Shown here: positions 1 to 64,000 of the stretch, piece after piece
Layout: each line of letters starts with the position of its first letter
Position numbering within the stretch: position 1 is the first letter of the stretch
DNA from: Bryopsis sp. KO-2023
Lineage: Eukaryota; Chlorophyta; Ulvophyceae; Bryopsidales; Bryopsidaceae
DNA: 64,000 nucleotides
Assembly (NCBI GenBank): GCA_030272585.1
Contig: BSYQ01000006.1
Location: 6,349,001-6,413,000, forward strand
Reading direction: 5' to 3'
The notes under the pieces: generated by a model
Seen by the model: only the letters and a program-made list of their open reading frames with translations
Told to the model about the DNA's origin: nothing
Database searches by the model: none
Translations under genes and position numbers: made by a program

Positions 1-39
1 TGTCTTGATTTGTTTTGGCTTTGTGTGGAATGCATAAAG

Positions 40-3000
40 GGTGCTGAAGATGAGGAAGAAGGATTTGACGATGAGGATAATGACATGGATGATGTGTTGA
101 GGTCACGTGACCAATTGATCGCCATCATACTGAACCGAATGCGACGAACTTGGTTTTCGGAAAAATCGGATGGGGAAGTGGCCATTGGAAATGTGTCGTA
201 CTACATCCAATGCAAAATCGAGTACGTTACTCTCAACCATCCTGAATTTTCAGCAACTTTCCATTTCCTGTGAAACCTAGCTTAATGCCTTTTCTTTTGG
301 GTGGCCGGTGGTGGGTGGGGTTGCTGTCTATGTTTCATTCTGATGGATTTCTTCCCGTGAAAAAATGATCGTATTCGAAGCTTTTGATAAATTAAAAGAG
401 TGGCTGTGAAGAATTGAATGGATTTGAAGCTGAGTGTTTTTTTATAAAGTAAAAAGTGGCTGTGTTTCATAAACATAGATGCATGTTGGAGGAGGAGCAA
501 ATGGATGAGGAGACGAAAGGGGAGGTCCATCAGGCCATGCAAGATTTTATTCCAAACATGATTTTGAAGAAAACGAGCAGTGTCCGGGCCGTCCTCAATT
601 GTTTATCTTTTCGTGAACTCAAAATCATCGGCTCCTATCTCTATCAAAGGCACTACAGCGACATTCCCATAGAGGTATTGACCTTAAGCCTCATCTTTTG
701 ACAGTTTACAATTATTTTTTGCTTTCATCATTGAGGGGTTTTCTCCAGGGGTAATTCTGGTAGGTGATTTTAGTCATCACAGAGAAGAGGGATCCTCCAA
801 TTCCCTCTTTTGATTGTTTTTTGATTTTTTTTTGGGGGGAAATGTTTTGGAATCTCTCTATTTCTGAAATAGGGAGAAGTGTTGGTTATTTTTTGCCATC
901 ATTTTTCATTTTGCTTTTTTTTTGCAGGAGGAAGATGATTTGTCGATATATGGTGATGATAGTTATGAAGATTCTGATGAAGATGATGAAGATGACGATG
1001 ATATGCCTGGCTGCCTGTCTCTTTTCAAAGTACTTCACACCCCTCTTTCTAGTAGTTTTTTTTGTTCAAAGAACCCTAATCACTTCTAAAATTTGGAGGC
1101 GATCATCCAGGCAATAATGAGTGCAACGGAGAAAACATTGGCAAAGATAATTATTGAGAATAATACTCCACCACGATGTCAATCTTGTCAATTCTGGATC
1201 ATTACACTGGTGGTTCGATTTTCATGGAATGACAGTCTTGAACGCACCAGCCATATTTTAGTATTATTCGAAAGTATTCTAAAGTTTTCGTTTGCATCTG
1301 TGCTGATCAGGTGTCCAGTGATCTGAACGAGGAAAAAATCGACAGAATCATTGAAATCCTGTGGGAGAGGGAAGATCCTCAAGATATTGCAGGTGAATGA
1401 AATTGATGCTTTAATGCACCATCAAATAAAATCAATCAAGTTTCATAAAGTTTGCTGTGCCCTAAAATTCGCGGTCCTGAAATTTCTCATATATTTGCTT
1501 CACAGAGATTGAAGGAGATGTGGTGAAGCCATTGTCAGGCCTGGATGAAGGATCGCTGGAAGTACAGGTACCACCACCCAGACTATTGATTTTCATTCTA
1601 AAACAGGGGTAGTCTGGAAAAAGAAATCACTTTTTTGTTCCTAAGGCTTTCTGAAGAATGATCGGAACACATGGGGGCTGCAACTGCCGACATCGGTTTT
1701 TCTTTTTCATTTATTGGAATATGCATCTTGAGTGTTTTTCTCTGGAGCTGTAGGAATGGTGGCTGGACCATTTGACTTCTAATCCTTGTTCCGCTGGCTC
1801 TTCGGGGGGCGATCCAAACACTGCCGTTTTGAGATGGGTGTATGGAAATATTGTGAACAGTGGAATGGAGCAGTTTATTGAGTTGCAAAAAACCTTGAGG
1901 GGTGGCAAAGACAGGGATGCGGCCATCATCGACTTGCTTGGGAAAATTGCTGACAAGTGGAGGCATGTCCAAGCATACACTGACAAAAGGAACTGGTAAG
2001 GAGCATGAATTATTGCTATTAATATATTCATTATTATTTATATTATTAGGAATTTTCCTGGTGGGCCACGGCCTCTGCAATGTCTTGAGATTGTTGTGGA
2101 TATTTGATGAATTATCCATCCCTTCATGGAAATTTATAACCTGTTCCTGCCTTGTTGAGGTTGCTTCCCTCTGTAGATTATTTTGATCTATTTTGGATCA
2201 TTTTTTCAGCTTATCTAATAAACTCACTTTTTTTTTCCCCCAAACATCAAATGAAGGCTTGATGAGTTTCGGAAGGGAGCGAAGCTTCGATTTGGACTGG
2301 CTAGAGAGCTTGCCAAGGATCCAAAGAACTGCTCCGGGGAGCAAGCTTGTAAATATCTGGATGCTGTGGCTCAAAGTTGTGGAGGGAATCTGCCTGTGGA
2401 GAGGGAAAGACCGATTTTGCACACAAGTGCTCTAGTTATGGAGGTGGTGCTGGAAAACATGCAGCTCACTCATGAATCTTCCCACAGGTAGCCGTCTTCT
2501 CATGTGTTGCTGTCGATTGCACTAACACTGGGTCCGCACGCTTTGGTTGCACTCTATGAAATCCAATACAGCATCATTTTTTTTGGTTTTGTATCGATTA
2601 TTATGTGTTACAAGTTCATGTGGAGCAAGAGTGTTGGGTTAAAGTTGGTGGATTTGTATTGTGTCCTTAGATATGCCCGGGCCTTGTTGGAGAGAGAGCT
2701 TTCCGTGTTGCAAGTGGTGGAGGCCATGCTCAGTCAGACATCGAACGAATACAGGAAAGAGGCGGACCGAGCCGGAAGCCGATTAGTCAAGCTCAAAAAA
2801 GAACTCCAAGAAACGGAGGCTGAATTGGAAAGGGTGGATGCTGAAGGGCCAGCCAATCACAGAAGAAGGGATATTCTGGACAAAGCCACCAAAGAGGCCG
2901 AGCATAGGGAGAAGCTTCTCAGTCTGACGCAGAAAATTGCAGCACTGGAAGAAAAGGCTGGAAAAGAAGAGGTTGCTTGTGGAAAATGGGAAGAAAAAAT

Positions 3001-6000
3001 GAGGGTATGCTGATATGTATATATTTATTCTTGCACCTGTGAATGATAGTCGATCAGTATTGTTTGATTAATTTTTTGTTTTGTTTGTTTTCACAGGAGG
3101 CTTGTAAGGATTTGACTACGGTGGAAGAATGGCTGAAGCAACATTCTGCTCATACCAAAAATCTGAACGAAGTTTGTGCACAGCTGGGGGAGCCTGATTG
3201 TGGTGGTCGGAAATCTGCCGAAAAACTTGAGTGCCTTTTGTACAGGTAGCAATCGCCGATCTGCAATTTCTTAGCCAAAAAAAAAAAAAAAGCAAGGCTC
3301 AGTTAGGAAAATAAGGATTGTAAATAACGTGCGGAAATGTGGTGGTCGGATCGACTCCACCGGAACAAATGCACCTATGTCTGATAGTGTCTTTTTTCTT
3401 TTGGTGTTGATTCAAACAAGGGTGCTTTGGGTTTGCGAAGCTATTAAATTGCTGGAGGGAAGATACACGGCTGGATCAAAAGGAAAGCCTTATGAGCTGT
3501 TTGTTAAAGCCACCCGCTGGATGCAGAAGCTAGCGGGGCAATACGAAGACCAGATTCGTATGGGCTTCAACGATTTGGACGAACTCAGGCAAAAGCTCCA
3601 AACAGTGGCGTGCATCGATCAGGTTCGATCAGCTGGGAATTTGAAATGTTTTGTACTGAGATATATCTGGCCTCGGGTATTATTCTTAAAAAAAGCCTGA
3701 CACTGCAATTTAAGAAACATATTTTTAGTCATCTGTGGAGCAATCTTCTGATGAAAGAGAGCCTTTTTGAAATCATTCGTTTTTTCAAGTAGGCTTTTTC
3801 GTTTTTTTTTTCAAAATTCATAGTAAGAATTATGGTGAAGAAATTTTAAGAACATTCATAGGTTTTGTGAAAAGTTTTTCTTTCAATTTCTTTTATGATT
3901 GTTCAATTTCGTAGATTTTGCACAGGTTGGTTTTGGTGTGTGTAGGCTGGCAAATGTGTTCAGTGTGTAGATGATGTTTTTCTTTTTTTGTTGTTTTTAG
4001 GCTTATGATATCTGTGGATATTCTTTGGAAGCCGTGCGTAAGATGATCGAAGAGGCTGCACGGCAAGCCAGGGAACTAGCCTCACAGTCGCTTTTGAAGG
4101 AATTGGAGGAAGAGGCTGCCAAAGAAAAGGAACAATCTCGATCAGCTAGCACATCCACCAAGAGCAGCAAAAAAAAACAGTCCAAAAAGTCTAAAGCTGT
4201 GCAGGCGCTCAAAGAGAAAGCCGAAAGGTGTGGATTGATAATACGGATTTTCAATAATACATCAATTTCTGGAGTTACCTTCCTGCAACACCTGGCCAAA
4301 CTTTTGGGCCAAAATTTGGAAGTCGGAGGAAAGAAAGGGAGTTTTATTGGGATGCAAGATTTGCATTCTAAATAGCTGTACTTATTCTCGTTGAGATGCA
4401 AGACTTGCTTGCTAAATAGCTGTGCTTATTCTCGTTGTGGTTTCAGAAAGAAGGCACAAGAAGAGGAAACGGCGAAACGAGCCGAAGAAGTGCACAAGCA
4501 AAGGGAGGCTGATAAAAGGAAACGATTGGAAGAGGTGATTGTTGTTAATTTTCATCCCCCCCTTCCACTCATTTTTTGATGATATGATCCTGGGCTCACA
4601 TCCTGACGAAACCCTGTGTGCTGGGCGAGGGAAATTTATGATAGGAATCCGTCGCTTGATTAACTAGTTTACTCAACTATTTTGACCATGATCAATTTTT
4701 TTTGGCATTTCGCCTAGCACAAATATATCATTCACAAATGGCCGCCATGTCATTCGTGGACGTTGGAATGATTGTTCCTGGACTTTTTGTTCAGGCCAGA
4801 AAAGAGCTCGACGCTTTGCATGAAGCCCAGCTGGAGCAGCGAAGGCGCGAGTTGGAAATGCTTGCTGTCCAAAAGGAATTGAAAGCTAGAGAGAAGGTGA
4901 GTTTTTTTTTTTCTCTGCAAAACCTCACTAGCCTTATATAGATATATACAAGCTTCGCGCACATATTCATTTGAGATTGCATATTGTTATTTTTTATCAA
5001 CGATGACTCAATGTTTTTCACAACATGATTCTCTATTTCCCAGCAGTCTGTTTTGTATTTCAGGCTGAGAAAGAGGCTGCTCAGGCATCCACCAGTGGAA
5101 AGGCAGGGAGTGAAAGCAGTGGGAAAAGCCCTAGTAAACAGCGAGTCAACATTCCTGTTTCCAAGCCCCTTTTTGTTCAAAATTTGGAGAAACCCCTGCA
5201 GAAGCAGCCACCAGCATCCACTGGCAGTGGTGTAACACAGAAAAACGTTGTTGCCAAAGTGAGTCCATCAGTTGCTCCGTTGTCTGAGGTATGTTGATCC
5301 TAATCAATGAGTATGCAGTGCATTGACATATATTTGTGGACCTCTGTGTGAGTTTTTCATACAGGGTTTTTTCATTGCGAATGTCCTACCATATTTGTCA
5401 TGTTGCTCCTATTACTCAACACAACTTTTTTGCTGATCAGAAAAACCTTCCAACAAAGGAAAATTCAAACGCAGTTGTGGTGGAAACGACCTTAACTGCC
5501 AGTGAAAAGCTGAAGGTCGGTGGAAAGTGTCCCTGGAAAAAGAATCAGCCCAACAATTCTGTTGGCCGTGCACTTGGCACAGAATCCTGGCCAATGCAAA
5601 ATACCAGAGAACCTGTTGCACCACGAGCAGTCACCGTCCAACCCGAACTGCCACAGGCTCCAACTCCCATTGTGATGCCAACTGTGGTGAGTGGAAGGCC
5701 ATATCTTTTCCTTGACTCAATGCTCGAGTTTGTTGTATTTGTACAATTACTTTTTCACGGTGACTTTGCTTTTTCAGAAATGAATTACGTAATTTTAGTG
5801 AATTATACTCCCAAATGTGAGTTCGTTCACTGTGGATTCCCTTGGTCTTTCCTGCAGTCATAGCTGTACTCAGGCCATCCCAATGCTTGTCAAATAGGTA
5901 GCGCCTCCGAGGCCGGCCCAGATTCGAACCACCCAGATTGAAGAAAACTCTTGCATGGAGGATGAAAACCCCTCCCAGCTCGAATTGCCATCAATCCCCT

Positions 6001-7132
6001 CCACCGATTCCAAAACATCCAGCCCTGGCGGCACTGAATCCTTGGACGATCCCACCGTTTCGAGCTGTGTGGACAGCGTGGTTTGCTCCAGAACCCAATC
6101 AGCACCAGATTGTGGGGAAAACGAAAAAGGAGATAGCGTTCGATGGTGTGTGGGCGGCTTGACTGATCCCTCTAATGACCCTGTCTGGCAGCAAGTCCTT
6201 GCACAAACTCGTCAAAGGAGAGGCTCCATATTCGAATCATTGGAACCGCTTTCACGACACTCCAGCTTCACGAAGGAATCTGGTTCGGGCTCCGGCCCGG
6301 GCTCCGTTTCCAATTCCCAGTTTTCTTATCAAACTGGGAATATCCACAAGTCGGAGTTTCAGAGCCAAGAGGCTAGCAATGCTGCCACCCCTTTCCCTCA
6401 CCCTGAGCCGATATTCTGTCCCATCCCACAAGCTTCATCGGACCATGTGGGGGCGCCATTCATGAAGGGGTTTGTTGGGAGGAGTGCACACTATCCGATG
6501 GCATCCCATGGGGTTCATAGACCATTCATCGACCCGAGCTCGTTCCAGCCTCACCCCCATACCCGACATCCGGCTTTCCCGGAGCCATCAGGGGGATATC
6601 CTGGATATGATCGTCATTTCAAAACGGTACGTTTTTTTGTTGTATTTTGGGGGGTTTTCGCAATCACAATCACATCAGGAACCATTTGAGTAAAAACCCT
6701 ATTTGAAACTTGGAAAAGAGGTTATGAATTTGTGCTGTTCATACAACACTCATGTTGGTGCCTATGAGCCTCATCGGTCGCCGCTGTGTTAGCAAGAAAC
6801 ATCAAAATGTCATTTCAAAATAAAAGTGTGGATAAATAGATTCAAAATGGTTTGTTTGATCCTCCACAAACCCCTGTAGTGTTTCATGGATCGTGTCTAA
6901 CAAAGTATTAAATGTTAAACAGCAGGTGAAGCCCACAACGATGAGCAGCTGGTATTTGCCTTCTCCTGAAACTGCCAAAACAAAGATTGGGTACTTGCCT
7001 TCGCCGGCCCCACCCCATCACCCCATCGATAATTGGAGAGTCCATCCTGCAGCTGGCTATGATACCACAGGTGGCTATTTCCAAGAAGAACGGAGGTTTG
7101 ATCAAACTCACTACTATGGCACTGGAGGGTGA
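40..7132 (+). CDS. Large acidic coiled-coil protein of unknown function (5' end outside window)
   Basis: I do not recognise the family. Eighteen exons join in one frame giving 1,238 residues to the stop: 40-221, 479-674, 928-1029, 1099-1209 (least certain), 1311-1392, 1506-1567, 1754-1995, 2257-2487, 2671-3004, 3097-3245, 3421-3622, 4001-4227, 4447-4534, 4795-4896, 5064-5288, 5441-5686, 5898-6626, 6926-7132. The visible N-terminal part has acidic runs, including a near-pure Asp/Glu block in exon 3, around predicted helical segments. Exons 9-14 (2671-5288) are Lys/Glu/Arg/Ala-rich and should form long coiled coils, with a Lys/Ser basic patch near 4150-4200. The last three exons are Pro/Ser/His/Tyr-rich and probably disordered, ending in aromatic and glycine residues. 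No enzyme motif, signal peptide or membrane segment is visible. A scaffold or RNA/chromatin-associated role is only a guess. Splice signals and phases are mutually consistent, so the gene itself is well supported. Confidence 0.8.
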
Positions 7133-8751
7133 GACTTTGTTTGTGGGAGAAAAGAGTGAGAGAGAGGGATACAGAAAGAGTGATCAGATGAGAGGGACTA
7201 GTAGTGAGTGGAGGAACAAGAAACCATGGTGGTGGCTAATTTCTTTTGGATGTCTTCTTGCTCAGCGTTTTTTTGTTGTCTGTTGGTATGGGTGTTTTTT
7301 TTTCCCTTCAAGTACTTCGATTTGATCCCTGAATTAGAGCTGGATTTGCAGAGCTGTTTTTTTAGGGGAAGGGGGGTGGGTTGGGGTGAGGTATTGTTTT
7401 GTTCAAAGATGCCTGGAGATGGAGTGGGAAAGAGGGAACGAGAGTGATTTGTATGAGTGGCAATTAGGGAACAGGAGGGATATTTTGAGGGTTTTGTTTC
7501 GGACATGTCAGTTAGACGATTGTCCGCACGTCTTAGTCGACAAATATATTCAGATGAAACGCTACCTATCTGAAACAAAGCCTTCACAAAGCAACACAAA
7601 ATTCGCCCAGTTTGCTGTGAATCTCGGCCACCAACACAGGAAGCAGACCATCACTCATGATAACATCCTGGCCTGCCTCTTTGTGTCGACTCGACAGGAA
7701 GCATGCTGAATCCAAAAACTGAGAAGCGTCCGCAACCGACATTCGTCTTCCTGCCCAGGTGGTTTGGGGCTAAAATCAGTACAGTCCTCTGAGGAGGGAG
7801 CAACAGCATTTGCCTCCATTTTCTCAGTGTTTTCATCTTGTCATCTTATCTTAAAAACAGATCCACTATGGGCGTTGGATTCCAGGAGAGAAAGAAACAG
7901 GCAGAAAAAGGCTTCACCAACTGCAAAACTGGCCAGAACGGCCAATCTCAGCAATCTGAACAGATCCCTGTTCCACCAGGGATCCATGGATGGATTGATC
8001 ACTCTTTCTGATGCAATCCTATGTGAGCTGACTAACTGCCTTGCTTACCTTTCAGCTGAACCCGCTCAATGTTTTGATTTGGGGGTGGTGCAGGCTGGTT
8101 GCAGCCAGCATTCCCCCTTTGATGGGGACTCTGTATTACGAGTTCAAGCTCTACACCCTTTCCCCCATAAAACCAAAGCAAAAAGAAAACCCTGCCGTAA
8201 AAAGTTATTGGTAGATATGGTTGTGCTCGGCTGCACAGATAATTCTATTCTTCGTATGGAGCGTATGGAGCGTTTTCGGGTGCATGCGTAAGTAGCCTTT
8301 TAAACATAGTTTCAAGTGCTCTACACCATTAGTTCTCCAGCGGAACATTTCCAAGAAACCTTTGTTCTCATCTCATGTCCACGAGGCCTTCTTGGTCAGG
8401 ATTTTTTTTATTTCAGGCAGCTTTGTGTTGGAAGCAGAAGTGCAACAATCTTTCATTTCAGCAGGCTCTCTTGTTTCATGATACCAGAAGAATGGAAAAT
8501 AAAAATGAAATCACAAAACGCACTGACTATCCCTCAAACCCCAGATGAGATAAGAATGAGAACATGTCAGCATGACTAATGAAATCCAGGTTCTGGGTTT
8601 GTGTGTCAGAGATACCCACACCAAACTCTAGGTTATATCTATATGTAGAAATTATCAAAAACGCAGCCCTCCTGGTACAAAAAAGGACATAAACTTCTGC
8701 CCATATCCTCTCTTTTCCCAATGCAACCCGAAAAACCCTGCCCACTCTCGT
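7133..8751. other. Convergent intergenic region between the coiled-coil gene and GYRA
   Basis: About 1.6 kb lies between the stop codons of two convergent genes and should contain both 3' untranslated regions. T-rich and G-rich tracts occur near 7260-7400. Short open frames exist on both strands, but none has splice signals, composition or similarity that supports a gene. No repeat or RNA gene was recognised. Confidence 0.6.
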
Positions 8752-14559
<5,808 letters not shown>

Positions 14560-15769
14560 CTTGAACTGTACCCAAAACTGTCCATTGAAAAAGCATCAAA
14601 GTTTTCAGTCAGTCAAGGTAAGCAACACCAAAATACCAGCCCAAAAAAATTGCAAGTCTGACGTAGGATTTTTTTGCAGAGTCTTACAGATAATCTAGTG
14701 GCCTCCGACTGGATTCTGGCAAAATCAGAATCAGCTAATATTCCAGCACTGATTTGGACAGGAAAATGCAGATCCATGCAAATTAAAAAAAAATGAATTC
14801 ACACCTGCTGAACATGAAATATATATGTCCAATTTTGTGACAATAGATTTCATTGCATCAAGGATTTCATTGATGAATTCCATGCAAAAAATATCTCTAT
14901 GATCGTGGATGTTACATGGAATTTCATCTTTGTTTCATTGAATGTCACAAGGAGAACTGTTTTAAAAAAGGAACAAAAAAATGATGGAAAACATTTCGCG
15001 CCGACCAAATAAGGGAAAGGTGGTTCAGGGCTTGTTCTCAAAAAACGGCGAACGGGGCATAGGCCAACCAAATTAAGCAAGCAAGCGAAATTCAAAACGA
15101 ATCCTCCAGTACGAGTTCGACTCACCATCAAGAGAAACGGGACGAACTACGAGGGACGAGGGATGGACTTCACAATATTACCGCCGTTCGAAAAAATTCA
15201 GCTGGCGCTCTCGCAACATCGCGCGAATGACAAAACCCGACTGTCTGGTGTTGAGTTTCTGTGGGGAAGTTGAATGCTGGATTTTAATGAACGAAACGAT
15301 CGGAAACTCTTTCAGATGTTGATTGTGGTTGGCGTGCGCCAGCGGGCAGCTCCCCAACATTACGTAATATCACGTCTGGGTGTGCATTCATCTTTCCAAA
15401 GACGAACAGTAGCGTTTGCAACAAATTGGACTGCGAGTTGTTTGGAAATGTCTCAGGAGTGGTGGAAATGAGGTCTGAATTGAGCCAAACAAATGAAGCA
15501 AAGCATGTCCTTACATATAAGGAAGAAAACAACCTGGAGGCCTCAACTATGAAGCCAAAAAAAAACAAAGCAAAAGTAACCCCAAAGGCCTAAACAATCC
15601 CGTTTTTGGTCTCTTTCAAAATCCCTTGGTGAAAAACATAGATGTAAAAAAACAAAAAAAGTTGAGCTGAAATTAAATACTTTTTTTTTTCCTTTTTCTA
15701 ATACCCAGGCCATGCCAAATCCACTGAAATGCACTCCCCCCTCCCAAGTTCCCCAATATATCATCCCTT
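14560..15769. promoter_or_regulatory. GYRA upstream region and transferrin 3' flank
   Basis: About 1.2 kb separates the GYRA start from the stop codon of the poly-transferrin gene; both are on the minus strand. It should hold the transferrin 3' UTR and the GYRA promoter. No TATA-like or other element could be placed with confidence, and no further exon is needed for either gene. Confidence 0.4.
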
Positions 15770-17459
15770 TCAAACACTCAGCAATACTTGTAAAGAAAAT
15801 GAAATTAACACCAACAGAGGCACCCATCTGTAAACCGTGGATGTGGCTCCGCTGGCCAGTGGAACGTTTTGATCTTGTTCTACCGACTGAATGTCGATCT
15901 GGCCCTCCCCAGAATCGTCTTTCCACAAATCTGGTTGGTAACGAACGCTCTCTAGCGTCCTGTAAACCTTGTCCGATTCTCCGAGGTAAGTCGTGGTGTC
16001 TGAGTCGATGCGAACCAACCCCACCGCATCGTTCGAAAACATGTAATTGTAAGGGTTGTTCTCCCGACTGAAAACCATATCTTTGAATTCGTCCATTTTG
16101 GAGGCGGCGACGAGGGCGTTTTGGAATTGGCTGCCTCTCGTCATGTAGCTTCCATATTTGACCACGACGCTGGGTGCCGGAAATCTGGCCAGGTTGCATG
16201 AGTCGAATTCGCTGACGGGTTGGCACCCACGCTTGTCTGCACAAAGCAATCTGAAATCCGAAGAGTCCATGCCATTCCCAAGGATGGCAGAGTGTTTGGT
16301 GAACATGACATCCCCGCCATCGTCCATCAGGCACCGGAGCGCCCCCGAGTAATCGTAGTATAGGTCATCATTGCTGCAGTCACCCTGGAAATATCCCGAT
16401 ATCCAAAACAGTCACTTACAGCTGAAAATTGCACAGGGGCATATTTTTTCTTCAAGGTGTTGACTGGTGCGGAGCTTCAGACGCAAACGGACAATAAGGG
16501 AGCACTAGTAGGCTTGGCAGATTGAGCAGAATTGAGAAATGCGGGGGGGTTCACCTTGCAGCCTTCACACAAAGGTTTCCATATCTGGCCTTCGCCGTCT
16601 CTGGAGTTCATGGGACCATTATCTGACACGCGGGGGGCGCAGACGCTGCTGAAAAAGCTGGCAGCAGACTCGGCGTCGTTCTCCACGTCCGCTTCATTAT
16701 CAACCACCGGCATGAGCCTCGTCGAAATGAGGCTGGCCATCACGGCATCCCAACCTGGACAAAAAACGGACGGATCCCACGTTCGTTCGTTAGAGGCTGG
16801 GAATTGGGTGCCTTTTTCAAGCTTCACAGGAGCTAGCGGCGATCGAGATCAGTTTACCTGCACTCTTCCTGTATCCAGTGTGGCAACTTCGAGCACCCTT
16901 GACGTCTGCCAGCGATATGTCATCGCTAGTGCAGAATTCCTTCTTGACAACGGCCACAGAGTAATAGCTGGTGGACAGCTCCCAGCCACTGTTCTCCCCA
17001 ATGACCGCGCTCAATCCATATTTCGTGAAACCCAAGTACAAGTCGGATCCGTCGACCGTTTTCCACTGCGCTGCGTTCACCGAGATCGCGCGCAAACAAG
17101 CCTCAGACGATTTCTCCTCGTGGCAGCCCCAGCCGAACTCTGGTGAGACCTTCTTAAGCAGTCGGACCACCTAACACAGAAGAACAGCTACAGATATTCA
17201 AACGCAGCCGCCACCAGAGCCGCCAAAGCAGCCAATGACAGAAACTGCATTTTCATACAGTCAGACGTAGGGCAACACAGTTTCTGGCGAGTGCGATTTT
17301 TCCGCAGGTGTGGTTCCCAAAAGCTGAAGAGTGAAACTCGACTCACGTCGCGGCAGAACTTCATTTCTCTGTCGTTCTTTGCGCAAAAGACTGCAGGTAG
17401 GGTGAGGCCTTGCTGGACAGAGGCCGTCTTTGGAACGTCAAGAAAAACGGATTGCACCG
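15770..17459 (-). repeat. Transferrin lobe 7 module with hydrophobic C-terminal tail
   Basis: Exons 17459-17347, 17170-16858, 16754-16555, 16384-15770. The exon layout differs from lobes 1-6: different boundaries and no intron before the His region. Asp (TVDGSD), Tyr (SYYSVAVV) and Tyr (YYDYSGAL) are kept, but the His position reads Pro (FPAPSVVV). The tail ends in about 20 hydrophobic residues directly before the stop. Confidence 0.85.
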
Positions 17460-20400
17460 CTGCACAGCCACAGAACGAAATGTCGTTAGATGGAGGTGCA
17501 CTCCGAAGCAAACTCGTGTAGTTCTTATTTGTTCAGAATAGATCGAAAGCTGTACAGTTGAGTTTTAGCCCCTCCACTGGAAGAGTTTCGTCCTCTAGGC
17601 TAACCAACAAAACGGGCAAGAGCAGCCGGACCAAAAATATCTTACAAAAAAATAGTGGAAATTAGACAAGAAATACAGTGCCAGACTGAGTCAAGCTGAA
17701 AGCGAATTGGAGAGATGAGAATGATCCAGTTTGTCATTGGAACATATTCAACAAATAAATACTCGTCAGAAAATATGGATTCTGTGATGCTGCAACACCT
17801 GTTAGGGAAGCCCGAGCTTCAGCAGTCAGGAAATCTCCAGTGACGGGTTCCAGACTCTTTGTCCCTTTTGTCCACATGAAATTGTTTTTCAGGCCCCGAG
17901 TCTTTTCCAAGAACTTTGGACCAGCATCGAGAATTGCTTCTTTGATGGCCTCGCTCAATGTCCGGTCTTCGAATTTCACATCTTGCAATTCTGGAGACAC
18001 AATCATGGCATGCCCCGGTGCCTGCCAAATCGAAAGAAAAAACATCCTTTACTCTTTACCTCGACAAGCAGAGAATTCCAATCCACACTCTTTTCAAAAC
18101 CTGAGAAGTTCTTTCCCTTGCACACCAAATAAACTCTAGAATGAGGAAAACGATACAGAAGTTTGAACTCACCAAGCCCAGATTACATGTCCCGTACTCC
18201 TCCACATCCTTGCATCCTCCCTCTCGGCACAGCAATTTAAAATCAGACTTTGGCTTGCCAGACCACGCCCTCAAAATTTCATCGGCGGCACCATCAGATG
18301 CATAGTCCAACACAGTGGTGTGCCTGACAAAAGCCACATCCCCGCTGTCCTCGGTCAGACATCGGAACGCTCCATCGTAATCATAATAGATGTCGTTGGT
18401 GCTGCAATCCCCTTTGCAACCGGTGCATAGTTTGTCCCATTTTTCTCCAACATCATTGTCGCCGATCTTAGGTCCCCTCCCGCTTGTTCGAGGAGCACAG
18501 GTTTCCGAGAAAAACCCTGCCACCAACTCGGCATCATCCTCAATATCATCCAATGTTCTTTCCCCAGTACGGAATTCTGAAACATCATCAAGCAAAGCAC
18601 CGAGAGGCAGGAACCAGCCACCCTGCAGAAAACACACAGTGAAAGCACAACAGATAATCTTTAGTTTTTGTGCTGAACTGAGAGGGTGGGCTTCCAAAGT
18701 GGTTATTGTGCCCAGCATGCCAGAATATTCCAGTTAAGAAAATATATGCAAGTGAGATGTTGGGCTACAAATCGGCTTTTATCTCATACACACGGTGGTG
18801 ACGATTTGTGTAACTCACCATTTTTCTGAAGCCGGTGTGGCAGGATCGAGTTCCCTTCAAGTCAGCCAAAGTAGGCTCCCCATCCTCACAAAATTCCTGA
18901 GGAGAAAGTAAAGCAAAGGTGAAAAAAGGGAGTTGTAACCAGATTGTCCACAGGATTCAGCACAGTACGACAAACAATCCAAGGTATTATACCAGGTCGA
19001 GATTTTTTGTGTGGAACAAAAAATTCCTTTGTTTAATGGGTGTGTGGGCAGGGTTGGGGGTTCAGTGTGTACCTTGTTGACGACAGCCACCGAATAGTAG
19101 GTTCCCAAAGGTGCCCCATCATTATGGTCTTCAAGCACTGTTGGAATCAAGCCTGAAGAGAGATCTCCAGTAAACACATCACCGCCTTCCAGCGTAGTCG
19201 CATGGGCCACCCCACTTTTCAGCAAATCAACACACTGAAAAAAAAAAGCAACAGATTAGCTTCAACCTCTTTGGGTTTTCTATTTCGTGAACTGCACATG
19301 AAAGGTAGATATCGCTTCGTACCCCTTCAGCGCTGCCTCCTGGGACGCATTCGAATTCCAGTCCATCTGTGTTTGCTATCCCAACAGCAGCTGTGCAGTC
19401 TCTGAGGAAACCGGCTGCCCTCAACGGGCTTTCATCCAGAGGGTAAGGAACACAGACCTTCACTCTTGTTTTTTCCAACTTAGGAGCAATTCCCTCATCG
19501 ACCCCAGAAAGAGCTACGGAAGAAAAACCACAGAAAAGAGTACTTTACATATACTCATCCCATTTGATGCGTTTTATCAGGGGATGCCCAAAAACTCATA
19601 CTGAAGAACTCGTATCATATTTCGTGTGCGTGTTTTGTCAGTACCCAGAAGAGCATCCTCAGCTTCATCGGTAAGGAAGTCATCCTGAATAGGTTCCAGA
19701 CTCTTGGTTCCCTGACTCCACACGAAACTGTTTTTGAATCCCCGTGTCTTTTCCAGGAACTCCGGTCCAGCCTCCAGAATGGCATCAGTTATGGCTATCT
19801 TCAAATTCGACTCTCCGACAGTCTCGAAATCAAGTCCAGGGGCAAGGTACATTGCGTGTCCTGGTGCCTACAGAACAGAATCAAATAAGAATACATCGAA
19901 TATATACAGGGATCAGAGTCTTCCTGCGAATCCAACTGACAATTCAAACCCACCAAGCCTAGATTGCAGGATTCAAAATCTTCCACATCCATGCACCCTC
20001 CGTCGCGGCACAGCAATTGGAAATCAGACATTGGTTTCTCGGACCAAGCCCTCTGTAATTCATCTGCAGAGCCATCGGAGGCATACTCCAACACGGTGGT
20101 GTGCTTCACGAAGGCCACATCTCCACTGTCCTCCGTCAGACATCGGAACGCTCCCTTGTAATCGTAGTAGAGATCATTAGTGCTGCAGTCTCCTTTACAA
20201 CCTGTGCACAGTTCATCCCAGTTCTCTCCGAAACCCTTGGCATTGATCTTGGGCCCATTTGAGAGGGTTCGAGGCGCACAGGTCTCTGTGAAAAAGTTGG
20301 CCATCAACTCAGCATCGTCATGAACATCATCCACTATCCTCTCTGCATTCCGGAAATCAGACACCTCCTCCATCAAGGCACTGAAAGGGAGAAGCCATCC

Positions 20401-23400
20401 GCCCTGAAATAGGTTCACAAATTCAGAATGCTGAAAACTCACAGTTTTTTCCCTCTGCTGAAATCCACTGGATTTTTGGAAGGGAACGAAACGACACCAG
20501 AACAAACTTGCAATGCAATGATACCCAATAAAGGAACAGAAAACAAAGTAGAAAAAGAGTAAACAGCTAAATACATATATATATTTTAGACTCAGCAGAC
20601 TGTGGAACTCATTTTGTGTATGTATCCAACATAATTCACTCACCATCCTTCTATAGCCGGTGTGGCAGGATCGAGTTCCCTTCAAGTCCGCCAAAGTAGG
20701 CTCCCCATCCTCACAAAATTCCTGAGGAGGGGAAAAAAAACCGAAATATACAAGAAAATCAAGTCAAGAACACGAAAAACCCAACAACCAATATTTATTG
20801 AAGCATCCATACTTCCTTTGGAAAATTCAACAGATAAGAGAAACAAAATTCGAGGCAAACCAGAAGAGCCGGAGTTTCTTTTCCGGACCAGCCTCGAAAG
20901 GAAAAAGGAATTGTTAGTACCTTGTTGACAACAGCAACTGAATAGTAGGTTCCAGCCGGAGCCCCATCTCCAAGGTCTTCCATGATCACAGGAATCAAGT
21001 CAGCAAATTGATCCTGGACAAAAACATCTCCACCTTCCAGGGTTGTTACATGGGCTTCCCCACTCTTCAGCAAATCCACACACTGGGAACACAGAAACAT
21101 CGATCACATCTCTGTCTGATTGCCCTTTCGATTGCTGGGAAGGTCTTCCAATTCGATTGTGTTGTTGCAGTACTGGCATATTTGTTTTACCTCCGCTGAA
21201 CTGCCTCCAGCAACACATTCAAACTCAAGGTCTGCTGTGTTTGCTGTTCCGATGGCAGCTGTACAGTCTCTGAGGAAACCGGCAGCTCTTGCTGGGGATT
21301 CATTGAGATAGTAAGGCACGCAGACCTTTACAGTTTTAACTTTGCGAACGTCCTCCTCCACAATAAGGTCGGAAAGGGCTTTGAGAGCAGCAGCACCGTC
21401 GTCGGTGAGAAAATCTCCCTCAATAGGTTCCAGACTTTTGGTTCCTTGACTCCACAAGAAACTGCTCTTAAATGCCCGTGTCTTTTCCAGGAACTCGGGT
21501 CCAGCACCAAGAATGGCTTCGTTGATGGCCTCACTCAAAGTGTCCTCCCCAATCAAAACATCATCCAGATCAGGTGCAAGTACCATTGCATGTCCTGGTG
21601 CCTGTGAAATCAAACAAGAATTTAGTCAACAGACAAACAAATCAGGTTGTCATTGCACCTGAAATGGCACCAAACTCACCAAGCCTAGATTACAGGATTT
21701 AAAATCTTCCACATCCATGCACCCTCCGTTGCGGCACAGCAATTGGAAATCAGACATTGGTTTCTCGGACCAAGCCCTCTGTAATTCATCTGCAGAGCCA
21801 TCGGAGGCATACTCCAACACGGTGGTGTGCTTGACAAAGGCCACATCTCCACTGTCCTCAGTCAGACATCGGAAAGCTCCCTTGTAATCGTAGTAAATGT
21901 CGTTGGAACTGCAGTCTCCTTTGCAGCCAGTGCACATATCATCCCATTTTTCTCCAACACCACCAACACCATTTTGAGGTCCGTTGCCATGGGTTCGGGG
22001 CGCACAGGTCTCTGAGAAAAAATTGGCCACCAACTCTGCATCATCCTCGATATCATCGAATGTTTTGTCCCCATCCTCAAAGTCAGACACCTCCTCCATC
22101 AAGGCACCTAAAGGAAGGAACCAACCCCCCTGGACAAAATCGCACAGCATATTAAAATTATGAACACATCCCAACAATGGGTGCCAATGTGCCAAAGTCC
22201 CAGTCAATAAGCAAGGCTGAAAATCGCATGAAGAAGCATCAAATGTCCACTCACCATTTTTCTGAAGCCGGTGTGGCAAGATCGAGTTCCCTTCAAGTCT
22301 GCCAAAGTAGGCTTCCCATCCTCGCAAAATTCCTGAGGGGAAAAACGCATGCACACCAACAAATATTAGCAAGGAGAAATAGATACTGGTGGCCAGAATT
22401 TTCCCTGGATCACTTCTCAGGTACACAAGGCTTACTGTAGAAATACACTGAACAAATAGGTGCGATCATTCCCTGTACCTTGTTGACGACAGCCACTGCA
22501 TAGTACGTTCCTGGAGGAGCACCATCTCCAAGGTCTTCAGTTATCGTTGGGACCAATTTGAGCGATTGATCCCCAACGGTGAATAAATCTCCCCCTTCCA
22601 ACGTAGTCATATGGGCTTTGCCACTGTTCAGCATATCGACACACTGAAAGTGCAAGAGCAAAACAGAATCAGTACACAGGCGGGTTTTTTCAGGTCACCT
22701 CAACCACCACAGTAAACAGTTGCAATATTTTAACTTTACCTCCCCTGCACTGCCTCCGGCCACGCATTCAAACTCTAGTCGGGCAGTATTTGCTGTTCCG
22801 ATGGCAGCCGTGCAGTCTCTGAGGAAACCGGCGGCTCTTGCTGGGGATTCATCCAGAGGGTAAGGCACGCAGACCTTCACAGTCGCACTATCAAGCGCAT
22901 CCTCTGCTGCAATGATTTTGGCAGCAGCTGCATCACAGAATTGATGTTACATCCACAGCCATTGCAGTTTCGTCTTGAGAGCCCAGCAGTTTGGTCCAGC
23001 AGGTCCACTAGGTGAAATTTAATAACCATCTCTGGGATTTTACGGTTGATCAATTTTCTGCCTGCAATTTTTGAGACCGCTTCCAGTTGTTGAATGCACA
23101 CTTACATGTGAGTGCAGCACTGGCATCGTCGGTGAGAAAATCTCCCTCGATGGGTTCCAGACTCTTCGTTCCCTTACTCCACATGAAACTGTTTTTGAAA
23201 CCTGCAGTTTCTTCCAGAAATTTGGGCCCAGCGTCAAGAATGGCTGCATTGATGTCCTCACTCAAAGTCTCATCCAGTTCAGGGGCAAGGACCATTGCAT
23301 GTCCTGGAGCCTGTGACATACGACAGATAAAATATGAGCTAATGCAAGAAACATATGAGAAAGATGTCAGTCTGCTTCACAACTTGAATGGAGCGATTGA

Positions 23401-26400
23401 ACTTACCAAGCCTAGATTACAGGATTTAAAATCTTCCACATCCATGCACCCTCCGTCGCGGCACAGCAATTGGAAATCAGACATTGGTTTCTCGGACCAA
23501 GCCCTCTGTAATTCATCTGCAGAGCCATCGGAGGCATACTCCAGCACGGTGGTGTGCTTGACAAAGGCCACATCTCCACTGTCCTCCGTCAGACATCGGA
23601 ACGCTCCCTTGTAATCGTAGTAAATGTCGTTGGAACTGCAGTCTCCTTTGCAGCCAGTGCACAGTTCGTCCCAGTTCTCCCCGACATCGTTAACTCCCAG
23701 TCGGGGTCCGTTTGCGAGGGTGCGAGGGGCACAGGTCTCTGAAAAGAAATCGGCCACCAGCTCGGCATCATCGTGGACATCATCAAACTCTGTGACTCCT
23801 TTGCCAAATTCAGGAACATCTTCCATTAAGGCGCCGAGAGGAAGAAACCATCCACCCTTGAGCAAGATAGTACTTCAGTTAGCCTGTGTGCATGGCGTCG
23901 ATATGGGTTTTCTAGCCATACAATATGAAAAAAGACGGTAAAAAACTCTATTGCTGGAGATTCATTGTGTCGTGATCACACGGATGTCTTCCAGTGTCAA
24001 TCAGGAGTCATGGTGAGAGGGCCTCCAATGACAGAATGCGAAAATCAGCTCATTCTTACCCCCCCCCCCCTTATACTTCAATGCACACAATTCACTCACC
24101 ATCTTTCTGTAACCGGTGAGGCAGGATCGAGTTCCCTTCAAGTCCGCCAAAGTAGGCTTCCCATCCTCACAAAATTCCTGGAAAAGTTTCACAAAGCAAC
24201 AGTACTCAAGAGATATTTGTGGTGGCAGCCAGAGTTTTGCAGTATCATACAGAGGTATGTGGGGCTCACTTTGGGGAAATTTAGAATAAAGAAGAGACAC
24301 CCCTGGACTCCATTACCTTGTTGACGACAGCCACTGCATAGTAGGTCCCTGGAGGGGCACCATCTCCAAGATCTTCAGTAATTGTTGGAACCAATTTCAC
24401 TGATTGATCCTCAAGTGAGAACAAGTCCCCTCCTTCCATTGTAGTCACATGGGCTTCACCAGTCTCCAATAGATAAGAGCACTGTACAAAAAACCAACAC
24501 ATCAACAATTCTCAGCCCCTGAAACTAAAACTAAAACTTCTTGCTCATCTTCACTGGAAGGTTTTCATATTTGAATTTTCATTTGAAAAGACTGATTTCG
24601 CTTACCGCATCTGGGCTTCCCCCAGCAACGCATTCGAACTCAAGCTTCGCTGTATTTGCGGTTCCGATGGCAGCCGTGCAGTCTCTGAGGAAACCAGCGG
24701 CTCTTGCTGGGGATTCATTCAGAGGGTAAGGCACGCAGACCTTCACAGTCGTAAGTTCAGGAACATCCTCGTTGGAAACAATCTTCGAAAGGGCTGCACA
24801 GCCAAACAAAATAATACAGTCAATAACCGAAACGAAACATCAGTGTACTGCCACACAAGTGGGTCAGTCTCTGATGGGATCACCTGTCAAAGCAGAACTG
24901 GCTTCCTCGGATAAAAAGTCTCCTTCGGTAGCTTGCAGAGTTTGTGTCCCTGGACTCCACATGAAGCTGTTTTTGAATCCCCGTGTTTCTATCAGGAAAT
25001 TTGGCCCAGCATTAAGAATGGCTGCGTTGATGGCCTCACTCAAAGTCCCATCTCCAACAGGGATGTCGTCCAGTCCAGGGGCAAGGACCATCGCATGTCC
25101 CGGTGCCTGATAAATCATAATTGAAAAACATGAATGATTACAGTTCAGAGATTAAAAAAATGCTTCAGAATTTTTGCAGTCGTCCTGGATGGCACTGAGC
25201 TCACCAAGCCCAGATTGCAGGATTCGAAGTCCTCCACATCCATGCACCCTCCATCACGGCACAGCAATTGGAAATCCGACTTCGGCTTTTCGGACCAAGC
25301 CCTCAGGGTTTCGTCCACAGAACCATCAGATGCATACTCCAGCACGGTGGTGTGCTTCACAAACGCCACATCCCCGCTGTCCTCGGCCAGACATCGGAAT
25401 GCTCCCTTGTAGTCGTAGTAGAGGTCTTTGGAACTGCAGTCGCCTTTACAAGCTGTGCACAGTTTATCCCATTTTTCCCCGACACCACCAGCACCATTTT
25501 GGGGTCCGTTTCCACTGGTTCGAGGAGCACAGGTCTCTGAGAAAAAATTGGCAACCAACTCGGCATCATCCTCAATATCGTCCAAGTCTTTGTCCCCATC
25601 CCGGAATTCAGACACATTATCCAGCAGAGCACCAAGAGGAAGAGACCATCCACCCTGCAGGTAATGACACTTACTTTTTCAGCATGAGTGAGGATTCTTT
25701 CCTTTTGTTGGTGGAAATAGTTCTCTAACACAGGAACATAAGTAACCAAACGGTCTGTTTCCTGCATTTCTGTTTCTTTGCAATAGGTTGGAATAAGCAA
25801 ATAAAACACGATGTATCTGTCTTCATATAAACATGATACTGAAAGCACAAATCGCGGAGGAACGCTGGACATTCATATGTAGATGCAAGTATCGACTCAC
25901 TATTTTTCGGAAGCCAGTGTGGCAAGATCGAGTTCCCTGCAAGTCTGCCAAAGTAGGCTTTTTACCCTCACAAAATTCCTGTTCAAAAAAATCACAATGA
26001 AAAAAGATCAGATCAGAATCTTAACTGAAAAATCTCCGACAGTGGGCTATCTTTGTGTTTTGTGCTTTGACAATTAAGGAAATAGAAATACAGGAAGATA
26101 ATTTAACAGAAAAATTTACAGCTACCCCCCGAACTAGATTCACTGACTTTATTTTCCTGCACAGGTGGACTCAATTTCGTTGCATGATTTCATAAGAGAG
26201 GTGAGTGTAAAGAAGATTCAATGATATGCAAAACAGGACACACACCCACACCCACAAAATCTGCCAAACAATTCACTGACGAACCACAGTCATTGAATCA
26301 GAAGCATTCAATGACTACCAATTTCACTACTTAAAAAAAAAACTCGTACGGTTGCTAGGGTGCTCCATTCCATTCATCCTTTTATCAGCAATTCCCTTAC

Positions 26401-29400
26401 CTTGTTGACAACAGCCACTGCATAGTAGGTTCCAGGAGGAGCCCCATCTCCAAGATCTTCGGTAATCGTTGGGATCAATCCTGATTCATCCCCTGTAAAC
26501 ACATCACCTCCCTCCAAAGTGGTCACATGGGCTTCACCGCTCTTCAGCAAATCCTTGCACTGAACCATGACACAAAATCACCTCAGCGTTTTGTTTTTCT
26601 TCTTTCAAGATTGAGAAATTCCTGATTTTGAGTAGCTGGACTGATTTTGCTCACCCCTTCTGCACTGCCTCCAGCAATGCATTCGAATTCCAACAGAGCA
26701 GTGTTTGCTTGTCCAACAGCGGCTGTGCAGTCTCTGAGAAAACCAGCGGCTCTTCCTGCGGATTCATCCAGAGGGTAAGGGATGCACACCTTCACAGCCG
26801 TAACTTTGGAAACTTGCTGGTCGGAAACGATGTTCGAGAAAGCTGCAGACAAAGCCGAAAAAGTAACATTTTGAGAAATCAGGTGATTCACCATTCCCCA
26901 CACACACAACCGAAACAGCAAAATATACACCGCATATGCTACAAAAGCTAATAATATACTGGATTGAACTGGCTAGAAAAAGGACACATTCAGACTATGA
27001 ACGCCTAAATAAGTCCAGGCGGTGCTACTTGCAATGGTATGGAAGGGGTAAGCAATGAATGGAAGTTACTGTACGATTCAGCGAATTTGAATATTCCTGG
27101 GGCAACCGTTCTCCCAAACTACTCAAGAAGCAGTCAAAATGAGAAAGAGAATTTTCCTCCTGTCGAAACTTTCTCTGATTCTCTGTAGAACAGAGGGAGG
27201 ACACCAACAAAAAAAAGTTCAAAGTTTTTGCGCACAGGAAAGAGTAGTGATAGCCGCAGGATTCGGGAATAAAGAAGGGGCAGCCTTCAAGGAGGAGGCT
27301 CCGGCGCTCCAAAGGAATCCCCTGCCGACAACGAGTTCTGTCGTGTTTTCAACAAACCCATCCCCAGCATTGAGTAAGGCCTTTTGAATGGCCGCCCCCA
27401 AGTCTTCCTCGAAGTCTCCCTTTGTCATAGCACTCGTTCCGACAAGAGCGTGGCCAGGGGCCTTAGGCAACACACACACAAGAACATACTCAGATTGTTA
27501 TAGTATGTTAAATTATTAGATATAGATAGAATATCTATTCTTAATTTTACATGTTTAAATCAAGAATAGTTCGCTCGTTTTGGGAGGAAACTAGAGCCAA
27601 GTGGTTTTTCATCAGGCATCATACATCAAAAGACTCTGACTAATGGTTGAAAGGTTTTGACGAGTGATATCATTGACCAAGAATGATTCACTCTCTCTCT
27701 CCCGCATTTCCTACCAGGGCCAGATTGCACGTTTTAAAATCCTCCACATCCATGCACCCTCCGTCACGGCACAGCAATCTGAAATCCGACTTCGGATTTT
27801 CAGACCAAGCCCTCTGTAATTCATCTGCAGAGCCATCGGAGGCGTACTCCAACACGGTGGTGTGCTTCACAAAGGCCACATCTCCACTGTCCTCCGTCAG
27901 ACATCGGAACGCTCCCTTGTGATCATAGTAGAGATCCTTGGCACTGCAGTCTCCTTTACAAGCTGTGCACAGTTCCTCCCAATTTTCCCCGACACCACCA
28001 GCACCATTTTGGGGTCCGTTACCAAGGGTTCGAGGTGCACAGGTCTTTGAGAAAAAATTGACCACCATCTCTGCATCATCCTCGATTGTTGAAATCGTTT
28101 TCTCTGGCAAGGAAAAATCCGTAGTGTCTACAGCGAGGGCACCGACTGGTATATACCATCCAGCCTACATTCACCAACATTAGAAACTGGAATTAGAATT
28201 TTTCATTCGACACTATCTTATCTGATTGAAAGTTTTTGACAACCAAAAAATTTGACTATGAATTACACAGGCATTGGTGTTTGATACACACCAGAGAAAC
28301 AATACACAATTTCTGACGCCATATTTTTAAATATAAGTCTGGCAAAACTATTGGCAAAAGTGTAAGGGTACTCCAAGATTTCTATAAAACAGATTAATTG
28401 CTAACGTTTCATATGCACATAAGTTTTTTTCTCAGATTGTGTAGCCCAAACTGTTGAGCCAGTTGGGTTTGCTGTGTTCCGAAATCAAAAACATTGCCCA
28501 GACGAATTTAAAAAAAGTTATGCAGCAATTTCTTTTGGTTCAATAAATATGCCAATGTCATTCACATCAACTTTCATTTCAGAGGAAATAGCTGCACTTG
28601 GCTGACCCAGTTTTGTGCAAATAAAACTTCAGTATCTGAGGAAAATCTAGATACTTCTACCCTTTGTCGATTTTTTTCGCTGGTTTCTGTTGGCTTATGT
28701 GTTTTCATTGTTCCTCCTGGTGCATTCACAGTGGCCACTGCAACTCAATCAGTATGTTATTTTTCACCCTCACCATTTTTTTGTATCCTGCGTGGCAAGA
28801 TCGAGTGCCCTTAAGGTCTGCAAGCGAGACACTACTGTTTTTGCAGAATTCCTGCACACAAACCGACGAAAAGGTTTTTTTTCACAAAAATCAATATTCA
28901 TCCATAATACCATGATGACTGTCCCTGAAAGCAGCAACTCGTGCAAATGATAAGATCTATAAACACGATGTTTTACAGAGTTTCCGCATCGGAAGTTGTT
29001 ATTAACTACAGCTGCCAGGATTACACTTTTTGCCTGGTTTGGAAAGAGTGACCTTGCCTTTTTGACAACTGCAACTGCATACTGAAGTCCAGCTGGGGCC
29101 CCATCATCCAAATCCTCCACAACCAGAGGAGTGAGCCCAAAATTCTCCGATGCATGGAAAATATCTCCTCCATCCAAAGTTGTAACATCAGCCTTCCGAA
29201 GATCGAGCATGCTTATGCACTGTGTCATATACCAAAAAAAGAGACATCACGGAAATGCGCGCAGTACATCTACCGTTCACGCGCCAAATCGAAACGTGTG
29301 ATTCTCATTTTACTTCCTCCGCAGGAAGTTTAATCATACATATGGATCCTCCGCACAGCGTTACACCCCAAACCCACCCCTTGCCCTGGGTCCGCAGGCA

Positions 29401-29678
29401 AGAAGAAACACGGGAAGTTCGGCGACTTTCTCCCAAAGTTTAAACAGATCGTGCGCCCAAGGTCTTACTTTTTCGGCGCTCCCTCCTTCGACGCAAACGA
29501 ACTCGACATCATCGTTGTTGGCCTTGGATAGAGCCGCGGAGCAGTCCCTCGTGAACCCAGTCCCCACGGTATACGGGACGCACACTTTGACGGTTGTCGG
29601 CACCGCAGCGACCTCACGTAGAACTGCCAAAGATAAGACGACAAGAAGGGCTATCGACCCAACTGAAAGGTTTTCCAT
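15770..29678 (-). CDS. Seven-lobe transferrin (poly-transferrin), predicted cell-surface iron-binding protein
   Basis: Transferrin lobes bind one ferric ion with carbonate. Thirty-three exons join without a phase conflict to 2,619 residues. The ATG at 29678 opens a signal peptide (MENLSVGSIALLVVLSLAVL, cleavage likely after REVAA). Lobes cover about residues 26-375, 376-741, 742-1103, 1104-1471, 1472-1838, 1839-2206 and 2207-2619. Lobes 1-6 repeat one plan: KVCVPY...DCTAA, TLEGGD, TYYAVAVVNK, EFCEDGKPTLADLKGTRSC, GGWFLPLGAL, FFSETCAPRT, YYDYKGAFRCL, GDVAFVKHTTVLEYASDG, CNLGL, APGHAM. Lobe 7 is more canonical (PAVFCAKNDREMKFCRD). The C terminus, after a Ser/Gly/Ala stretch, is a hydrophobic tail (VPLLVLISFSLQVLLSV) that fits a GPI anchor or a membrane stop. 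Dunaliella has a three-lobe plasma-membrane transferrin; seven exceeds any case I know. Function in iron uptake is inferred. Intron phases repeat lobe by lobe. Confidence 0.92.
17799..19513 (-). repeat. Transferrin lobe 6 module
   Basis: Exons 19513-19323, 19234-19073, 18896-18819, 18622-18173, 18021-17799. Glu, Tyr, Tyr (YYDYDGAF) and His are at the ligand positions. It is more diverged than lobes 3-5 (for example VRHTTVLDYASDG). Confidence 0.87.
19645..21378 (-). repeat. Transferrin lobe 5 module
   Basis: Starts within the fused exon 21601-21191, then exons 21082-20921, 20721-20644, 20403-19954, 19867-19645. Glu, Tyr, Tyr and His are at the ligand positions. Confidence 0.87.
21379..22927 (-). 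repeat. Transferrin lobe 4 module
   Basis: Exons 22927-22740, 22643-22479, 22332-22255, 22129-21680 and the first 223 bp of the fused exon 21601-21191. Glu, Tyr, Tyr and His are at the ligand positions. The intron that separates every other pair of lobes is absent at the boundary with lobe 5. Confidence 0.87.
23106..24793 (-). repeat. Transferrin lobe 3 module
   Basis: Exons 24793-24606, 24481-24317, 24177-24100, 23856-23407, 23310-23106. Glu, Tyr, Tyr and His are at the ligand positions. The His after the conserved Cys is Leu here (SCLTGYRKM). The 450-bp exon is almost identical to those of lobes 4 and 5 over its 3' half. Confidence 0.87.
24884..26842 (-). repeat. Transferrin lobe 2 module
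   Basis: Exons 26842-26655, 26559-26401, 25978-25901, 25654-25205, 25106-24884. The predicted ligands are Glu (TTLEGGD, in place of Asp), Tyr (TYYAVAVV), Tyr (YYDYKGAF) and His (APGHAM). Confidence 0.87.
27236..29678 (-). repeat. Transferrin lobe 1 module (signal peptide, divergent metal site)
   Basis: Exons 29678-29469, 29219-29058, 28851-28774, 28164-27715, 27461-27236. The Asp ligand is kept (TTLDGGD) and the His is kept (APGHALV), but the first Tyr is Gln (GLQYAV), the second Tyr is His (YYDHKGAF), and the anion-site Thr is Ala (CHAGYKKM). The second intron begins GC rather than GT. The last exon differs from those of the other lobes. Confidence 0.85.
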
Positions 29679-31123
29679 CCTTGCGCGCGCACTTTTGCCG
29701 CCTGCAGAGGAAACTGCGACTATTGCTGCAACGGGAGTGACAGGGATATGGGAGCGTGCGCCTTGCACAAGCAGCGCCGATCACTGGGGCCATTGGGACC
29801 TTTATCGCAGGACAGAACGTACGGCGGCTGATGGCGGGCACGCGCTGCTGCGAAAAAACGCGTGTGGATGCTTACGTGAAGGCGCCGATTCGCGGATGGC
29901 GATGCCTTTTTGATATTCCTTTTTGGAGGGAGGGACGGCCAAATTCGAGACGAGTCCATCATCGACCCAGACACAGAAGACTGGGCCGAGTCGCAGAGCC
30001 ACACGAGATATCTTGCCCTCGTGTGAAGCTACGATTGATGGATGCAAGAAAACTACTTGAGATCATTGCCATTGCCACGCAGCATCGATTCCTGCTTTCT
30101 CAAATTCTCCTCAACTTCACTTGTAGATCATGGAAGGAGCAGTCGAAGGCACTTTCCGTCGCGGGATGTTCCTGCGTGCCGTCATCGAAAACCTACGAAG
30201 TGTTGTGTGAATCAGCTTTCGACACAATGCAGGGAAACGATGAAACCAACTCAGAAATAACGAACATGATTGTTGGACATCCGAATTGTGTCCAACTTCA
30301 TTGAAGAAACACAGCTGCCAGGATACATTTGGGATATCCTTCAAGTGTAGATATTTGTGGCGTTTTGTGGTTCAACAGGGGACGAGAACCGTGTTGAAAG
30401 TTCGGCTACCCAAATTGAGTTCTGTGGGGCATTGAGAGACTTTCAACACACACCCACACACACATTTTTGTTTTTGTTTTTTCGGAATGTACTGAGCGTC
30501 GACAGATGTGATGTCTCTCGACACAAAAAACTCGTGTAGATTGATAATTGGCTTGCTTCGAATTGGTTCCGTGTATGGAACACTATTGTAAACGTTCCGT
30601 TGTCGCATGCTTCCTACACAATCAAGTGCTCAACTTTCTTACGCACGGCAACAAGAAAGAACTGCACCATTCTGCCCCTCTTGTGACATACAGTTGAAAG
30701 AATAGACGAATCCCCTTACTACCTCGGACCTAAACCCACCATCATGCAAGACTCTCTCCCCACTGACTTCTGTCCAGCTTCGTGACCTGACAACTCCTAA
30801 GCATATGTAATCATAGTATCACGGCACCCACTATGGTATCACGTCACATCCTCATACCTCGAACAGAGATCTGGATGATCTTGATGTGATAGGAATGCAC
30901 CCACTGCTGGTCAGGGACAGCAAGCACCGGATGACACTGGAGGACGCAATGCAACACCCTTTCTTGGGAAAAAAAGCAATATCAAAAAAAGAAGAAAGAA
31001 ACATGGTTGCAAGTGTGTTTCGATTTCCGATTCACGCTTTTTTTTCTTCTATTTTTAGGTTATTTTGGTAAGACCATTTGGGACAATATCATTGGGTCCT
31101 TTTGGCAATGTGTTATTGAAGTA
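29679..31123. promoter_or_regulatory. Upstream region of the poly-transferrin gene
   Basis: About 1.4 kb separates the transferrin start from the first MITE. The first few hundred bases are GC-rich and should contain its promoter and 5' leader. No iron-responsive element could be identified by eye. Only the kinase fragment at 30867-31010 stands out. Confidence 0.4.
30867..31010 (+). pseudogene. Orphan protein-kinase C-terminal fragment
   Basis: The translation includes MHPLLVRDSKHRMTLEDAMQ followed by HPFL, which matches subdomain XI of Ser/Thr protein kinases (a conserved Arg, then a helix ending in H-P-F/W-L). A possible splice acceptor (gaacag) precedes it. No catalytic-loop, DFG or ATP-binding segment is visible nearby on this strand, so it is more likely a relic of a kinase gene than a whole gene. 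A last exon with very distant partners cannot be excluded. Confidence 0.45.
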
Positions 31124-31609
31124 CTGTAATACGCAAATCTTTTCGCGCTACCTTATTTTCGCGCGCAGACCAAAGCACGAAAATAAGGCAGGCGAAAATA
31201 AAGCAGGCGTGAAAATAAAGCAGGCGCGAAAATAAAGCAGGCGGAAAAGAAAGGGCCGTTCAGATACGCAAGTGTGTAGCTACAGATTATACCAATCACG
31301 CGCGTGTGGACTCGACGCAATGATCCCAACGAGCATTGACCACTTTCCTTTTTTCTTTTGTGGTGACATCGGGGTGGTGTTTCAAACATGGTTCGGGTTT
31401 GTTCGATGAAAATTGTGGTGGCAAGCGAGTGTGGTGAGCTGTTCGTTTGGTGGTCTTCAGGCGTGATTGTAGAGCAGTCTCAACCGCAAACGCGCTAGAA
31501 TCTCTGGTTGGCATTTGGAGTGGTGTTGCAAACATGGATCGGGTTCGTTCGATCGAGCTGTTCGCTGACGGCAACTCAATGGACTTTGATGGTCTTGAGA
31601 GGTGACTGT

Positions 31610-31877
31610 TGAAACACCTTATCGATTAACTGCAAGTGTTGCAGCGGAGACTCACACGGATAACACCACACTCGAACTTATTACAAGGTTCCCATAGCAC
31701 ATGCTATCTAAATACCAACTGCGCTGCGTGCTGTGCAGGCCAGGCTGGCAGTTCACAGGAACTGCACACTGTACTGACCTGCAGCACAGCACCGCAGCAC
31801 AGCTCCGTAGCACAGCACGGCAGCACTGCAGACGCTGCCAACCCTGCAGCAGTCTGCGTGACTGCCGATCCGTTACA
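31610..31877 (-). repeat. LTR-1 3' LTR
   Basis: 268 bp, TG...CA, matching the copy at 39406-39673. It contains the palindrome CAGTTCACAGGAACTG at 31749 and four 13-bp CAGCACAGC-type repeats. The purine-rich tract (TGGGGAGGAA on the minus strand) adjoins it at 31878. Confidence 0.93.
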
Positions 31878-32600
31878 TTCCTCCCCACCTAAGTCTCGAA
31901 CTCCTGGTCGAGATAAATGTTTTGTCATCATAAATCAAAAAGGCTGCCAGCCTGCAGCTTCCAGAAAAACCCCATGTTTACAACATATATCAAAAATTCC
32001 TGTGTAGGTCTGCAGATGTTTTTATCAGAAGTCAACTTCCCCACTTGCTAGTCCAGTCTGCAGTATCCCTTAAAACAAAAAAGGAACTGTCCCAAATTTT
32101 ATTGTCCCAAATTTTGTCCCAAAATTCCATTCCAATCTGCAGTTCAATATCAACCTTAACCTTCCCCAAAAACTTCCATACGATCTGCAGTCATGTCCTT
32201 AACAGAAAAACCCTCTTGCTAGTTTGCAAGTATCAGAAAAATAAGGAAAATAAACCCATGCAAATCTATAGTGTTCAGCAAAATAACACTTTCATGTAAA
32301 TCTGCAGGTATCAGCACAATAATAAAAACAATCAAACCCAGTTGAATCTGCAGTTGCCTCAAACAGAAAACTTCCATGCAAACCTCTAGGTATCAGCAAA
32401 ATAAAGAAAACAAACAAAACCCAATCAAAGCTGCAGTTTCCCCAAACAGAAAACTTTCATGCAACCCTGTAGGTATCAAAATAAACCCTAAACAGAAAAC
32501 TTTCATTCAACCCTGTAGGTATCAAAATAAAACAATAAAACAAACAGCAAACTCGTCACCAAGTCGTCACCCTTCCTTTCTGTCTCTTTTGCTTGAGCTT
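31878..32600 (-). other. LTR-1 3' non-coding region with degenerate repeats
   Basis: Between the extra ORF and the 3' LTR, CTGCAG words recur roughly every 40-110 bp. Near 32380-32540 an A-rich unit with aacagaaaacttt and tgtaggtatca repeats about three times. No ORF is supported. Confidence 0.5.
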
Positions 32601-33713
32601 TCACTTCCGCTTGGAGCGCTCGCGTGCGATCGTGAAGAGGATCTCCACAAAATCCCCCAAGTCGGCGTTGCGGGTTCCTGGGGCTGCGGCTGTGGTCTTC
32701 GCTGCGACTTCGTCGGTTGCATGATCCATTGCGGGGCTGCACAGGAACTTGGACGGCTTCAACCCCGCCGCTCCAGCAAGTGCAGAGAGCTTGCACAGGG
32801 GGCAATGGCTGAAACGACCCCTCCCAGGATAGGCCGCTGCTCGCGTGATGAACGCTCGCATCCCAAGCGCCTCCTGCGTATCTGCCCCCGTATCCCGCTC
32901 CATGGTATCGCTATGCCAGACGCGACGCCAACATTTTGCGGAGTTGCAAATGCGGTGTCGATGGCAGCTCAGCTCCAACACAGGTGCAGCTTCCTTTCGA
33001 AAGCACACGCTGCAGCCCATCCTGGAAGGGGTCAGGCCCAATTGCCGCGCAGTGGGGCTGATGGGCGTGTCCACCTCCACCTTCTCCTCCTTTCCAGCCT
33101 CGGCTGCGCTTGGCAACCTCTTTGGGCTTGGCAACCCCTTGGACTCCTGACCGACCTGCTGCACATCCTCAGAACGCAAGTTCACAGCTTCCCCAGCTTT
33201 AGCACTCGTCACGCCTTGTTCTTCCGTAATCAGCAGCGCCTTTTCTCCCGAGATGCTCTTGCTTTTGTCGCCCCCTTGCGGACCTTTGGCCTTGGGCGTG
33301 GAACCATCAGGTCCTGCCATCCACTCCAGGTTCGGTGCAATCATGGTAGCCGAAGCAGTGGCAAACAGACTCTTTTCTCCCTTAGCACCCTCGCCAGTAA
33401 TCGGATTGTTCAGCATCCATGTCCGCACCCGTGCTTCTTTATCCTCGTAACGTGCAATCGTCTGTCTCAACCTCTGGTTTTCCCTTTTCTGTTCCGCCAA
33501 CTCTGTCTCAGCTTTCCTCGCCCGCTGCTGTCCATCCAAACCAAGCTTCAATGCTGCCACAATATCTTCAGGCTGCTGCGTTGGTGGTGGTTGGTCGGGA
33601 ATGAAGTCGAAGTTAACTGGCGATCCAGTCGGTTCAGCTGGCTGCTCCGTTGATGGCAAAGGCTCAGAGTCGGTATCAGATGGTCCCCAGATCTGCTCTC
33701 GTTCGGTCGACAT
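32601..33713 (-). CDS. LTR-1 extra ORF downstream of pol: coiled coil plus RING-like domain
   Basis: A 370-residue ORF in the position where envelope genes lie in retroviruses, but with no signal peptide or membrane segment. It has a Pro/acidic N-terminus, then a heptad-like coil at about residues 55-95, a Lys/Ser/Gly linker, and at about 235-320 a Cys/His array with spacing C-x2-C-x12-C-x2-H-x2-C-x4-C ... C-x2-C (starts CSVCFRKE, ends HCPLCKL). This resembles a C3HC4 RING, a fold often found in ubiquitin ligases. The same layout is found in LTR-2 at the same distance (about 180 bp) after pol. Function unknown. Confidence 0.75.
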   Translation of the reverse strand: MSTEREQIWGPSDTDSEPLPSTEQPAEPTGSPVNFDFIPDQPPPTQQPEDIVAALKLGLDGQQRARKAETELAEQKRENQRLRQTIARYEDKEARVRTWMLNNPITGEGAKGEKSLFATASATMIAPNLEWMAGPDGSTPKAKGPQGGDKSKSISGEKALLITEEQGVTSAKAGEAVNLRSEDVQQVGQESKGLPSPKRLPSAAEAGKEEKVEVDTPISPTARQLGLTPSRMGCSVCFRKEAAPVLELSCHRHRICNSAKCWRRVWHSDTMERDTGADTQEALGMRAFITRAAAYPGRGRFSHCPLCKLSALAGAAGLKPSKFLCSPAMDHATDEVAAKTTAAAPGTRNADLGDFVEILFTIARERSKRK

Positions 33714-33894
33714 TTTCTCACAGCGTAGGTCGTAACGGTGGTTGCAGGTGCTTTGATCGGCTTGTGGTCGTCAGGCGCCAGTAACTGTTTCTTCTTGCAC
33801 AACTCCTTGGTAGCGAAATCGGTTGTCGTGTAGGTAAGCGTTTCCTGCTCCATCGCTGTCGTAGTCACTTCATTATTCACAGCGAGTCATCGCT

Positions 33895-36800
33895 TTATTT
33901 TTGGCGGCTCTCGTAAGCACTCACACACTCTCCAGCATTCTGCAAATTCGCCTCTGGTTCCCATGTGTCGTGCGACACATCGTAACCCTTCCATCGTACG
34001 AGGTACTGTACTTTGCCTCTGTTAATCCTTTTATTTAATATTTGCTCCACTTCGAATTCTTCAGCTCCATCCACCAGCTCTGGTCCTGGCTGCACTTGTT
34101 GCAGTCTGCCAGGGAATTCACCTTGCTCTTCCTCATGTGCAGCTTTCAGCTTAGAGGTGTGGAACACATCATGAATCTTCCCAAAGGCTGCAGGCAGTTC
34201 CAGCTTTACTGCAACATCAGAAATGCATTTGCTGATGGTAAAGGGACCGCAATATTTTGCAGTCAGCTTGCGGCTCAGGCTTGGAGAAACTCGTAGATCC
34301 CGAGTGGAGAGAAAAACGCGATCGCCTGGGCGGAATTGTCCTCCCCGCCTAGATCGGTTAGCAGTCCTCTGCTGACGAGCTTGGGCAGCACGAATGTGAG
34401 TGCGTGCAGTATCCAAATTCGTAGTCCAAGTAGCCCACCATTGATCTGCTGCAGGTGAGGTAACCGAGGCTGCAACAGTGCTGGGAAGGCGAGGTTCGCG
34501 TCCAGTGACCATGTAGAACGGGGAGAACCCCGTGGAACTCTGCACGCTGGAATTGTATGCAAATTCAGCGGCAGTCAGGCGCAGATCCCAATCGCGCCCA
34601 GCGGGTTCAACATAATTGCGCAGAATGGCCTGCACACTCCGATTAGCACGCTCCGTTTGGCCATCGGTCTCAGGGTGATAGGAACTGGACATTGCCAAAC
34701 GTGTCCCGGACAGCTTCCATAATGCTTGCCAAAATCCACTGGTGAAGCGTGCATCCCTGTCGGATACAATCGTGCGGGGCAGTCCATGTAGGCGCACAAT
34801 GTGATCGAAGAATAATCGTGCAGTGCCAGCTGCAGTCACAGTCTGCACCGTCGGGATGAGGTGCAACATCTTGCTGAAACGATCCACCACGACCAGCAAG
34901 TAATCATGGCCATTGGTCGTAGTGGGCAACGGTCCCATGAAGTCCATCGCCACATCCTGCCAACGCTCATCCGGAATGGGCAGGGGTTGCAGCAACCCCA
35001 TGGGCTTCTGATTTGTAGGTTTATTCTGTTGGCACGAAATGCAAGTTGCAACGTAGCGTTGCACAGTGCCTGACATTTTGGGCCAAAAATAGTCTTGCTG
35101 CACTCGTTTCAGTGTGCGATGTCGTCCGAAGTGTCCGGCCATAGCAGCATCGTGACACTCGTGCAGTATAACAGGCTGCATGTCCTTGGGGATCCACCAT
35201 CTCCACTCGCCTCCAATGTGGCGCCATAACTTGCGACCATCCCAGCGAATGTGCTTTGGCTTATGTCGTGCAGCAATGATGAGGCTGCAAAGCGGGTCAG
35301 TTTGGTAGGCCTCGAAGACCTGCTCCTCCAACGGCTTGGTTGCCTCCACTGTTGATGCTGCACAGACATGCAGTTCCTCCTGGCGTGTCTTTTGATGCGT
35401 GGCTCGGCTCAAGGCATCAGCGACAACATTGTCACGGCCTGGTCGATATTTGATTTCAAACTTGAATTCATGCAGCAACTCCATCCATCTCGCTTGTCGC
35501 TTGGAGAGCTGCGGCTGCGTTTGCAGATATCGCAGTGGCGCATGATCAGTGTAGATAACGAACTCTTCAGCATCCAGGTAATGTCGCCACGTTCGAATTG
35601 CATGGATAATCGCCAGCAGCTCCTTCTCATGCGTTGCATAATTCATCTCTGCAGGGTTCAGCTTCCTGCTTTCGTAGGCTACAGGCTGCTGTCCATTGCC
35701 TTGGTCTTGGGTAAGTACTGCTCCTACTGCATAGTCGGATGCATCTGTTGTCAACTCAAACTTCAGTGCTGGGTCTGGCACCAACAGCACTGGGGCCTCC
35801 ATCAGAGTTTGCTTCAACTTTTCCATTGCAGCTGAGGCTGCAGCATCCCAGTTCCATGTAGTAGTCTTCTTTAGCAGGTGGGTCAAAGGCTGGGCTATCG
35901 CTGAAAAGCCTTTGATAAACCTCCGGTAGTAATTGGCTAATCCCAAAAATGATCGCAGCTCCTTCAAACATGTCGGCGCAGGCCATTGCTTGATGACCTC
36001 GATTTTCTCCTGCAGCACTCCAACTCCGGCTGCACTGATCTCATGTCCAAGGAACTCCACTTTAGTGCAACCAATGTCACACTTCTTGTCTGAAACGTAA
36101 AGCTTCTGCTCCTTGAGGATTTGGAATATCTTCCGCAGGTGACCTTTGTGCTCTCTCCAGCTGCGACTGTAGACCAGTATATCGTCGAGGTAGACTACGC
36201 AGAACTGGTCCAAATGTTCATGCAGCACGTGGTGCATGGTGTTCATGAACGTTGCAGGGGCGTTCGTAAGCCCAAAAGGTAGCACAACGTATTCGTACAG
36301 CCCATAGCGTGTTCTGAACGCCGTTTTTTCGCAATCTTCAGGCTCCAGCCTCACTTGGTGGTAGCCAGAACACAGGTCTATCTTGCTGAAGACCTTGCAG
36401 CCCTGCACCTGGTCCAGCAAATCCTCAATCCGTGGAATCGGGTAGCGATTCTTTATCGTGAGCTTGTTGAGTGCGCGGTAATCCACGCATAGTCGCATTT
36501 TCCCGTTCTTTTTCGGCACAAAAATAATCGGCGCTCCCCAAGGTGATTTGCTAGGCTGAATGAAACCTTGCTTCAGCAGTTCTGCAAGCTGCTTCTTCAA
36601 CTCCTGCTGTTCTGCAAATCCCAGCCGATATAATCCTTTCTTCTGCGGCACAGCTCCTTCTTCCAGTTCGATTTTATGGCGCACGCCACGATCCGGTGGT
36701 AACTCATTGGGTAATGTGTCCCGAAACAATTCTCCAAACTCCTCACGCATTTGCTTTTCCAACAGCTTTGCTTCTTGCTTGTTCCGTGACTCTTCTGCAG

Positions 36801-37806
36801 TCAATGTTGGCTCTGCAGCTGTAGTTGCAGCATCCGGTTTGTCGGCCTCGTAGACATGTACTAGAAAGGCTTGTTCTCCATGCTTCACTGCAGTCGCGAG
36901 CTGCAGTGCTGAAATGATTTCCAGCCCTTCCTCGTTTGTGTCCTCGGTTCGCCCTTTTCGCATGCGCAACTTGTGCTTTCGTCCATTCTGCACCAGGGTA
37001 ACTCGGCGTCGGTTCCAATCGATTGCAGGATTGTGCTTCTGCAACCATGCCATCCCCAGTATCACATCGTAACGTCCCAGCGTAACTTCGTGCATCGTCT
37101 CTTGTGATTCGTAGTCGCCGAGGGAAAGTAATGCAGTGAGCTGCCGAGTGCTCTGTTCTGCAGTCTTTCCATCTGCAAGTAGCACCTCTGTAGCTTGTGC
37201 TGACTCTTGCAGTTCCATCCCATGTGCTTCTACCCAACTTCTTGAAATAAAGATATCTGTTGCTCCAGAGTCAATCAGTACTCTGACTTGCTTTCCTCCA
37301 ATCTGCCCAACAGCAGATAATAACTCCTTTGCAGTCTTGGCTGCACTTCCCAATTTCATTGATCCTTGATCTTGATTTTGCAGATTGGCTTCACTTGGCT
37401 CATTTGCAATGTCTTCACTCTCCAGTTTCCCATCATCGGCTACACTTGGCTCACATGGATGGTCTTCTCCCTTTTCCTCAGTCTGCAACTCTTTGCAGCT
37501 GGTATCACTCTCACTCTTCTCTCCTACATACATGGCTACTCCTGGCTCATTGTCATGTGGTTCCTTGATTTGCATTGCTTCGCAATCGAAATTTCCATTA
37601 TCGTTCGCACATGTGGCTACACTCGGCTCAACAATATGCTCGGCTCTTTCTTCCTCTTGTTTCAAACTTGGGTCTGCACTCCTCCTTGCAGCTCTGTCGT
37701 GGTTGCGGTTACGCCGACTCACATCCACTCCTCTTCTTTCCACTTGCGCCAGTATTCTCCGGCTAGAAACCCCATTGGCTCCCAGCCTATTTAGTTTTCC
37801 GGGCAA
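33895..37806 (-). CDS. pol: LTR-1 pol polyprotein (protease, RT, RNase H, integrase, chromodomain)
   Basis: 1,303-residue frame. Aspartic protease motif LIDSGAT; reverse transcriptase with YLDDILVYS; RNase H with TTDASDYAVGAVL; integrase with an H2C2 zinc finger (CISCQQNK) and core (DFMGPLP); C-terminal chromodomain (YLVRWKGYDVSHDTWEPEA) that places the element among chromoviruses, where the domain is thought to steer integration to marked chromatin. It overlaps the end of gag by a few bases, an arrangement for which Ty3 relatives use recoding. Confidence 0.93.
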   Translation of the reverse strand: MPGKLNRLGANGVSSRRILAQVERRGVDVSRRNRNHDRAARRSADPSLKQEEERAEHIVEPSVATCANDNGNFDCEAMQIKEPHDNEPGVAMYVGEKSESDTSCKELQTEEKGEDHPCEPSVADDGKLESEDIANEPSEANLQNQDQGSMKLGSAAKTAKELLSAVGQIGGKQVRVLIDSGATDIFISRSWVEAHGMELQESAQATEVLLADGKTAEQSTRQLTALLSLGDYESQETMHEVTLGRYDVILGMAWLQKHNPAIDWNRRRVTLVQNGRKHKLRMRKGRTEDTNEEGLEIISALQLATAVKHGEQAFLVHVYEADKPDAATTAAEPTLTAEESRNKQEAKLLEKQMREEFGELFRDTLPNELPPDRGVRHKIELEEGAVPQKKGLYRLGFAEQQELKKQLAELLKQGFIQPSKSPWGAPIIFVPKKNGKMRLCVDYRALNKLTIKNRYPIPRIEDLLDQVQGCKVFSKIDLCSGYHQVRLEPEDCEKTAFRTRYGLYEYVVLPFGLTNAPATFMNTMHHVLHEHLDQFCVVYLDDILVYSRSWREHKGHLRKIFQILKEQKLYVSDKKCDIGCTKVEFLGHEISAAGVGVLQEKIEVIKQWPAPTCLKELRSFLGLANYYRRFIKGFSAIAQPLTHLLKKTTTWNWDAAASAAMEKLKQTLMEAPVLLVPDPALKFELTTDASDYAVGAVLTQDQGNGQQPVAYESRKLNPAEMNYATHEKELLAIIHAIRTWRHYLDAEEFVIYTDHAPLRYLQTQPQLSKRQARWMELLHEFKFEIKYRPGRDNVVADALSRATHQKTRQEELHVCAASTVEATKPLEEQVFEAYQTDPLCSLIIAARHKPKHIRWDGRKLWRHIGGEWRWWIPKDMQPVILHECHDAAMAGHFGRHRTLKRVQQDYFWPKMSGTVQRYVATCISCQQNKPTNQKPMGLLQPLPIPDERWQDVAMDFMGPLPTTTNGHDYLLVVVDRFSKMLHLIPTVQTVTAAGTARLFFDHIVRLHGLPRTIVSDRDARFTSGFWQALWKLSGTRLAMSSSYHPETDGQTERANRSVQAILRNYVEPAGRDWDLRLTAAEFAYNSSVQSSTGFSPFYMVTGREPRLPSTVAASVTSPAADQWWATWTTNLDTARTHIRAAQARQQRTANRSRRGGQFRPGDRVFLSTRDLRVSPSLSRKLTAKYCGPFTISKCISDVAVKLELPAAFGKIHDVFHTSKLKAAHEEEQGEFPGRLQQVQPGPELVDGAEEFEVEQILNKRINRGKVQYLVRWKGYDVSHDTWEPEANLQNAGECVSAYESRQK

Positions 37807-38951
37807 TCAGCGATCAGGTGTCCCTGTCGCTGGCATCTGTAACATCTCCTTGTTTCTGCAGCATTTCCAACATCCCTGCGGCTTCTTTCTGCAGCTGTAT
37901 CTCCTCGGCTGCGATTTCGTCCAGGGGTTCCAGCTCTTCGCTCACGGCTCTGAGAACGGTTTCTGTCGTTCCAGCGTACTCGTCTTTGTTGCACGTTATC
38001 GATCTCCATCCGATCTCCTCCGGAGTTTCGCTGCGGTGCAGGAGTGTAGCGATAGTAATCCCGTTCGTGGCTGCGTCCTCTGCTGTGGCTTCTGCCTCTG
38101 CTATGACTCCTGCCTCTGGAATTGTCGCGACGACGGCTTTGGCTGCGGCCTCTGTCATTTCTGCGGTCGTCTCTGTAGCGGTTTTCCCGGCGGAATACAT
38201 CCATGGGTCCTTCCCACGTTGCTGCAAGTTCAATTGCACGGTCCAGGCTCCTGGGTGCCTCAATCTCCACTTTCGTTCGTAGGCGCTCATTCAACCCATC
38301 GATGTAGCGGAACAATTTCTCCCCAGCATTGCTATCCTGGATCTGCAGCATCAACCGACGAAACTGGTGCGTGTACTCTGCAACGCTTTTGCTGCCTTGC
38401 CGCAGCCGCGCCCATTCGCGTCTGAAGTCTCGGTTCTCATGCACTCGTCCAAACTGATGGCGCAATTCCTCCACGAGTTCCCAGATGTCGGCTGGCAGCA
38501 TTCTGTCGCCCGCTGCATGTGCCTCATAGCGCGATCTCCACCATGTGCCAGCAGCTCCGCGAAGGCTGCCAGCTGCAACCATGACTTGCTGCCTGTCGTC
38601 CCTTGTTCCAGTTATCTCAAAATAGGTCTGGATTTGAACCATCCACTCGTTGAGGGGAGTGTCGCCAGGTTCACCGGACCACTTCTCTGGGGGCGTGGCC
38701 CTCGCGCGGCCCAACGCTGCAGGGGGCTGCTGACCTTGCTGAACAGCATGATGCACAGCATGATCAACTTGCGCGTTGACATTTGCTTCAACATTTTCGG
38801 CAGCATGGCGCAAGTGCTGCAACTCCTGTTGCATTTGGTGAATCATCGCCTGCATTGCCTGCATATCCAGCGGTGCTGCAGGCTGTCCATCGTGCTGTGG
38901 CGCGGGGTGTCCGACTTCAGGGATCCCTTGCTGGTGCTGCTGCCCGTCCAT
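37791..38951 (-). CDS. gag: LTR-1 gag
   Basis: 386-residue frame starting MDGQQHQQGI. A helical Gln-rich N-terminus is followed by a retrotransposon-gag capsid region (EKWSGEPGDTPLNEWMVQIQ through the LRTKVEIEAP region), a long Ser-Arg-Gly repeat tract (GRSHSRGRSH) and a CCHC zinc knuckle (RCYRCQRQGHLIADC) at the C-terminus. Confidence 0.9.
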   Translation of the reverse strand: MDGQQHQQGIPEVGHPAPQHDGQPAAPLDMQAMQAMIHQMQQELQHLRHAAENVEANVNAQVDHAVHHAVQQGQQPPAALGRARATPPEKWSGEPGDTPLNEWMVQIQTYFEITGTRDDRQQVMVAAGSLRGAAGTWWRSRYEAHAAGDRMLPADIWELVEELRHQFGRVHENRDFRREWARLRQGSKSVAEYTHQFRRLMLQIQDSNAGEKLFRYIDGLNERLRTKVEIEAPRSLDRAIELAATWEGPMDVFRRENRYRDDRRNDRGRSQSRRRDNSRGRSHSRGRSHSRGRSHERDYYRYTPAPQRNSGGDRMEIDNVQQRRVRWNDRNRSQSRERRAGTPGRNRSRGDTAAERSRRDVGNAAETRRCYRCQRQGHLIADCPEN

Positions 38952-39312
38952 AGTTACACGGTCTCAGTGGGCACGCTCGGTCCTGACACGGCACGTATCT
39001 TGGAATATCAGTGACGTGCAGAATGAAATGGTTATGGTATGGCAAGGGGCGTTCCTGCTGCAAAGGTATCCGCAGCTGTCGTCGAAATCCGTCACAAAAT
39101 AGGTTCTGGCACGGTATATAAGCGCGTCCTCCTTCTGGGCTGCTATACAACACGTAGCAGTGATGAAATGGTACTCGTTGCAGTCGCCGAAGGGAAGGTC
39201 GCGGCACTATCTGCGAGTTGCGATCCCTGATCTCTATCGTTCCTGCCCTCTGTGGCTGATCGTCTCGCAACTCCGGGTCCTCTGGTGTTCCTCCGTCGTG
39301 TGGTGGGTTCAT
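38917..39312 (-). CDS. LTR-1 leader ORF with Cys motif
   Basis: An open frame of about 131 residues from the first ATG upstream of gag, overlapping the gag start by 35 bp. Near the C-terminus it has two Tyr-x-Pro-Cys-Gln-x4-Cys motifs (YIPCQNLFC, YVPCQDRACP). A similar C-x4-C-P motif is in the leader ORF of LTR-2. Whether it is translated is unknown. Confidence 0.4.
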   Translation of the reverse strand: MNPPHDGGTPEDPELRDDQPQRAGTIEIRDRNSQIVPRPSLRRLQRVPFHHCYVLYSSPEGGRAYIPCQNLFCDGFRRQLRIPLQQERPLPYHNHFILHVTDIPRYVPCQDRACPLRPCNYGRAAAPARDP

Positions 39313-39392
39313 AAACGTCCTTCGTCTCCTTTCCTTCCACAGATCCCAATATCCTTGCTGATCCTCAGTCGTCGCAGTCTTGCTGCGTTCCA

Positions 39393-39404
39393 GCTCCGAA
39401 ACCA
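39393..39404 (-). other. LTR-1 primer-binding site
   Basis: TGGTTTCGGAGC (minus strand), one base inside the 5' LTR. It ends in the complement of tRNA CCA and resembles the plant initiator-Met site TGGTATCAGAGC. Confidence 0.75.
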
Positions 39405-39405
39405 A

Positions 39406-39673
39406 TGAAACACCTTATCGATTAACTGCAAGTGTTGCAGCGGAGACTCACACGGATAACACCACACTCGAACTTATTACAAGGTTCCCATAGCACATGC
39501 TATCTAAATACCAACTGCGCTGCGTGCTGTGCAGGCCAGGCTGGCAGTTCACAGGAACTGCACACTGTACTGACCTGCAGCACAGCACCGCAGCACAGCT
39601 CCGTAGCACAGCACGGCAGCACTGCAGACGCTGCCAACCCTGCAGCAGTCTGCGTGACTGCCGATCCGTTACA
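39406..39673 (-). repeat. LTR-1 5' LTR
   Basis: 268 bp, the same as the left copy by eye. Near its element-5' side (U3) are four adjacent 13-bp repeats at 39578-39629 and the palindrome CAGTTCACAGGAACTG at 39545-39560. Confidence 0.93.
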
Positions 39674-40167
39674 ACTGTAGAACAGTTTTAGGCACAACTA
39701 CGGAGGCACAGCCCAGTCTAGGGGCGAATTCAAAACACAGCCACAGAATGTGTGGAAACACATTCCACACTCTGACTTTGAGAGTGTTCTTTTTGACGCC
39801 ACGCAAATCTTTCACATTGCTTTTTTTTTGGCGCCTGCTTTATTTTCGCGCTACCTTGTTTTCGCGCGCGGACCAAAGCGCGAAAATAAGGCAGGCGAAA
39901 ATAAAGACTAGCGATCCTAAAGCAATCTGAAAGATTTGCGTATTACAGTATGTTTTGTATGAAAACCCAGGGGGTGATGATTGTTGGAGGTGGAAATTTT
40001 TTGGGATTGAAATTAGATTTCAAAACTCTGGGGTGGTGGGCAGTCATGGGCTGCACAGGACAGACCCCTGTCCTGTGCACCGCACAGGACAGGGTTCTGT
40101 GCAGGTTCTGTGCACCCTGTGCTGTCCTGTCCTGTGCAGCGGAATTGCACAGGCCAGAACAGCACAG

Positions 40168-40631
40168 TGTAAAGACTGCGCTGTAGACTGCGACTCTGAA
40201 GCAGTCTGCCAGCCTGAAACAACAGCCTAGAAGGCTGCAACAAGTTCTGACACGAGAGAGCGAGAGAGAGAGAGTGTTCAACCCCAAAATCGAGTTACAA
40301 GAATACCCTGAGGTGCTGCCCAAATACCCTAGGCTGCACCTCTGATCCAAACTGATCGTTCAAGGTCCTATCCATCAACATGACCTGACAGTCTGCCTCA
40401 GTGTCAGGTCCCCTGTCTGAAACCTTCTGAGCTGCCAGCCCTGCAGAAAAGCGTCTGCTGAGCTGTCAGCCCCCATTCACAGATCTAAGGGTTCCGCTCT
40501 GCTGCAGCAAACCGGCTGCAGCATTGCTGGTTCCCTAGAACTGCAGGCCTGTCAGTTCCCCTGAACTGCAGGTCTGCCAGTTCTCCTGAACTGAGGATCT
40601 GACAGTTCCCCTGAACTGCAGAATCCTTACA
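40168..40631 (-). repeat. LTR-2 3' LTR
   Basis: 464 bp matching 48755-49218. The adjoining purine tract (TGGGGAGGAA on the minus strand, from 40632) is the same as in LTR-1. Confidence 0.93.
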
Positions 40632-41369
40632 TTCCTCCCCATCTAGTTGGCAGTAGTCCCTTACTGCCTCAAGAGATGATGTTAACAACCTTTGCCCCTT
40701 TTTTGGATTTCAACTCTTTTTTTTTTTTAACTTCTCTGCCACAGAAACTGGGTTTCGAAAGGGGTTATGTTATATAAGGAAGTCAAAGCAGTTCTGCAAA
40801 AACACTGTATTCAGGAAATTGTCCCAATGCAACAGAAACCCAAAATGCCCTGAAAAATCAATTGGTAACACCCTTGCTGGAAAATTACAACCTGAAGTGT
40901 TTGTTTCTGCCACCATCTTGCACTACCCAGAAAATCCAGAAAAACTGCCTTATAAAAGAAAACTCAAAGCAACAAGGAAATCATAGTCAGTTTAATTCTG
41001 CCTTCCCTAGAAGATTTTCCTACAGCCCACAAGGTCAGCTGAGACACCAAAACTTTTTGGCAAACAAAAACCCCCTTTTCCTGCAGAATACCTGAGTCAC
41101 CTGATTACCCAATCCATTGCAAACTCTGTATAATAAAAACCCATTTGACTGGACTTCCCTCAAAGGTCACCATGCAATTCTTTACTCTCCCTTTGGCTAA
41201 TTCAGTAACTCTTATTTCAGATTGCAAATATGGAATTCCCTAGCAATAACATCTTACCCCTGCTGGACTTGCTTTGTATCAACAGGTGAACCATTTTCAT
41301 AACCAAAACAGGTTGCAAACTTCAGAGTTTTCATCTCAACCTGATCAGAAACTGCAAAAAGATCCTTGT

Positions 41370-41541
41370 CCACCTCCAACACACTGATCACCAGAAACTG
41401 GACAGCCCTAAGGGTTTAACCCTGCCTGAAAAATTCCACTTCCAACACACTGATCACCAGAAACTGGACAGCCCTAAGGGTTTCACCCTGCCTGAAAAAT
41501 TCCACTTCCAACACACTGATCACCAGAAACTGGACAGCCCC
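41370..41541. repeat. 66-bp tandem repeat in the LTR-2 3' region
   Basis: Almost three copies of a 66-bp unit start at 41370, 41436 and 41502; each contains caacacactgatcaccagaa and tggacagccc. They lie in the non-coding stretch between the 3' LTR and the extra ORF. The rest of 40632-41627 shows nothing recognisable. Confidence 0.8.
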
Positions 41542-41627
41542 AAATCACCAACTCTTTCACTGCACCCACTGAGCAAACCACATTCAATCCTCAAGTCCCA
41601 TGGTCACACCTCCTGTCGATTCCTGCC

Positions 41628-42494
41628 TCAGGTCGCCGGACGTTTCAAGCCCCTCTTTGGCGCAAGCGCGGGCACACTCCAGCGGACCTCTCGAAGCGGC
41701 ACGCAGTCACGATTGGTTCGTCCCGGGGAGGCTGGCTGCGTTGGCAGGGGTGGACTGATGACCGCAATCCGCAAGGACGTCAGCACCCTCGGCGCCATGA
41801 CCGTGTGCTCCCGCAGCTTGCACAGCCCGCACTCTTTCGTCGCATCCACCGAGACCCCCTTTCGCGTTTCGCTGAGTCGTCCAACCACCTCCAAGCTCCC
41901 GTCTGGGTTCGTTCTCTCCACCGTTACGTCTGGCGCGTACCAGAGTCTCTGGACACAGAGGTCTCTGCAGCATACCCGGTGCTTCCCACATGGAAGCTCC
42001 CGCACTGGTGCCCCAAGAGATCGCGCCGTCTTGAAGCAGAGCGAACAGCCGCGTCCCGTTTCTTTCAGCGCCGTCTCCATCTCACTCTTTTGGCTTGCTG
42101 TAGGTTTTTCTGGTTCAGGGAGCCCTGTGTCCAGGAAGCCGAAGGACACCTCCTCTTCGGAATCCAACCGCGTTACCGGCATTTTCCTCGCCCACTCTCG
42201 CCACGCTTTCAGCTCACTCTCGGCAGCACTCAGAGACCCTTGCAGCTTCCACTTTTCCTGCTCCACCTTTTGACACTTGCTCCTCAGCCTTTCCAACTCC
42301 GCAACGTCGACTGCCCTCTTCCGCAGGACCTGCACAGCCTCCTCAAACGCCACAACCTCATCTGCCCCCTTGATCACGTCGGCTTTCTCCACCGCTGCCG
42401 CAGGGATAACCACAGGGGCAGCCTCTGCTGGTTCACTGCTGCTGGCGGGGGTTGAGACGATAAGGGCGGCCTGGTTTGCTGGTTGCTGATCCAT
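41628..42494 (-). CDS. LTR-2 extra ORF downstream of pol: coiled coil plus RING-like domain
   Basis: About 288 residues from MDQQPANQ; the frame is open further upstream to 42599. An Ala/Pro-rich N-terminus leads to a coiled coil (around LRSKCQKVEQEKWKLQGSL), then a Cys/His array C-x2-C-x15-C-x2-H-x2-C-x4-C ... C-x2-C (CSLCFKTA ... ECGLCKL). Residues shared with the LTR-1 ORF include GCS-x-CF, APV-x-EL, HR-V/I-C, R-x-W and C-x-LCKL. It follows pol by about 180 bp, as in LTR-1. No membrane segment. Role unknown. Confidence 0.75.
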   Translation of the reverse strand: MDQQPANQAALIVSTPASSSEPAEAAPVVIPAAAVEKADVIKGADEVVAFEEAVQVLRKRAVDVAELERLRSKCQKVEQEKWKLQGSLSAAESELKAWREWARKMPVTRLDSEEEVSFGFLDTGLPEPEKPTASQKSEMETALKETGRGCSLCFKTARSLGAPVRELPCGKHRVCCRDLCVQRLWYAPDVTVERTNPDGSLEVVGRLSETRKGVSVDATKECGLCKLREHTVMAPRVLTSLRIAVISPPLPTQPASPGRTNRDCVPLREVRWSVPALAPKRGLKRPAT

Positions 42495-42677
42495 GTTGAT
42501 TCCTTTTTTTTTTCCTTTCCGAACGATAGGCTCCTCTTTCTCTCTTCTTGCTCTGCGCACGTAACTTGCTAGACAGTTTCCAACTCCAGTATACTGCACA
42601 CCTATTTCCGTTTCTGTCAGAGGTTGCTTCAGTCTGTCAGAGACATCAACCTGTCACCTCTGCTTGATCTAGTCCTT

Positions 42678-45600
42678 TCAGCTTCTTATCTCAAACTCAC
42701 GTAACTTGTCCGGTGCGTTTCGCAAGTTTCTGGCAGGTTCCCAGGTGTCCTCCGATTGATCATAACCCTGCCACCTGACAAGGTACTGCTTCCTGCCCCT
42801 GACAGTCCTATCTGCCAGAATCCTGTCAACCAGATACTCCTCTTGGCCTGCCACCATTTCAGGCTCAGGTTGCCACCTGGGTGCCTCCCTGTCAGGAAAG
42901 CTGCCCTCCTGATCTTCGAAAGCAGGTTTCAGCTTGGACACATGGAAGGTGTTATGAATTTTCCAATGACCTGGCAGCCTCAGCCTGACTGCAACTTCAG
43001 ATAACCTCTTCAGAACTACAAAAGGTCCACAGTATTTTGCAGTCAATTTCCTGCTCAACACCTGTGGTAGGGGTAAGTCCTTTGTGGCGAGAAAAACTTT
43101 GTCGCCCGGCTGAAAGCCCCCTCCCCTTCTGTTTTCGTCCGCCCCCTGGCGTTGACGTGCCTGAGCAGAAGCAATGTTCCTTCTGCAGGTTTGCAATGCA
43201 GTCTGCCAAGTAGACCACCAATCATCCACTGCAGGGCAAGCTGTAGCAGCTACAGCACTTGCAGGAGTTCTGGGTTGTTGTCCATTCATCAAATAGAAGG
43301 GAGAAAACCCAGTTGTAGCATTTATGCTGGAATTGTATGCAAATTCTGCAGCATCCAAATGCATATCCCAGTCTGTGCCTGCAGGTTCCACATAACTGCG
43401 CAGAATTTCCTGCACTGTTCTGTTAGCTCGCTCAGTCTGACCATCTGTCTCAGGATGATAACTGCTAGACATTGCTAACCGAGTGCCTGCCTTCTTCCAA
43501 AGAGCCCTCCAAAAATTGCTAGTGAAACGACTATCCCGATCAGAAACAATTTCTTGAGGCAATCCAAAGAAACGAACCACATGTTGGAAAAACAAATCTG
43601 CTACCCCTGCAGCAGTAACTGTCTGCTTTGTTGGAATGAGTCTGATCATTTTTGTGAACCGATCCACAACCACCAGCAAATAATCTGACCCTTTCTGAGT
43701 CCTTGGCAAAGGTCCAACAAAGTCCAATGAAACACTAGTCCACCTGCCATCTGGAATTGGCAAGGGCTGCAGCTTACCCAAAGGCTTCTGAGTAGAGGCC
43801 TTGTTTCGTTGGCAGGGAATGCAATTCCTCACATACTTCTGCACAGATCCTGAAATGAGTGGCCAGAAGTAATACTGCTGAACCCTGTGCAGGGTCTTCC
43901 TCCTGCCCAGATGTCCTGCCAATGCAGACTCATGGCAAGCATGCAGTATCTTTTCCCTGAGCCCATCTGCTTCAGGTATCCACCATTTCCAGGAATGACC
44001 AACATGTCTCCAAAGTTTCAGACCATCCCATTTCACATGTGGAGGTCTGGAAGGTGCTCCAATCAGCTGCCAACATAATGGATCCTTCTTGTAAGCTGCC
44101 AGCACTGTCTGCTGAAATTCCCGATCTGCTGTCAACCTTATCCTTGCATTCAGCTGAGGACCATGTTCCTCTGCCTGATGTGTGGCCCTGCTCAACGCAT
44201 CTGCCACCACATTGTCTCTGCCTGGTCGGTACTTGATATCAAACTTGAAGGATTGCAGAGTCTCCATCCATCGTGCTTGCCTCTGTGACAGGTGAGGCTG
44301 GGTGTGCAAAAATTTTAGAGGTGCATGATCGGTGTGCACGGTGAACTCCTGAGCATCCAAGTAGTGCCTCCACACTTTCAGAGCATGCACCACAGCCAAC
44401 AGCTCCTTTTCATGAGTCGCATAGTTGAGCTCTGCCGGTTGCAGTTTCCTGCTTTCATATGCCACTGGTTGCTGACCCTGCCCCTGGTCCTGTGTTAGGA
44501 CTGCTCCAATAGCATAGTCTGAGGCATCTGTGACCACCTCGAATCTCAGACTTGGGTCAGGCACCAAAAGCACTGGTGCAGACATTAACGCCTCCTTGAC
44601 ATCCTGCATTGCTGCAGCTTCTGCCTCAGTCCATTTCCACACTGCCTCCTTTTTCAATAGAGCAGTGAGTGGTTTGGCTCTTGCAGAAAAATCCTTGATG
44701 AATCTTCTGTAATAGTTTGCCAATCCCAGAAATGACCTGAGATCCTTCACTGAAGTCAAAGGTGGCGAGTCCCTGATGACCTGCACCTTACTCTGCAACA
44801 CCTGTACTCCTGCAGCACTCAACTCATGCCCCAGAAACTCAACTTGCTCCTTGCAGATTTCACATTTGGAAGCTGAAGCATATAATTTCTGCTCCCTCAA
44901 TCTCTGCATCACCTTTTTCAAGTGAACCTTGTGTTCTGCCCAACTCTTGCTAAAAATCAAGATGTCATCTAAGTAAACGATGCAGAAGGTATCCAGGAAA
45001 TCATGTAACACATGATTCATTGTGTTCATGAAGGTGGCAGGAGCATTTGTCAGCCCAAAAGGAAGAACAATGTACTCGTAGAGGCCATACCTGGTGCGGA
45101 AGGCCGTTTTCTCACAGTCTGCAGGGTCCAACCGCACCTGATGGTAGCCTGCGCAGAGATCAATTTTGCTGAAGCAGCGAGCTCCCTGAATCTGATCCAG
45201 CAATTCCTCTATCCTTGGGATAGGGTACCTGTTCTTCACCGTTAGTTTGTTAAGTGCCCGAAAGTCTACGCACATCCTAAGCTTTCCGTTCTTCTTAGGA
45301 ACAAACAAAATTGGTGAACCCCAGGGTGACTTGCTAGGTCTGATAAAACCCTGCTTCAGTAACTCTGCCAACTGCTTCTTCAATTCTTCTCTTTCTGCAA
45401 AACTGGCTCTATAAAGCCCCTTTTTCACTGGTTCTGCCCCTTCTACCAATTCAATCTTGTGGTTCACACCCCTGTCAGGAGGCAATTCCTGCGGCAGTTC
45501 CTCTTTAAACAAATCCTGAAACTCCTTTCTGATCTGTTTTTCTAGCTCAACTGCCTCTTTCTGTTCCTCTGACAAGGTTTCTGGTTCACTGCCTCTCACT

Positions 45601-46841
45601 GCATCAGTACTTTCCAAACCATTTATTGAACATCCATTATTTACTTCCCGTAAATTCAATAGGTACATCGGCAGGCCCTTGCGAGCTGCCCGAGCTACCT
45701 CATGTGCAGACATGAGGTCCAAATCTGCTGTACTGCAATCTTCCAATCTGCCTGTTTGCATTCTAAGTTTAACGACTCTACCCTGAGGCCCCTGCAAAGC
45801 CACTATCTTTTCCTGCCAATCTATGGTGGGGTTATGTTTGATCAACCAAGACATACCCAGCACCAGGTCATATCTGCCCAGTGTTACTGCATACATCTTT
45901 TCTTCAGACACAAACCTCCCCATCTTGACACTGGCCTGCAGTTCTTTTTCTACCTTTTCTGAAGTCCTGCCATCTGCCAACTGAACTTCAGAAACTGCCT
46001 CAGAGTGTTGTGTCTGTATGCTGTTTTCCTGCAACCAATCTTTCGAAACAAAATTGTCGGTTGCACCACTATCTATCAAAATTCTAGCAAAACAATCTGC
46101 CACAAACCCTGTGGTCTTCAACATTCCCTGAGTCCCCCCATGGACTCCTCTCAACTTCAAAAGTGGGGGTTCATCCAAGCTATATCCTTTAAAGCAAACT
46201 TCATTAGGTCTGCCCAGCCCAGATTCCTCTCTCACTGAAAACAGGTCTGCGGTGTCTGCCCTCAGATCACCAACAGCACCAACATGCACTGAAAAATCAT
46301 GCAAGTCAGGTGTGGCCCCGCCTGGCCCTGCACCTACTGCCTCTGAGAATTGAGTAGTTGTGGCTACCGTAGGCACATCAACCCCCTCAATCTCACTCCA
46401 TGACCCTGCAGGTGTCAGTGCCTCCTGCACTACACCTTCAGAATCCTTCTCTGAAACATCTGCAGATGCTGCGACTCCGCGCCCAGCATCTACCATTGCA
46501 CTCTTCAAACAAACTGCAAGCCTCCCCAACTTCGGCAGACCACTTGCAGTACTGCTCACCTTCTCCCTAAGGCCTCCAGAATTCCCTGCACCGGTGTCCC
46601 TGCCTGGACCACCACCTGCAGAAATTCCATCCATGAATCTTACACACTTCTCCTCGGTTACGGCTACACACGGCTCATCAACCTTAGAATGAACTCCACG
46701 CCCATAGGCTACCCTCCCCCGAGGTAACACCTTGTGTGGGTGGCTACGCCGACCTTCCCACACTCCACTTCTGTCCTCCTGCTTCTCTTCTCCACGGCTG
46801 GCAGTCTCTCCAGACTCCAGCCTGCTCAGTTTTCCTGACAA
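42678..46841 (-). CDS. pol: LTR-2 pol polyprotein (protease, RT, RNase H, integrase, chromodomain)
   Basis: 1,387-residue frame. Protease LIDSGATDNFVSKDW; RT with YLDDILIFS; RNase H with TDASDYAIGAVLTQDQGQG; integrase zinc finger (CIPCQRNKA) and core (LDFVGPLP, VSDRDSRFTSNFW); C-terminal chromodomain (YLVRWQGYDQSEDTWEPA). A region of about 400 residues before the protease is rich in Gly, Ala and acidic residues. Closely similar to LTR-1 pol through RT and integrase. Confidence 0.93.
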   Translation of the reverse strand: MSGKLSRLESGETASRGEEKQEDRSGVWEGRRSHPHKVLPRGRVAYGRGVHSKVDEPCVAVTEEKCVRFMDGISAGGGPGRDTGAGNSGGLREKVSSTASGLPKLGRLAVCLKSAMVDAGRGVAASADVSEKDSEGVVQEALTPAGSWSEIEGVDVPTVATTTQFSEAVGAGPGGATPDLHDFSVHVGAVGDLRADTADLFSVREESGLGRPNEVCFKGYSLDEPPLLKLRGVHGGTQGMLKTTGFVADCFARILIDSGATDNFVSKDWLQENSIQTQHSEAVSEVQLADGRTSEKVEKELQASVKMGRFVSEEKMYAVTLGRYDLVLGMSWLIKHNPTIDWQEKIVALQGPQGRVVKLRMQTGRLEDCSTADLDLMSAHEVARAARKGLPMYLLNLREVNNGCSINGLESTDAVRGSEPETLSEEQKEAVELEKQIRKEFQDLFKEELPQELPPDRGVNHKIELVEGAEPVKKGLYRASFAEREELKKQLAELLKQGFIRPSKSPWGSPILFVPKKNGKLRMCVDFRALNKLTVKNRYPIPRIEELLDQIQGARCFSKIDLCAGYHQVRLDPADCEKTAFRTRYGLYEYIVLPFGLTNAPATFMNTMNHVLHDFLDTFCIVYLDDILIFSKSWAEHKVHLKKVMQRLREQKLYASASKCEICKEQVEFLGHELSAAGVQVLQSKVQVIRDSPPLTSVKDLRSFLGLANYYRRFIKDFSARAKPLTALLKKEAVWKWTEAEAAAMQDVKEALMSAPVLLVPDPSLRFEVVTDASDYAIGAVLTQDQGQGQQPVAYESRKLQPAELNYATHEKELLAVVHALKVWRHYLDAQEFTVHTDHAPLKFLHTQPHLSQRQARWMETLQSFKFDIKYRPGRDNVVADALSRATHQAEEHGPQLNARIRLTADREFQQTVLAAYKKDPLCWQLIGAPSRPPHVKWDGLKLWRHVGHSWKWWIPEADGLREKILHACHESALAGHLGRRKTLHRVQQYYFWPLISGSVQKYVRNCIPCQRNKASTQKPLGKLQPLPIPDGRWTSVSLDFVGPLPRTQKGSDYLLVVVDRFTKMIRLIPTKQTVTAAGVADLFFQHVVRFFGLPQEIVSDRDSRFTSNFWRALWKKAGTRLAMSSSYHPETDGQTERANRTVQEILRSYVEPAGTDWDMHLDAAEFAYNSSINATTGFSPFYLMNGQQPRTPASAVAATACPAVDDWWSTWQTALQTCRRNIASAQARQRQGADENRRGGGFQPGDKVFLATKDLPLPQVLSRKLTAKYCGPFVVLKRLSEVAVRLRLPGHWKIHNTFHVSKLKPAFEDQEGSFPDREAPRWQPEPEMVAGQEEYLVDRILADRTVRGRKQYLVRWQGYDQSEDTWEPARNLRNAPDKLREFEIRS

Positions 46842-47995
46842 TCAACAGCAAAATGGCCCAACTTGTCGCAGTTGTAGCACCGCACATTTGCTGCAGCGCG
46901 ACCTGCGTCCATTCTGCTTCTGCCTGCTGACGAACTTTCTCCAGACTTTCGCCTCTGTCTGCGAGGACTGCCACTGCGTCCCCTGCTCTTGCTGCGACTT
47001 GCGTCACGGCGTTTGCCGTCGTCAAAACCCACACGGTTTCGCTGGAGGCCATCAACCTCCATGCGGTCACCTGATTGGGGAATATAACGCGGTGTCTGCC
47101 GATCGTCAAATCTGCCACGGTTGAAACTCTGAGACCTGCCTCTGCTCTGCGAGCGTCCTCTGCTCTGTGAGCGTCCTCTGCTCTGGGATCGTCCCCTGCT
47201 TTGGGACCTGTCCCTGCGTGAACTTTCACGCCTGCCTCTGGGACTGCGGCCTCTGCGTCCTTCTCTGCGGTATATCTCCAGAGGTCCTTCCCATGTAGCG
47301 GCAAGTGCTATTGCACGCTCCAAATCTGCAGGATCTTCCATTTCAACCTTAGTGCGCAAACGATCATTCAGACCTTCTATGAAACGAAACAGCTGCTCCC
47401 CAGCATTGCTGTCGTTGATCTGCAACATGAGCCTGCGAAAATCGTGCACATATTCTGCGACAGACATTCGACCCTGCTTCAGGCGTGACCATTCACGTCT
47501 GAAGTCCTTGTTCTCGTTGGTCTTGCCGAACTGCTGTCTGAGATCTGCGACTAGTGCGGTCAGATCTGTAGGCAAAGCCCTCTGGCCTGCCATTGCCTCT
47601 TCGTAACGACTTCTCCACCATGTTCCTGCAGCACCTCTTAAACAGCCTGCAGCCACCAAAACCTGCTGTTCCCTGTCTCTGGTTGCAGTCAGATCATAAT
47701 ATGTCTGCAACTGAACCTGCCACTCGTTCAGAGGAACATCCTGTGGATCACCATACCAGGAGTCAGGGCCTTTTGCCCTTGCTTTACCCAGAGCTGCCGG
47801 CGGATGCTGCTCGGCCAACCTAGTCCGTACTGCGTGCCGGACTGCATCGTCCATCTGCGCGTTGACATTAGCGGCGACCTGCCTCAGGTGCAGGATCTCT
47901 TCCTGCATCTCTGCCATGCCCCGCCTCAGACCCTGAAGATCGAACGGATCTGGGGCTGGCGTTCCCATCTGCGGGTGCTCGTCTGTGCCTGACAT
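46826..47995 (-). CDS. gag: LTR-2 gag
   Basis: About 389 residues from MSGTDEHPQMG (the frame is open upstream to 48094). It contains a capsid-type gag region (DVPLNEWQVQLQTYYDL, GAAGTWWRSRYEEA), a perfect-looking GRSQSR repeat tract and a terminal CCHC knuckle (RCYNCDKLGHFAVDC). Same plan as LTR-1 gag. Confidence 0.9.
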   Translation of the reverse strand: MSGTDEHPQMGTPAPDPFDLQGLRRGMAEMQEEILHLRQVAANVNAQMDDAVRHAVRTRLAEQHPPAALGKARAKGPDSWYGDPQDVPLNEWQVQLQTYYDLTATRDREQQVLVAAGCLRGAAGTWWRSRYEEAMAGQRALPTDLTALVADLRQQFGKTNENKDFRREWSRLKQGRMSVAEYVHDFRRLMLQINDSNAGEQLFRFIEGLNDRLRTKVEMEDPADLERAIALAATWEGPLEIYRREGRRGRSPRGRRESSRRDRSQSRGRSQSRGRSQSRGRSQSRGRSQSFNRGRFDDRQTPRYIPQSGDRMEVDGLQRNRVGFDDGKRRDASRSKSRGRSGSPRRQRRKSGESSSAGRSRMDAGRAAANVRCYNCDKLGHFAVDCQEN

Positions 47996-48341
47996 TCCTC
48001 CTGTTCCGCTCACGCCTTTCCTGCGTTGCCCTCTGCGATCTGTAGATCGGACACTGAGGGTTAGAACAGTCGTAGTATCTGATAATATTACCACTGCGTT
48101 CTGCCTTCCTGTGGCCGTGAGGAGGCGCTCTGAGAGGAGGTGGAGGTACCACTGCCAATGGGTGTCTCACCGGACCCAAAACCTGCACTGGTCTGGGTAA
48201 CCTGAAAGGGGCTGAAACCCAGTCCCCTAAGAAAGTAAACAGATCAGGTGGCAGCCCTGCCTCACACTGAATAACAGTCTCTACGTCTGATTCTGCTTCA
48301 CTTCCACTACTCTCCACTGTCACAGGTTTCCCAAAACTCAT
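47868..48341 (-). CDS. LTR-2 leader ORF with Cys motif
   Basis: About 157 residues from MSFGKPVTVES, overlapping the start of gag by 128 bp. Acidic start, Pro-rich middle, then IIRYYDCSNPQCPIYRSQRA, whose C-x4-C-P motif resembles the one in the LTR-1 leader ORF. Translation is unproven. Confidence 0.4.
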   Translation of the reverse strand: MSFGKPVTVESSGSEAESDVETVIQCEAGLPPDLFTFLGDWVSAPFRLPRPVQVLGPVRHPLAVVPPPPLRAPPHGHRKAERSGNIIRYYDCSNPQCPIYRSQRATQERRERNRRNVRHRRAPADGNASPRSVRSSGSEAGHGRDAGRDPAPEAGRR

Positions 48342-48741
48342 GCAGCACACTTCTGCAGAAAGCCACTACAACACCGGCTAATTCCGACTAACCAAGAAGC
48401 CTTGCGCAAAACCTGCGTCTTCTAGATCTGCGCCGCCGCGCCTACTCTGATTAACCTAGAAAACTTGCGCAAACCTGCGTCTTCTAGACCCTGCGCCGCT
48501 GCTCCTACTCAAACCTGCACTCAGGCAGTACTGCGATTTCGACCTTTTAGAAAGCTGCGCCTGCCTGCGCCAAACCTTTCTGGGATCTCTCTGAAAGCTG
48601 CGCCTATCTGCGCTGAACCTTTCTGCGACCTCTCCTTTGAAAGCTGCGCCTGCCTGCGCTACCTTTCACCAGAACTTCGTTCTCCCCTTTGCTTCCTCCT
48701 GAAGCCTTTCAGGAACGCTGCGATCTTGTCGCCAGCCCTGA

Positions 48742-48753
48742 GCTCCGAAACCA
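48742..48753 (-). other. LTR-2 primer-binding site
   Basis: TGGTTTCGGAGC (minus strand), one base inside the 5' LTR; the same 12 bases as in LTR-1 and LTR-3. Confidence 0.75.
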
Positions 48754-48754
48754 A

Positions 48755-49218
48755 TGTAAAGACTGCGCTGTAGACTGCGACTCTGAAGCAGTCTGCCAGC
48801 CTGAAACAACAGCCTAGAAGGCTGCAACAAGTTCTGACACGAGAGAGCGAGAGAGAGAGAGTGTTCAACCCCAAAATCGAGTTACAAGAATACCCTGAGG
48901 TGCTGCCCAAATACCCTAGGCTGCACCTCTGATCCAAACTGATCGTTCAAGGTCCTATCCATCAACATGACCTGACAGTCTGCCTCAGTGTCAGGTCCCC
49001 TGTCTGAAACCTTCTGAGCTGCCAGCCCTGCAGAAAAGCGTCTGCTGAGCTGTCAGCCCCCATTCACAGATCTAAGGGTTCCGCTCTGCTGCAGCAAACC
49101 GGCTGCAGCATTGCTGGTTCCCTAGAACTGCAGGCCTGTCAGTTCCCCTGAACTGCAGGTCTGCCAGTTCTCCTGAACTGAGGATCTGACAGTTCCCCTG
49201 AACTGCAGAATCCTTACA
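48755..49218 (-). repeat. LTR-2 5' LTR
   Basis: 464 bp. On its element-5' (U3) side are four copies, 25 bp apart (49117, 49142, 49167, 49192), of a palindrome of the form AGTTC-N4-GAACT. Confidence 0.93.
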
Positions 49219-49518
49219 CACAGACTGTCTGTGCTGTGCACAGGGTCAGACCTGTGCTGCACAGGTGAGCAGACCTGCACAGCACAGCACAGATGTGCAC
49301 AGAATCTGCATAGATTTGCACAGAATCTGCACAGATTTGGCACAGAATCTGCACAGATTTGGCACAGAATCTGCACAGAACTGCACAGAAACTGCACAGA
49401 TGTTGCACAAACCCTGTCTGTGCTGTGCTGTACAGGTCTGTGCACCTGTGCAGCACAGGTCTGACCCTGTGCACAGCACAGACAGTCTGTTCTGTCCTGT
49501 CCTGTGCACAGGGGTCTC

Positions 49519-49840
49519 AGCCCATGTCTGGTGGTGGGAACTTTTTGGTTTGGAAATTCATGATGGGGGGTCATTTGGTGTGGGCAGAAATTCCAAAACT
49601 AGGGGGTCTGCAAACCGAAACCAGTGTCTGTGGATTTGGAATGGATAACTGTTTAATTGTTTGTTAAATCTGTAAATAGTTCTCCACAGGAGCAGGTCCT
49701 GTTGCGGTGATTGGTTGATCATCCCAAGCAATCAATCAAGCCCCAACTAGACTAAACTGGCTGGTCATGCAACATGTTATCATTGATTGATTGGCTGGTT
49801 GCGCCAGCCGGTGTGTTGGAATGACTTCAACACACACAAG
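49519..49840. other. Spacer between LTR-2 nest and hAT-like nest
   Basis: A non-coding stretch with GT-rich text, then several caatcaat/attgattg words near 49725-49800 that also recur on the far side of the hAT-like nest (57688-57710). No gene recognised. Confidence 0.5.
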
Positions 49841-50153
49841 TAGGGATGTCCCTGAGAACTTTTCACGCGAAAATCCACATTTGGGTGGACCTTCACAAAA
49901 TCCACATTTGGGTAAGCGTTCGCATTTTTCCCAATAGGATGATAGGTCGCTGGTGAAATTTTGAAAATTTTGTGAGACTAATGATTTGAAGAAACCGTGG
50001 AGACAACTCAATCAATCAATCAATATCACATGGAGACAACTGTGATGTTGCAGTACAACAAACGGGTGTTTTGATGCTGTTGATAGGCTGAATATTTTTT
50101 GAATAGTGCTTGGGGGGTGAGATACATTTCTTTTTTGTAAGGTTGGTGGTTCA

Positions 50154-50513
50154 TGTGACAGTTTGCAAAGGGAGAGGTGGGATTCGATCCCTAGACCTCT
50201 CGGTGTCGAGTACAGTAACGGTCGCACTAGCGAACCAGAGTACCACGGTGGTTACTGAGGTTAGAACGGTTATGTAGCCGTCTGACCAGGTGACGTAATG
50301 TGATGTGATGGAATGGGTGACTGTGTGTGTGACTGTATCCGGACGGTGTAGTTCGGGGTCACGTGAGAATGAGTTGGAGACAGTTACGGTTGGGACCGTT
50401 GACGGGATTCGAACCCGGGTCAACGGTTGACGAGTCTTAAGGCTTCTCGCCTTAGACCGTGTTGTTCGTGTTTGTAAAAGTTCTATTGTCTTATAACCCC
50501 GCGTCTCTTTACA
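50154..50513 (+). repeat. LTR-3 5' LTR with tRNA-like segments
   Basis: 360 bp. Read on the minus strand it contains GGGTTCGAATCCC (near 50408) and GGGATCGAATCCC (near 50175), which match the T-arm/B-box of tRNA genes; the first is preceded by GGTCTAAGGCG as in tRNA-Leu. Confidence 0.88.
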
Positions 50514-50515
50514 AG

Positions 50516-50527
50516 TGGTTTCGGAGC
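50516..50527 (+). other. LTR-3 primer-binding site
   Basis: TGGTTTCGGAGC, two bases inside the 5' LTR. Confidence 0.75.
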
Positions 50528-50605
50528 AAAGTGTACAGGGCTACACCCAAACGATCGGGCAGCCTGTGATATTGGGTTCATCGTAAAGACCGGGGAAGAA
50601 CCAGG

Positions 50606-52174
50606 ATGTCGGCGGAGGACTTTAATAACTTGGTGGAGTCGGTGGCGGCACTAAAGACGGGGTGCAAAGCACTGGAAGACCGAATCGGGGAACTCGAAGG
50701 GTTGGAGATAAAGACAGAAATCGCGAATATCCACAAAGCAGGACAGAACGTGGAGAAACTGGTGAATAAGCATGGCGACGAGTTCGCAAAGGTTCACAAA
50801 GCAGGCTTGGCAGTCGAAAAACTGGCGAATAAACATGGAGAGTCCTTACAGAAACTGTCGAAAGCGGTCGGCAAGCTCGATGAAGCGGGAGCCGGGCTAC
50901 AGGACAAGGTCAAAGCTGTAAAGGAGAAAGTTGCTGAGCTTGGAACCACGAACGAAACCAGACATGTCGAGACTACCGGAAAACTGGAGTTGTTGGAAAA
51001 ATCGGCGGGCGAGATCCGCGCGGACATGCTGAAAGTTCGACAGGGAGGCACGAAACTGGAACAGAAGGTGTCAAAAGTGAGCCTCGAAAGCCAAGCGAAC
51101 CACCAGAAGCTTATGCAGAAGTTGGACGAACTGACGCTGAGCCAAACCCTACGAGAAACCCAGGCGATGGAGTTTCGGACGGAGACGGACACGAAGTTTA
51201 CCACGGTGCTGGCAACGATGACGGAACTTACGGAACAGCAGTCGACGGCGCAGTCTGCTGCAGGTCATACACTGGAAGCAGGCTCAGGCCTGCACAAGAA
51301 ACTATTGGACCTGCAAGAACAAATGGCGAACCAGAAGCTTGAACTGCAGGCATCGTTACTGTCAGCAAAACACGAAATGGAAGAAAGGATACGGCAAGCA
51401 AGAACAACGGCGGGAGCAACGAGTGGAGGCTCCGCTGCAGGGCCGTCGATACCTGATGCGTGGAACTTCGCGCCTATACGGCTGGGGAATCCTCCTCAGT
51501 TCTTCGGAAAAACCGGAGAAGGAGCTTCAGACTGGGTGGAGAGCATGGAAACCTATTTTGTGGCGTCCGGGTGTCCGGTTGGAAAACGGGCACTGCTGGC
51601 GTCAACGGTGTTGAGAGGAGCTGCACAAGAGTGGTACACGGTGAAGAAAGCGTCAAACCCGATGGTGATGGCGAGCTGGGATGTGCTGGGGCAGGAGCTT
51701 ATCGAATACTTCGACCCCTTTGACAAGGCAGAGACGGCCAGAGACCAGCTATTCAGGCTAACGCACAAGAAGGGCACGCTCAGGGAGCACATCTCTCTGT
51801 TTTCCAAACTCTTGATCAAGACTCCAACTATGGCAACGGAAGACAAAATACATCTCTTCACGCACAGCCTACAGGCGAAGATAAAATCTCACGTCTTCTT
51901 AAACCGTCCTCAGACATTCGACGAGGCTGTTCAGTTGGCACTGCAAGCAGACCGGGCTACAGGCCGAGCAGGAAATGAGCAGACTCCTTGGTACCCAAAA
52001 CAAAACCGGCAGTATGACGATAAGATGGAGATTGGCGCAGTGTCAGGAGAGAAGTGGAACCAGTCGTCACCCAAGAAAGGGAAATGTCATAACTGCGGAA
52101 AGTTCGGGCATTTCGCGAGAGAATGTCGATCGAAGAAGAAGGGTGGCCAAAACAAGTCGTCGGGAAACGAGTAG
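50606..52174 (+). CDS. gag: LTR-3 gag
   Basis: 522 residues. The first ~270 residues are a long heptad-rich coiled coil with internal repeats (HKAGQNVEKLVNKHGDEF and HKAGLAVEKLANKHGESL). The capsid region follows (PPQFFGKTGEGASDWVESME to about 475), then one CCHC knuckle (CHNCGKFGHFAREC) in a basic tail. The coiled-coil N-terminus is absent from gag of LTR-1 and LTR-2. Confidence 0.92.
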   Translation: MSAEDFNNLVESVAALKTGCKALEDRIGELEGLEIKTEIANIHKAGQNVEKLVNKHGDEFAKVHKAGLAVEKLANKHGESLQKLSKAVGKLDEAGAGLQDKVKAVKEKVAELGTTNETRHVETTGKLELLEKSAGEIRADMLKVRQGGTKLEQKVSKVSLESQANHQKLMQKLDELTLSQTLRETQAMEFRTETDTKFTTVLATMTELTEQQSTAQSAAGHTLEAGSGLHKKLLDLQEQMANQKLELQASLLSAKHEMEERIRQARTTAGATSGGSAAGPSIPDAWNFAPIRLGNPPQFFGKTGEGASDWVESMETYFVASGCPVGKRALLASTVLRGAAQEWYTVKKASNPMVMASWDVLGQELIEYFDPFDKAETARDQLFRLTHKKGTLREHISLFSKLLIKTPTMATEDKIHLFTHSLQAKIKSHVFLNRPQTFDEAVQLALQADRATGRAGNEQTPWYPKQNRQYDDKMEIGAVSGEKWNQSSPKKGKCHNCGKFGHFARECRSKKKGGQNKSSGNE

Positions 52175-55100
52175 GGCCTCCCTGGACCAGGCCAGGAGGG
52201 GCGTCAAAGAAACCTGGACATGCAAATGTGATGTCGGAAATGTCGTCGGAAAGTCGTCAGAATGGTTCTCAAGACAAGGAAGGATTACAAGGAAATCAGA
52301 GGAATGTCAGTGATGGGAAGGTGCTAGTGGTTGATAAGGTTGAAGGGGGAACATCTAAAGGATCTCCTGAGAATGGTGCTCAGGCAAAGGCAGGATCCAG
52401 ATGTAAATCATCTTCATCTTATTTGGGAAGGTTTGGGGGAGGGAAGCTTGCCAGATCCAGTACCTCAGATTCGAGGCCTGGCAAAGGGGATCCGGTCAGC
52501 AACAAAGCTAAGGGATCCATCCCCACAGTGTTGGGACAATCCATACAGAAAACCCCTGAGATGGAAGGGATAACAAAGGACAGTCTACAGTCCTCCCCTC
52601 CAAAAGGATCAGTGGTGATGCAGAAACAGATACAGACAATCAAGGAATCCATCTCTAAGCCCAGGGAGGTTCTCACAGCCTCAGGAGTATGGAAATCCAT
52701 ACATGCAAAAGAGGAATCACAAGGGAATCATGGGATTCACAAGCAAGTCAGATTCTCATCACCAACTGAGAAACATTGTCCAACACCAAACCAGGATACA
52801 GAGGAGAAAATGGTGACAGGGAAATTGGGATCAGTGGGTCAAGGAGACCTGGGATCCACCCTGCTATATGTGCCTGGAAAATTGAAAACACAGACAGTCA
52901 AATGTCTTATTGACAGTGGAGCTACTGGTGATTTTATGGATGTCATCACTGCCCAAGAGAATGCATTGAAAATCCTTCAAAACGAACATCTATCAGTGGA
53001 GTTAGCTGATGGATCCAGAATCCTGCTAAAGGAGAAAGCACTGATCAGACTCAGATTGGGTCCATGGGTGATTAAGAGGACCTTCTGGATGGTACCAAAC
53101 CTAAAGCACAAGATCATACTGGGAAAGGCTTGGCTGGTTGACCACAATCCACACATTGACTGGAGGAGTCATGTGATCACCATCTGCAAGCCTAACAAAG
53201 TCCCAATCAAGCTACAAGGATTCCATCCAAAGGTAGCAGCAGTCCAGGATCCACAAGAGATCAATCTCCTCTCAGCCAGTGAAGCTAAGAAATGTTTGAA
53301 GAACAGAGATGGAGAGGCTTACCTGGTGCTGGTCAGGAAAGTTCAGGATCCCCAGGAATCAGGGGAAATCAATGCAGCCAAGCAAATCAGGAATCCTGGT
53401 GAAGCAAAGGCAGTCAAGGGTACAGAGGATGGTACAGATGCTAATTTCAAGAGCATGGTTGATGGACTGGATGATGAGCTACATGAACTGAAGGATGTCC
53501 TGAATGACTATAAGGATGTCTTTCCAATGGATTTACCAGACCATCTACCACCTCACAGACCATGGGATATGAAGATCCCATTGAAGGATGACACAAAACC
53601 AGTGTTTGGCCCACTATACAAGCAGTCCCCAAAAGAATTAGATGCATTAAGGGAGCAATTGGACTACTTACTGGAGAAAGGGATGATAAGACCCAGCCAC
53701 AGCACATTTGGAGCACCAGTGCTTTTTGTCCCAAAACCTGGGGGAGCACTGAGATTCTGTGTGGACTACAGAGCCTTGAATAGGGCTACCAAGGTCACCC
53801 AGTTCCCCATTCCCAGAATGGATGAGATGCTGGACAGGTTGAATCATGCAAAATACTTCAGTAAAGTGGATCTAAGGGCAGGATTTTGGCAGCTGAGGAT
53901 GGCTCCAGGGGAGGAAGGAAAAACCTCATTCAGAACAAAATATGGCCAGTTTGAATTTCTGGTCATGCCAATGGGATTGAGTGGATCTCCTGGACATTTT
54001 ATGTCCATGATGAATGAGATCTTAGCTCCTTACATTGATAAGTTTGTTCAAGTGTTTTTGGATGACATTCTCATCTATTCATCCTCACCTGAAGAGCATG
54101 CCAGACACATGAAGCTGGTGCTGGAGGCCTTAAGGAAGCATCAACTGTATGCTAAGCTGGTCAAATCTGCAGTAGGGAAAAAGGAAGTGGATTTCTTGGG
54201 TACATGGGTCACACATCAAGGAGTGCAGCCTATGGCTGATAAGCTGGATGCTATCAAGCAGTGGCCCACACCCACTAATGTCCATGATGTCAGGAGCTTC
54301 CTGGGATTGTGCTGCTTTTACAGAAGATTTGTGGCCAATTTCAGTGGGATAGCTGCAGCATTGACCAACCTGACCAAAGGAAATCAACAGTTCATATGGG
54401 GAGCAGAAGAAAAACAAGCATTTGAAGATCTCAAAGCAGCATTGTGCTCAGCACCTGTCCTGATACATCCAAGGGAGGATTGGCCCTGGATTGTGGCTAC
54501 AGATGGCAGTCAATCAGGAGTGGGGGGAGTACTGATGCAGGAGGGCCCAGATGGATTGCATCCTGTGGCATTTGAATCCCACAAGCTGACAGATGCTGAA
54601 TCCAGGTACCCTATCCATGAGATCGAACTGTTGGGAATTGTACACTGCCTAAAGAAGTGGAGAGCTTATTTGGAAGGAAGGGAATTTGTCCTCAGGACTG
54701 ACAACCAGTCATTAATTTGGCTGGATTCCCAACAACATCTGAGCAGAAGACAAGCCAGATGGGTGGAGTTCCTAGCTCCCTTCAGGTTCAAGACTGTGCA
54801 TATCCCAGGAAAAGATAATGTGGTGGCTGATGCCCTTTCTAGATGTCCACATCCAGTGGATCCAAGGGATTCTGGAAGTGGAGGGGGAGATTTGAAGGCA
54901 TCTGCACCAAATGGCACAACCAAAACTCTTGTGAAGCATGATGGCAAGGTTCAGAGGTACCAAGGCTTGGGGGCCTGGGGAGAGAATCATCCACAGGATC
55001 TTGTGTTTGATGAACAACCAGGAGAGCCATTGGGTTCCAGATTGGTGAAGGTTACTGGATGCCAAACTGGAAAGCTGCCTGAGAGACTGAAAACAAATGT

Positions 55101-56721
55101 GATGCCAAATGATGCAAGAGGAGGTACCAAATGGGGTACTGTAAATGAATTGTCAAGATCTGATGAACAAATCAATGCACTGGAGAAATCATCCATGGAA
55201 CCTATAGCTCAAGGGAGTCCACAAGAAGTTGCTGATGCCCAGAAGAATGATGTACATTGCATGGAAATCCTAAAGAGACTGGAATCTGACATCCAGACCC
55301 AAAGGGTGTTCAAGATGTCTGCTGATGGAGTTCTACAGACTGTGGAAGGAAGGATTGTGGTGCCACAAAGTCTAAAAGCAATGGTGATGAAGGAGGGCCA
55401 TGACAGTTTGCTTGGAGGACACAAAGGAAAGGAAAGGACCATGTCTACATTACAGCAGCACTTTTGGTGGAAGAAGATGTCTCAAGAAGTGGCTCAATAC
55501 TGCAGGAGCTGTCCTGTATGCCAGAAGACCAAAGCATCCACACAGAAGATTGCTGGGGACTTACAACCACTGCAAATCCCAAATAGAAGATGGAGTTCTG
55601 TGAGCTTGGATCTCATCACAGGATTGCCCAGGACTGAGAGAGGGAAGGATGCAATAGTGGTGTTTGTGGACAGGATGTCAAAGATGTCCCACTTTTGTGC
55701 TATAGAAGGAACCATTGGAGCTGTAGGGATGGCTAGACTACTGTTTGATGAAGTTTGGAGGCATCATGGAATGCCTGAGGATCTGGTATCTGACAGGGAT
55801 GCCAGATTCACATCTGAATTGTGGAGAGAGCTAATGAAGTTGGTAGGAACCAAGCTGAAGATGTCTACTGCAAGACATCCCCAATCTGATGGGCAAACAG
55901 AAAGATTAAACAGGATCCTAGAGGAGAGCTTAAGGGCCTATGTCAGCCATGCCCAAACAGACTGGGATTTGAAGTTGACTGCAGTTGAATTTGTGTATAA
56001 CCAAGGGAGACAATCAAGTACTGGGTACAGTCCCTTTTACTTGAATTCTGGAGAAGAACCTTTGGTCCCTGCAGCCTTGATTGGAAGGAAGAAGATTGAG
56101 ACACCCATCAGGGGTGTGGATGAGATATTGAATGACCTGAAGATGGATGTGGAGGTGGCCAAGACATGTATTGCTAGAGCTCAGAACAGACAGAAGCAGA
56201 GTGCAGACAAGCACAGGAGAACAGATGAGTTCAAGGTGAATGATGTGGTCCTCCTCAGTACTAAAGACTTGAAGCTGGCTGGGGACAGATGCAAGAAGCT
56301 TGGACCCAAATATGTGGGGCCATTCAGAGTGCTAAAGAGAGTGGGTCAGGTGGCCTATGAATTGGAAGTCCCACAGCAGTGGAGTCTGCATCCAGTCTTC
56401 CACATCTCCAAGCTGAGAAGATTTCATCAGGATGGACAGTATGGGGAAAGGGAACCCAACCCAGTTCCACCTGAAATCATTGATGGAAATACAGAGTTCC
56501 ATGTGGAGAGATTTTTGGATCATAGAGAGGTCAGAAGAGGCAGAGGCAGGGGGAGAACTTCAAGGGAGTTCTTGATCAGATGGCAAGGATATGACAGGGG
56601 CCATGATAGCTGGGAGCCTATCAGGAACCTGGAGAACTGTCCAGACATAGCAGCAACATACTTCCAGGAGAAACACTTGGAGGCAACAGAGCAGGAGAAG
56701 AAGGTTTGGAAGTGGAGATAA
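52123..56721 (+). CDS. pol: LTR-3 pol polyprotein (protease, RT, RNase H, integrase, chromodomain)
   Basis: 1,532-residue frame overlapping the end of gag. The first ~250 residues are low-complexity Ser/Lys/Gly. Protease CLIDSGATGDFMD; RT with FLDDILIYS; RNase H with ATDGSQSGVGGVL; an extended linker; integrase finger (CRSCPVCQKTKA), core (SLDLITGLP, VSDRDARFTSELW); chromodomain near the end (FLIRWQGYDRGHDSWEP). Confidence 0.93.
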   Translation: MSIEEEGWPKQVVGKRVGPPWTRPGGASKKPGHANVMSEMSSESRQNGSQDKEGLQGNQRNVSDGKVLVVDKVEGGTSKGSPENGAQAKAGSRCKSSSSYLGRFGGGKLARSSTSDSRPGKGDPVSNKAKGSIPTVLGQSIQKTPEMEGITKDSLQSSPPKGSVVMQKQIQTIKESISKPREVLTASGVWKSIHAKEESQGNHGIHKQVRFSSPTEKHCPTPNQDTEEKMVTGKLGSVGQGDLGSTLLYVPGKLKTQTVKCLIDSGATGDFMDVITAQENALKILQNEHLSVELADGSRILLKEKALIRLRLGPWVIKRTFWMVPNLKHKIILGKAWLVDHNPHIDWRSHVITICKPNKVPIKLQGFHPKVAAVQDPQEINLLSASEAKKCLKNRDGEAYLVLVRKVQDPQESGEINAAKQIRNPGEAKAVKGTEDGTDANFKSMVDGLDDELHELKDVLNDYKDVFPMDLPDHLPPHRPWDMKIPLKDDTKPVFGPLYKQSPKELDALREQLDYLLEKGMIRPSHSTFGAPVLFVPKPGGALRFCVDYRALNRATKVTQFPIPRMDEMLDRLNHAKYFSKVDLRAGFWQLRMAPGEEGKTSFRTKYGQFEFLVMPMGLSGSPGHFMSMMNEILAPYIDKFVQVFLDDILIYSSSPEEHARHMKLVLEALRKHQLYAKLVKSAVGKKEVDFLGTWVTHQGVQPMADKLDAIKQWPTPTNVHDVRSFLGLCCFYRRFVANFSGIAAALTNLTKGNQQFIWGAEEKQAFEDLKAALCSAPVLIHPREDWPWIVATDGSQSGVGGVLMQEGPDGLHPVAFESHKLTDAESRYPIHEIELLGIVHCLKKWRAYLEGREFVLRTDNQSLIWLDSQQHLSRRQARWVEFLAPFRFKTVHIPGKDNVVADALSRCPHPVDPRDSGSGGGDLKASAPNGTTKTLVKHDGKVQRYQGLGAWGENHPQDLVFDEQPGEPLGSRLVKVTGCQTGKLPERLKTNVMPNDARGGTKWGTVNELSRSDEQINALEKSSMEPIAQGSPQEVADAQKNDVHCMEILKRLESDIQTQRVFKMSADGVLQTVEGRIVVPQSLKAMVMKEGHDSLLGGHKGKERTMSTLQQHFWWKKMSQEVAQYCRSCPVCQKTKASTQKIAGDLQPLQIPNRRWSSVSLDLITGLPRTERGKDAIVVFVDRMSKMSHFCAIEGTIGAVGMARLLFDEVWRHHGMPEDLVSDRDARFTSELWRELMKLVGTKLKMSTARHPQSDGQTERLNRILEESLRAYVSHAQTDWDLKLTAVEFVYNQGRQSSTGYSPFYLNSGEEPLVPAALIGRKKIETPIRGVDEILNDLKMDVEVAKTCIARAQNRQKQSADKHRRTDEFKVNDVVLLSTKDLKLAGDRCKKLGPKYVGPFRVLKRVGQVAYELEVPQQWSLHPVFHISKLRRFHQDGQYGEREPNPVPPEIIDGNTEFHVERFLDHREVRRGRGRGRTSREFLIRWQGYDRGHDSWEPIRNLENCPDIAATYFQEKHLEATEQEKKVWKWR

Positions 56722-57039
56722 GAGGACTTCAAGAGTTGAAGAGTGAGTGAATGGAAGATATCCCTGCAGAGACATGGGAATGAGAAGAGAATTTCAGTCT
56801 ATGACTGTTGGGGGTTCAGGGGAGTTGGTGTTAGTGCTGAGGCCAGGTCAGCTGTTTTCTTTTCTACTGTCTTTGGGATGGTCTTTCAGATGGGGCTTTT
56901 CCTTTTTGCTTTTTGGGAGGTCTTTGGGATTTTTCCTTTTTGCTTATGGGGGAGTGTTCTATTCTTTCTTCTGGAGTCTGTATGTGCTAGTTGGTGACCT
57001 TAGGTCTGGGGGCCAGATCTCTAAGGTCAGGGGGAGTCT

Positions 57040-57399
57040 TGTGACAGTTTGCAAAGGGAGAGGTGGGATTCGATCCCTAGACCTCTCGGTGTCGAGTACA
57101 GTAACGGTCGCACTAGCGAACCAGAGTACCACGGTGGTTACTGAGGTTAGAACGGTTATGTAGCCGTCTGACCAGGTGACGTAATGTGATGTGATGGAAT
57201 GGGTGATTGTGTGTGTGACTGTATCCGGACGGTGTAGTTCGGGGTCACGTGAGAATGAGTTGGAGACAATTACGGTTGGGACCGTTGACGGGATTCGAAC
57301 CCGGGTCAACGGTTGACGAGTCTTAAGGCTTCTCGCCTTAGACCGTGTTGTTCGTGTTTGTAAAAGTTCTATTGTCTTATAACCCCGCGTCTCTTTACA
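57040..57399 (+). repeat. LTR-3 3' LTR with tRNA-like segments
   Basis: 360 bp, differing from the 5' copy at about two positions. It contains the same two T-arm-like segments. Confidence 0.9.
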
Positions 57400-57562
57400 G
57401 TTCATGATGTCATTGTGATGAATTTTACAAGCCAGAAAAATTCACAAACAATTCACAGTTGGGGAAAAAATTGCACGTTTTTTCTCACATTTAGGCACCG
57501 AAAAGTCCCCATCAAAAGTCCACATTTGGGTGAACCGGAATTCACACACAGGGACATCTCTA

Positions 57563-57818
57563 CACACAAGCATCATCGAGGGTGATGGCTCTCTTTTGCT
57601 GTGGGTTATAATTATTGATTTTATGGGACAACACGAAATCATTGTAAGGAGCGGACATCTCCTACACAATAAAATTTTGCTCGTAATGGCTGATTGATTG
57701 ATTGAATGAATGACTAAGCAATTACTCGATCATGCAATTATTGATCCAATCACGCGCGCGCTGACATCTGCTCTCCACAACTCAAACTTCGCAACTCTTT
57801 CGTGCACAGGGTGAGCAA
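57563..57818 (+). promoter_or_regulatory. RBBP5 upstream region
   Basis: Only about 256 bp separate the hAT-like nest from the RBBP5 start codon, so the nest may abut or displace promoter sequence. Attgattgattg words occur at 57688-57710. No core promoter element is convincing. Confidence 0.35.
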
Positions 57819-60800
57819 ATGAATCGACGACTTCAAGGTTCGCATAAACGCCCATCGGCCATCCTGTTACATCTCATGAGGTCGTGGTTGAAGAAGGAAA
57901 ACGGTCCCCTCTTTTCCGTGTTTTTTGGTTAAGTCGTCAAAAAACTGTCGCAGATCCATTTCAGAGCGTGGAGTTGCCTGAGGCGATCGAAGAGTATTTG
58001 GAGCATGGAAGCGCGACTTGCTCGGCCTTCAATCGTCGAGGAACGCTTCTGGCAGGTATCGGCCCTTGTCATTTACAACTCTGCACTTCTGATGCTGCTC
58101 CTTCGTGTGATACAACGTGTGAGGGTTGAGTCGAGTCTCTACTCGAGATGGTGCATCAATGTAGAAATCAAAACCACTCTTTATAGTCACTTGTTGCAGA
58201 ATCGTTTTTACCCACAAGTGAAAGAATAGTAAGAATGATTTTTTTTTTCATAGAGTAGTATGGATACAGTGAATATGAAACTTTTTTGAATTGTGGTACA
58301 ATCACCCTTCACCGAATTTGGACTAGTCAAGATAAATGATAAAATAAACCTCGAACTGTCTACCCCATTTTGATGGACATGAATTCGTTAGATTGTTCAA
58401 CACATTCTGGTGAGTCCATGAGCGTGCATTTTTCTGGATTTGTACCAGTCGGAACTGAGGAGGGCCAGTGCGTCATCTGGGACTTCGAAACTCACAGCGT
58501 TGCGAAAGTAGTGCAAGCTCACAGGCAAGTGATTTATGTCTTTACCACTTAAGGAAAAGATTGATGTTTTTCAATTGTTATCCTTGTTACAGTAAAAACA
58601 GTCTTGAAGTTTTTGAATATGACATATTTGGGGGAAAAAGGAAGCTTCACCATTGTGTGGGTATTCTCATTTCTATCAGTCGGTGTTGTATACAGTCAGG
58701 CCATCAACGGGGTTGCATGGTCAAGAAATGGCAGAAGAGTTATATCAGGATCCTCGGACAAATCTGTTCGAAGCTGGGATACTCTTTCTGGTGCAGAGGT
58801 TAGTCGAAAAAAGGGACCACATAAAATATGGACCATTGCAAAAACAATGGAGGGAAAATCAATGATAGACTCCACTGATTAAATGTAGAATTGACGAAGC
58901 TGAAAGTATGGGGTGATTTTTTGGTTGGAAGGCATGAATCCAGATCTTGCTGTGGAACATTCTGGATAAATGAATTGGGGGCATCTCTCTCTCTCTCACT
59001 CTTTTTTTTTTTTTAAATTAATTTATGGCTTGTTGCTGTCAGGAGACTTCCATAACGTTGGAATCTGCAGTTTTGGGTATTTCGGTGGACAAGAATGACA
59101 GCGATGTAGTTCTGGTGACGTTGCAATCTGGTCCCCCAGCTCTGGTCGATCTGTCTGGAAAGAGCTCTGGAATAACCTCATTGGGCTGCCTCGTAAAAGG
59201 TGAGCGATATAGTTGGCCTCAAAGACCTTCTCTCAGCGGGAAGTAGCTATGTCAGACTGATTATTTCAGCAAGGACTGGTCACTATTGCTTTTCTTTCTC
59301 GTGTTTGGAAAAAAAATGACACGAAACATTATTTGAGATTATTCTTTTCAGATTTTTGTAGAACAAAATTGGCACAGGAGGAATAAAAATCTCTATTGTC
59401 GAGAAAAAATGTGAAAACTTGTAAGGAGTAGATGACTAAAGCATTCCTTTTTCTTGTTTGCTTTTTTTTGCCAGAGGCTGAGGGTCACCGTGGTAAATCA
59501 GATTTACCGAACACCCCATCATGTGCGGCTCTCTTTGATAAAGATTCGAAGAAGATATTTGTTGGGCACCCAAAAGGCTTGATCACGATCTACGACAGAG
59601 ATTTGAAGGTTTTGGATATTGTCAAGGTATGGGTGATTCAGTTTTTTGTTAAGAAGTTAAGTCATTTAAACTTATGAAATTAGCATAAGGAGGCCCACAT
59701 GAACTTGGAGCTTCCACTCCTAGATGTTATTGTTTGCTTCCCTGTTTTTGAGCATAGTGCTGACCTTGGAATGCTGGTCATCGAAATATATTTTCTTTGT
59801 TAGAGTTGTTGGCAAGAATTATCATTTGCATTCTAAGATCATTTTTTAATGTAGACGAACAGATTTTCAGGAATTCGAGTGATAAATTTTGAGTTATTAG
59901 TTCAGTTTTTTGTGCATTTTTGCTGTGAAGGTGCCTCAAACCAATAGAATTTTGGGAATGCATTTGAACCGGAAAGGGACTCTTCTTCTAGTGAATTGCA
60001 GCGATCGGGTGATTCGGCTGTTCAATGTGGAGGCAAATTTTTCCCCGGGAGGAAGACTGGATGAAAAAGCGTGTTCCGAAAAATTGGCTGGGAAATCGGT
60101 AAGTTTTCTTGGCACCATCAAAAACATTTCAGATTGACTGCATGAATTCAGGCTTTTTTTTTGTTTTTCTCCTGATTCTTTTGCATGCCCCCCCCCCCCC
60201 CCCTTCTACAAAAATTGATCCTGACAGTGTGCATTTCGCTTTGTCTTTTTCCTTTTGTTTCGCTGCAGATTCCCAAGTCGGGGTCGCTGCTTTGGGAAGA
60301 TCCGTTGCTGAGTTTAAAAAACGAGTTTCAAAACGTGATCGAAAGAACCCAATGGAAATGCATGGCATTCAGTGCTGACTCGGAATACGTTTCGGTCGGT
60401 GCCAGCAGCAAGTCCGAACATTTGCTGTACATTTGGAGCACCGTGCTGGGCAAACTCGAGAGAATTTTGGAAGGTGATTTTGATTTTAATTTTTTAAAAT
60501 CAACGCAACAGAAATATGGCTGGAATGGAATTGGTGACCTGGGTTTCGTTTGGGGTTGCCAAACACTCTGATATTTAGCAAATGTGCAGTTGTCGATATT
60601 TTGTATTAGAAGGTGTTCACGTATTTTCAAAAAAGGCTCAGGGGACGTACTGCTGCAATTTGAAAAGAAATCGATATGCTGACTGGATATATTTAGTGGG
60701 ATGAGTCCAAAGTATATTTGAAATAATTGAGAACTCACAATTTTTTGTGCATTTTTAAGGTCCAAAAGATGGAGCCCGATTTGTGACATGGCACCCGCTG

Positions 60801-62170
60801 AGGTCGATTTTACTTTCAATAGCAAACAGTGGAAAGGTGGGGGGAAAGAAACGATGATCAAACATGTGCAACTTGAAGGATTGTGTGTGAATTTGCCTTT
60901 TCTTGACGCTGTTTTGACACTCATTGCAAGCTTTCTGCAGTCAAAATGCTCTGGAGAGCATTTCTGGAATGGGTGAAAGAAAGTGAACTGTTTGTGGCCT
61001 GTCGCAGTTATTCATTTGGTCCAAGATTTACACAGAGAATTGGAGTGCTTTTGCCCCCGACTTTCAGGTGGACTTCTCACTTTTTTTCTGTTCTAAGAAT
61101 ATGGTTTCAAAAAAAAAAAGATTGCAGGGAAAACCAAGCTTGTAATTCGAAGTTTTTTGCGTTTTGGATATGTATGTGTTTCTGTGAGCCCTCGTTCAAA
61201 AGAAAAGAGAGAGACTGCCGAGAGTATATGATATAGGATGTGTGGTTTTGTGAACTCATTTTATTTTTCAATGTCGACCTCCAGGAATTAGAGGAAAACC
61301 AAGAATACGTCGAAGCAGAAACGGAGTTTGATCTGAATGATATGGTAAGATTAAGATTATTATTTCTTCTGAAATTTATGCACGAACAGCACCTTCAGTG
61401 CTTCGACTTATTTTGATGTTCCAAAAAAGCAAAAATCGAGAGAAATTATTGGGTGTAAGTAAGCTGGTCCTATTTTTTCTTCTTTCCGGATCTAGACGGC
61501 TCACAAATTTCAGATGAATGGCAAATAAAGGATTCAATCAAGTTAAGCGATTGAGTCTGAGGAAAAGATGCTTCCTGAAAGCACAATTTTTTGAGGATTG
61601 TTTTTGTCGATTTTTTTGGATCAAAAGCCAGCTCGAAAGCTGAGAAGAATTGAACAAGCTGAGGGGGCTGGGGACGATGCGATGGAGGAGGGTGGACTGA
61701 GCGAAGCTTCACTTTCAATCGATATATTCACTGTTCAAGAAGTCCCAGTTTTTAGCAGCGATGATGAAGTTCAGGGGGCCCTGCATCATCTCCCGGTTGT
61801 GAGTGGTATTTTTTTTTTAAATCATTCAAAGAGAATATTGCCTCGTTGAGAATACATAGAATTGAGCCCACTGCATTTTATTATTTTTATTTTTATATCG
61901 AGTTCTCACCACCCCACACAATCATTTTTTTGCACATGCTTTCTGAGCTGATGGGTTTTTTTCTCGACCGACCATGGATTTCTTCTCGAATTTTCGCAAA
62001 TGTGATGTTGAGAGATTTTGCAGGAAATGGTTGGCCACGAATTCCCTGACGTGGAAACACTCGAATCAAGAAGAGAGCCAGAGCCCAGACTTCCACCCAA
62101 AAAAGAGGCCAAATCAGCCAGAGCCACCGCACATCTCCACCCCGGCAATGGTGGTCGAAGAAGAAAATAA
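57819..62170 (+). CDS. RBBP5: RBBP5/Swd1-like WD40 subunit of COMPASS histone H3K4 methyltransferase
   Basis: RBBP5 pairs with Ash2L and WDR5 to activate SET1/MLL methyltransferases on H3 Lys4 in the nucleus. Thirteen exons join in frame to 498 residues (human protein about 538): 57819-57837, 57954-58055, 58449-58528, 58700-58798, 59043-59199, 59475-59626, 59931-60098, 60269-60473, 60760-60836, 61008-61067, 61285-61344, 61628-61798, 62024-62170. WD40 blades fill residues 1 to about 360 (CVIWDFETHSVAKVVQAH, NGVAWSRNGRRVISGSSDKS, RTQWKCMAFSADSEYVSVGA). The family signature ENWSAFAPDFQELEENQEYV is at about 363-382, followed by an acidic hinge (FSSDDE) and a short basic tail. The third intron can be read as GT-AG (used here) or as a GC-AG intron with donor after 58524 and acceptor before 58696, changing one residue (Arg or Ser). 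Confidence 0.9.
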
Positions 62171-62735
62171 TAGCATCAATATATATATATGTACGTACAT
62201 AGGCATATGCACACCAGAGAGGAGCCTTGTTCAATCAAGGTTTTCCGCCATCCGTTTAAACTTTGTGCAGCTTTGTTTTGCTGGTGTGGATTGGCAGCAG
62301 GCATTAGATCTTAGGCTTCAGGATTTCAGATATTCGTGTTAGGGAGGGGCTGTATGGTGTAGAAGAATGTGGAATTGTGAAACTTTGAGGTTATGAGTTG
62401 AGTGTTGCTGAAATCGGAGAGATGCATTCTGGATGGGATCTGGGATAATACAGCCAAATACCGTGGCTTCCTTCAAAATCTGCACAGCACATCTATGTTC
62501 TGAAACTGTTGGTATAACCACAGCAAATTGAGAATATATATATTTTTCCTTACGAAAAACTGCCGAATCGATCTGCCCTCAGCCAAAATTTCCCCTCCCA
62601 AAGGTTTCAAGATTATATCAGATCTTTGTCTGTCTGGGGGTGCCGTACGCTGTTCGGTATTTTCACGTGCAAGCCACGCAGTTGTTCAAAATCCGATCAC
62701 ATCTCCCAGCGCTTTTCGTGAACCAGGGCTTTCCA
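62171..62735 (+). promoter_or_regulatory. Intergenic region between RBBP5 and CHLG
   Basis: 565 bp between two genes on the same strand. It must contain the RBBP5 3' UTR and the CHLG promoter. A short (AT)n run lies at 62181-62190 and another near 62535. No light-responsive motif could be assigned with confidence. Confidence 0.4.
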
Positions 62736-64000
62736 ATGTCGACGACGATGCGCCTAGGGACTTCCCTCAGCGTCGGTGCTCGGATCGGCAAGAGGCCCGT
62801 TCCTTCGGCCTTCTCAAGCATCGTTGCCCCAAAGCCCCCCAGCTTGCTCGCTGTGAACCGAATCCACGCGCCAGCAAGAAGTGAGAGAGAACAAAGTGAT
62901 AATCCGCCAGTGTGTTCAAAAAGGTCGCTTTTGTTTCGAGAGATTGCTGGACTTTGCTTTTAATGTTCAGAGTTTTTTTTCTTGATTTTTAGAAAAATTA
63001 TGATCCATCATTTTCATTATGATTTCCCCTGGGATGTAAGAGGATTCTTCTTGATGTTCCCTGATTGTTGGCTTGATTTCTTATTTGTCTTATGGGTTTT
63101 TCCAGGTGGCTGTAGGCTTTGTGTCAGGGCATCTCAGGATACGGAAGAGAGTAAAGAAACCACAAAAGAGGAGGGTTCCAAAGTTTCTCAGCTCTTGGGA
63201 ATTAGGGGGGCAAAGCAAGAAACCGACATTTGGAAAATCAGGCTGCAATTGACAAAGCCTGTAACTTGGGTTCCGCTCATTTGGGGTAAGATATACTTGC
63301 ACCTCCCACCCCCCCAAAAAAAAACAAAGAAAAGAATGAAAAAAATTGAATTAAAACGAATAGCAAGGGAAAACAGAGATCACTGCAAAATATGAGATGT
63401 TAAAAAATCAAAGGCAAATGCGCCCCAAAAATTCCCTTCTCGAAAACTTTTTTTTTCGAAAAAAGTGGGGGAACCATAGTTTCATTCACTCTTTCCTCTT
63501 CCAATCCATCACATTGCCGCTCACTTATTTTTCTCGTCAGCTGATAATCAACTGCTTCCTTTTTTTTTCTTTCGGAAAGGTGTTCTTTGTGGAGCAGCAG
63601 CTTCTGGTGGATTCACATGGACTTTGGATAATGTGTTGAAATCGTTGGTCACCATGACCATGTCTGGGCCGCTTCTCACTGGATATACTCAAACCATCAA
63701 CGATTGGTATGACCGAGAAATCGATGCTATCAATGAACCCTACAGGCCCATTCCTTCAGGTATATGAAGAACAAAACATTTGTGGGGAAAAAATTCCAAG
63801 AGAAATCTTCACTGAATAACCCGAATGCAACCCCAGGCAGTTCCTGGTTGAGGTGCCGAGTGGTGATTTAAAGAAATTACAAAAAAATCCAGGTTTCGTG
63901 CATAAAAGAATTAAAGAAATGGTGGCTGACTCTGTTACGATCTCCATCTTCGATATCAGGGGCCATCTCAGAGTTCGAAGTGATTGCTCAAATTTGGATT
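62736..64000 (+). CDS. CHLG: Chlorophyll synthase, 5' part (continues beyond window)
   Basis: ChlG esterifies chlorophyllide with phytyl or geranylgeranyl diphosphate in the thylakoid membrane, the last step of chlorophyll synthesis (UbiA prenyltransferase family). Five exons are visible: 62736-62880, 63106-63285, 63580-63759 and 63960 to the window end (the fourth of these is cut), all joined by phase-1 introns, so four exons in total are seen here. Residues 1 to about 55 form a Ser/Arg/Ala-rich transit peptide (MSTTMRLGTSLSVGARIGKR) with no signal-peptide core. The mature part has the family block DIWKIRLQLTKPVTWVPLIW and the first prenyl-diphosphate/Mg motif NDWYDREIDAINEPYRPIPS at about 149-168. 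The first ATG after an upstream stretch without an in-frame ATG was taken as start. The second Asp-rich motif and the remaining membrane helices lie beyond the window. Confidence 0.93.

Follow-up and report, generated by a model that had tools for sequence, protein, structure and literature searches.

The 64,000-nucleotide window analysed here, from the genome of the siphonous green seaweed Bryopsis sp. KO-2023, carries, on its reverse strand, a gene whose predicted product comprises seven consecutive transferrin lobes (Table 1). The assignment to Bryopsis is borne out by a PsaD exon that differs from PDB 6igz, a Bryopsis structure, in one residue at either end of a 108-residue match, and by an Lhcb exon that agrees with ‘Bry-Lhcb1’ (8hlv) at 124 of 126 residues, both counted by eye. 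A gene for DNA gyrase subunit A lies downstream on the same strand, and Ty3-type retrotransposon frames lie upstream. Among eight adjoining frames given to Pfam, two match DNA gyrase A, two match a Ty3-type retrotransposon and four have no match; none of these results suggests a link to iron.

Table 1. Features of the array locus and of the other transferrin genes in the genome. Positions refer to the window unless a contig (C3, C8) is named; lobe spans are stated by exon, and site residues are listed as iron ligands, then anion ligands.
Feature	Location	Strand	Content	Basis
Seven-lobe transferrin gene	15770..29678	(-)	33 exons, CDS 7,860 nt, 2,619 aa	splice model, Pfam, spliced alignment
Predicted signal peptide	29604..29678	(-)	residues 1 to ~25, MENLSVGSIALLVVLSLAVLREVAA	hydropathy; cleavage site read by eye
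Lobe 1	27236..29603	(-)	exons 1-5; D, Q, H, H; A, K	
Lobe 2	24884..26842	(-)	exons 6-10; E, Y, Y, H; T, K	
Lobe 3	23106..24793	(-)	exons 11-15; E, Y, Y, H; T, K	
Lobe 4	21330..22927 (low end approximate)	(-)	exons 16-19 plus start of exon 20; E, Y, Y, H; T, K	
Lobe 5	19645..21329 (high end approximate)	(-)	remainder of exon 20, then exons 21-24; E, Y, Y, H; T, R	
Lobe 6	17799..19513	(-)	exons 25-29; E, Y, Y, H; T, K	
Lobe 7	15770..17459	(-)	exons 30-33; D, Y, Y, P; T, K	
C-terminal tail and stop	15770..15862	(-)	SGATSTVYRWVPLLVLISFSLQVLLSV	hydropathy, sequence; GPI-type signal read by eye
Intron 2	29057-28852	(-)	GC-AG; sole non-GT donor among 32	
Exon 20	21191..21601	(-)	411 nt, open; lobe 4 end to lobe 5 start	
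Near-identical tract	lobes 3, 4, 5, within exons 14, 19, 23		~60 codons, 98-99% DNA identity	
DNA gyrase subunit A gene	~8750-13800	(-)	downstream of array	Pfam on two frames
Ty3-type retrotransposon frame	33895-37806	(-)	upstream of array	Pfam
Ty3-type retrotransposon frame	42678-46841	(-)	upstream of array	recognised from translation
Ty3-type retrotransposon frame	50606-56721	(+)	upstream of array	Pfam on 50606-52174; rest recognised from translation
Intact one-lobe transferrins (n = 3)	C8 near 3.789 and 3.841 Mb; C3 near 7.160 Mb		379 residues each	
Fourth one-lobe copy, broken	C8 ~4,006,378-4,014,453		insert of ~8.1 kb inside third exon	hand-counted positions
His-rich transferrin gene	C3 ~7.1671 to 7.1633 Mb	(-)		read from translated DNA

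Exon structure and ends of the protein

Rebuilding the gene from the sequence gives the same frame that the sequence-only reading had proposed, in which 33 exons join without a phase break into 2,619 residues, and the single stop in the coding sequence lies at its end. The introns are of the GT-AG type in 31 of 32 cases, intron 2 being GC-AG. A spliced alignment served as an independent test, its query being a one-lobe transferrin encoded elsewhere in the genome, on contig C3. All 52 boundaries inside lobes, belonging to 26 of the 32 introns, agreed with the splice model, and the lobes scored 534–759 versus 36–53 for three control stretches of the window. Outside the coverage of the alignment lie the between-lobe introns 5, 10, 15, 24 and 29 (393, 90, 178, 131 and 339 nt, respectively) and intron 30, which are supported by the splice consensus, the frame and the homology of the flanking exons. 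The joint between lobes 4 and 5 needs no splicing because exon 20 spans both without interruption. By this sequence model, the seven-lobe array is very likely one gene.

The hydropathy profile of the protein peaks at residues 4–20, and the 25 most hydrophobic windows of 17 residues all fall within the first 40 or the last 25 residues. Hence, no inner lobe shows a signal peptide or anchor of its own, which bears out the earlier description of one signal peptide at the start and one hydrophobic tail at the end. The tail consists of small residues followed by 17 mostly hydrophobic residues that run to the very end. A signal peptide combined with a hydrophobic C-terminal tail after which no charged residue follows, as found here by hydropathy and by eye in the sequence, is the pattern of GPI-anchored proteins, and the array is probably secreted and GPI-anchored.

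Two or more genes, or transcripts that end between lobes, could still yield natural products with fewer lobes. The five lobe borders at introns 5, 10, 15, 24 and 29 are joined solely by splicing in this gene model, and splicing of melanotransferrin is described as giving a secreted form as well as an anchored one (PMC7804310). In five lobes the opening exon is preceded by an intron. When read back in frame, four of these exons reach a stop before any Met, which speaks against separate genes. The opening exon of lobe 2 does have one upstream in-frame Met, a point in favour of shorter products; it is followed by MVNHLISQNVTFSALSAA, which by eye is not signal-peptide-like. Hydrophobic residues are present before this Met, as they are in the open stretch of 16 residues that leads into lobe 3. 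Against shorter products also stand the exon shared by lobes 4 and 5, the confinement of the top hydrophobic windows to the two ends, the phase-1 intron at five of the six borders with the sixth border lying within an exon, and the length of the between-lobe introns (90–393 nt), which is small for a terminator plus a promoter. We therefore consider such products improbable and proceed with a single seven-lobe polypeptide.

Lobe identity and iron sites

A Pfam search of the predicted protein, the check that the sequence-only reading had itself proposed for its seven lobes in tandem, returns seven stretches for PF00405 (Transferrin), scoring 1105.9 bits where the cut-off is 20.3. Across the whole genome (91.09 Mb, 28 contigs), a six-frame search gives 19 matches to the same profile: ten at the array locus, including one strong match for each of the seven lobes, three on C3 and six on C8. 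Each lobe contains 14 cysteines and is 29–32% identical to the human transferrin N-lobe. When a 318-residue part of lobe 4 was compared with the PDB, melanotransferrin (6xr0) was the best match (1.9e-79), while pig serotransferrin scored 4.1e-61. A weaker Pfam match of the protein, to phosphonate-binding periplasmic proteins (105.5 bits, no single stretch being significant), is in keeping with the common origin given in PMC7676907; an NdhS match stays below its cut-off. By profile, the array protein is thus classified as a transferrin, with altered ligands.

The lobe number is neither the two of bilobal, animal-type transferrins nor the three of the Dunaliella type. To our knowledge, the known classes of transferrins have one, two or three lobes, and the seven-lobe array stands outside all of them. 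The pacifastin heavy chain of crayfish resembles the array in carrying more than two transferrin lobes per chain, namely three. Unlike the array, pacifastin is a soluble animal protein. The title of Liang 1997 presents it as a heterodimeric proteinase inhibitor with a transferrin chain. In the open-licence literature on multilobe and green-algal transferrins, no transferrin with more than three lobes is named in the titles or abstract beginnings among the matches listed. That animal transferrins are two-lobed, as the sequence-only reading states, is an oversimplification: monolobal forms exist according to PMC3125230.

Iron sites were read against the human transferrin N-lobe as a ruler; eight landmark residues were checked and fall in place (D63, Y95, T120, R124, Y188, K206, H249 and K296). 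None of the seven lobes has the exact D-Y-Y-H set: lobes 2–6 have E-Y-Y-H, lobe 7 has D-Y-Y-P and lobe 1 has D-Q-H-H. Both tyrosines and the anion Thr are retained in six lobes, and the His ligand, replaced by Pro in lobe 7, likewise in six. Lobe 1 lacks the equivalents of Y95, Y188 and T120, so that both tyrosine ligands and the anion Thr (here Ala) are gone. At the position of the anion Arg, one lobe has Arg and six have Lys. Since Lys occurs here in 10 of the 11 aligned Bryopsis lobes, it is the rule in Bryopsis rather than damage. In the dilysine release switch, all seven lobes have Ser or Thr at position 296, in a region that aligns poorly.

In other transferrins, replacement of the Asp by Ser does not abolish iron binding, while changing both anion ligands, Thr and Arg, does, as reported in the melanotransferrin paper PMC7804310. 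By the rule taken from that paper, lobes 2–6 should bind iron and lobe 7 may do so. Lobe 1 should not, because both tyrosines and the Thr are lost, and it is probably iron-inert. The array is therefore expected to hold five or six ferric ions. The earlier suggestion of several ferric ions per polypeptide stands at this number and does not extend to all seven lobes, given the lost ligands of lobe 1 and the lost His of lobe 7. With Glu for Asp in five lobes and Lys for Arg in six of the seven, the affinity of the sites may differ from that of animal transferrins.

Growth of the array and other transferrins in the genome

Lobes 1–6 share introns in alignment columns 52, 109, 135 and 295, all in phase 0. 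Five of the six lobe borders are marked by a phase-1 intron, which lies in column 376 of lobes 1, 2, 3, 5 and 6; the border from lobe 4 to lobe 5 has none. A unit flanked by phase 1 at each end leaves the frame intact when it is duplicated, and on these positions lobes 1–6 are read as duplications of one five-exon, phase-1 unit. The inner introns of lobe 7 (columns 27, 136 and 205) coincide with no within-lobe position of the other lobes. The levels of identity run parallel: lobes 2–6 are mutually 69–82% identical, lobe 1 is 56–60% identical to them and lobe 7 is 34–37% identical to the others. Because both intron positions and identity set lobe 7 apart, the gene is read as a six-lobe tandem placed before an older, divergent lobe that bears the tail. 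In a tree of 14 rows, lobes 1–6 group together (100/99), as do four rows of the one-lobe type (98/97). Lobe 7 falls outside both groups (87/81), on a long branch, and its placement is not relied on.

The lobes are under purifying selection: pairwise dN/dS, computable for 15 of 21 lobe pairs, is 0.13–0.25, and the six pairs with lobe 7 are saturated. The near-identical tract of lobes 3, 4 and 5 sits just after the second Tyr ligand and adjoins windows that are 88–97% identical; elsewhere, the ragged C-terminal end apart, these lobes share 64–92% of their DNA. Gene conversion is the simplest reading of this tract. Multiplication of the lobes by an assembly or tandem-array artefact, to which the 98–99% identity over ~60 codons might point, is extremely improbable and was rejected, as the other windows of lobes 3, 4 and 5 are 64–97% identical (ragged C-terminal end apart), dS among lobes 2–6 is 0.56–1.4, intron lengths differ between lobes and the array sits on a contig of 6.7 Mb.

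Three intact one-lobe transferrins, 89–97% mutually identical, occur elsewhere in the genome. They have a signal peptide, the full D-Y-Y-H set and no hydrophobic tail, and are predicted to be secreted. The three mapped genes of this type have, like lobes 1–6 of the array, introns in columns 52, 109, 135 and 295, together with a phase-1 border at column 379 and an extra intron at column 220. One- and seven-lobe transferrins with four common intron positions thus coexist in the Bryopsis genome, and these common positions make the step from a single lobe to the array readable in the DNA. According to PMC3125230, ascidians were the only group for which true monolobal transferrins had been claimed; the Bryopsis one-lobe proteins now stand against this.

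A fourth one-lobe copy on C8 is broken by an insert that starts with TG, ends with CA and has ACACC on both sides, resembling an LTR element. On C3, a further gene encodes a signal peptide and about 450 residues (hand-counted) of His repeats of the HPHxH type, continuing in frame into one transferrin lobe with Gly for the Asp ligand and Asn for the His ligand. The short exon that opens a spliced model of this gene (at 7.164 Mb) is spurious; the translated DNA gives the His-rich reading. The product is possibly a multi-metal binder fused to a transferrin lobe.

Possible role in iron uptake

We regard it as likely that the protein is a secreted, GPI-anchored array of seven lobes, grown by duplication, that captures Fe(III) with carbonate at the cell surface and is emptied after endocytosis, with NRAMP-mediated exit of the iron. 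The chain would stand on the plasma membrane under the cell wall and gather scarce inorganic Fe(III) from seawater. Lobes 2–6 would bind Fe(III) and carbonate at their E-Y-Y-H sites, lobe 7 may do so through D-Y-Y, and an inert lobe 1 would act as spacer or cap. After internalisation by endocytosis, iron would be released in an acidic compartment and leave it through reduction and an NRAMP-type transporter. In evolutionary terms, the five-exon, phase-1 unit would have been duplicated repeatedly in front of the older, tail-bearing lobe. That one lobe appears inert and another incomplete is not what a pure capacity argument predicts.

GPI anchoring, the metal and the uptake route are inferred, and for uptake we lean on Dunaliella p150, GPI-melanotransferrin and diatom phytotransferrin. 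For instance, the iron uptake of a diatom with mutated phytotransferrin is rescued by a membrane-anchored human transferrin N-lobe, and endocytosis and carbonate are required (PMC7676907). GPI-melanotransferrin is reported to bring iron in by endocytosis (PMC13213057), and p150 is described as a plasma-membrane transferrin in iron uptake (PMC6952985, PMC1224875).

The set of iron genes found is consistent with such a route: FTR1 was not found, and matches to NRAMP, ferric-reductase-type domains and multicopper oxidase are present. For FTR1, the six-frame search gave no match in the Bryopsis genome and was positive in 4 of 14 control genomes; a search of this kind could miss a gene split into short exons. 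NRAMP, with ten matches at two loci, was found exon by exon, so the genome search can detect split genes. Multicopper oxidase gave three matches at two places in the genome, and the ferric-reductase-type domain gave eight, some of which may be NADPH oxidases. Fea1, whose family is related to the diatom phytotransferrin ISIP2a, had no match in the Bryopsis genome, in a search in which no control matched either; this negative carries no weight in the argument.

A wider scheme, which we put forward tentatively and consider doubtful, is an extracellular iron economy built entirely on transferrins. The one-lobe and His-rich proteins would scavenge metal in the wall space, and the tethered array would take over the iron and be internalised, with lobe 1 as a cap or docking site. 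If so, the array would serve at once as receptor and as cargo and would take the place of a transferrin receptor and of the FTR1 route, and the soluble one-lobe proteins, with full D-Y-Y-H sites, would face the shifted E-Y-Y-H sites of the array. Candidate uses of seven lobes are capacity per anchor, reach through the wall and avidity for carriers.

Alternatively, the surface array might withhold iron in defence, starving epiphytic and endophytic bacteria rather than feeding the alga. Bryopsis cultures are reported to hold many tightly associated bacteria (PMC12509668), and animal transferrins limit iron for pathogens (PMC3125230). We consider this role unlikely: a membrane anchor fits uptake better, the secreted one-lobe proteins would be better candidates, and, as FTR1 was not found, another ferric route is likely needed. 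It is also quite unlikely that iron binding is a relic and that the array serves surface structure or adhesion, or carries a different metal. The inert appearance of lobe 1 and the incomplete site of lobe 7 would suit this reading; speaking against it are the purifying selection on the lobes and the fact that five of them still have both tyrosines, the His and the Thr. Ferric capture for uptake remains the reading that we prefer.

Several known systems share parts of the proposed design. The p150/TTf protein of Dunaliella salina, a member of a different class of green algae from Bryopsis, was reportedly described by Fisher in 1997 as having three (triplicated) lobes, versus seven in the array. 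It is likened to the array by description: both are green-algal transferrins, p150 is placed at the plasma membrane with a role in iron uptake in reviews (PMC6952985, PMC1224875), and the membrane location of the array is suggested by its tail. Melanotransferrin (MTf, p97, MFI2) likewise combines a GPI anchor with a mixture of active and inactive lobes (PMC7804310). It has two lobes rather than seven, and its inactive lobe is C-terminal and has lost D, T and R, whereas lobe 1 of the array has lost Y, Y and T. Phytotransferrin ISIP2a matches the proposal for the array as an anchored ferric and carbonate receptor that is emptied after endocytosis, but it is a different protein, termed a functional analogue of transferrin (PMC7676907).

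Transferrin lobe number is a discussed trait; kidney filtration or cooperativity has been proposed to account for the bilobal form (PMC3125230). In the giant coenocytic cell of Bryopsis, the use of extra lobes for capacity, avidity or reach through the wall becomes testable. Finally, a 2019 review calls the Dunaliella protein ‘fully specific’ and states that BLAST found no match in other algae (PMC6952985); as regards transferrins, this statement does not hold for the Bryopsis genome.
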